Positions 1 through 34,498 of a stretch of DNA of 34,498 bases are shown here, in pieces. Each line of letters begins with the position of its first letter. Position 1 is the first letter of the stretch. The stretch spans positions 1 through 34,498 of the forward strand of contig JALHMV010000008.1 of assembly GCA_022843855.1 (NCBI GenBank), read 5' to 3'. Source of the stretch: Patescibacteria group bacterium. Its GTDB lineage: Bacteria; Patescibacteriota; UBA1384; 2-12-FULL-50-11. A model generated the notes under the pieces. That model was not told where the DNA came from. It saw nothing but the letters and a program-made list of their open reading frames with translations, and did not search any database. Made by a program: the position numbers and the translations under genes.

Positions 1-406
1 TACAATGGTTTACAAAAGTATAGGACAGTCCCACAGATCGTCTTTTCGCTTGTTGGACTAAATGTTGGACTATTCAGGCTCAATTCTGGCTTATTCTTTG
101 TTTCGCGACCTCCCGTTCGGGTTCACTGATTTTACGCCCCGTACTTCGACATCCACCGATAATCCGTTCCATCGCGGATCTCTTGTTTGGGCATGTCCCC
201 CTAAGCATTCAACGCTTCCTAGCGCCACCTCGATGACCGCGATCACCTATTCCCGCCGAATCTCTACTCATCCCTTATCGTCAGACCATGACCTCGAAGA
301 GTTCCAGTTTTCAATTGTGCATAGCTAAGGGACGATAACGCTCCAAACCTCATCTGTGTTGTATTTTGTGATTTTCCATCTATAATTGGGACGTTCCTAT
401 CCAAAT
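1..406. other. Left terminal non-coding region of the element
   Basis: No convincing gene is seen here. The 88-aa plus-strand frame at 62-328 starts inside a repeated sequence, has no ribosome binding site and no recognisable domain, so I do not call it. The only clear structure is the pair of TGTTGGACT units at 51-71, which also occurs beside the integrase at the other end. The region therefore probably includes the left arm of the element's attachment site; the rest holds nothing I can name. Confidence 0.5.
50..71. repeat. Left copy of 22-bp terminal repeat (two TGTTGGACT units)
   Basis: Two TGTTGGACT units start at 51 and 63, a 12-bp period with an AAA spacer. All 22 bases from 50 to 71 recur exactly at 34216-34237, about 34.1 kb away and just upstream of the integrase gene. 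Short directly repeated sites on both sides of an attachment core are typical arm-type binding sites of tyrosine integrases. That role is inferred from position; the repeat itself is read directly. Confidence 0.7.
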
Positions 407-2044
407 ATGAAGTTTGCAGGCAGATTTCTCCTTTCAGTAGCTTTTGGCCTCAGTTGTTCTTCTTTTCTGGTTGGTCAGCAACCGAAGCGAGTTCTTTGGA
501 CGGAAGAGAATTCATGCAGATCGATGGGGTTCACCACTGAAGAGCAGTCCGAACTGAACGCCTCCTGCGATCACTGGGTCGCGAATGACGGGACAATACA
601 GATTATCCAGATCGGCGAATTGGCGGTAACTGTCATAATTGGCGATGATGGCGATTACATTCTTGCGGATACATACATCACGAACAAATCGGATCAGAGA
701 ATATTGGCCGATCCTTATCAGTCGATACTTTTCGCATGGAAAACCGCTGATTTTTCTGGAACTGCCGAGCGACTCGTACCGATCTCGGGTCAAGAGATTA
801 CCAGCAAACTCAAACGCCGGGCTAGATGGATCAACGTCCTCGATGCCGTGCTATCGAGTTTTGCTAGAAATACGACAACGATTCAGTCAAATACTTCTGG
901 CAGTATAGACCTGAACGGATTGGGATCTGGGGGATTTTTCACCGCGTCCGGTTCATATTCTGGCACCACCACTACGACCATTAGCACCCCGGATCTGCTA
1001 GCTCGAATTCAGTCCGATGCGAGGATTAGAGCCCGCGATGAAAACGCGGCTAACAAGAGTAATTACTACGTTTCTAATGCAATGAAAGCCAATACGGTCT
1101 TCGCAAAGGAATCCGTAAGCGGGCTGATATACTTCAAGAGAAAAAAGGCTCCAGCCGCCGTCTTCACGATCCGCATCGGTGACATTCTTTTTGATTTTCC
1201 ATCACCTCGTCCGACCGCGTCCGGTGTGGCCGCTCGGCGACCGACCGTTCCAATTCCAGTTCCTGAGGTGGGTTTTCTGTCGGGCACCCAGAAAAGCCGT
1301 CCACCTGGTGCCCAGCCCCTTGGCCCTCCCCCCATCGCTGGAAGTTCTGCGTCAACGGCCTCGCCGGGCGAGACACGAACGTCACCCAGCGGTATCGAGA
1401 TGGTCTGGGTCCCCAGCGGCAAGTTTACAATGGGTTCAAGCGACGGGGATAGATCCGAACGCCCAACACGCGAAGTGACGATTACAGAAGGCTTCTGGAT
1501 GGGCAAGTACGAAGTCACTCAGATACAGTGGTTTACCGCGATAGGACTCAATCCTAGCGGCTTCAGTAAATGCGGTGGAAACTGCCCGGTTGAGAACGTG
1601 TCCTGGGAAGACGCTCAGCGATTCATCTCGAAGCTGAACGCCAACAACGACGGGTTTATTTACCGACTTCCGACCGAAGCTGAGTGGGAATACGCCGCTA
1701 ATGCGGGTGCTGCCAACACGTCGTTTGGGAATCTTAAGGACTCGGCATGGTACAACCAAAACTCCGATGGTCGAACACGCCCTGTTGGAACAAAGTTGCC
1801 AAACGCTTTCGGTCTATTTGATATGAGCGGCAACGTCTGGGAATGGTGTGAAGACTGGTATAACGAAAAGCCACCAACTCCCCTAACCGATCCGAAAGGC
1901 CCAACTCAAGGAAAGGAACGTGCACTTCGCGGTGGTGCGTACAACTACGAATCCCGGTTCTTACGCTCATCCTATCGCGGACGCCTCTCTCCAACGACTA
2001 AACACAAGCACGTAGGTCTTCGTTTGGTCGCGAAGACTAGATAG
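407..2044 (+). CDS. Secreted protein with C-terminal SUMF1/FGE-like domain
   Basis: The product is 545 aa from the ATG at 407; the ORF track's TTG start adds seven residues in front of an obvious signal peptide (MKFAGRFLLSVAFGL, probable cleavage near LVG/QQ). Residues about 30-265 form an extracytoplasmic region I do not recognise, rich in Gly/Ser/Thr around 160-195. A Pro/Ser-rich linker (about 266-325) leads to a formylglycine-generating-enzyme-like domain (about 328-545) with the typical MVWVPSGKFTMGS, YEVT, RLPTEAEWEYA, NVWEWCEDW and RGG segments. The C-terminal segment that carries the two catalytic cysteines in true FGE reads RGGAYNYESRFLRSSYRGR and has none, so sulfatase activation is unlikely. 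The fold is often reused for binding or in other enzymes. The gene stands alone, convergent with the next one. Fold confident, function unknown. Confidence 0.85.
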   Translation: MKFAGRFLLSVAFGLSCSSFLVGQQPKRVLWTEENSCRSMGFTTEEQSELNASCDHWVANDGTIQIIQIGELAVTVIIGDDGDYILADTYITNKSDQRILADPYQSILFAWKTADFSGTAERLVPISGQEITSKLKRRARWINVLDAVLSSFARNTTTIQSNTSGSIDLNGLGSGGFFTASGSYSGTTTTTISTPDLLARIQSDARIRARDENAANKSNYYVSNAMKANTVFAKESVSGLIYFKRKKAPAAVFTIRIGDILFDFPSPRPTASGVAARRPTVPIPVPEVGFLSGTQKSRPPGAQPLGPPPIAGSSASTASPGETRTSPSGIEMVWVPSGKFTMGSSDGDRSERPTREVTITEGFWMGKYEVTQIQWFTAIGLNPSGFSKCGGNCPVENVSWEDAQRFISKLNANNDGFIYRLPTEAEWEYAANAGAANTSFGNLKDSAWYNQNSDGRTRPVGTKLPNAFGLFDMSGNVWEWCEDWYNEKPPTPLTDPKGPTQGKERALRGGAYNYESRFLRSSYRGRLSPTTKHKHVGLRLVAKTR

Positions 2045-2172
2045 CTCCGTGATCCTTCGATTTGAGTAACGTTTACCGTGGTCGGGTCTTTTCGTCTAGA
2101 GATTTGAAATTATCAATCGCGGTAACTTTTACGACCCGAGCAAAGTCGACCACCTGGTTTCAGGTTGCCCGA

Positions 2173-2940
2173 CTAGTTGCACGATAATTTGCTCGCCGCG
2201 ACGAAAAACGTTTTTCCGCCGACGACGACTTCGGTCCAACGCATTCGACCTAATCCAGCTACGCCGCCGGTCTTGTAAACTGTAGATCCGACCGGTAAGG
2301 AACTCGCCATTGTTTCAGGATTCTCGTCGCAGTTAATTTCATCACAATAGCGTCGAAGGTTTACAGTGCCGTTTCGCCCGTTTACAACACGACATTCTGC
2401 CCGACGTGCGACGTTCATGGCATTCGCTAATGCGCTGTTATACGGACTGGGCGGTGGCTCAATGCTCTTCGGCTTTGGCGTTTCTGGTGGTGGCGGAGGC
2501 GGCGTAAATTCTTTGGTCGTTACTTCTTTCTTCGCAGGCGTTGGCGTGACTGTGATGTATACGTATTCTTTTACTGGCTCTGGTGTTTTCTGCGGTTGCG
2601 GCGGATCAAATAGCCCAAGCATCACGGCTCCCGCAATGCCTAACATGGCAAAAAGTGCGACTGCGATCAAACTACCGAACGAAGCAGCGGCAACCGTTCC
2701 TCCGATCCACTTTGCGAATGTAGAAAAGCGTGAAGGTGGTAAGGCAGTTGCGAAGCTAACCGTGTGAGACGTTTCTGCGACAGGCTTTCGGACGACGGTT
2801 TCGAACTCTTGATCGTTCGGCTTTTGCCCGATGTTAGGTATGACGAAGTCGTCTCCATAAACGACCAGCCGTTCGCCGCAATTTGTGCAAAAGACCATGT
2901 CGTCAGGGACGTTATTGTCACACTTGTAGCAGTGAATCAT
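2173..2940 (-). CDS. Zinc-ribbon membrane protein with Pro-rich stalk and SH3-like C-terminus
   Basis: The product is 255 aa from the ATG at 2940; the track's TTG start at 2958 is less likely because a GGAG/GAG stretch lies just before the ATG. The N-terminus is a zinc ribbon with two CxxC pairs (Cys4/7 and Cys18/21). Residues about 78-110 form one membrane segment. A proline-rich stretch with a PPPPPP run follows, then a C-terminal domain (about 180-255) that looks SH3b-like, with a WTEVVVGGKTFFV ending. The ribbon is likely cytoplasmic and the SH3-like part extracytoplasmic, by the usual topology of such proteins. It is the last gene on the minus strand after the DUF499 ATPase, about 66 bp downstream, so it may be the tail of the defence operon or an unrelated neighbour. 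Specific function unknown. Confidence 0.75.
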   Translation of the reverse strand: MIHCYKCDNNVPDDMVFCTNCGERLVVYGDDFVIPNIGQKPNDQEFETVVRKPVAETSHTVSFATALPPSRFSTFAKWIGGTVAAASFGSLIAVALFAMLGIAGAVMLGLFDPPQPQKTPEPVKEYVYITVTPTPAKKEVTTKEFTPPPPPPETPKPKSIEPPPSPYNSALANAMNVARRAECRVVNGRNGTVNLRRYCDEINCDENPETMASSLPVGSTVYKTGGVAGLGRMRWTEVVVGGKTFFVAASKLSCN

Positions 2941-3006
2941 CTTCTCAAGCAACTCCAATGATTTCGCCGGAAATTACTCCTCGCTGGTACCTGAATCCGT
3001 CTTGCC

Positions 3007-6000
3007 CTATTCCGATTCGAACCCGTGGTTTGAAAATTTAAGGGTTCGACTATTTTCAGTTACAGTCCTGACAAGGCTCTCTGGAGCCCCGGACGGGATT
3101 TCAGCTTCTATTTCCAGCGTAACCTTGACGGTCGCATTTACGATCCCCGACAGATGCGCGACGACTTCGTCCGCGATCTGGCTGGCGTCGCGTCCGACTC
3201 GCGTCGGATCAAGGGAAACGGTTCCAAAAAACCGTTTTGGCAAAGTTGCCCCCGGAGCGGAAGATGTTCCGGCCCCCGCAGGATCGGGCGGAAGCGGCGG
3301 GGCGTCGTTTCCATTATCTTGCTGACCAGCCGAATTATGAATTCCAATCAGGGATTTTTCTGATTCGATCTGAGCAATAGCTGCATCTGGATGAACCAAG
3401 TGTCCTGGACCATCAGCATCGACGAGATGGATGTTGGCTCCATGCTGCATTCCTCGAAACCGGCTATTCTGCTCATCGTGGCCCTCAGCAAAAGCGAACG
3501 TTTCGACTCCCCAACTCAACAAACTTACCCCGTGTTTTACCGCCCCTAGCAGTACTGCTGGCTCGCTCAGACGTGGCAAATACAGGTATCGAGCAAAGTC
3601 CTCAACAAGCTGCCGGATCTCCACGCTCTGCCCTCTCCACAGCGGTATCCTGTCTAGTTCCATTCGCAGGCGGGTTCCTCCGAAGCTCGTCAAAAGCATC
3701 TCCTCGCTTTTCAGCTTCTTGCTCGCTCGAACGGCGAGGGCGTCGGTACCAGTCAGTCGAAGAGCCTTCCATTCGACCGCATCGGTCGGTTTTATTTGTG
3801 AAGGAGCTAACAGCCACTGGTAAGTTTCAGGTATGCGGGCATTCACAGTTGCGTCAGCCGACCGCATCTGATTCTCCGCTTGGGTGACCTGATGCGGATC
3901 AAGGTTAAGATCAGTCTTTTCCCGCAGGATCGACTCCCAGGCTAAATATGAGCGAATCGCCTCGTCGAGGTCCTGTAGACGTGTACGATCAGGAGCTAAA
4001 AACACCAGTGTGTTTCGATAAAGCCTGGGCGAATTGCCCCGCGATTCTAGTATCAGCCGAGCTGCTGACTCGGCCGGACTGTTCGAATCCTTCGAATAGT
4101 AGTGCTCAAGCCCAAGAACAACCAACCGAGCATCGAGATCATCTGGAACGTCATTGCTAGAGGCGGGCAGAGCATGGATACGCCGAAACTCGCCGCGTTC
4201 AGCCATGTTTGCCCGAATGCGCTTGTCGATCTCCATCGACGTCTTATCGGGATTATGTTTGAGCTGTTCGCGACGGTCTTCGGCCAACTTGGTCACCGTT
4301 GGTTGGGTCGAATACCAATATCGGTTACCGTCCTGATAGAGATAAGTCGCGGCACCTGCCAGCCTGCGCAGAGCGTCACCAAACAGATTTGGCGATTCAC
4401 CTGGCAACACGCACCCGAGTTTTATTCGTCGATCTTCAATTCCGCGGTGCGCCGCCGAAGACGTTGGCGCCGAACCGAGGTAAACCGTGCGGGCGACTCT
4501 ACGACACGCCTGTATCTTCCCTAGATTCGTGATTTCTCCATCGATTTTCATTGGCAGCGAGTTTGGTCCGTCAACATCTTTATCTATGATCGGAACCCAC
4601 TCATCGGAAAGATATCGGGTAAGTTCAAACTGAACCCGTCGGTCGTCGATGGGGATCAGCGATGGCAAAATAATTGGGTTCTTGTCGCCCTTTTCCCAAA
4701 GCGTATGTATGACTGCGGCCATCAGACGTAGCACGCCACGAGTTCGCTGGAATTTAACCAGCGTTGACCAGTCGGTGTACAGTCGGTCAAATATCTCCGG
4801 GTGGATCGGATATGCGGCCTTTATTCGCTTTTCATAATCCGACTCGCGGCACTCTGGCGGAAATTCCTGATGCTGCTGCCGATAGAGTTCCGCCAGCGCT
4901 CGAGCAGTCACGTCACGATGCTTATATTGATCGGCAGACATCGGCTCGAATAATCGGCGCCTAACTATCTCGAAGCCTTCCTCAGCACTGGCTGGCCGCC
5001 ATGATGATTCTACGCGGCCTACAACGTTACGCAGCCGATCAAGGGCTTCGCGTCCGCGTACTCCGCCAACCTCCACATCGTCCGCCCGAGTATGCGGCGA
5101 ACCAGAAGTGTCCGACGCAGGAAGTGAGATGACGATCAAGCAATTCCCGGCCAATTTCGCAGATTCGGTGAGCGCTTGAGCGAAGGTAAATTGTGTCTCA
5201 AAACCACCCGCCGGCAGATCGCTCTGATCGTGAAGCTGTCGCGCATACGCAACCCATTCATCGATGAGGATCAGGCAAGGGCCATATTCAACGAAAAGCT
5301 CGCGGAGTTTATCTCCCGGGTTGGTCGAATTTCGGTCATCTTCCGCTACCTTAGCGAACGCTTCTTTACCGCCGAGCTGGTACGCAAGTTCACCCCAGAG
5401 AGTCCGAACCTCCGTTCCGTCTGCCTTTACAGCGACACTTCCCGGCGGGATCTTGTTTCCCACGAGGACGACCCGATTAGCCTTCGGCACCTTATCCACC
5501 GACGCTTTTTTGATGATCTCGTCCACGCCCGCGAGTTCGCTTGCAGTCGCCCCAGAGAACAAATGAAAGAGTGCGAGCATCGAGTGCGTCTTGCCGCCGC
5601 CAAAGTTCGTCTGAAGCTGTACAACGGGATCGCCGCCTTTTCCTGAAAGCCGCTCGACCGCTCCTTCGAGGAGTCGTCCGAGGCTTTCAGTCAGAAAGGT
5701 CCGCTTAAAAAATTCAACTGGATTGCGATACTCGTCAGAGCCTTCTCCGAGGTGAACCTGCCAGAGGTCGGCCGCAAATTCCGCCTGCTGATAGTTTCCG
5801 CTCGCCACATCTCTGTGGGGCGTTGCGATCTCAGTCCAGGGCTTTAGTGTGCTCGCGGCGGCTGCCTCGATAAGCGAACCGCCAGCCTTGCGTTTCTCAC
5901 CCCGAACCTGCTCCTCCATGATCAGGCGCCGGAGTTCCATTTTGATCTTACGAACCTCGTCGGCCTCGGGTGCTGAGACGGCCGCGAGTAACCGCTCCGT

Positions 6001-6345
6001 AGAGTCGAGAGCACGATCCGCGTCGTCGCCCGAAAAAGCCTCTTGATGTGCCCATTTGTTCCGGTGGTTACGCAGCTCTGAGACTAGTCCCCGTTCCGCG
6101 TAGCCGAGAGTTGCGGCGAAGATATGGTTCCACGTATCCCACATCATCTTCAGCAAGGCCGCAACATCCCATTCGGACGGAGGTTTGTTCCCGATCTTCG
6201 GATCTGCCATAAACGGAGCGAGGATATCCGCCGTCACGCGGCCTCGCTCGATCGCAGACTGGACCTCACGGTCTACAAACGGCCCAAGTCCTGACTTGAG
6301 CAGCTCCATCGCCTTTCCAACACGTTCGTAATTTGAAATTGCCAT
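3007..6345 (-). CDS. HEPN (Swt1-type)-DUF499 ATPase, defence-associated
   Basis: The product is 1112 aa. Residues 1-120 resemble the Swt1-type HEPN domain and contain RNKWAH (95-100), which fits the RX4H motif of HEPN ribonucleases. From about 155 the DUF499 ATPase region follows, with Walker A NFGGGKTH (247-254) and Walker B CLILIDEW (357-364). The C-terminal 70 residues, after a Pro/Ala-rich linker near 1040, may bind DNA or a partner. DUF499 ATPases are typically found with DUF1156 methylases in defence islands, and that partner lies two genes upstream in transcription order. In this role it would be an ATP-driven sensor or mover, with the HEPN domain a candidate RNA-cutting effector; both are inference. 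It starts with ATG, 17 bp after the small 104-aa gene, in the same operon. Confidence 0.88.
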   Translation of the reverse strand: MAISNYERVGKAMELLKSGLGPFVDREVQSAIERGRVTADILAPFMADPKIGNKPPSEWDVAALLKMMWDTWNHIFAATLGYAERGLVSELRNHRNKWAHQEAFSGDDADRALDSTERLLAAVSAPEADEVRKIKMELRRLIMEEQVRGEKRKAGGSLIEAAAASTLKPWTEIATPHRDVASGNYQQAEFAADLWQVHLGEGSDEYRNPVEFFKRTFLTESLGRLLEGAVERLSGKGGDPVVQLQTNFGGGKTHSMLALFHLFSGATASELAGVDEIIKKASVDKVPKANRVVLVGNKIPPGSVAVKADGTEVRTLWGELAYQLGGKEAFAKVAEDDRNSTNPGDKLRELFVEYGPCLILIDEWVAYARQLHDQSDLPAGGFETQFTFAQALTESAKLAGNCLIVISLPASDTSGSPHTRADDVEVGGVRGREALDRLRNVVGRVESSWRPASAEEGFEIVRRRLFEPMSADQYKHRDVTARALAELYRQQHQEFPPECRESDYEKRIKAAYPIHPEIFDRLYTDWSTLVKFQRTRGVLRLMAAVIHTLWEKGDKNPIILPSLIPIDDRRVQFELTRYLSDEWVPIIDKDVDGPNSLPMKIDGEITNLGKIQACRRVARTVYLGSAPTSSAAHRGIEDRRIKLGCVLPGESPNLFGDALRRLAGAATYLYQDGNRYWYSTQPTVTKLAEDRREQLKHNPDKTSMEIDKRIRANMAERGEFRRIHALPASSNDVPDDLDARLVVLGLEHYYSKDSNSPAESAARLILESRGNSPRLYRNTLVFLAPDRTRLQDLDEAIRSYLAWESILREKTDLNLDPHQVTQAENQMRSADATVNARIPETYQWLLAPSQIKPTDAVEWKALRLTGTDALAVRASKKLKSEEMLLTSFGGTRLRMELDRIPLWRGQSVEIRQLVEDFARYLYLPRLSEPAVLLGAVKHGVSLLSWGVETFAFAEGHDEQNSRFRGMQHGANIHLVDADGPGHLVHPDAAIAQIESEKSLIGIHNSAGQQDNGNDAPPLPPDPAGAGTSSAPGATLPKRFFGTVSLDPTRVGRDASQIADEVVAHLSGIVNATVKVTLEIEAEIPSGAPESLVRTVTENSRTLKFSNHGFESE

Positions 6346-6362
6346 ACTGAAGTTAGAAGGTC

Positions 6363-6677
6363 TTAGCCTCGTTGTGGGTAGATGTGATAGCGAAATTCAC
6401 CCATCTTTTCGATAACGACTTTATCGCCCGCTTTCAGGTCGTGGCGCTTGAAGAATTTTCCAACCCACGCTCGCTTGCGAAACATCTTCTTGTCCCCCGC
6501 AATATCGGTTTCTACGGGTTCGTCAAATCCGATATGAAGTTCCAGAACACTGGGAGCGGCCGCCGTTTTTGAAGTACCGCCGATCGCGGATGAAGGAAAG
6601 ATCTCCATCACTGAAGCAAGATTGAGGGAATCATTCCGAATGTTCCCGTCTGTGACCTCGATAATTCCGACGTTCAT
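6363..6677 (-). CDS. Small basic protein, possible DNA-binding pseudobarrel (B3-like)
   Basis: The product is 104 aa, ATG start. No family is certain. The C-terminal half reads RAWVGKFFKRHDLKAGDKVVI followed by RYHIYP, a pattern of alternating strands with a GD turn that resembles the B3/EcoRII-N type DNA-binding pseudobarrel sometimes fused to or encoded beside restriction and methylation enzymes. The N-terminal half (NVGIIEVTDGNIRNDSLNL) is acidic and strand-rich. It lies 17 bp upstream of the DUF499 gene and 48 bp downstream of the 299-aa gene, inside the operon, so a role as specificity or adaptor subunit is plausible but inferred. Confidence 0.7.
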   Translation of the reverse strand: MNVGIIEVTDGNIRNDSLNLASVMEIFPSSAIGGTSKTAAAPSVLELHIGFDEPVETDIAGDKKMFRKRAWVGKFFKRHDLKAGDKVVIEKMGEFRYHIYPQRG

Positions 6678-6725
6678 AAACTTAGCTCACTTATTTCTTA
6701 TGCAGCACTAATGCGGTCCCCTGCG

Positions 6726-7625
6726 TCACCGCCCTAATAATTCGTCTATTTCAGCATAACGAGCCGCTGAGATCGACATAAGATATTCCTGCTCGTCGGT
6801 CTCATCTTCGATCTCGAGAATTTCAGCCATTCCACCGAGCTTTGATATTTTGTCGAGTAATCCGATATGAAGGATCTCGGTAGCCGGAACATACTCAAGA
6901 AACTCCTCGGAAGTGATTCGGGTCTTGTACTTTGCATCCTCATCGCCCTCTATCTCCTCAGCATCGACCGATAACGAGAGAAAATAGCGTCCATCCACGG
7001 ATTCCAACACCCAAAGCCGGACTATGTCCTTATCGACATCATTAAGCGAGTGCTCAAAACACACCTCTATCCTATTGTCTAGATTTGTGATCTCGCTGTT
7101 GTCTGGCCGCCTTAGGAGGATCAGGTCAATCATAGGCAATTCGGATTCAGTAGATTTATATATCGGCTCCTCCTGAGAATTATACTCAGCAAATTCAACT
7201 GCTTCGGCTTCACTAAGCTCGTAGCCAAAATATGCGATCCGCGGCACGGTCGTTTCTATTATTTGTCCCATTTCCCTTTCGAGGTTCCAGGAGTGCTGCC
7301 TCCATACGCCATCCTCAGACAGAGCGAAGCCCGTCATTATGATATAGCCGTGCATCTTAAAATTCGCCGCCGAGTTCGCGTGGCACTGGCCGTGATGCCG
7401 AGCATCGACGAGCCGCGAATCCTCGCCGCTCAAATATATCCCGCGTATCAAGATCTTCTCCCGATCCAGAACGGATCCCAGTACCACGACGGCCTCGCCT
7501 CCATGACGCAGGATATGTTGCTTCAGCTCCTCAGTTTCTGTGTCCATATGTGTCGAGTCGGCAGTAAATCCACGCTTAGCGAGAGAAGCCCTCCGAATTG
7601 GGTCCATTGGTTCTTGTGTAGTCAT
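6726..7625 (-). CDS. Uncharacterised protein with putative Cys-His active site
   Basis: The product is 299 aa and I do not recognise a named family. Residues about 70-140 contain a striking block: HGQCHANSAANF (Cys81, Asn84), then DGVWRQHSWNL (His111) and QIIETTVPRIAYFG (Glu124). A Cys near a helix start, a His before a Trp and a following acidic residue are how papain- or transglutaminase-fold enzymes place their catalytic residues, so a hydrolase or transferase is possible. Residues about 165-299 are acidic and look like a separate helical and strand-rich domain. Its ATG lies 7 bp after the methylase stop with no Shine-Dalgarno sequence, so it is probably translationally coupled to the DUF1156 methylase. 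It sits between that gene and the DUF499 gene. Function unknown; the Cys-His idea is inference from motif spacing. Confidence 0.75.
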   Translation of the reverse strand: MTTQEPMDPIRRASLAKRGFTADSTHMDTETEELKQHILRHGGEAVVVLGSVLDREKILIRGIYLSGEDSRLVDARHHGQCHANSAANFKMHGYIIMTGFALSEDGVWRQHSWNLEREMGQIIETTVPRIAYFGYELSEAEAVEFAEYNSQEEPIYKSTESELPMIDLILLRRPDNSEITNLDNRIEVCFEHSLNDVDKDIVRLWVLESVDGRYFLSLSVDAEEIEGDEDAKYKTRITSEEFLEYVPATEILHIGLLDKISKLGGMAEILEIEDETDEQEYLMSISAARYAEIDELLGR

Positions 7626-7632
7626 ATGTTAT

Positions 7633-10600
7633 TTAATCGAACATTTCTCCCTGCGTGGCTGTTGGTGCCGACGCTTGTTCTTGCGACAACCGCATGATCT
7701 CGGGCCAGGATTGGACAAGGCCGTTGTAGCTGAGCGCTTCGGCGGCGCGTTTTTTGCGTTCGCAGAGGGTGTAGAGGCGGTAGCAGAGTTCGCGGGCGGT
7801 TTCTGCTCTGGCTCCTAGTTGGGCAGCGATACGGGCGGCGGCCGATTCGCCGTCTTTTTCGAGGACGCGAACGAGTTGATGCACCATATCCCAGACGGTT
7901 AGGCGGCCGTCGCTTTCCGGCGTCCAGTTTTCCTGAAGCTCGTCGGGCCGGAACAGACGGACCTTGCCGGCCTTTGCTTCAAGGATCGGGCTTGTACGCG
8001 GATCGGCCATCTCGGCGATCGATGTGTTCTTGGCTTTTGAGAGCGTTTCGGCACGGCCGTATTCGCCCGCCTCGAAGCCAAATTCCTCGAACCACGCAAG
8101 TGCCCAGCGGGTGTCGGCGTCGAAATCGCCTTCCTGCTCGGCCAGCACCTCGTCGAGCGTCTGGTTAATCAGCGCCAGAGCATCACGGACCGAGAGCGGC
8201 TTGCCCTCGGCATCCAGAATCTTTTCATACCTTGTGTAAACCGCCATTCCCGGCCCGATCGCCGCCTGTGCAAGATCGACCGGTGCGATGTTGCCGCGCT
8301 GGAGATGTCGAAGAGCGTCGGGAAGTTCGGATTTGAGCGCGTTGACGAATTCACGACGTGTCACTGTGGTAGCGTCCACAATTCGTTTTCGGCACACCAA
8401 CACAATACTTGAGGCAAGCACATTTACGCCCGTCTTTACGCCAGTCGGTCTTTCGGTTCGTACCGGCCAAGTTCCCGATACTGCGAATTCAGCACGAATT
8501 ACCGCATCCAAAAAAGTCTCCCATCCAGTACTTGCGGTACCGCCGCCAGTCTCCGTTTCGGCCTGCTTAAACGCATAATAAATTGTCACAGGAAAAGCAG
8601 GATGGGCCGCCGAGGACAGACGGTTCATTGCCATAGTCATTCCTTCGAGAAAGAACTGTTCCGCTTTCGCCTTGCTGGCATGTCGAAAAGGGGTCGCAAT
8701 GAGTTCCTCGACTTTGGGAACCGTCAGCGTCGAAAAGAGGTCCGCAAATACGGGCTTCAGCGACCGACGCAACCAGATATAAAAGAAGTCCGAAAGGTCA
8801 GCGTAACCAATATTGTCATAATAAGGCGGATCGGTGGAAACAACCTTCCCGTCCGATAGGTTTTGAGATTGAGCATCTAATCGATGTGTATGGCCGGTAG
8901 CTTTCCCAAAGTGATCTCCAAAGTTCTGTATCGTCTTAACGATGAAATCCAAACACTTGTGCCAACTGGCCGCCTCGCAGAAGGGATTAACCTCGCCAAA
9001 ATCCCACGTCATTGAAAGTGTTTGACGCGAAAACATGTTTACAACAAGTTCATGTGCTGGATTGCTGCTCCAGACCGATAGCGTTGAAAACTGCATCATC
9101 AATCGATCTAGATTGAATGCTAGATAAACAGCAATTGCATTCGCATAGGTCAAACTGGGTCTCGCTGCGTCATGTTCGGCATGCTCCCGCTCCCCTCGGT
9201 CAACCACTTTCTTTCGATCATTAGCGATTCTTTCACGCACCTCGGAGATTAAATCAGAGAAGGTCGAGAGAGCCAGTAACTGACGAGGCGTAAATAAATC
9301 GCGCCATCGCTTCATCCCATATTCCTGAACCCGGAAACCGAGGGCCTTTTCAGGAAGGTCTGTGTCAGGCACATTTTGAGGAACCGCTACCCGCGCAAGT
9401 GCTTCAATGTCAGACGTTGGGGAGATGTAAACACGCCCACTTTCTCCTTCAAGAGCAACCGCCATTAGGCGAGCCCCCATTTGACCTTGCTTTCCTTGAG
9501 ATCTTAGATACTCGAATGGCATAGGCGTGCGGGAAACAAGGCAGAAGAAACTTGTGCCACTACTACCGTTCTTTGTCCCATATTTAGCCAACTCAGATTT
9601 CTCGGCTCCTCCGACTTTGACCTCGAAGCGGTAATCTTTTCCATCAACGACCGGTTGCACGAAAGTCTCTTTCCCTACCTTCTTGGAAAGCATGAACGAT
9701 GACGCCAATGGCACATCTATATCGCGAAACGCTGGGTTCGGACTCTTCACCGTCCGTGCCCAGATCCACGCAATGACGGTTAGCTTTTTTCCGATGTATT
9801 TTTTGAGGTCCGGGCGATCCTTTGCTACTTCCTCGGTGATCTCGACCTTTGGGTAAAGATGGCCGATACGTTTTTCGGCTTCGTCGCGCATCCATCTGCC
9901 GTAGTAGCGGACGTCTTCGGCAAGACCCTCGGCTCCTTTCCAAACCTTCAGAGCCTTTTCCGTGTCGCTCCTCGATTGCCATTCAGGGTTGACCGGCGGC
10001 ATCCCGGCAAATTTCGGCGGTATCTCGATCATCGCCTTGTTGATCAGCACCGCTACCGGGTTGAGGTCCGAAGCATAAGCCTCAAGCCCCAGCCGCTGCG
10101 CCTCAAGCGGCAAAGCGCCGCCGCCCGCAAACGGATCGTGAAACGCTGGCAGCTTGTTCCGGTCAAAAAGCTCCTTCGCCCGCGGATGATCGGCATTATC
10201 CGCACAAGTTCGTCGCCAACTCTGCCAGATCTCCGCCCGGGCCTTATCAAGCACCGTCTCGTTCGTCGTGTTTTCCCAAAGAACAAGCTCCTCGATGATC
10301 TTGAACAGCCGGTCGCGTTCCTGCTCCGCGATAATGTCGTCCAGAGTCGGCTCCGGCCCCGGATCGGGCGAATCAATACCGGCCTCATCTGCCTTTCTCT
10401 TTACTTCGGTTGCGGTAACCCAAACCGGATGCCGATCCTTGAGCACTTTCTCCGCTTTTTTGCGCAGCTTGTCGTCCATCTTCAGCGTATCGACATACTC
10501 CGAAGGATCATCCACCATTTGCGAAAAAATAACCGCCCTCGCTGCCGCCAAAGGCCGCCTAGCCCACCACAAATGCAGTGTGCTCGGATGCCCGTGTCGT

Positions 10601-10680
10601 ATAGACTTCTCCCTTGCCGACGCCTTATTTATCGCCTCAAGCGGCAAAGCTACTTCGATCAGTTTCTTTCTTAACTTCAT
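7633..10680 (-). CDS. DUF1156-family DNA methyltransferase
   Basis: The product is 1015 aa. The N-terminus ([19 protein letters not shown], then [19 protein letters not shown]) is the DUF1156 signature. SAM-binding motif I is DPFAGGG (182-188) and the amino-methylase catalytic motif is DPPYYDN (617-623), so N6-adenine or N4-cytosine methylation is expected. The role in defence would be marking self DNA for the operon's ATPase and nuclease partners. Base composition is uneven: the two ends (about 9850-10680 and 7640-8330) are visibly GC-richer than the centre (about 8340-9800), which hints at exchange of an internal segment. The first 147 bp and the first 63 bp recur upstream as decayed copies at 11447-11593 and 12073-12135. 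The gene is followed closely by the 299-aa gene. Confidence 0.92.
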   Translation of the reverse strand: MKLRKKLIEVALPLEAINKASAREKSIRHGHPSTLHLWWARRPLAAARAVIFSQMVDDPSEYVDTLKMDDKLRKKAEKVLKDRHPVWVTATEVKRKADEAGIDSPDPGPEPTLDDIIAEQERDRLFKIIEELVLWENTTNETVLDKARAEIWQSWRRTCADNADHPRAKELFDRNKLPAFHDPFAGGGALPLEAQRLGLEAYASDLNPVAVLINKAMIEIPPKFAGMPPVNPEWQSRSDTEKALKVWKGAEGLAEDVRYYGRWMRDEAEKRIGHLYPKVEITEEVAKDRPDLKKYIGKKLTVIAWIWARTVKSPNPAFRDIDVPLASSFMLSKKVGKETFVQPVVDGKDYRFEVKVGGAEKSELAKYGTKNGSSGTSFFCLVSRTPMPFEYLRSQGKQGQMGARLMAVALEGESGRVYISPTSDIEALARVAVPQNVPDTDLPEKALGFRVQEYGMKRWRDLFTPRQLLALSTFSDLISEVRERIANDRKKVVDRGEREHAEHDAARPSLTYANAIAVYLAFNLDRLMMQFSTLSVWSSNPAHELVVNMFSRQTLSMTWDFGEVNPFCEAASWHKCLDFIVKTIQNFGDHFGKATGHTHRLDAQSQNLSDGKVVSTDPPYYDNIGYADLSDFFYIWLRRSLKPVFADLFSTLTVPKVEELIATPFRHASKAKAEQFFLEGMTMAMNRLSSAAHPAFPVTIYYAFKQAETETGGGTASTGWETFLDAVIRAEFAVSGTWPVRTERPTGVKTGVNVLASSIVLVCRKRIVDATTVTRREFVNALKSELPDALRHLQRGNIAPVDLAQAAIGPGMAVYTRYEKILDAEGKPLSVRDALALINQTLDEVLAEQEGDFDADTRWALAWFEEFGFEAGEYGRAETLSKAKNTSIAEMADPRTSPILEAKAGKVRLFRPDELQENWTPESDGRLTVWDMVHQLVRVLEKDGESAAARIAAQLGARAETARELCYRLYTLCERKKRAAEALSYNGLVQSWPEIMRLSQEQASAPTATQGEMFD

Positions 10681-10708
10681 AGAACCATTAGGAGTAAAAT
10701 TAAGCCGA

Positions 10709-11329
10709 TTATCCGTTGACCCGAGAGTCAGATCCGGGGCGTGGTCTCCCCCTCCGTTTTTGGGAGATGAACCATCGAAGAGCAGAGACTAGCGTCGACG
10801 TCCGATAAGTGAGGTCGTCCATTTCGCAAACCCATTCACCTGATCTTTGAAAGATGCCCCACTTCCGACCATCCGAGAAGACGCCGTGAAGTTCCATGCA
10901 GTCACCAAGAAAATTCCCCAGTGACTTAAAAGTTGTTCCGAGGCCCAAATACGACAAGTATTTTTTCATGCCATTGTCGTCAGATTCGGGCTTCCAGTCG
11001 GCTGGGGTATGCTGCCAGGCGACGACTCCGTGAATCTCGATTACTCCGCCGCTAACAAACCAGACCCATTTGTCTTCCTCCGTCCTGTAGTACGCAAGTC
11101 GTGTTTTCGCGGCATCGTCTTCGTTTTTAGTTGCAATCAGGTACAGACCGTCGACGCTTGGTTTCTCCGGAAGTGCTATCCATCGATGTGCCGTTTCGAA
11201 GCCCTGCATAAACGCGCGTGACCATGTCTTACGGAGTGTCGGGCTATCACGGTGTCCTTTCTCCTCAACGAAGAAAGTGTAGAATCGGGGAAGATCCGTC
11301 GCCAACCGTTTTGCAATATCTTTATTCAT
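10709..11329 (-). CDS. Accessory protein, possibly DUF551-like
   Basis: The product is 206 aa, ATG start, without a clear Shine-Dalgarno sequence. Residues about 55-115 contain the pattern KPSVDGLYLIAT ... WVWFVSGGVIEIHGVVAWQ, in which a 'D-G-x-Y' strand is followed by a Trp-rich strand; this resembles DUF551-type proteins common in phages and islands, but the match is weak. The C-terminus is basic (QKRRGRPRPGSD). It lies between a decayed DUF1156 start (11423-11593) and the intact methylase, 28 bp before the methylase ATG, so it looks like a cassette inserted at the methylase start. Function unknown. Confidence 0.65.
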   Translation of the reverse strand: MNKDIAKRLATDLPRFYTFFVEEKGHRDSPTLRKTWSRAFMQGFETAHRWIALPEKPSVDGLYLIATKNEDDAAKTRLAYYRTEEDKWVWFVSGGVIEIHGVVAWQHTPADWKPESDDNGMKKYLSYLGLGTTFKSLGNFLGDCMELHGVFSDGRKWGIFQRSGEWVCEMDDLTYRTSTLVSALRWFISQKRRGRPRPGSDSRVNG

Positions 11330-11422
11330 ACTTTTACCAATCGTGCACGAATCGCTGCGTCACCCTTCAGCACGGCTGTTTTGCGGAGCTGATCAATTCA
11401 ACTAAACTACATTTCACGCTGG

Positions 11423-11593
11423 TTACTCCAAAATCTTCCTTCTGCCCGCCCTAGCCGCCGCCAACGGCCGCCTAGCCCACCACAAATGCAGCGTACTGGG
11501 ATGCCCATGCCGAATCGACTTCTCCCTCGCCGACACCTTGTTTATCGCCTTGAGCGGTAACGCTACTTCGATAAGTCTTTTTCTGAGTTCCAT
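11423..11593 (-). pseudogene. Truncated copy of the DUF1156 gene 5' end (56 codons)
   Basis: A short reading frame begins [20 protein letters not shown] and continues through the DUF1156 signature to [10 protein letters not shown], then leaves the homology and stops after 56 codons. Bases 11447-11593 align without gaps to the first 147 bp of the intact methylase gene (10534-10680), about 80% identical by eye. The protein similarity is higher than the DNA similarity, so the parent copy was once under selection. A functional 56-aa product is unlikely. It sits between the 128-aa and 206-aa genes. Confidence 0.85.
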
Positions 11594-11666
11594 TATTCCA
11601 CGATCAAATCGGGACGCCCTTTACCGTGAGAGTCTCGCAATCAATGCCAGCTACCGAGAAGACGAT

Positions 11667-12053
11667 CTAACTAACCCACCCTAGCTCTTCGAGCGCTACC
11701 GCAACCTCCGGGCGCATGAACATCGCCATCGGGGCATACCAGATGCAAATGCCGATCAGCCATAGCTCGCCATCGTAGTTGCGAGGCTTGCCGTATCCCA
11801 TCTCCGTCAGCAGGAGCTTCGCCACTTCGCCATACTGCCGGTTAACTGTTCGCCAGCTCTCTATCCCGCATAGACGAGCAAGTTCCTGCACCGTGGCAAC
11901 ATGGCCCGGCGACCCGTAGTGGGCCCGCAGAAGCGAAAGCTGCATATCCGACAGGCGTGGCCTGATAGCTTCGAATCCTTTCTTATACTCCTGCGGGGAT
12001 GGCGAGACCGGAAATGCCCGCATGGATCTGGATGGCTCATTTATTTTTTTCAT
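11667..12053 (-). CDS. Small winged-helix-like accessory protein of restriction islands
   Basis: The product is 128 aa; the ATG at 12053 is used, with an alternative at 12023 and no strong ribosome binding site at either. The core (RPRLSDMQLSLLRAHYGSPG, then ATVQELARLCG) and the ending MRPEVAVALEELGWV match my memory of a small uncharacterised family often encoded beside, or fused to, HNH and restriction proteins; the LLRAHY to LARLCG part reads like a helix-turn-helix. It lies between two decayed DUF1156 starts inside the operon. Its role is unknown; DNA binding is inferred. Confidence 0.65.
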   Translation of the reverse strand: MKKINEPSRSMRAFPVSPSPQEYKKGFEAIRPRLSDMQLSLLRAHYGSPGHVATVQELARLCGIESWRTVNRQYGEVAKLLLTEMGYGKPRNYDGELWLIGICIWYAPMAMFMRPEVAVALEELGWVS

Positions 12054-12072
12054 ATTTTGTATTTGGTCTGTC

Positions 12073-12135
12073 CAATCGATTCTTTACCGCCTCCAACGGC
12101 AGCCCTACATCGATAAATTTCTTTCTTAGTTACAT
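12073..12135 (-). pseudogene. Older decayed copy of the DUF1156 gene start (about 21 codons)
   Basis: Read from the ATG at 12135 the sequence gives M-stop-LRKKFIDVGLPLEAVKNRL, which matches [20 protein letters not shown] of the intact methylase, with the second codon mutated to TAA. By my count 45 of 63 bases match the first 63 bp of the methylase gene without gaps. It is shorter and more diverged than the copy at 11423-11593, so it is probably the older remnant. It lies 10 bp downstream of the ArdC/ImmA-like gene. Confidence 0.75.
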
Positions 12136-12144
12136 CGCGCCTTA

Positions 12145-13128
12145 CTATTGAGCCTTCTTCTTCGGTCTCAGCGGCAGATAATCCTTCCCCATCTTCTCGA
12201 TAAGAGTTACGGCACGCAGGATCGTATCAACACTTATCTCAGGCACTTCGCCTTTGGCAGCCTGCAGATACCCCGATAAATACTCGTCGGATGTCGTCTC
12301 GATGCCGAGACGACCGCAAACCAAATAGGAAACAGATTCTGCCTCGAACTCTTCAGCTACTCGTGATCGACCGGACCGGTTCGGCCACCATTTGGGGTCG
12401 GGCGTACCCAAGTGACCGCAATACAAATGACCGAGTTCGTGGACAAGCGTTGCGTATCGAGCTTCTTTAGATAAATGCGTGCTCAGGAGCATTTCATAAC
12501 GCTTTGGCACCGTCTCGTAGGTCAGATCCGGCCTTTTGGATTTAACGGCGTTGAGAGTACCCGGATTTGGTGCCCGCCTAATCGACCCGGCGAGCTGTGA
12601 CCCAGCCTGATGATCCGAAATGCTGATACCATCTCGCTTCGCGTTCGCGATCGTAAGATCGAGTTCGTTCCCGATTGTTCCTCTTCGTATATCGAACGGA
12701 TTGACGACTTCGGGCGGCAGCGGTCGAGCCCAGGGCCCCGGCTCCACATCGGTAACGTCGAACACAAACATAACCGGCCCCATCGGCCGCAGTATCGTTA
12801 TGGGCGTTGCCGAAACCTTTACATTATAACCATACCGCTCAGACCATCGTTTAGGGGTTGCAACATACTTCGCACCCGGTCTCTGAGTATGAATAAGCAT
12901 GGCGTTGAACGGTGAATAGAATCTGAACCCCTTGACGAAGTTCAATAATTTCATGTATTCATTACCCGAGCGGTACTTACCGGCGATTGCAAAGAGTTCG
13001 TCGAGGCCATCCTTGATGTCTGCACGAGTTGGGTCTATGCCGTCCTTCTGCACGCCCTCCTCGCTGTCGAGAGGCTCATCAGGTTCGTCGAATAAAGTAA
13101 GCTGCCGATGGCACGGGCGATCTAACAT
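12145..13128 (-). CDS. ArdC/ImmA-like metallopeptidase (possible antirestriction protein)
   Basis: The product is 327 aa from the ATG at 13128, chosen because GAGG lies at good spacing; the track's TTG at 13140 overlaps the previous stop codon. Residues about 45-130 (YSPFNAMLIHTQRPG, VATPKRWSERYG, ILRPMGPVMFVFDVTDVEP) match the ArdC N-terminal ssDNA-binding-type region. A zinc peptidase part follows with HELGH (about 222-226) and a downstream EFEAES helix that would give the third ligand, as in ImmA/IrrE and SprT-like families. ArdC proteins protect incoming DNA from restriction; ImmA/IrrE peptidases cleave repressors. Either role would suit a mobile island that carries its own restriction genes. 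It starts 8 bp after the DUF262 stop codon, with its ribosome binding site overlapping that stop. Confidence 0.8.
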   Translation of the reverse strand: MLDRPCHRQLTLFDEPDEPLDSEEGVQKDGIDPTRADIKDGLDELFAIAGKYRSGNEYMKLLNFVKGFRFYSPFNAMLIHTQRPGAKYVATPKRWSERYGYNVKVSATPITILRPMGPVMFVFDVTDVEPGPWARPLPPEVVNPFDIRRGTIGNELDLTIANAKRDGISISDHQAGSQLAGSIRRAPNPGTLNAVKSKRPDLTYETVPKRYEMLLSTHLSKEARYATLVHELGHLYCGHLGTPDPKWWPNRSGRSRVAEEFEAESVSYLVCGRLGIETTSDEYLSGYLQAAKGEVPEISVDTILRAVTLIEKMGKDYLPLRPKKKAQ

Positions 13129-13136
13129 TCTTATCC

Positions 13137-14846
13137 TCAATACGCGATATTCGGGGATTCGAGGTCGGTCGCCCCAGTAATACCCGTTACCCGCTTTATT
13201 TCATTCCAGAGCCGCTCCTGTCGCCAAACCAGAAAGCCCTGATAATCGTCAGTCCAAAATGGAGAAATATCGCCTGTCGGCAAGCAGTGCGATTCCAAGA
13301 TCGCGTCGAACGGAAATCCAGTCGTTTCCTTGATTGTCCGAAGATAATCGGACGGAGCCCGATTACTGATCTTCTTATTCGTGGTTCCATCGATTAATGT
13401 GCGATTTACAATGCAGTCGCGTTCCCTAGAACTGTCGATATTCTTGACCTTCTGAAGGAAGTCAGCAGGAAAGATATGGTGATCGTCGATCGACTCCTCT
13501 TTCATAAGTTTTCCGGTGATCACCGCCTGCGTATGAAAATCGCGGGCAGGAGATCCAGAACTGAGGATAAGGCAGATGGTTCCTCTATAGATCGCCCTCT
13601 GGCGAGGCGTCACATCCCGCAACGAGTTTGGATCGAAGCGGAGCGTACTGACGGACTCGGGCTCAGTCTCGGCAGCAAACCATCGGAGCAATTCCGTTAA
13701 GTCTTTTGCTCCCTGACTGTTTGGGGCATTCTCATAAGACTGGCCGAAAACCGAACACCAGAACCATCGTTTAATTTTCTCCCGGTTTGCCCCCGACTTT
13801 GCGGTGTTGTCGGGGCCTGACTTCGCGAGTACAGCAGTGATCGGCACCATCATCGTTGCATAAGGCATCCATTTAGGGAGGACTACCCCGCAATCGTCTC
13901 GAAGTATGGTAAGGCCGTCGGCAGCAGCTCGAACAACTTTGGGCCACCACTCGTTGAAGTCTGCAGCAGTTAAGTTGAGTACGTCGCTCTTTTTACACGA
14001 AGGTGCGGGACGACTGAGCAAGGCGATCGCCTGCAATAGGTAATACGGATCAACATCGAACTCAGCAATGATCGGATGCTCCTCTCTCGAAATGTCCCAA
14101 ATCTCGCGCAGGCGAATCCCGTCCTTCCAGAAGCGAGCGGTTAGTAACTCAAACACCGTAAGTTTAACGCCTGTTCGGTTCAAGGTTTCAAAAATCGTAC
14201 AAAGAGCATCTGCCGTGGTCGAATCGGCGAGAGTTACAACCGGAAAATGGTAGTCGTCGATGGTTTTGATCCAAGCATCATTCAAATCTTTGAGATTTTT
14301 CATCAAACTGGCCCGCTCATCCGAGGGCAGCGGATGCGTCACCTCAAACAGCCATTCGAGAAAACCGCCGGCCCCACCTTTAAGGACGCTTAGCGGTAGG
14401 ATCATTTCTCGGGCCTGGGTCTCGAAGTCTTCCAACTCGCGCACCCTACGGGTCGTTCTCCGAAGGTGGAAAATCGCCTCTTCAAAGTCGAAACCATCGA
14501 GTAACTTTCGGATATTCAGATAGTACCGGTGGTCACCTTCCCCATAAAACGCCTGGTAAAGTGAGGTAAGTCTCTGCTGACCATCAAGTACCAAAAATGT
14601 ATGGATTCGTCCATCGGATTTTGGTGCCCCTTCAAACTCGCGGGAAGCAAACACACGTTCTTTATCGCGAACCCGCAACAGGCTTCCCGCCGGATGGTTG
14701 TTGGCAATCGATACAATAAGCTCTTGTGTAGCACTCGGATCCCAAACAAAATCTCGTTGAAAATCCGGCAAAACCATATTCCGAGAATGAACGTCTGCGA
14801 GAAGTTCCTTGAGTGCCTTGGGGTTTGTATCTTCAAAAATACTCAT
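13137..14846 (-). CDS. DUF262/DUF1524 protein, GmrSD-like type IV restriction nuclease
   Basis: The product is 569 aa. The N-terminal DUF262 domain (ParB/Srx-fold NTPase-nuclease) shows VLPDFQRDFVWDP (25-37) and the DGQQR motif (88-92). The C-terminus carries the DUF1524 HNH-type nuclease motif DDHHIFP (454-460), followed by RDCIVNRTLID and KKISNRAPSDYL. This is the single-chain arrangement of GmrSD-type enzymes, which cut modified phage DNA. The ATG overlaps the helicase stop codon (ATGA), so the two are co-translated and probably act together. Whether it targets modified DNA, or instead serves as nuclease for the methylase-based system here, cannot be told from sequence. Confidence 0.88.
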   Translation of the reverse strand: MSIFEDTNPKALKELLADVHSRNMVLPDFQRDFVWDPSATQELIVSIANNHPAGSLLRVRDKERVFASREFEGAPKSDGRIHTFLVLDGQQRLTSLYQAFYGEGDHRYYLNIRKLLDGFDFEEAIFHLRRTTRRVRELEDFETQAREMILPLSVLKGGAGGFLEWLFEVTHPLPSDERASLMKNLKDLNDAWIKTIDDYHFPVVTLADSTTADALCTIFETLNRTGVKLTVFELLTARFWKDGIRLREIWDISREEHPIIAEFDVDPYYLLQAIALLSRPAPSCKKSDVLNLTAADFNEWWPKVVRAAADGLTILRDDCGVVLPKWMPYATMMVPITAVLAKSGPDNTAKSGANREKIKRWFWCSVFGQSYENAPNSQGAKDLTELLRWFAAETEPESVSTLRFDPNSLRDVTPRQRAIYRGTICLILSSGSPARDFHTQAVITGKLMKEESIDDHHIFPADFLQKVKNIDSSRERDCIVNRTLIDGTTNKKISNRAPSDYLRTIKETTGFPFDAILESHCLPTGDISPFWTDDYQGFLVWRQERLWNEIKRVTGITGATDLESPNIAY

Positions 14847-17800
14847 GATGGTTCTCCTGCCTGTGCCAGCATCTCAGCAAAGCTGTAATTAATGCTCGTT
14901 ACGCCAAAGTCCGGTTCACGCTTGAATGGCTCGCGAACATAATGAACTTTATGGGTCTCGTCATCAAAAAATTCAACGATCGCGAGAATGAAGTCCTCCG
15001 GCTTGTTTAACGAGTATAGAATCTCATTCTTTGTAACTGTGATCGTCTCCGCCCCACTGACTCTTCCTTTCACCTCGACGAACCGCAGTTTGCCGGTACC
15101 AGGAACCCGGCTTTCAATGTCATAACCAAGTTTCTCGAATTCACGGTCGGTAGGTTCAAATCCAAGGTTCCTTTCGATCCCCATCACAATTTCCCGCGCC
15201 TTTGCAGCAGAGATTTGCGTGTTGATGGAATTGCCGTTTGGTCTTTCGGGATCTCCAGTCATTTTCGCGATCATTCCAGCGGGCACAACCAACATTCCGC
15301 CTAAAATCACAGGAGGCAGCGGCGAGATCTGACGTTCGAGTGCAAGGTCGGATAGTCTCTTTTGCAGGCGAGCTTGCAGGATATCGGCCCTCTTACGGGC
15401 TTCGTCAGAGTTGAGTTTCGCATTGACCTTACCTGATTGCTCTTGCAGTTTTAGCTGTTCGGCTCGGTGATCCCAGTGATTGATCTCCTTGGTCAAACGA
15501 TCCTTCACGGCTGCCTCGGTCTTGTCTATCAGGACGATCTTGGGGTCGCGTACCTCGGCAAGGTGCTCTGGCACAACCGTCTCGATCGCGTGGCCTTGTG
15601 CCTTCATTTCCAGATCGCGTGAGACCCAGCCGCATTCTGGCCGGTCGAGTATCTGGTCGATCCCCGGCTCGCCGTCCGCAAGGGGTCGGTAGTCAAGATA
15701 TGGCGCGTAGTGCAGATGTCTCGCCTGTCCATCAGAATCAATCTCCACGTACAGGATTTGTTTTGAAATTACCCGTCGATCACCATTTCTGGTTCTCGAT
15801 GCGTCTTGTATGGCATGTTCCAGGAAGAACACTACCCGAGGCTGGACACCTGTATCACGCTCATCCACCAGCACCACTCCGCGGCGCAACAGGTCGCGGT
15901 CTCGTTCGAGAATTAGATCGATCGTTGCTTCGAGCAGAGGATGGCCCGGACACACAAACGCGGCGAGCGGTTGGCCCTGTGGAGCGATAAGAGCTTTATC
16001 AAACGCGACACGTTCATAACGAGGCTGAACCGGTTCACCGATCCCGATAAGACGATCTCGGTTGCGAATCACGGCCGGAACATTCGTGATCTCGTATCGC
16101 CTCGGTTCACGCTGCTTAATGGCTCCGCCAAGACGTTGGAAAGCCTCTATGAAAAACGATTCAATGTAGTGGGGCTGCAGTCGGCGAGCATCGGCCCGCT
16201 CCATATCCTCACGGATCCGGTTCACTCGTCGCGTATCCATTGAATCGCGAACCAGGGCTCGCTCATCAAAAAGGTCGCGGATTTCATCTGGATCAAAAGC
16301 TGACTCGACCGCCTGGGTCAAGCGAGCCCGAATCTCCGGTCGCTCACCGTATCGGATCGCTTCGATCAGAAGTTGCCGCAATGCGTGTCCCTGAAACTGA
16401 AGTTTCCCGAGCACATCAAAGACCTGACCGCCGAGTGCCTTCCGAGCCTCCTCGAGTTTTTCGAGCAGTCGTCGGTATACATCACCCTCCCTGGTCTCAT
16501 CCGCGACCAAGTTCCATAGATGGCAAACTTCCGTCTGTCCTATTCGATGAATTCGGCCAAACCTTTGTTCGAGCCGGTTCGGATTCCAAGGTAGGTCATA
16601 ATTGACCATCAGATGGGCTCGTTGTAGATTGATGCCTTCACCCGCAGCATCCGTCGCGAGTAGAACCTGAACCTCGGGATCGTGCCGGAAAGCCTCCTGG
16701 GCGTTTAATCTTTCTTGCCTGCCGATCCCGCCGTGGATCACAACAACAGACCTATCTCGACCGAGCAGGGTCTTGATACGAGTTTCAAGGTAGTTTAGCG
16801 TGTCGCGGTGTTCGGTAAATATAACGAGCTTCTGTTGGGACGAACGAACGAATTCTGGAGAGTTTGAATCACTCTTTTCAGCCTTCCCGGCTGAGAATAT
16901 CTCATTCAGTAGCGAGGCAAGTTCTACCCATTTCTTATCTTCGCCGCTATGTCGTACAGCGAAAGCAAGCGATTCGAGTTGTTTTAGGGTTGCTATCTCT
17001 GCCTTTAGTTCATCGATCGTTCCCGCCGCGGTCGCTTGGTCAAGTATCTGCTCTTCAGCAAGCTCCGCTTCCTGATCAGGAGCATCATCGAAGTCCTCCA
17101 GATCCTCAACATCAAACAGTTCTTCAAATTTTGGTATTAGGATGCCAACGCTACCACCCCGAGCCAGGATTTCCATCTCGCGGAGTCTGCTCTCCAATCG
17201 CTCTCGACGGCGACGGAGTGACTGGTAGATTGCCTCGGGCGACGAAGCAAGCCTGCGCTGCAGGATCGTCAAAGCAAATCCTACCGTACCGGCCCGTTTA
17301 TCATTCTGAAGGGCCTCAGCCCGATTGAATTCTTCACGCACATAATCGGTTACAGACTTATAGAGAGCAGCCTCCGCTCCAGATAGTCGATATGGAACCG
17401 TATAGGCTATTCGTTCAGGGAAAAGAGGTGTCGCGTCGAACTTAAGGAGACTCTCTTTTACCATCCGTCGCATCATGTCCGATACATCGGCTACGTGAAC
17501 GCCATCCCGGAATTTCCCCTCAAAGCGATCACCGTCAAGCAAAGCCATGAAGAGTTGGAAATCCTCTTCTTTCCCGTTGTGCGGGGTGGCCGTCATCAGG
17601 AGAAAATTTCGTGTGATGGTCGAGAGCAACTGAGCCAATCGATACCGCTTGGTATACTTGACCTCGCCGCCAAAGAACGTTGCCGACATCTTATGGGCTT
17701 CGTCGCAGATGATAAGATCCCAACCAGCATCAGGAGCCTTGAGTTTCTCCTGAACATCCTCGTTTCTGGACAACTTATCCAGTCTCGCTATGCAGAGCTT

Positions 17801-18397
17801 GGTCTCCTGGAACCAGTTACCTGTCCGAGCCGCTTCAAGTTTGTCATTAGTCAATATTTCAAACGGAAGATTAAATCTTCGCGAAAGTTCGTCCTGCCAC
17901 TGTTCCGCGAGCCCGCCTGGACAGACGACCAAACACCTCTCAAGATCCCCGCGTGCTATCAACTCCTTGATCAATAGTCCCGCCATGATCGTTTTCCCAG
18001 CACCCGGGTCATCTGCAAGCAGGAACCTTAACGGCTGCCTCGGTAGCATCGATTCGTATACCGCCGTAATCTGGTGAGGGAGCGGCTCAACTACTGAAGT
18101 GTGGACCGCAAGAAGTGGGTCAAAGAGGTGAGCGAGATGGATACGCTGGGCTTCAGACACCAAGCGAAATTTACCGCCGTCGCCGTCAAAACTCCACGGA
18201 CGACCTTTCTCAACGATCTCAAGGCGATCTTCGTCAGCACGATAAAGAAGTTCGTTGGCGACTTTGCCGGTGGCCGATTTGTAGGTCATCTCAACGGCAT
18301 CTGAACCAAACCATTGAACGCTGACAACCGTTACGATGCTGTCTGGGAGCACCCCCCGTAAAATCGCATTGGGCTGCAGATCTTCGAGTTTAATCAT
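14843..18397 (-). CDS. SNF2-type helicase with C-terminal DUF3883
   Basis: The product is 1184 aa from the ATG at 18397 (MIKLEDLQPN); the track's longer start adds 25 residues unlike the family. Residues about 100-420 hold the first RecA-like lobe, with ADDPGAGKT (128-136), DEAH (232-235) and LMTATPHNG. The second lobe has a VVIHGG strand, LLATDAAGEGINLQ and motif VI QRFGRIHRIGQ. A long helical region follows, ending in a DUF3883 domain (about 1070-1170; LRFVEVKGR), a restriction-endonuclease-like fold often attached to defence helicases. Similar proteins act as the DNA translocase of multi-gene defence systems such as DISARM (DrmD). It is the first gene of the operon and overlaps the DUF262 gene by 4 bp. 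Confidence 0.92.
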   Translation of the reverse strand: MIKLEDLQPNAILRGVLPDSIVTVVSVQWFGSDAVEMTYKSATGKVANELLYRADEDRLEIVEKGRPWSFDGDGGKFRLVSEAQRIHLAHLFDPLLAVHTSVVEPLPHQITAVYESMLPRQPLRFLLADDPGAGKTIMAGLLIKELIARGDLERCLVVCPGGLAEQWQDELSRRFNLPFEILTNDKLEAARTGNWFQETKLCIARLDKLSRNEDVQEKLKAPDAGWDLIICDEAHKMSATFFGGEVKYTKRYRLAQLLSTITRNFLLMTATPHNGKEEDFQLFMALLDGDRFEGKFRDGVHVADVSDMMRRMVKESLLKFDATPLFPERIAYTVPYRLSGAEAALYKSVTDYVREEFNRAEALQNDKRAGTVGFALTILQRRLASSPEAIYQSLRRRRERLESRLREMEILARGGSVGILIPKFEELFDVEDLEDFDDAPDQEAELAEEQILDQATAAGTIDELKAEIATLKQLESLAFAVRHSGEDKKWVELASLLNEIFSAGKAEKSDSNSPEFVRSSQQKLVIFTEHRDTLNYLETRIKTLLGRDRSVVVIHGGIGRQERLNAQEAFRHDPEVQVLLATDAAGEGINLQRAHLMVNYDLPWNPNRLEQRFGRIHRIGQTEVCHLWNLVADETREGDVYRRLLEKLEEARKALGGQVFDVLGKLQFQGHALRQLLIEAIRYGERPEIRARLTQAVESAFDPDEIRDLFDERALVRDSMDTRRVNRIREDMERADARRLQPHYIESFFIEAFQRLGGAIKQREPRRYEITNVPAVIRNRDRLIGIGEPVQPRYERVAFDKALIAPQGQPLAAFVCPGHPLLEATIDLILERDRDLLRRGVVLVDERDTGVQPRVVFFLEHAIQDASRTRNGDRRVISKQILYVEIDSDGQARHLHYAPYLDYRPLADGEPGIDQILDRPECGWVSRDLEMKAQGHAIETVVPEHLAEVRDPKIVLIDKTEAAVKDRLTKEINHWDHRAEQLKLQEQSGKVNAKLNSDEARKRADILQARLQKRLSDLALERQISPLPPVILGGMLVVPAGMIAKMTGDPERPNGNSINTQISAAKAREIVMGIERNLGFEPTDREFEKLGYDIESRVPGTGKLRFVEVKGRVSGAETITVTKNEILYSLNKPEDFILAIVEFFDDETHKVHYVREPFKREPDFGVTSINYSFAEMLAQAGEPS

Positions 18398-18802
18398 TTT
18401 GAAAGATACGAGACGACAAGGATACCACAGAAAAGTCAGCAATTTCACCGGGAGAGAAATGCAACATTTCAATACCCTCTCTGGGCATCCGGTTCCTGTT
18501 AGGCGACTTTCGATAGCTAGGCTATCATTAGATAGTTTGAATGCCTCGAATCCCTAACTATTTACTCGACACGGTAGCTTTCATTTGTACGAGCGAACAC
18601 CTTTATACGAGTGATAATGATGTACAGGAAGGCGCTCGACCCGGGCGTACCGGTCTATGGCATCGGGCGTCCTTAGTAGCATTCCAATTCTCAACAAAAT
18701 CTTGACTACACCAGCATTATCGTAAGTGAATCGACGTTAATTTGAAGACCCGTGGATTCCTTTTTCGATAGAAATTTATCGGAGTTGATATTTTTTACTA
18801 TT
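18398..18802. promoter_or_regulatory. Divergent promoter region between defence operon and DUF4011 nuclease-helicase
   Basis: About 400 bp separate two divergent large genes, so both promoters should lie here. A small inverted repeat, GATAGC-TAG-GCTATC, spans 18512-18526 and could be a regulator site. TTGACT at 18702-18707 is a possible -35 for the rightward gene, but I see no good -10 at standard spacing. No further gene is visible apart from the upstream GTG alternative (18752) for the DUF4011 gene. Confidence 0.45.
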
Positions 18803-21800
18803 ATGTCTGAGAAGAAAAACTCCTATCAGGAAAGTGCTCCTCAAAGCGTAAGTTCGGATTTCTTTCACGGCGACATCGAAAAAGGCCTTGACCGTATGCG
18901 GAGGCGGCTTTTGGATCTGACGAAGCGTAACAGGCTGCTCAATTTCAAGGAAACGCGGTCTTCGACTCTTAGGGTTATCGATGAAGTACCCGACATCCTT
19001 TATTCAAAACTTATTGATGGTAAGGAGATGTCCTTTGGTCCGGTTCCTAAACCGAGGCGTGTCGAGCTGTTCGATCCTCAAGGCGAACAGTATGACGTGA
19101 AAAGCGTCGCCGAGCGACACGGTATTAATACTTCCTACGAGTTGTCAAATGCAAGGCCCGAGAGTTTCAAACCGAGCCATACCGATAACGAGATCCAGAC
19201 GCTACTCTTCCCAGACCGGCTTGAGGCAGTCCTATCGAAAACCGCCAGCGACGCACGTCTAGCCATCGAAGAAACCGGAACGAATATGCTTTACTTGGCG
19301 TTCGGCTTCCTCGAATGGTATGACACCGACGAGTCTGGCACTCCATATCTAGCACCGCTGTTTTTGCTGCCGGCTACACTCCGCCGAGGCGAAGCGGACC
19401 CGACAACGGGGGCTTTTCGGTACTTTATTTCGTATTCGGGCGAAGACATTCTTGCTAACATCTCGCTCGAAGAAAAGATGAAGGGTGATTTCCGGCTCGA
19501 ACTACCGCCGCTTAGCGAAGAAGATACGCCGGAAAGCTATTTCGCCAAGTTCGGTTCGATCCTCAAGTCAAAGGCTGGCTGGCAGGTTCACCGCTATGTG
19601 ACTTTGACCTTGCTGTCCTTCGGAAAACTCCTGATGTACCGGGATCTTGCTCCCGGGAATTGGCCTGACGGAAGCGAGATCAGCTCGCATCCGCGGATTC
19701 GTGAATTTTTTGAAGGCGTTCAGATGAGCGAGTTTCAAGTTGCAACCGATTACGAACTCGACGATCCCCCCCAAGGCGTCTCCGTTCCTCCGTTGATCGA
19801 CAATGCGGATAGCTCTCAGCACAGCGTCATCATAGACGCCTTGGCCGGAAAGAATTTAGTCGTTCAAGGTCCACCAGGAACGGGCAAGTCGCAAACGATT
19901 ACAAATCTGATCGCATCGGCTCTCGTAGCTGGAAAATCGGTCTTGTTCGTTTCGGAGAAACTTGCCGCATTGGAGGTCGTGAGGCGACGGCTCGACAATG
20001 CCGGCTTGGGCATGTTCTGCCTCGAACTCCATTCTAATAAGACCCGAAAGGACGGGCTGTTGAACGACATTAGTCGCCGGCTCGAACTTCATAAGACCTT
20101 TCGGAACGCCCCGAGCCTCGACGACAAAATGCAGCTGCTCGAGGAACAGAAGCAAAAGCTCAAAACCTATGCAAAGGCGATCGGAGCCAACTTCGGTAAG
20201 AGTGGCTTAAGTGTCCACGAGATATTCTGGAGACGAGAGTTACTTAAGAGTCAGTGTAAGATCGGCGACGGAATTATCGAGGGGATCACTGTTCCGTCTT
20301 GCGAATCCTTCACGCGGAAAAAGATAGAACGCGGGCGACAACTAGCCGAGAATTTCGCCCGCCACTATTTAGAAGTTTCGGCCCATAGTTCCAACGTTAC
20401 GAACGTTCCGCCCGGTCTTGATGCCCATCCATGGTTTGGTGTTACCAACCCTGAACTCACGCTCGCCGACCAACGGATCCTTGTTGGATTGCTAGGCGAC
20501 CTCGTTTCTCTGATCGAACAATTAACGGAGACGGTCGGCAGATTTGCTTCAGAAATCTCGGACGAGAATGACGCCCCCGTCCTTTTCGGAGATACGCCGG
20601 CTGAAATCGCTCAAATTATGGCTAAACTCGATAAAGTTTTTGCCATAGATCTAAGCGGCGTAGAATCTGCGGCGTTTGTACCATTACGGCAGGCAGGTGC
20701 TCTGGATCATGTTCAGTCGTTCGCTCAAAACGTTCAGGCTTACCGTCAAACCCATTCCGACCTTGCGGCTATTTTCCAGCCGGTCGTTGAACTGACGATC
20801 GAGGAAATAAACAATGGATATATCGCATGGAAGATCCTCGCAGCCCATTTCAGTGCGAGCGAAACTCTCGCAGTAGCTGAAAGGGTGACTCAATCGATTC
20901 GCGGGTGGACTAGCGACCTCGAAGAGGCAATTGCAGTCTTTTCCGAAGCTAAGAATCTACTCGGACTTGACGAACTCGCGGATAGGGTGCCGAATGTAAT
21001 CGATTTCAAATCGGTACTAAAGATGATCGATCGCTGTCCCTTCGACCTACTCGACAAGCGTCACACCGGGCTAGAAATCGGGGATGCGGTCGAGACGATT
21101 CAACGTGCTACCTCGGACAGGAGGCGCATCAAGAATATGGAGGCGGCCATCGCTGAAAGATTTAGTCTTTCGCTCTGCCCTGATTCCGACTCGCTGCAAC
21201 TCCATATCGCAGCCTGTGCGAATGCAGGATGGCTGCGAATATTCGATAGAGAATATAAGAAAGCGAAAACCGCATACAAAACTTGTCTCGCCACTCCTGC
21301 GAAGGTCTCGAAAGGCTCAATGCTAGCGGACTTCCAATCGATGTACGAGTACCAGACTCTAAGATCCCAGTTCAATGAAAACCGGCGTTACGCGGAAGTA
21401 TGTGGGCCATATTTCAATGGCGTCGATTCTGACTTTGAGTCGCAGATGTCCCTCGCAACCTGGCTGGACGAAGGGCGGAGATCTCTGGATTCGGTCGCCG
21501 TTGCACCAGACCTCTGGCTGAAAGTTTGGAGCCTCCCTTCCGCAAGCCTGCGCGGCTATCGGGGCGATAAGATAGCGCGGGCGCTCACGTCGATTGGTTC
21601 CATATCTGAATTGTTCAAACAGGTCTCCGGCACATTGCCGGGATTCATAGACGAAGCAGATCTGCGGTCAGCAAACCAGTCGAAACAGAAGTTTGCTCAC
21701 GAAGGCAATAAGATTCAGGGATCTTTGGACTTCTTTCGGAAGAGGAATTTTCCAAAGACCCTGTCCATATCGGAATTGGACCCCGTCCTAGCGCGTTTGA

Positions 21801-23911
21801 CCGAGTTGACGTCACTTGGCAAAAAGGTCAACGATGATCCCGTCGTAAGACAATGTTTCCCAGCAAGTTATAAAGGTGTTGCTACCGATACGGAGCGGGT
21901 GTTTAAAACAGCTTTAGCCTTTGCGCAGATAGAAGAGTCGGGCCTAGCACCGAAACTAACGACATTCTTGCTATCCGATCAGATCGAAGACAGAATCCGT
22001 TTCGTCGCGGACGTGAAAAACGAACTCGCGAGATTCCGAAAGAGGGAAACTACCCTGTTGAGTAAGATAAATGCTTTAGGCCGGTTAGATCCAATAAAGT
22101 GGTTCAGATCAGCCCAATCTTTTGATTCAACGACATTAGGGATATCTAAACGCAGAGCTGAGGAAGCGATCTCAGGCAAGGAGGCCCTTAACTCTTGGAT
22201 CATCTACTTGCAGATCCGTAGCGAATTCTCCCTTGATGGTGGAGGCACTTTGGTCGTCGAGGCAGTAGAAGGAGGATCGATTCCGGCGCATCAAGCGGCA
22301 AACGTTTATGAGTTCGGCCTTTTTAATTCGCTTTTGAAAAAGGTTTTTAGCAAGTATCCGGTAGTCGAGCGGTTTAGTGGCCTAACGCACTCCGAGGTTC
22401 AGTCCGAATTTGCCAGGCTCGACCAGGAATGCCTCCAACTCTACCGAAAACGAGCGGCCCATACTATTGATAAACGAGAAATTCCGTACGGAAACAGCTA
22501 CGGTCCCGTGCGAACATATTCAGAGTTGGCCTTATTGATCCATGAAATCAATAAGCAGCGACGGCATATTCCGATCCGGCAGCTCATCCATAGAGCCGGT
22601 CGAGCGCTAATGGCTCTAAAACCGTGCTTCATGATGGGGCCTTTATCGGTTGCCCAGTATCTTGCCCCGGGGAATTTTAAGTTCGATTTTGTGATAATGG
22701 ATGAGGCGTCGCAACTTAAGCCGGAGGACTCGCTTGGAGCAATAGCAAGGGGAAAACAAGTCGTCATAGTTGGAGATCGGAAGCAGCTTCCACCGACGAG
22801 TTTCTTTGATCGAGTAAATGACGAAGAGTCCGAGGAAGTCGAAGACAACCTTGCCCAAAATCTGGAGGATTCCGAGAGTATTCTCGACGTCGCAAATGCC
22901 GTATATCAACCTGCAAGAATGCTCAAATGGCACTATCGTTCACGACACGCGAGTTTGATCGCATTCTCCAATAAGGAATTCTACGACAGCAAGCTAGTAG
23001 TATTTCCGTCGCCGACGCCTACTGCTTTAGGGCTTGGCGTTCGCTTGCAGCCCGTGGCGGAGCCGCTATACGCCGATCGTCGCAACGTTCCAGAGGCAGT
23101 TCAGATTGTGAATGCTGTGATGTCTCGCATTGCTCGGGAGCCAAATATGTCCCTCGGAGTCGTAGCAATGAACAGCTCACAGAGGGATGTGCTTGAGGAA
23201 GTCTTCCTTCGAGAGCTTAAAGGCCGCTCGGATGCGGAAGAGTATCTCGAATCAATGCGCCTCCGTGGCGAGCCTTTTTTCGTGAAGAACTTAGAAAATG
23301 TGCAGGGTGATGAACGTGATGTGATTCTGGTCTCTATGACCTATGGCCCCAACGAGAGTGGCCGGATTCTCCAGCGGTTCGGCCCGATCAATAGTTTGAC
23401 GGGCCATAGGAGGCTTAATGTACTTTTTACGCGGGCAAGGTGCCGCGTCGAGGTATTCTCCTCAATGACCTCGGATGACATTATCGTCGGGGAAAAGAGT
23501 AGCGCTGGTGTAAGAGCATTAAAGGGGTACCTCGAGTATGCCAGAACCGGAATTCTTGAGCAGGCCCATTTTTCAGGCCGTGAGCCCGATAGCGATTTTG
23601 AAGTCGAGGTGGCATCTGCGATTAAAGAATTGGGCTTCGCTGCGGTTGCTCAGGTTGGTGTAGCAGGGTTTTTCGTGGACATCGGCGTGCTGCATCCTGA
23701 TCACGAAGAGAGGTTCGTTATCGGAATTGAGTGTGACGGTGCATCTTACCATTCGGGGCGATCTGCTCGGGATCGTGACAGGCTTCGAGAAGAGGTTCTC
23801 TCCGACCTTGGCTGGCGCCTTCATCGAATCTGGTCCGTTGACTGGTATCACAACCGGAGCCGAGAGATTGAAAAGATGCGAGAGGCGATTGTGAAGAACC
23901 TAGAGCGATAG
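18803..23911 (+). CDS. DUF4011 superfamily-1 helicase with C-terminal PD-(D/E)xK nuclease
   Basis: The product is 1702 aa from the ATG at 18803; the track's GTG at 18752 adds 17 residues. The DUF4011 signature RRRLLDLTKRNRLLNF is near the N-terminus (about 34-49). The first helicase half has Walker A GPPGTGKS (356-363); the second half has IMDEASQLKPED, GDRKQLPPTSFF, VQGDERDVILVS and NVLFTRARCRVEVF. The last 110 residues form a Vsr/MTES_1575-type nuclease: FEVEVA, GFFVDIGVL, IGIECDGASYH, DRDRLREEVL and GWRLHRIWS. This architecture matches the single-protein antiphage helicase-nucleases with DUF4011 and Vsr parts (Hhe, from memory of the defence literature). It is transcribed away from the methylase operon and could act alone. 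It is long and intact, unlike the decayed genes further right. Confidence 0.9.
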   Translation: MSEKKNSYQESAPQSVSSDFFHGDIEKGLDRMRRRLLDLTKRNRLLNFKETRSSTLRVIDEVPDILYSKLIDGKEMSFGPVPKPRRVELFDPQGEQYDVKSVAERHGINTSYELSNARPESFKPSHTDNEIQTLLFPDRLEAVLSKTASDARLAIEETGTNMLYLAFGFLEWYDTDESGTPYLAPLFLLPATLRRGEADPTTGAFRYFISYSGEDILANISLEEKMKGDFRLELPPLSEEDTPESYFAKFGSILKSKAGWQVHRYVTLTLLSFGKLLMYRDLAPGNWPDGSEISSHPRIREFFEGVQMSEFQVATDYELDDPPQGVSVPPLIDNADSSQHSVIIDALAGKNLVVQGPPGTGKSQTITNLIASALVAGKSVLFVSEKLAALEVVRRRLDNAGLGMFCLELHSNKTRKDGLLNDISRRLELHKTFRNAPSLDDKMQLLEEQKQKLKTYAKAIGANFGKSGLSVHEIFWRRELLKSQCKIGDGIIEGITVPSCESFTRKKIERGRQLAENFARHYLEVSAHSSNVTNVPPGLDAHPWFGVTNPELTLADQRILVGLLGDLVSLIEQLTETVGRFASEISDENDAPVLFGDTPAEIAQIMAKLDKVFAIDLSGVESAAFVPLRQAGALDHVQSFAQNVQAYRQTHSDLAAIFQPVVELTIEEINNGYIAWKILAAHFSASETLAVAERVTQSIRGWTSDLEEAIAVFSEAKNLLGLDELADRVPNVIDFKSVLKMIDRCPFDLLDKRHTGLEIGDAVETIQRATSDRRRIKNMEAAIAERFSLSLCPDSDSLQLHIAACANAGWLRIFDREYKKAKTAYKTCLATPAKVSKGSMLADFQSMYEYQTLRSQFNENRRYAEVCGPYFNGVDSDFESQMSLATWLDEGRRSLDSVAVAPDLWLKVWSLPSASLRGYRGDKIARALTSIGSISELFKQVSGTLPGFIDEADLRSANQSKQKFAHEGNKIQGSLDFFRKRNFPKTLSISELDPVLARLTELTSLGKKVNDDPVVRQCFPASYKGVATDTERVFKTALAFAQIEESGLAPKLTTFLLSDQIEDRIRFVADVKNELARFRKRETTLLSKINALGRLDPIKWFRSAQSFDSTTLGISKRRAEEAISGKEALNSWIIYLQIRSEFSLDGGGTLVVEAVEGGSIPAHQAANVYEFGLFNSLLKKVFSKYPVVERFSGLTHSEVQSEFARLDQECLQLYRKRAAHTIDKREIPYGNSYGPVRTYSELALLIHEINKQRRHIPIRQLIHRAGRALMALKPCFMMGPLSVAQYLAPGNFKFDFVIMDEASQLKPEDSLGAIARGKQVVIVGDRKQLPPTSFFDRVNDEESEEVEDNLAQNLEDSESILDVANAVYQPARMLKWHYRSRHASLIAFSNKEFYDSKLVVFPSPTPTALGLGVRLQPVAEPLYADRRNVPEAVQIVNAVMSRIAREPNMSLGVVAMNSSQRDVLEEVFLRELKGRSDAEEYLESMRLRGEPFFVKNLENVQGDERDVILVSMTYGPNESGRILQRFGPINSLTGHRRLNVLFTRARCRVEVFSSMTSDDIIVGEKSSAGVRALKGYLEYARTGILEQAHFSGREPDSDFEVEVASAIKELGFAAVAQVGVAGFFVDIGVLHPDHEERFVIGIECDGASYHSGRSARDRDRLREEVLSDLGWRLHRIWSVDWYHNRSREIEKMREAIVKNLER

Positions 23912-24232
23912 AAAGTTCTTACCGTGTTAATGTCATCGCCAGACAGGTTTGCTCCAACATTCCACCGAATCGCTTTCCTGGGAGAGTGATACTTAAACTT
24001 TATCCTAAACTTATGGAAGAAATGATCGAAAACGAAGAAGTAACCGTTGACGAATTGCCTGTCTCTGACGCAAATCTGCTCCCTGAGCGGTAGCCTCGGA
24101 AAGGTTAGCACAACTCAGTCGCGAATATCCGGGGCTTAGCTTGGGCGGGATAGATCGATTGGTTGGTCTCGTTAAGCCTGATGATGAGAGATCGGTTCGG
24201 CACAATAAGATAAAGATAACTAATTTGGCCGA
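23912..24232. other. Intergenic stretch with one tiny acidic ORF
   Basis: No full-size gene is seen. A 26-codon frame at 24013-24093 on the plus strand (MEEMIENEEVTVDELPVSDAN...) is acidic and resembles real coding sequence, but it has no clear ribosome binding site and no known relative, so it may be a gene fragment. The weak AAGAAC/GTTCTT inverted repeat at the end of the preceding gene has a 15-nt loop and no T-run, so I do not call a terminator. Confidence 0.35.
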
Positions 24233-24490
24233 TCAACTAAGTCCTCCCAGTACGACCTCGTCATCTATCAAGTCGTCAACGTGAATCCCATAGGCTCTTG
24301 CGTACCGCAGAAGCACTTTGAGTGGCGGAAGCCTCTTCCCAAGTTCAAAGGCGGATATTTCCGCTTGAGTCAGCCGCCCGGCGAAATCAAGTTTAGCGAT
24401 GATCTGATTCTGAGACAGACCCATTGATTTGCGAATAAAGGCCAACTTACCCGCGAGATGCTTCGGACGCTCGATCGACGCTCTGCCCAT
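24233..24490 (-). CDS. XRE-family HTH regulator, controller-protein-like
   Basis: The product is 85 aa, nearly all one helix-turn-helix domain: LAFIRKSMGLSQNQIIAKL, LTQAEISAFELGKRLPPL, LLRYARAYGIHVDDLI. Size and layout resemble the controller (C) proteins of restriction-modification systems, which delay nuclease expression and regulate themselves. The start is fixed by a strong GGGAGG site 7-12 bases before the ATG. That site and the start codon sit in a 9-bp inverted repeat (24487-24512), and a perfect 22-bp palindrome with GACT-ATAT-AGTC at its core lies about 50 bp upstream; GACT...AGTC is also the core of known C-boxes. It probably represses its own promoter, and perhaps the rightward genes. 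Which defence genes it controls is not visible. Confidence 0.85.
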   Translation of the reverse strand: MGRASIERPKHLAGKLAFIRKSMGLSQNQIIAKLDFAGRLTQAEISAFELGKRLPPLKVLLRYARAYGIHVDDLIDDEVVLGGLS

Positions 24491-24512
24491 TTAGGAAATC
24501 CTCCCTAAATGG
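24487..24512 (-). promoter_or_regulatory. Inverted repeat enclosing XRE ribosome binding site and start codon
   Basis: CCATTTAGG and CCTAAATGG form perfect 9-bp arms around an 8-nt loop. In the transcript the loop carries the GAGG of the ribosome binding site and one arm carries the AUG, so folding would hide the start codon. It could equally be a DNA operator. The repeat is read directly; its function is inferred. Confidence 0.65.
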
Positions 24513-24538
24513 CCATCTCTGACAATTTTCTGCTTGCC

Positions 24539-24560
24539 ACTAAGACTATATAGTCTTAGT
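24539..24560. promoter_or_regulatory. Perfect 22-bp palindrome, probable operator of the XRE regulator
   Basis: Each arm reads ACTAAGACTAT and the two arms meet without a spacer. The core AGACTATATAGTCT contains the GACT/AGTC half-sites seen in C-protein boxes. It lies about 49 bp upstream of the XRE start and directly before the ATG of a small rightward ORF, so a dimer bound here could act on both directions. Confidence 0.75.
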
Positions 24561-24701
24561 ATGTCTGTGTTGTTTTCGTTCGCCGCAAGCCTTATGAATT
24601 GGCCGCGAGCGATTCTCATTTATCCGTTCGGCTGGATTTTGAGCATTCCTGACATTCCCAAGATAGTATCGTATCAAAAGTCCGCGATGCCGAACACCTA
24701 A
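24561..24701 (+). CDS. Possible 46-aa hydrophobic protein
   Basis: The frame encodes MSVLFSFAASLMNWPRAILI followed by YPFGWILSIPDIPKIV and a short polar tail, consistent with one or two short membrane segments. It starts directly after the 22-bp palindrome, so it has no ribosome binding site and would be leaderless or not expressed. It is too short for the ORF track. A toxin-like or anchoring peptide is conceivable, but a chance frame is equally possible. Confidence 0.3.
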   Translation: MSVLFSFAASLMNWPRAILIYPFGWILSIPDIPKIVSYQKSAMPNT

Positions 24702-24756
24702 CCTGTACGGCGTCCCCAACATATCTGGGACGACCGGCAGAGGCTTTTCTTTTTGT

Positions 24757-25254
24757 ATGGGATATAAAATCATTTTTCTGCTACTTATTTCCGTCGGCGC
24801 GTTCGGACAGCCTGTAGATATTGCCCAACCAGCATATGCAAGGGTGGCCCCAACGCCGAGTTTTGACCCTAACGTCGATCTAAAGAAAAGTGAGTACATG
24901 TTGGTCGCAATGAGCCGTGATGATGTTGAGAGGACAGCTTGGTTCTTTCGCTTCGGAACCTTAACACTGCCAACTGCAAATCGAATTCAGTTTTGGATGC
25001 GTTTACACAAATACGCGGATTCTGCTTGGCAACGAGACTACGAAATGCACCTAATCCAAGCGGAGTGCCGAGCAAAGAAAACAAGGGTCATTCAAGTCGT
25101 TGGGTACGAGGCAGCCACCGGCAAAGTCAAGAAAAACTATTCATTCGACGATGAGGCTGAGTTTCCGTGGGATAACGTCGTGCCTGATACGGTCATGGAC
25201 GGGGTGTTTACAAAGATGTGTGCGATAGGACGACCGGTGACAAAACAGCTATGA
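24757..25254 (+). CDS. Secreted adhesin-E-like protein
   Basis: The product is 165 aa with a signal peptide (MGYKIIFLLLISVGAFGQ). The mature part follows the pattern of the surface-adhesin protein E family: a tryptophan strand (FWMRLHKYADSAW), MHLIQAECRAKKTRVIQVV, YEAATGKVKK and PWDNVVPDTVMDGVFTKMC. Proteins of this family are small secreted beta-rich domains, usually of unknown role outside Haemophilus. The ATG is preceded by a T-rich leader, CTTTTCTTTTTGT, which recurs before the third gene of this cluster. Its stop codon overlaps the next start (ATGA), so the two are co-translated. Confidence 0.7.
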   Translation: MGYKIIFLLLISVGAFGQPVDIAQPAYARVAPTPSFDPNVDLKKSEYMLVAMSRDDVERTAWFFRFGTLTLPTANRIQFWMRLHKYADSAWQRDYEMHLIQAECRAKKTRVIQVVGYEAATGKVKKNYSFDDEAEFPWDNVVPDTVMDGVFTKMCAIGRPVTKQL

Positions 25255-25823
25255 GTACACTAAAGATCAGCTACAACCCTTTCTGCCATCTCAACCCACG
25301 CGACCACTACGCCGAATGGTGGCAGCGACGAATGCTTCAGCGCGTTGCCGCCACAATGATTGGGCTGATCGCCTTACTTTTTTTCTTGGCAGGCTTCGCT
25401 AAAGGTCAGAACTATGAGTACGCCGACCCGTCCGAGTTGAAAGGTCTCAAAACTTATTGGGTAGATACCAGTGGCGATGTGAAGGCCCGAAATAAAATTG
25501 TAGAGATCGTCAAAAAAGAACTTCCGTCTCTTTCGATTGTCGATGAGATAACGTCGGCTCAAATTCGCATCGCATATCTAGGACAAACAGAGGAAGGTCC
25601 GACGAATATCATCGGCGGGAGCAACCGTGCCAGTATCGAGACCGAGCGTTTACCTGTCGGGGCGGGAATGGTCTGGATAGACCCGCGTGGAACAGATAAG
25701 AGTAAGCTCAGACTAGTTATTAGCTTTTGTAGCCGCAAGGATTTCTTACTCGAAAAGCAGCCTTATGAGAAGCTGACAAAGGAATTCGTAAAGGTCTACA
25801 AAAAGGCGAATGGCTTAAAATGA
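25251..25823 (+). CDS. Single-pass membrane protein with extracytoplasmic domain
   Basis: The product is 190 aa from the ATG at 25251, which overlaps the previous stop codon; the track's GTG start at 25218 lies inside the upstream gene and is less likely. After about 30 charged and aromatic residues comes one membrane segment (MIGLIALLFFLAGFAKG). The outer domain (KTYWVDTSGDVKARNKIVEI, then LSIVDEITSAQIRIAYL) looks like a small alpha/beta fold that starts with a VDT strand and helix, seen in various uncharacterised periplasmic proteins. No function can be assigned. Confidence 0.65.
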   Translation: MSTLKISYNPFCHLNPRDHYAEWWQRRMLQRVAATMIGLIALLFFLAGFAKGQNYEYADPSELKGLKTYWVDTSGDVKARNKIVEIVKKELPSLSIVDEITSAQIRIAYLGQTEEGPTNIIGGSNRASIETERLPVGAGMVWIDPRGTDKSKLRLVISFCSRKDFLLEKQPYEKLTKEFVKVYKKANGLK

Positions 25824-25870
25824 GGGGTTAGACCAGAACGGCCAGTGGGCTTTTTCTTTTTGTATGGCAT

Positions 25871-26044
25871 ATGAAAACTAAGAAAGAATGGTTGCGATTT
25901 CTTGCGGGGTTAAGTCTTTTCATTGCCTTCTACGCTTTTATGCTTTGGAATTGGCCGCGCTGCCCCCTTGAAGAGCCATGTCCCGATGACCCGCCAGAAA
26001 GTGAGATCGAGCAAAAACATGCTGAATTTGAACAAGGAGATTGA
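25871..26044 (+). CDS. Small single-pass membrane protein (57 aa)
   Basis: The frame is too short for the ORF track. MKTKKEWLRF is followed by a hydrophobic stretch (LAGLSLFIAFYAFMLW) and a Cys/Pro/acid-rich tail (RCPLEEPCPDDPPESEIEQ), giving an N-in anchor with a polar outer tail. Its ATG follows a T-rich leader copy, and a five-codon frame (MAYEN) overlaps the start. It overlaps the next gene by 26 bp, which supports expression as a pair. Confidence 0.5.
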   Translation: MKTKKEWLRFLAGLSLFIAFYAFMLWNWPRCPLEEPCPDDPPESEIEQKHAEFEQGD

Positions 26045-26372
26045 CGACATCGTAACCGAGCCGATTCAGAAGCCCCCGACGAACTGGCTGCTAGTCTCGA
26101 CGGTTGCCCTTAGCACAATTCTCGCAGTCGCTATAGCAGCTTGGGCCTTTGGAGTGCTTTCCGTCGGCCCAGCATCGAACATTGACGCCGCATCCGACGA
26201 CGTTCCCACCGCCGAAACCCCGGCAAAGCGGATCAAAGGAAACCGCCGAACAAAGATCTATCACTTGCCCCAATGCTCCAGCTACAACCGTCTCGCAGAG
26301 CATAATATCCGCTGGTTCAACACCCGAGAAAACGCCGTCAATGCGGGTTACAAATTGGCCGGTAATTGTTAA
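26019..26372 (+). CDS. Membrane-anchored protein with Ada-like Cys module
   Basis: The product is 117 aa from the ATG at 26019, which overlaps the previous gene; the track's longer start at 25923 lies inside that gene in another frame. Residues about 24-46 form one membrane segment (LLVSTVALSTILAVAIAAWAFG). A linker leads to KIYHLPQCSSYNRLAEHNIRWFNTRENAV and a final GYKLAGNC, the pattern of the small metal-binding module of Ada that is often found at the ends of membrane or secreted nucleases. Here no nuclease is attached. Role unknown. Confidence 0.65.
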   Translation: MLNLNKEIDDIVTEPIQKPPTNWLLVSTVALSTILAVAIAAWAFGVLSVGPASNIDAASDDVPTAETPAKRIKGNRRTKIYHLPQCSSYNRLAEHNIRWFNTRENAVNAGYKLAGNC

Positions 26373-26561
26373 ACGGATAGCGTTTAGGTCGTAAAAGCCA
26401 AAGCCTCCTCGTGAGACGAGTTTGCCCTGAAAGCTAGATTCAGAGGGCGGAACTCTGCTCTCGCCAAGCCCCCTACGCCCGAAGCGACTCCCTCCAGATG
26501 AGAAGTTAACCCCTCTCGCCAGCTAGGTCAAGAGGAAGGCGAACCAAACTAGGCTGGATCC
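26373..26561. other. Intergenic stretch without recognisable gene
   Basis: This 190-bp stretch separates the rightward small-gene cluster from the leftward remnant. I see no coding frame, tRNA, terminator with T-run or clear repeat. Confidence 0.4.
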
Positions 26562-27883
26562 TCAACAATGACCGATGTTACCGTAGCTCGTCTTGCCCTG
26601 CAATTTGTTCAGGGCTTTGTGGAACCGCTTGAACACAGGGTCAGCCTTCAGTTTTTTCGCGTTCGCGTACCGTCCGCTGAGTTCGAGAAAAGCCGGGCCT
26701 TTTTCTTTGCTGTAATAGCGAGCCTTCCCTTTATCCGTCCAAGTCGTCAGAAATCTGTTTCCGTCTTTGTCGGTTACGGTCGGAACTAAATTGGCAATTT
26801 CATGTCCGATCACCGCGTCGTAACGTAGCACCACCGCGACCAGCAGCCCTGTACGTCAACATTGCCCCCCAGTGTCCAGGTACCAACGGCCTCACCGTTC
26901 TCATCGACAACAGCGGAAACGTCATTTTCGTTGACTTTCGGCTTGTATGGCTTTAGTCTTGTCTTGAGTGCTGCTCCCAGATTGGAATAAGTAAATGGAG
27001 TTCCTTTCTGCGTAGCACGGCCTGGGTTTACATCCCCAACCGTAGCATCAGCACCCTCTTTTTTATAAAATCCCGATACCAGCCAAACTTCATCATTTCC
27101 GAATCTCTTCAACGAAAGAGCGGCGACTAATCCGTTTTTTTCGATAGATTTACGGGCATCTCCCGGTGTTCCGTACTCGCTACCGATCTCGCTGTTACGA
27201 TAGCGCTTCGTCGCGTCGTCGTATGCAGCGAGGACCTTATCGACTTCCGCATTGATGCGGTCGAACTTCTGTTTTGGGGTTTCGGCTACCGGTTCTGGAG
27301 CGTCCTCAAATTCGGACGGGTCAAACGATATAGGCTCGGCGTCTGCCTCGCCCTGCATGGCTAATCGCTCTTCTTCAAATTCTCGGAGTTCTTCGGCGGT
27401 GTAGATGCTATCTTCGTCACCATCTCTAGCCCTCTCAGGCTCAGTTCCGGGTACAACCTCTTCATCTCTTGAAAGCTCTTCTCGCCTAAAGCGATCTGCT
27501 TCGGCGATAATTTGCTCGATGGATTCTTTGGTAAGGTCATATTGTCGGCCTCGGGTTTTCAGTTTAGCACGGTCAGCATCGTTTGCGATACCGTTTTCGA
27601 TGCGGTTAGATTATCGGATTCTTGCGAAACTCTTCCGCCATCCACTCTCCGTCTTCTTGGAACTCCTTTAGCATTGAGGCTGCTTCTGAATCGCTCAAGC
27701 GTCCGTTGTCCGGCGATGACTGAAATTTCGTGGTGGGTGAGTTCGTCGAGTGCGGGAATGCCATATTCGTCGAGGAGTTTGTTAAGCTCTCCGACATCGA
27801 ATCCTTCTTCGATCTGATTGAGAAGTTCGGCATCGGCGAGTATCTTAGCACCAATTCCTTTGATTGTTAGAGCGAAAATTCAT
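26562..27883 (-). pseudogene. Frameshifted remnant of a larger mobile-element protein
   Basis: On the minus strand, coding-like sequence moves through successive frames. One frame (from about 27880) reads AKILADAELLNQIEEGFDVG and LNKLLDEYGIPALDELTHHE. It passes near 27690 to the frame LSDSEAASMLKEFQEDGEW, which ends at 27606. A third frame, open from about 27600 with no ATG before 27358, reads TKESIEQIIAEADRFRREEL and MQGEADAEPISFDPSEFEDA. That frame stops at 26810, but a shift near 26850 continues as LLVAVVLRYDAVIGHEIANL to 26562. The pieces joined would give roughly 430 aa, acidic and helical. I do not recognise the family; the long polar style suggests a polyvalent protein of a phage or island. 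It is more likely decayed than assembled wrongly, since the long genes elsewhere are intact. Confidence 0.6.
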
Positions 27884-27943
27884 CATTCGTGCTGCTTAGT
27901 TCACGAGCCAAGTGCCGTTGATCTTGGGATCGTTCATCCGAAA

Positions 27944-29005
27944 TCATCCCACGTTGTTCACCTGCTGCCCTCCATCGGCCGCGATGTTCACCTGGCTCGG
28001 GTTGTTTATCTGAACAAGGTTGAATCGTCGCAAGTCTCTCAGTTGTCGGAGCGTTCGCAAGTAGATCCGATTCCAACGGTCAGCCATCTGGACGGCATTC
28101 TCGACCGCCTTCACTTCATCGACGGTTGGTCGAAACCAATAGCCATCGTTCCAACCAGATGCCTTGGCCTCTTCTTGCCGATTGAGCCTAAATTTCGTGT
28201 AGTCTGGATGCTCCTCTCTTTCTCGGGTTTGCGAACGCTTGACGGTCTGCTCTAACCAGTATTGCCATTGGAAATAGCTCTGAGTCATCATGTCGATCAA
28301 GCTCAGTTCGATCCCGCCCTTTGGCTGCCACTCGGCGATTAAGGACTCTCGAACACCTAGGTACCGGGCGATATTCCAAACTTCCTTCATGTACCCAACG
28401 GGAAATGTTATGTTGGCAGCCAGATGCCCCGATTCAAATTCCCTTCGACCTTCCACCTTAGCCAGTTCCCAAAATGTCTCCGCAAGGTTTGGTGCTAGTG
28501 ATTGAAGGCCGAGCAGGTCGATAAAGTTCAGACTGTCCACCGGCAGTCTCAGCATCTCATCAACCATTTCCTTCGCTGTCTTCTGATCAACCGGTTCATG
28601 GAAAGCTCTCTTCCGAGCCTCCTCGACAGAGAGCGAACCACCAATCGACGAACGATAATATGCAACTCGTCTGACGTAGGCTTTGTGCATTTGTCGCATC
28701 AGCGACGAATACCCTATCGACGCTTCAAAGGAATCGATAGGCACCTGAACGTTGTCACTCCCTCCCGTAGCCTTTTCAAACTCTAGCTGTTCAATTAGCC
28801 GCTGTCGTTCGTTTTCAGCCTCGAGCTGTTCTTCCAGCAAGTTGCTTCGATGGGTGGCGTGGTCATCGGTTCTGGCTCCCTGATATTTCCTGGATTCAGT
28901 AGTTGTCAAAGGCATATCCTCGACCTTCTCAAACGGGATCGATGGTATTGTCTTCGGCCTTTCCGGCATTTCCGTTGGCCGTATTGTTGGTTTAGTCTTG
29001 TCCAT
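27944..29005 (-). CDS. Uncharacterised element protein, phage-like C-terminal tail
   Basis: The product is 353 aa from the ATG at 29005 (MDKTKPTIRPTEMPERPKTI); the track's GTG start adds 13 residues. The N-terminus is Pro/Thr-rich and probably disordered; about 70-330 is mostly helical with a basic central part. It ends VQINNPSQVNIAADGGQQVN, the kind of repetitive Asn/Gln tail seen on phage packaging and island proteins. A terminase-small-like or replication-accessory role is possible by position, but no motif proves it. It follows the DUF6788-like gene on the same strand. Confidence 0.6.
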   Translation of the reverse strand: MDKTKPTIRPTEMPERPKTIPSIPFEKVEDMPLTTTESRKYQGARTDDHATHRSNLLEEQLEAENERQRLIEQLEFEKATGGSDNVQVPIDSFEASIGYSSLMRQMHKAYVRRVAYYRSSIGGSLSVEEARKRAFHEPVDQKTAKEMVDEMLRLPVDSLNFIDLLGLQSLAPNLAETFWELAKVEGRREFESGHLAANITFPVGYMKEVWNIARYLGVRESLIAEWQPKGGIELSLIDMMTQSYFQWQYWLEQTVKRSQTREREEHPDYTKFRLNRQEEAKASGWNDGYWFRPTVDEVKAVENAVQMADRWNRIYLRTLRQLRDLRRFNLVQINNPSQVNIAADGGQQVNNVG

Positions 29006-29072
29006 AGGTTTGATAGAAATGCATCCCATGCCCGATGACGACACTAAGCGGATTCAACAGATGCCGAAATAA

Positions 29073-29372
29073 TCAGAGTGCTCGTAGCCTGGCCCTGACT
29101 TCTCTGAGCTCGGCAAGACTGGTCCGCGTCCGCTCTTCCGCAGAATCTCGTCTAGACCTAATCCTGTCCATTGCGGCGCGAAGCTCGGCAACAAATCTTA
29201 AAGGCACGTACCGCTTCCTCTGCTTCCCCGCTTCCCGCCACATCAGGTAAAAGTAGCCTTTGTGAAGTTCGCCGCTCGAACACCGACAGTTTAACTTCCC
29301 ACACCGCACGGCCTGCCGGTACAGCCCCACATTTGGCTTCTTGCCCCGTATCTTAGGTAACGTTTTCTGCAT
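29073..29372 (-). CDS. DUF6788-like protein
   Basis: The product is 99 aa from the ATG at 29372 (MQKTLPKIRG); the track's GTG adds seven residues. The centre, VRCGKLNCRCSSGELHKGYF followed by YLMWREAGKQRKRYVP, is the pattern I associate with DUF6788: a CGKxxCxC knuckle, then a strand with YxxWREgG and RKRYV. Such proteins are common beside transposases and island genes and may bind nucleic acid through a metal site. The C-terminal helix (RSRRDSAEERTRTSLAEL) is strongly charged. It lies 27 bp after the winged-helix gene. Confidence 0.7.
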   Translation of the reverse strand: MQKTLPKIRGKKPNVGLYRQAVRCGKLNCRCSSGELHKGYFYLMWREAGKQRKRYVPLRFVAELRAAMDRIRSRRDSAEERTRTSLAELREVRARLRAL

Positions 29373-29399
29373 TTTTGCTTTCTGCCAGATCACCGATTA

Positions 29400-30266
29400 T
29401 TACCCGGCTACCTCGTTTAGACTCTCTGAGCGGTTCTCGCTTCCGTGGGGACATTTCCTTATCTCGCCGTCATCGTTGTAGATGAGACCTCCATTGTGCC
29501 GGCATTCATTGCACCTTTCGGGTAACTCTTTGGACGCGGTGGCGGCTTGGTCTGAGCTGTTCCAGATACTTATGAAATAGTCGACTTTTGTCTCGTCCCT
29601 GCAAATTAGCTCCAAGTCATCATAAACAACTTCGCCAGGGTTCTGACCTTGATGGTACGGAGATTCTTTGCATCCGCGCACCGCGTCCTTCAACTGATCA
29701 ACAGTGTAACCATCGTCCAGGCGCTTCAAAACTGCTTTTTCCCGTTTCGGTCCGAAAATCGTGGCCGAGCCTTTCTCGAAAGTTGTGATCCAAAAGAGAA
29801 ACACTTCTCGGGCTTGATTCTTTCTTATTCCATTCTCTTTATTATTCTTGTCATTTTTTTGTGACGGTTCGCGTAATGATCTTGTGACGGTTGCGTCATT
29901 TATTTGTGACGCTTCCGTCATATTTTCATTACGGTTACCTGTCACAATTTCATTACGGTCGCCAGCGGCACTGTTTCGATTTCGGGCATTGAAAATCGCA
30001 ACCCGCAACCCTCTAGAATGTCCGTTTGACCAGAGGTCCTCTAAGTACCCTCGCGATCGCAAGTCCGAAAGCATATTCCGCACGGTGCCTTCCTTGAGAT
30101 TTAGTATTTCGGCAAAATGAGAGGCCGAGGCGTAGCACCCTTTCCCAACGTCATTATCAAGTGCGGATATCTGAGAAAGCAGCACCTTCTCTGTCCACGA
30201 GAGATTCATATCGTCGAAGATCTCTCGTGGAAGCCACAAGCCCGTCATGCTTTCCTTCAGAGCCAC
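29400..30266 (-). CDS. Winged-helix replication-type protein (DnaD/initiator-like)
   Basis: The product is 288 aa from the GTG at 30266, which has GGAGG at good spacing; an in-frame ATG at 30248 is an alternative. Residues about 10-95 form a winged helix (LSWTEKVLLSQISAL, YASASHFAEILNLKEGTVRNML, LRSRGYLEDLW), like phage and plasmid initiators or helicase loaders. The middle is Asn-rich and polar. Residues about 145-235 may be a second helical domain, and the end has a Cys/His knuckle (CNECRHNGG ... CPHG). It overlaps the DnaB-type helicase stop codon by 10 bp, so the two form a replication pair: this one would recognise the origin or load the helicase. Confidence 0.78.
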   Translation of the reverse strand: MALKESMTGLWLPREIFDDMNLSWTEKVLLSQISALDNDVGKGCYASASHFAEILNLKEGTVRNMLSDLRSRGYLEDLWSNGHSRGLRVAIFNARNRNSAAGDRNEIVTGNRNENMTEASQINDATVTRSLREPSQKNDKNNKENGIRKNQAREVFLFWITTFEKGSATIFGPKREKAVLKRLDDGYTVDQLKDAVRGCKESPYHQGQNPGEVVYDDLELICRDETKVDYFISIWNSSDQAATASKELPERCNECRHNGGLIYNDDGEIRKCPHGSENRSESLNEVAG

Positions 30267-31693
30267 TCGCGATTCCTCCCTCGTAGATCTTCAAACCGAG
30301 CAGACGTTGCGAGAAAGTGTGCCTGGGCAACCCCAGTTGGGCCATTCCGGTGCTTGGCCACAATAAGCTCTAAAGCGTTCCCGTCGGCTTGATCTGGCCG
30401 ATAAATTAGTATGACCACGTCGGCATCTTGTTCGATCGAACCCGATTCGCGGAGGTCTGAAAGAATCGGTTTCGGGGGTCGCCGGTTCTCTGGAGCCCTC
30501 GAAAGCTGCGAAAGGCACACTACCGGAACGTCAAATTCCATCGCCAGTAGCTTTAGGCCCCTCGTGAACATTTCGATCTCAAGACGCCGATTATCTTGGT
30601 GCGACGCTCTCCCGTCTGACCGCATCAATTGCAAGTAATCGACAACTACAAGATCTAGCCGCCTCCGCTTCGCTCGAATGCGACGGCATCGCGACTTAAG
30701 GGTAGCAAGCGTAAGTTCTGGACCATCATCGATAACTATCGGCAAACGCCCGATTGTAGCGGCGGCCTCCTGCGCTTTTCCCTTGTGTACTGGAGACAGA
30801 TTACCAGAGCGGAAGTCTTGAAGATTGACACGAGCTTCGCTAGCGATTAACCGATCCATACACTGACGTCCAGACATTTCTAGCGAGTTTAGCAGCACTA
30901 CGTTGCCAATTTTCGCTGCATCGAGACTGACCTGGGTCGCTAGCGCTGTTTTCCCGGCCGACGGGCGCGCTCCGATTATCGTTACGGTTCCGCCTTCTAA
31001 CCCACCAAGCAAGCGATCCAAGTCCTTTAGACCGATTCTAATGAGTTTTCTTTTATCGAAACTCTCCGCTGCTTCCAGTGATTCGGCGGCAAGCCGTGAA
31101 ATATCGAATGCCGCATCTGTGGGTCTTCCCACCGCTCGCTCAGTTAGGTCCTGCAATTCCGTTGCTGCTCGTTCTAGGATCTCCACTGCAGTTCCGTCTT
31201 CGGCGAATGCGGCATTCTGAATCACACCGCCTGCTCGAATGATCTGTCGTAAGACCGATTTCTCGCGCACAATTCTTGCGTACTCACCGATAGAATCAAA
31301 GAATGGCAACCCAAACGGTAGGTTTGAAATTGCTGTGGTTCCACCGATTCCAGAGAGAGTTCCCTCGCTCCTCAGAGTTTCGCTAACAGTTATCGGATCG
31401 ATCGGTCGATTTGCAGAAAACAATGCGGCGACCGCCTTGAAAACCGTTTGATGAATGTGCGAATAGAAGTCGTCAGCGTTTAGTAGCTCAACAGCTTCAG
31501 CCGCAATTCTCCGATCGACGAGCATCCCGCCAACCACTGCCCTTTCAGCATCAATCGCGGATGGAAGCATGTTCACCGCACCGGTCTCAATATCGAACCG
31601 ACCATACGGGTATTGCGTCGCTCTGGGAATTCTGTTTCTCGCACGAGATCCGACCATTTGATTTTTCTTGATCACATGTGGAGCCTTATGCAT
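30257..31693 (-). CDS. dnaB: DnaB-type replicative DNA helicase
   Basis: The product is 478 aa from the ATG at 31693, chosen because AAGGAG lies about 10 bp upstream; the track adds 31 residues that overlap the previous gene. The DnaB N-terminal domain (about 43-150) begins LPSAIDAERAVVGGMLVD. The RecA-like domain has Walker A GARPSAGKT (241-249) and Walker B LDLVVVDYLQLM (346-357), followed by LSQLSRAPE and SDLRESGSIEQDADVV, all typical of DnaB. As part of a mobile element it probably drives the element's own replication rather than that of the chromosome. It overlaps the AlpA-like gene by 8 bp and the winged-helix gene by 10 bp. Confidence 0.93.
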   Translation of the reverse strand: MHKAPHVIKKNQMVGSRARNRIPRATQYPYGRFDIETGAVNMLPSAIDAERAVVGGMLVDRRIAAEAVELLNADDFYSHIHQTVFKAVAALFSANRPIDPITVSETLRSEGTLSGIGGTTAISNLPFGLPFFDSIGEYARIVREKSVLRQIIRAGGVIQNAAFAEDGTAVEILERAATELQDLTERAVGRPTDAAFDISRLAAESLEAAESFDKRKLIRIGLKDLDRLLGGLEGGTVTIIGARPSAGKTALATQVSLDAAKIGNVVLLNSLEMSGRQCMDRLIASEARVNLQDFRSGNLSPVHKGKAQEAAATIGRLPIVIDDGPELTLATLKSRCRRIRAKRRRLDLVVVDYLQLMRSDGRASHQDNRRLEIEMFTRGLKLLAMEFDVPVVCLSQLSRAPENRRPPKPILSDLRESGSIEQDADVVILIYRPDQADGNALELIVAKHRNGPTGVAQAHFLATSARFEDLRGRNREWL

Positions 31694-31901
31694 CGCGGTC
31701 GTGCTCCTTGCGCTTTGCGTCCTCAGCTTTCCACGATCGCGGTCGGCAAAAGTGGGCCTCGAGATCCTGGGGCCGGTAGCATACATAAGCCCCCAATCTC
31801 ACAAACGGCAAACCTTTCTTTCTAGCCCTTATAAGCGTGGCTTTGCTTAATGGCCATTCGGAGAGAACGTCTATCTCGCGAATATATTCAGTCAACTTCA
31901 T
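31686..31901 (-). CDS. AlpA/excisionase-like MerR-fold DNA-binding protein
   Basis: The product is 71 aa. VLSEWPLSKATLIRARKKGL followed by PFVRLGAYVCYRPQDLEAHF is the short winged helix-turn-helix used by AlpA-type regulators and excisionases: helix, helix, then a wing that ends in 'YRPxDLEA'. It stands between the integrase side and the replication genes, the usual place for a switch that promotes excision or replication. A GGAAGG site precedes the ATG. Confidence 0.8.
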   Translation of the reverse strand: MKLTEYIREIDVLSEWPLSKATLIRARKKGLPFVRLGAYVCYRPQDLEAHFCRPRSWKAEDAKRKEHDRDA

Positions 31902-32022
31902 TAACGATCAACCTTCCTTTTTCGGTGATGGTGACGTTCCCGCAAAAGTGAGAACGGCGTTGACAATTTCTGCCAACACCGTCCATTAGAAACCCTTTTC
32001 TAGAGTCTACCTGTATTTATAC

Positions 32023-32850
32023 CTAGGTAGTTTTTTTCTTTCGCCCTCTTACCCTGCGAAGAAATTTATCTCGCCAATATTCAATGAGTTCGTCGTGCTC
32101 AGATATTCGCAGATAACTGTATTCCTGGGCAATTTTCTTTTCACCGTCGTAGGGCGTTAGCTTCGTAAGAAACGCCGCTTTAACTACGTTATCAGCGGAG
32201 TGAAATTCATTATTTAAAAACGCGTCAAGTAGCGCCATTGCCTGCTTACGCGTGAATTTGTTAGAGACCAGTTTCTCCTGTGAAGCCTCAGCATCCTGCA
32301 TCGCCCCCTTTATTGTTGTGCGCCTGCGTTGCCGTTCAATTTTCTTCTCACACTCATTCTTCACTCGTTCAAGAGCCTCACGATATAATGGCGATATGAG
32401 TTCGGCTTCAACGTCTAGAAGTAGCCTTTCGATCTCGACTAGAATATCGCCAACGTGCTGGTCCTTGGTGTCGTGTACGATTCGTTTTATGAAGTAACTG
32501 ATTGCCTCGGAGCGAAGAATATCTCCGGCATTCTTTATTGGAAAGTCAGCCCATACCCTGGAATCCGGGATTTCAAAACGCGGTTGAAGCAATCCAAGAA
32601 CGCGGCGAAACGTGTGGTCGGCCTCCTCATAGCTAAGGCCATGCTTGTCAATGTCACGCATTAGTTCAAAAATTACTACGAGGGTTTCTGAAGGCGTGGA
32701 CAAGTCGGACTCTGTTGCAAAAATACGATCTGCCGATGTCGCAGCGAGCCGACTTGCAATGTCAGCATTCTTCAAGAATACGGACGGGCGAAACTTGACC
32801 GCCGGTAAGAATCTTTTTTCGCTTTGAACGCCGGGATCGATCTCTGCCAT
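32023..32850 (-). CDS. Uncharacterised helical protein of the integrase module
   Basis: The product is 275 aa with a good ribosome binding site (GAGAGG). I recognise no family. It is mainly helical; a basic coiled stretch (KNECEKKIERQRRRTTIKG, about 167-185) lies in the middle, and the C-terminus is very basic (RRVRGRKKKTT), which fits nucleic-acid binding. It lies between the integrase and the AlpA-like gene in the same orientation, so it may be an early regulatory or replication protein of the element. Confidence 0.6.
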   Translation of the reverse strand: MAEIDPGVQSEKRFLPAVKFRPSVFLKNADIASRLAATSADRIFATESDLSTPSETLVVIFELMRDIDKHGLSYEEADHTFRRVLGLLQPRFEIPDSRVWADFPIKNAGDILRSEAISYFIKRIVHDTKDQHVGDILVEIERLLLDVEAELISPLYREALERVKNECEKKIERQRRRTTIKGAMQDAEASQEKLVSNKFTRKQAMALLDAFLNNEFHSADNVVKAAFLTKLTPYDGEKKIAQEYSYLRISEHDELIEYWRDKFLRRVRGRKKKTT

Positions 32851-32962
32851 TCAGAACCTCTCTGTGATTCCAACTCTGAGGTGTGATTCAACCGTCAGCG
32901 CCGTCAGAGAATCGGCGGTGTCCGCTTGTTAATTAGGCAAGCGTAAGACGGTTGAAATTTGA

Positions 32963-34195
32963 TTATTCAATTGTATCAGGCCACTGGTTCACCCTCGCAT
33001 CATTCGCCGCGTTGATTCGTGATGCCGCGTCTTGGATCACCGCTGCGTTATCAGTTGATGTGTAGTGCTTTTGCGTCGTTTCGAGACGCGAGTGTCCCGC
33101 CAGTTCCGCCGCGATACCGATCGACACGCCTCCAGACTGCAATCGTGTAACAAACGTTCGCCTCAGATCATGAAAGTGAAGTCCGTTTATATTGGCGACC
33201 TTTATGGCCGTTGCCCAAGATCGCTTGAAGTCGTTGAACGGAAACACTCTGCCAGTTTTATCAAAGTTAGCGAGTGACGCCAGCTCAGCTTTGGTCCGGT
33301 TTGTCATCGGAACGGATCGCGTTCGCTGCGTCTTGGTATGAGTACCAAGAATCTTGATAATTCCTGCTTCAAAATCAATATCTTTCCAATCGAGCGTTAG
33401 AATTTCCCCGCGTCGCAATCCAGAATCCAGGCCAAGCAATATAACTGCCTTCAGATGCGGATTGTCGGCTTCTATTTCTGCTTTAACCGTGTTTCCCTTG
33501 CGTTCGTATTCTATCATCCGCTTGCCCACACACGACGCAAGTAACCGCATTTCTTCTTCATCCGTGAGCGTCCGCGTCCGGGCGGTTTCAGCATCCGCGT
33601 CGATAGCCTTTGATCCCTTAGTGACGTTTTTCGCAATAAGGCCGGCGTCGTGAGCCTCAATCAACAAGTGCTTTAGGATCGCAAGGCCGCGATTGACCGT
33701 CGAAATCTTAATGGTATTCCGTTCCTTCGATTCGAGCTTGCCCTTTTCACCGCGTCGATCGCCTTGCTCCAAACGCCAAATTTTGTACCGGTCAAGATCA
33801 TACTTTGAGAACTTTGAAAGCGGCTTTTCACCGAAACATTCAACCAGTTGATCTATCAAAATGTGCGTCTGCCTATGAGACTTGATTCCGGCAACCTTGC
33901 GGCCCTCCTTAATTATCGCCGGCCGATAGAAATCCCGTTTTGCGTACTCCGCCCACTGTTTGAAGGTCTTTATATCACCAAGGTCAAGTCCCTTACGTTC
34001 GATATGCTGGATCAATTCGGCTTTTCTGTTTTCAACGTCATCTTTTGCATCCTGCTTCGTCGCATACTGCCACGTCTTACTCGTCTTGTTTTCGCGTTCA
34101 TCTATGTGCGTGAGCCGTAGCGTCCAGGTCTTTTCTATCCGGCCAGTATCGCCGCCTTTCTTTCCACGATTGAATATCGACTGACTGATTTTCAT
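32963..34195 (-). CDS. int: Tyrosine recombinase (integrase)
   Basis: The product is 410 aa from the ATG at 34195, set by the GGGGAG site just upstream; the track's longer start runs back into the attachment region. The N-terminal part includes an arm-binding-type strand region (TWTLRLTHIDERENK) and a SAM-like core-binding domain (about 85-190). The catalytic set is complete: Arg261 (SGLRRGEIL), Lys288 in the beta hairpin, His342 and Arg345 (HDLRR), His368 (GHSRLETT) and nucleophile Tyr378 (KHYTS). It lies next to the tRNA-Thr 3' fragment and the arm-type repeats and should catalyse insertion and excision of the element there. Confidence 0.95.
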   Translation of the reverse strand: MKISQSIFNRGKKGGDTGRIEKTWTLRLTHIDERENKTSKTWQYATKQDAKDDVENRKAELIQHIERKGLDLGDIKTFKQWAEYAKRDFYRPAIIKEGRKVAGIKSHRQTHILIDQLVECFGEKPLSKFSKYDLDRYKIWRLEQGDRRGEKGKLESKERNTIKISTVNRGLAILKHLLIEAHDAGLIAKNVTKGSKAIDADAETARTRTLTDEEEMRLLASCVGKRMIEYERKGNTVKAEIEADNPHLKAVILLGLDSGLRRGEILTLDWKDIDFEAGIIKILGTHTKTQRTRSVPMTNRTKAELASLANFDKTGRVFPFNDFKRSWATAIKVANINGLHFHDLRRTFVTRLQSGGVSIGIAAELAGHSRLETTQKHYTSTDNAAVIQDAASRINAANDARVNQWPDTIE

Positions 34196-34215
34196 AAACT
34201 CCCCTCTGTAGAAAT

Positions 34216-34246
34216 TTGTTGGACTAAATGTTGGACTTGTTGGACT
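34216..34246. repeat. Right arm-type repeats of the integrase (three TGTTGGACT units)
   Basis: TGTTGGACT occurs at 34217-34225, 34229-34237 and 34238-34246. The first two have the same 12-bp period as the left-end pair, and the 22 bases from 34216 to 34237 are identical to 50-71. They sit just upstream of the integrase start, between it and the tRNA fragment, so they could also let the integrase regulate its own promoter. Confidence 0.75.
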
Positions 34247-34309
34247 ACATCTTCGTGATAAATTGTGACAAACTGAGAAACAAGATGCAAACAGGGATAC
34301 GATAATATC

Positions 34310-34324
34310 CCCAATAATATTGGG
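34310..34324. promoter_or_regulatory. Inverted repeat upstream of the integrase
   Basis: CCCAATA-A-TATTGGG is a perfect 7-bp inverted repeat around a single base. It lies between the arm repeats and the tRNA fragment, about 115 bp upstream of the integrase start. An operator or a binding site for the excisionase-like protein is plausible. Confidence 0.45.
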
Positions 34325-34380
34325 CTTTATAGACCTAGCGGCCCGCATTTTCCTTATGTATCTTTAGTCAGTGTAGTTCA

Positions 34381-34425
34381 TTTGTAATCATCAGGTCGTA
34401 AGTTCGAGTCTTATCACCGGCTCCA
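34381..34425 (+). tRNA. 3' part of tRNA-Thr(TGT), likely attachment site (attR)
   Basis: The sequence gives an anticodon loop TTTGTAA with anticodon TGT, 3' anticodon stem TCATC, a five-base variable loop, T arm GTAAG-TTCGAGT-CTTAT, acceptor strand CACCGGC, discriminator T and encoded CCA. The 5' half of the tRNA is missing. Just upstream, 34367-34380 reads GTCAGTGTAGTTCA, which resembles a tRNA 5' end and could pair with six of seven acceptor bases, but the D loop and 5' anticodon stem are absent. Integrases commonly leave exactly such a 3' tRNA copy at the integrase-proximal end; the complete gene should lie at the opposite end, just left of this window. Confidence 0.75.
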
Positions 34426-34431
34426 GTATTT

Positions 34432-34468
34432 AAGGGCATCTCAGCAGTTTTGCTGAGATGCCCTTTTT
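34432..34468 (+). terminator. Rho-independent terminator after the tRNA fragment
   Basis: GGGCATCTCAGCA and TGCTGAGATGCCC pair perfectly over 13 bp around a GTTT loop and are followed by five T residues. It directly follows the tRNA 3' end and is the native terminator expected for a tRNA gene. Confidence 0.9.
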
Positions 34469-34471
34469 GAC

Positions 34472-34493
34472 AATGTAGCGAGAAATGTAGCGA
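34472..34493. repeat. Second pair of short direct repeats (AATGTAGCGA) beyond the terminator
   Basis: AATGTAGCGA occurs at 34472-34481 and 34484-34493, a 12-bp period like the TGTTGGACT pairs. The distance from the tRNA end is about 48 bp, close to the distance of the left-end repeat from the start of this window. This fits arm sites of another integrase, possibly of a neighbouring element in the same tRNA gene. Confidence 0.55.
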
Positions 34494-34498
34494 CTTTA

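Follow-up and report, generated by a model that had tools for sequence, protein, structure and literature searches.

A putative Cys-His enzyme of a mostly phage-borne domain family, encoded as exchangeable cargo in a patescibacterial Hma operon

The window analyzed here, a 34,498-nt stretch of contig JALHMV010000008.1 from a Patescibacteria group bacterium, contains the following genes.

14843..18472, minus strand: HmaA, a Swi2/Snf2-type helicase with a C-terminal NOV_C domain (PADLOC 1703.2 bits)
10709..14846, minus strand: the HmaA-HmaB interval, encoding a DUF262/GmrSD-N protein, an IrrE/PolyVal-type zincin, a MarR-like HTH protein and a 206-aa ORF
7633..10680, minus strand: HmaB, a DUF1156 adenine methylase (PADLOC 1441.8 bits)
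6726..7625, minus strand: the cargo gene, a Cys-His enzyme candidate of 299 aa with an ATG start
6363..6677, minus strand: ORF104, the second gene of the HmaB-HmaC gap, 104 aa, with a 43% homologue in a Bradyrhizobium Hma locus
3007..6345, minus strand: HmaC, an N-terminal Swt1-type HEPN fused to a DUF499 ATPase (PADLOC 1145.8 bits)

The NOV_C domain of the HmaA helicase lies at residues 1092-1179, and all genes of the operon are co-directional with short gaps between them. The presence of HmaA, HmaB and HmaC identifies the locus as a known Hma system, for which PMC12839542 has introduced the new name Type-1 DUF499-centred BREX-related (BR) system. The contig also encodes an integrase, a DnaB helicase and a DUF4011/AAA/MTES_1575 protein, and thus has the appearance of a mobile element carrying a defence island. 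The last of these, a nuclease protein of 1719 aa at 18752-23911, diverges from the Hma operon and is probably a second defence gene.

Within the HmaA-HmaB interval, the 5' end of hmaB recurs in two truncated minus-strand copies, at 11446-11584 (139 bp, 86% identity) and 12080-12128 (49 bp, 80% identity), each directly upstream of a cargo ORF. Such copies were not found in the other Hma loci tested, and they look like scars of a stepwise uptake of cargo by recombination with other Hma loci. Elsewhere, the same interval was occupied by NYN, Fic, DUF4435 plus AAA, or DUF29 genes.

The ORF at 6726-7625 is a real gene, and nothing points to an artefact. In codon usage and GC3 it is similar to the Hma core genes, and the composition of the contig is compatible with the remainder of the assembly. 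Seven bases (7626-7632) separate the hmaB stop from its ATG, and the closest purine-rich stretch, GGGAGA, lies within hmaB and ends about 20 nt ahead of the ATG, which is too distant for a normal ribosome binding site. Its translation may therefore be coupled, or else start independently of a leader. The ORF, its 7-bp spacing and the lack of a ribosome binding site of its own thus agree with the initial annotation, which had further proposed Cys81, His111 and Glu124 as a catalytic set; the translation carries C, H, H and E at residues 81, 82, 111 and 124. The protein consists of a conserved Cys-His-Glu domain (residues 1-150) followed by an acidic extension (residues 151-299; 38 D+E versus 14 K+R) with no confident structure. 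No relatives of the acidic half were found, and it is missing from the homologues of the domain.

None of the Pfam, PADLOC, PHROGs and NCBIfam models matched the 299-aa protein; a weak match to Carbam_trans_N was dismissed as chance. In the libraries searched, the protein appears to belong to an undescribed domain family with the signature CHxN ... TGYALSxDGxWRxH[ST]W ... ETT ... Y[FYW]G, of which about 20 relatives were found, mostly phage-borne and mainly on phage contigs and Alteromonas plasmids. The plasmid proteins were detected by tblastn and were 39.6% identical across residues 36-134 (E 8e-15). A single-sequence scan of the viral library recovered no relatives. Profile and pattern scans added the Clostridia-assigned contig L007, a viral contig of 121 kb and other viral loci. 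We found 14 viral stretches matching a degenerate DNA pattern for A-L-x2-D-G-x-W-x2-H-[ST]-W, and 13 of these had an open frame with CHxN upstream and, downstream, acid-T-T (12 ETT, 1 DTT) and then Y[FYW]G. None of these three flanking elements was part of the search pattern. Their recurrence outside it, together with the tblastn E value, indicates that the motif is not a chance occurrence. One pattern match (L012) was rejected as fortuitous, its frame being interrupted by stops.

A profile scan of genome contigs returned two loci only, one of them (L008) a near-duplicate of the plasmid locus L003 of Alteromonas. L008 is a contig filed under a Planctomycetota MAG, and its close match to a plasmid of Alteromonas macleodii (L003) indicates that it is probably misbinned. 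In the phylum of L007, a profile search found the domain in 1 of 399 genomes, which was the seed genome itself, and a single-sequence search of the phylum of the window returned the window and a same-genus genome (L005) only. This L005 match (E 0.004, two internal stops) was rejected, as the open frame there encodes another protein; in a Euzebya match (L004), only the downstream half matched in the annotated ORF.

An alignment of 19 rows was used to assess the residues, and three codons of the proposed catalytic set are located as follows.

7383..7385, minus strand: Cys81 codon, invariant, first residue of helix 81-92
7293..7295, minus strand: His111 codon, invariant, in strand 107-116
7254..7256, minus strand: Glu124 codon, at the end of strand 121-124

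The invariant positions were C81, H82, G99, A101, G106, W108, H111, W113, T126, Y132 and G134. Position 124 was Glu in nearly all rows, with Asp in L020 and a shift by one residue in L008. A loss of Cys and His from the homologues, which would have spoken against the initial annotation, was thus not seen. The rows found by pattern had been selected for G106, W108, H111, W113 and their neighbours, and the independent evidence for His111 therefore comes only from L002, L003/L008, L006 and L007; C81, H82, E124, T126, Y132 and G134 were part of no pattern.

The conserved domain was folded alone, since a Foldseek search of the PDB with the full-length model was swamped by the disordered C-terminus.

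7176..7625, minus strand: conserved domain, residues 1-150, modelled with AlphaFold2 as residues 1-152

The AlphaFold2 model of residues 1-152 (pLDDT 91, pTM 0.85) was built from an alignment of the window protein and its relatives' loci, without rows from the plasmid records. It consists of a helix at 81-92 starting with Cys81 and strands at 95-102, 107-116 (His111) and 121-124 (Glu124 at the end), followed by a strand at 131-136 bearing the Y-[FYW]-G motif. In papain- and transglutaminase-like folds, the Cys lies at the N-terminus of a helix and the His and the acid lie on successive strands. The model supports a fit of Cys81, His111 and Glu124 to this layout, and a hairpin of strands 107-116 and 121-124 would place His111 and Glu124 on the same side. 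The spacings are also comparable, with 30 residues from C to H versus 26-42 in transglutaminase-core domains, and 13 from H to the acid versus about 15. The best profile alignment against 17 transglutaminase-core domains aligned the Cys residues with each other and HSW with HAW, although at a non-significant score. In this hhalign test, run against transglutaminase and NlpC/P60 sets, a control pair of these two families was non-significant as well, so that the test has little power.

Foldseek with the domain model alone gave no significant match in the PDB (best E 0.68). In a viral library, Foldseek matched proteins of Yasminevirus (E 1.5e-7), Vibrio phage JA-1, Pseudomonas phage PaBG and Erwinia phage S6, all of them uncharacterised. 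CHxN, H and D-x-T are kept, in this order, by S6 gp040 and by related proteins from about 50 phage records. Given the lack of a match in Pfam, PHROGs, NCBIfam, PADLOC or the PDB, the superfamily is unproven. The papain- or transglutaminase-like set of the initial annotation thus holds for the conserved residues and for their layout in the model, while Foldseek found no relative of such a fold in the PDB. The Cys-His-Glu reading of the active site is therefore supported, not proven, by sequence conservation and the predicted structure.

We then compared the locus with 14 other Hma loci (L027-L031, L034-L042). A profile search detected the Cys-His family in none of them. The HmaB-HmaC gap was empty in nine and held unrelated genes in the other five: XisH, XisI and Uma2 in Tolypothrix, a four-helix-bundle protein in Gloeocapsa and Chlorohelix, HicA/HicB and a pair of HTH proteins in Thermus thermophilus, and, in T. 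brockianus, small ORFs bearing HTH or sigma-70 domains. The absence of the enzyme from all 14 loci shows that the Cys-His gene is exchangeable cargo in the HmaB-HmaC gap, not an Hma component. ORF104, whose C-terminus is weakly AbrB-like, has its 43% homologue inside a plasmid-borne Hma locus of Bradyrhizobium barranii that lacks the Cys-His enzyme. The two genes are therefore not an obligate pair, and ORF104 is a recurrent, unnamed Hma passenger rather than a dedicated partner of the enzyme. The coupling to the DUF1156 methylase put forward earlier finds no support in this comparison, as the flanking genes are those of a known Hma system and the link to the methylase is positional only; nor do the homologues examined adjoin DUF1156 or DUF499 genes.

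Among the relatives, the L022 protein combines the domain with a MuF head protein (Phage_Mu_F) in one fusion, and in L013 it lies within a 3341-aa polyvalent protein together with ART-PolyVal, NUDIX and 2'-5' RNA ligase domains. In a further phage protein (L026:5522-6481), the Cys-His domain is fused to endonuclease VII. The MuF and polyvalent proteins of phages have been interpreted as delivering effectors into the host cell alongside the phage DNA (PMC5512222); that paper names four peptidase superfamilies and mentions cysteine or thiol nowhere in its text. On the basis of these protein contexts and of this interpretation, we read the domain as a conflict-related enzyme. The contexts of its relatives suggest a type of phage effector acting early in infection, here situated in a defence operon.

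Taken together, we give about even chances to the explanation that the gene encodes a small enzyme of a so far undescribed and mostly phage-borne family, carried as swappable cargo between hmaB and hmaC, which would use Cys81, His111 and Glu124 for acyl transfer on a protein or peptide and would serve the defence island as an accessory effector. In such a mechanism, Cys81 at the N-terminus of its helix would be the nucleophile, His111 would activate it and Glu124 would orient His111. The acyl-transfer chemistry could be that of a peptidase, a glutamine deamidase or a transglutaminase with a protein or peptide as substrate. If co-transcribed behind hmaB, the enzyme would be made together with the defence proteins, and it would probably act as an accessory effector of the island, not as part of the Hma machine. 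The analysis establishes the gene, the family with its conserved residues, a confident fold prediction with the layout described and the lack of the gene in the other Hma loci; we infer catalysis, the type of chemistry, the substrate and the effector role, and the accessory effector role is our best guess.

Several alternatives were weighed against this explanation. The gene could have been captured from a phage and play no part in Hma defence, either as a mere passenger or in the service of the mobile element, for instance against the defences of the host. We regard this as a less likely possibility: most relatives reside on phage contigs and megaplasmids, the window bears an integrase and a DnaB helicase, and Hma loci elsewhere lack the gene, whereas the frame has stayed intact with its conserved residues, and the gene is co-directional within the operon, only 7 bp behind hmaB. 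It seems unlikely that the protein is the toxin half of a toxin-antitoxin-like cargo module inhibited by ORF104 (6363-6677) or by its own acidic C-terminal half. HicA/HicB (L035) or XisH/XisI (L029) in the same gap of other Hma loci, the position of ORF104 only 48 bp downstream of the enzyme gene, and the acidic character of a C-terminal half missing from relatives would all suit such a module; against it, the Bradyrhizobium locus carries the ORF104 homologue without the enzyme, and the phage relatives examined have no common partner.

A different doubt concerns the chemistry. Cys81, His82, His111 and Glu124 might form the site of a metal-dependent enzyme or a structural metal site instead of a thiol triad, as His82 is as invariant as Cys81, and C-H, H and D are also kept in the distant phage family of phrog_6596 type. 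The order helix (Cys), strand, strand (His), strand (Glu), and the likeness of H-[ST]-W ... E-T-T to the HAW ... D of the transglutaminase type, nevertheless make a metal site improbable in our view. The initial annotation had offered two roles, an effector or a maturation enzyme. A maturation enzyme required by the Hma methylase or ATPase would be in keeping with a gene between hmaB and hmaC and with possible translational coupling. However, it is most improbable, as none of the 14 other loci has the enzyme, including those with the closest HmaC among the loci examined (Meiothermus, 67% identical, and G019, 64%), in both of which HmaB and HmaC are adjacent. The survey thus led us to reject a core or maturation role as unlikely, and the accessory effector is the role of the two that we retain.

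The residues of this family are strictly conserved in phages, in plasmids and in one defence operon, although none of the models in Pfam, PHROGs, NCBIfam and PADLOC matches it. Should it prove to be a thiol enzyme, it would add a protein-acting effector to the early-effector repertoires of phages and to the cargo of Hma, with a concrete candidate active site. More speculatively, and with considerable doubt, the family may represent new small thiol enzymes that phages inject early, as MuF or polyvalent domains, to modify host proteins, and that defence operons have captured as protein-acting auxiliary effectors under Hma control. The comparison also identifies the intervals separating the three Hma genes as slots for cargo, and this cautions against counting every gene of such an operon as a part of the system.

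As compared with transglutaminase-core, papain-like and NlpC/P60 enzymes, the cargo protein shares the order of Cys at a helix N-terminus, His and acid on successive strands, the H-x-W motif and similar spacings. It differs in giving no significant sequence, profile or fold match to them, in the invariant His that directly follows the Cys, and in a Cys-His distance shorter than that in most of them. The phrog_6596 family, that of Erwinia phage S6 gp040, shares the order of CHxN, H and D-x-T with the family of the cargo protein, and Foldseek against BFVD related it to the cargo protein with prob 1.00 and E 0.011; the profile comparison covers the CHxN stretch only (prob 2.3), and homology is unproven. 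In comparison with Hma (Type-1 BR), HmaA, HmaB and HmaC are all present at very high PADLOC scores, with HmaC carrying the Swt1-type HEPN fusion (PMC12839542), whereas the extra Cys-His gene is not core. The auxiliary effectors catalogued in the available part of that paper are nucleases, with no cysteine enzyme among those given there. With regard to the MuF and polyvalent effectors of phages, the virion or polyvalent fusion is found in the relatives L022 and L013, whereas the window protein is encoded by a stand-alone gene within a defence operon.

Follow-up and report, generated by a model that had tools for sequence, protein, structure and literature searches.

Why should the beginning of a methylase gene recur, shortened and diverged, between the accessory genes that precede it? 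The question is raised by a stretch of 34,498 nucleotides from a Patescibacteria group bacterium (GCA_022843855.1 JALHMV010000008.1:1-34498), referred to below as the window. Its minus strand carries an operon that PADLOC assigns to the Hma system, which is type-1 BREX-related and has a predicted anti-phage role. The helicase, the DUF1156 N6-methylase, and the DUF499 ATPase with its N-terminal HEPN_Swt1 domain follow each other in the same order as in the arrangement that PMC12839542 names the type-1 DUF499-centred BREX-related (BR) system. In transcription order, the features of the operon are as follows, with the hmaA-hmaB interval referred to as the slot.

14843-18397, minus strand: hmaA, SNF2/DEAD helicase with a C-terminal NOV_C domain, left border of the slot (PADLOC HmaA, E = 0, 1703 bits, nearly full length; Pfam Helicase_C, ResIII, and NOV_C)
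13137-14846, minus strand: slot gene 1, GmrSD_N (DUF262) protein (Pfam GmrSD_N, E = 2.8e-30)
12145-13128, minus strand: slot gene 2, M78/ImmA-IrrE-like metallopeptidase (Pfam Peptidase_M78, 21.8 bits, slightly under the cut-off)
12073-12135, minus strand: copy 3, remnant of an old hmaB head, with TAA directly after the ATG
11667-12053, minus strand: slot gene 3, 128-aa protein with weak winged-helix (MarR_2) similarity, under the cut-off
11447-11593, minus strand: copy 2, hmaB codons 1 to 49, in an ORF that continues to a TAA at 11423
11370-11441, minus strand: hmaA 3' tail remnant, fused to copy 2 in another frame (HMM of HmaA C-termini)
10709-11329, minus strand: slot gene 4, 206-aa protein with weak PDC-S12 similarity (residues 3 to 104; PADLOC E = 3e-4)
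7633-10680, minus strand: hmaB, DUF1156 N6-adenine methylase, right border of the slot (Pfam DUF1156, E = 1e-27; PADLOC HmaB, 1442 bits); its head, 10534-10680, is the repeated segment
6363-7625, minus strand: two genes of the hmaB-hmaC interval (299 aa and 104 aa) with no family assignment
3007-6345, minus strand: hmaC, HEPN_Swt1-DUF499 ATPase (PADLOC HmaC, 1146 bits; Pfam DUF499 and HEPN_Swt1)

The start of hmaA is more likely the ATG at 18397 than the upstream TTG at 18472, where the ORF opens. As to whether the window might be an obviously foreign contig, its composition correlates with the other contigs of its own genome at 0.90, the contigs' own range being 0.84 to 0.96.

The earlier note had reported that the methylase head is repeated without gaps at 11447-11593, and copy 2 indeed agrees with 10534-10680 at 123 of 147 positions (84%). 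For copy 3, it had claimed a recurrence of the first 63 bp with a stop at codon 2; the ATG TAA at the start stands, but the detectable match covers only 12080-12135 (43 of 56 positions, 77%) and is lost past about codon 19. Chance similarity is ruled out for both copies: the top score in 300 dinucleotide shuffles of the slot was 36, compared with 198 for copy 2 and 60 for copy 3. The arrangement listed in that note, from copy 3 through the 128-aa gene, copy 2, and the 206-aa gene to the intact gene, is confirmed; as also stated there, the copy at the greater distance from the intact gene is both shorter (56 bp) and more diverged (77% versus 84%).

The description of both copies as decayed does not fit copy 2, which lies in an open frame of 56 codons (11423-11593) and has diverged under coding constraint. 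It differs from the resident head by 24 nucleotides, 19 of them at third codon positions, which amount to 18 silent codon changes and 4 amino acid changes in 49 codons (dN/dS of ∼0.05). Twenty-four neutral changes would be expected to produce ∼16 amino acid changes; 12 neutral changes would produce 8.4, with a probability of 0.0035 for 4 or fewer. Because almost all of the differences from the resident gene are silent, copy 2 thus diverged mostly while part of a working hmaB and probably comes from another hmaB allele rather than from decay in place. A comparison with the methylases of other genomes, proposed in the earlier note, gives 86% identity of copy 2 to hmaB of locus L026 and 84% to its own hmaB, so that the resident gene is not the closer one. 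The same silent-biased divergence is seen in the head of the L102 scar (12 nucleotide and 2 amino acid changes). In L056, the head in scar b shares 97% identity with its resident counterpart, against 65% between the cargo genes flanking this scar, a contrast that points to a possible joining of alleles carrying different cargo.

The other half of the structure had been missed: the hmaB head copies were real, but beside copy 2 there is also a piece of hmaA. The HMM of HmaA C-termini recognizes the last ∼22 codons of hmaA and its stop codon directly abutting copy 2. Its score in the 200 bp after copy 2 is 16.1 bits, a value reached by 0 of 2000 local shuffles, the best of which scored 10.3. Because the hmaA 3' end directly follows it, copy 2 is part of a fusion scar in which an hmaB head is joined to an hmaA tail (hmaB'::hmaA'). 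No hmaA tail is recognizable after the older copy 3. With scars of this kind, the stacked unit is therefore an hmaA tail, an accessory gene, and an hmaB head. Copy 2 and the intact head do bracket the 206-aa gene as direct repeats of the target; the hmaA tail sits between copy 2 and that gene, so the insert is not joined directly to the target sequence.

Further remnants had been predicted for related operons, and they are present in other lineages. The first set comprised 80 hmaB loci from GTDB genomes that were not chosen for scars; later loci came from targeted genome searches, were chosen for suspected truncated copies, and were left out of the frequency counts. Heads of hmaB, tails of hmaA, or their fusions lie inside the hmaA-hmaB interval in L026, L029, L051 (tail only), L056 (two scars, a and b), L077, L100, L102, L104, L177, L191, L204, L215, L225/L226, and L227, whose hosts belong to several bacterial phyla and to the archaea. 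The hmaA tail in the fusion is clear in the window, L029, L056a, and L204, where the fusion is seamless and in frame; it is very short in L056b (KAPQ*) and L104 (AEVPQ*), and the scars of L077 and L191 probably also have short hmaA tails. Scars occur in 7 of 53 complete non-empty slots (6 of 52 before the upstream part of L056 completed that slot), always in the orientation of the operon, and no hmaB heads were found elsewhere in 78 loci on either strand. The hmaB-hmaC intervals contain an hmaB tail or hmaC head in 0 of 32 non-empty cases (Fisher P = 0.08 against the hmaA-hmaB intervals). Within hmaB, the position of the break ranges between codon 13 and codon ∼214, and a fixed site-specific junction was accordingly rejected. 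The longer remnants comprise 165 codons in L227 and codons 1 to 60 plus 173 to 214 in L205, and internal deletions are seen in the scars of L104, L177, and L225. HMM searches revealed no scars in the plasmid copies from Thermus, Planktothrix, and Rhodococcus. The Thermus plasmid copy has an inverted hmaA.

The content of the slot turns over rapidly among related operons, which at this point carry different accessory genes, as the earlier note had expected. Across 68 operons, the hmaA-hmaB interval ranges from -4 to ∼8,080 bp (median, ∼1.7 kb), and its 227 predicted ORFs of 60 aa or more, some of them surely spurious, fall into 129 similarity clusters. Of the 104 pairs whose HmaB proteins are at least 75% identical, only 12 have a slot gene in common. 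Between L041 and L045, hmaA and two slot genes match at 95.7% identity; beyond these the match is lost until one base ahead of the hmaB ATG, where it restarts, and the genes in between differ. Two Hma operons from one archaeal metagenome bin (L088 and L090) share an identical sequence that starts within hmaA and reaches into the first slot gene, past which they diverge, a pattern that would indicate recombination between the two operons, unless it reflects a strain mixture. Cargo families combining DUF4062 or AlbA_2 with a HATPase domain appear in differing order around the scars of L056, L077, L100, L102, and L104. Neither the 128-aa nor the 206-aa protein of the window has a relative among the slot ORFs of related loci, and the 206-aa protein has none in 247 genomes of the L026 phylum, in a search that had no positive control. 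Relatives of the M78-like peptidase are found in the slots of L024 and L043, and the GmrSD_N family recurs in the slots of L027/L028, L040, L043, and L058 and adjoins hmaB in L038. Excess identity at four-fold sites of the hmaB head, taken as a sign of frequent recombination, was rejected: it was not found, the head being unexceptional beyond its protein conservation.

The idea of a recombination-prone slot that expands beside the hmaB start and keeps a record of this growth is supported. In the window, in L056, and in L227, decay is more advanced in the scar that lies at the greater distance from hmaB, whereas L225 shows no clear order. The polarity fits growth at the hmaB side, with the GmrSD and M78 genes as the oldest cargo in the window. 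These two would have been in place before the 128-aa and 206-aa genes arrived. The assignment of GmrSD as the oldest cargo is based on the overlap of its start with the hmaA stop (ATGA, -4 bp) and on its recurrence as a slot gene.

On a cautious balance of probability, the hmaA-hmaB interval is a cargo slot in which accessory genes accumulate and are exchanged when it recombines with other Hma alleles, and the copies in the window are the fusion scars of two successive additions. Each addition would join in tandem a block from another allele that consists of an hmaA 3' tail, cargo, and an hmaB 5' head. One side would join by homology, most likely within the conserved hmaB head, which would restore a complete hmaB; the other would join illegitimately, connecting the resident hmaB head to the incoming hmaA tail. 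The result would run from hmaA and the old cargo through hmaB'::hmaA' to the new cargo and hmaB. On the homologous side, hmaB is at full length, and the homology between L041 and L045 restarts at the hmaB start; no donor/recipient pair bracketing a single scar-forming event was found. On the illegitimate side, the L056b junction shows ∼10 bp of microhomology, GGCGCGGGCG, common to hmaB codons 45 to 49 and the hmaA end. This would fit homology-facilitated illegitimate recombination, in which foreign DNA is integrated through one homologous and one illegitimate end, typically with 3 to 10 bp of microhomology (PMC3240628). That process is known from laboratory transformation, whereas here it is deduced from comparative anatomy only, and the deletion of recipient DNA that usually accompanies it is not seen past the end of the old hmaB head. 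Several observations count against the joining of alleles: the longer hmaB remnants of L227 and L205 and the internal deletions in L104, L177, and L225, given which the scars may once have been much longer, as well as the negative four-fold-site test and a control, the hmaB-hmaC slot, that reaches only the P value given above.

The longer remnants lean somewhat toward the collapse of tandem Hma operons, in which an arrangement A1-c1-B1-C1-A2-c2-B2-C2 would lose the whole segment between a point in hmaB1 and a point in hmaA2 and retain B1'::A2'. The end product is the same as with the joining of alleles, but a whole second operon would have come first. Collapse would also account for the internal deletions, and it draws on the presence of two Hma operons in some genomes (L088/L090) and of a partial, diverged hmaA just upstream of the hmaA of L058. 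However, an intact tandem pair occurs in none of ∼100 operons, nearly every remnant is very short on either side, and no hmaC remnants were found in the inspected hmaA-hmaB scars, which together make this origin unlikely.

It is quite improbable that the slot was duplicated in tandem in place, by way of microhomology shared by the hmaA end and the hmaB head (LARA/AARA), and that one of the cargo copies was replaced later. The L056b microhomology would suit this route, as would the fact that the window, L056b, and L077 break at a similar point, codon 49, and that related cargo lies on both sides of L056 scar b. Nevertheless, the head copies in the window and in L102 differ from their resident genes mainly at silent sites and hence would have diverged as working genes, and the flanking cargo genes have nothing in common in the window and share only 65% identity in L056.

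The reading frames of the scars bear on why they persist. An open-frame head is found in ten scars: window copy 2, L056a, L056b, L077, L102, L104, L177, L191, L204, and L227b. In 8 of these 10, the same scars in which the rule was noticed, the stop codon overlaps the start of a downstream ORF of at least 127 aa by 4 bp, as ATGA or GTGA; in L056a, an hmaA-tail ORF lies between the head and the cargo and links them by two such overlaps. The window copies are not coupled in this way, copy 2, with its cargo 93 bp downstream, being the only uncoupled scar of the ten, and no coupling was seen in scars with early stops or frameshifts. The same 4-bp overlap joins the intact hmaA to the next gene in 23 of 69 cases and the last slot gene to hmaB in 24 of 69, and frame retention would be expected at about one-third of the junctions on top of this baseline. 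The coupling in 8 of 10 scars exceeds chance because the baseline overlap is 23 of 69 and the frame would be retained only about one-third of the time. It is quite possible, if somewhat short of probable, that scars are kept by selection as translational couplers, with the old hmaB start and its frame running to a stop that overlaps the start of the next cargo gene.

That the truncated heads, whatever their origin, have been retained as small genes or leader ORFs because they themselves have a function, as a peptide or a translational leader, is very improbable as an explanation of the locus, since it accounts for retention and not for origin. The excess of coupled scars and the retention of amino acids by copy 2 agree with it, but the heads vary in length and content (∼20 to 169 codons), stops or frameshifts interrupt many of the scars, and the two window copies are uncoupled. 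Scarcely credible is the form proposed in the earlier note, a mobile unit of one gene and a methylase 5' end inserted repeatedly at the hmaB start codon, like site-specific elements that restore a gene end: a direct repeat of the gene head does flank each added gene, and the variable part in L041/L045 ends one base before the hmaB start, but the scars are fusions with hmaA tails inside them (window copy 2, L029, both L056 scars, L104, and L204), the hmaB break is not fixed, and Pfam identified no recombinase among the window slot genes or ten cargo genes from other scarred slots.

Cargo exchange between conserved flanking genes is familiar from O-antigen loci, from the specificity genes of type I restriction-modification systems, and from the genes embedded in BREX loci. 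The Hma slot resembles these in having variable genes between conserved borders that would serve as homology arms; it differs in that additions pile up one behind the other, with datable gene-fusion scars as their traces. Around restriction-modification genes, insertion with long target duplication was reported by Nobusato et al. in 2000, as described in PMC1643837. There, too, defense genes are flanked by a direct repeat of part of the target gene; in the Hma operons, the repeat runs into the tail of another gene, hmaA, and simple target duplication does not apply. Auxiliary nucleases and effectors within or near the BR core locus are already described in PMC12839542, which, in the passages covered, treats accessory genes as associated effectors and gives no account of fusion scars, of a growing or recombining slot, or of coupled leader ORFs. 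In the window, the accessory genes occupy a probable recombining slot with an hmaB'::hmaA' scar, and coupled leader ORFs are seen in other loci. Relative to those passages, the fusion scars and the growing slot would be new, while auxiliary effectors in BR loci and duplicated targets around restriction genes were already known.

The scars provide a physical record of the gain of accessory genes by a widespread anti-phage operon, in which the decay of a scar ranks its age. The slot borders and the scars can be used for the systematic finding of unknown defense genes. The coupling of a scar to the next gene offers a simple, testable idea of how newly acquired genes could be expressed immediately. 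If the scars are indeed kept as couplers, this defense operon would extend itself, the borders of its core genes being reused as leader ORFs as new effectors are brought in.

The window's Hma operon, encoded on the minus strand, may be located in an integrative island, because a nuclease-helicase gene is transcribed divergently from the helicase gene hmaA and a DnaB-like helicase and an integrase are encoded at the far end of the window:
18752-23911, plus strand, DUF4011/AAA/MTES_1575 nuclease-helicase
30257-31786, minus strand, DnaB-like helicase
32963-34348, minus strand, phage-type integrase
The genome holding this contig is small (855 kb in 39 contigs), and none of the 7 genomes from the same genus or family encodes a match to the methylase HmaB. 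The sequence composition of the contig does not discriminate between an island and a binning error.

In related loci, remnants of the hmaB head are also found outside a normal slot, the hmaA-hmaB interval that carries exchangeable cargo genes, and one locus contains a partial hmaA:
L192, 6242-6361 and 12162-12281, two hmaB heads upstream of hmaA
L205, 11276-11561, isolated hmaB head in the genome that carries locus L049; an hmaA tail follows at a distance of 6.7 kb
L058, 120-1535, incomplete, diverged hmaA (45% identity) just upstream of the intact gene
Short or interrupted heads of another DUF1156 family, which may or may not be scars of this kind, are present in archaeal genomes (L222 and L228 to L231). 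On two Thermus thermophilus plasmids (L211 and L212), hmaA is inverted, and the strains differ in the gene directly upstream of hmaB, which codes for a Fic family protein in HB8 and is a short ORF in AA3-7.

A single archaeal metagenome bin contains two Hma operons, L088 and L090. These share an identical tract that extends from hmaA into the slot, after which they diverge. Among 79 homologues, both protein identity and silent-site identity fall sharply in the middle of hmaB (codons ∼450 to 540), as they do between the close pair L041 and L045. This segment is probably the target recognition region, and its low identity, seen even in that pair, suggests that specificity may be exchanged in addition to cargo.
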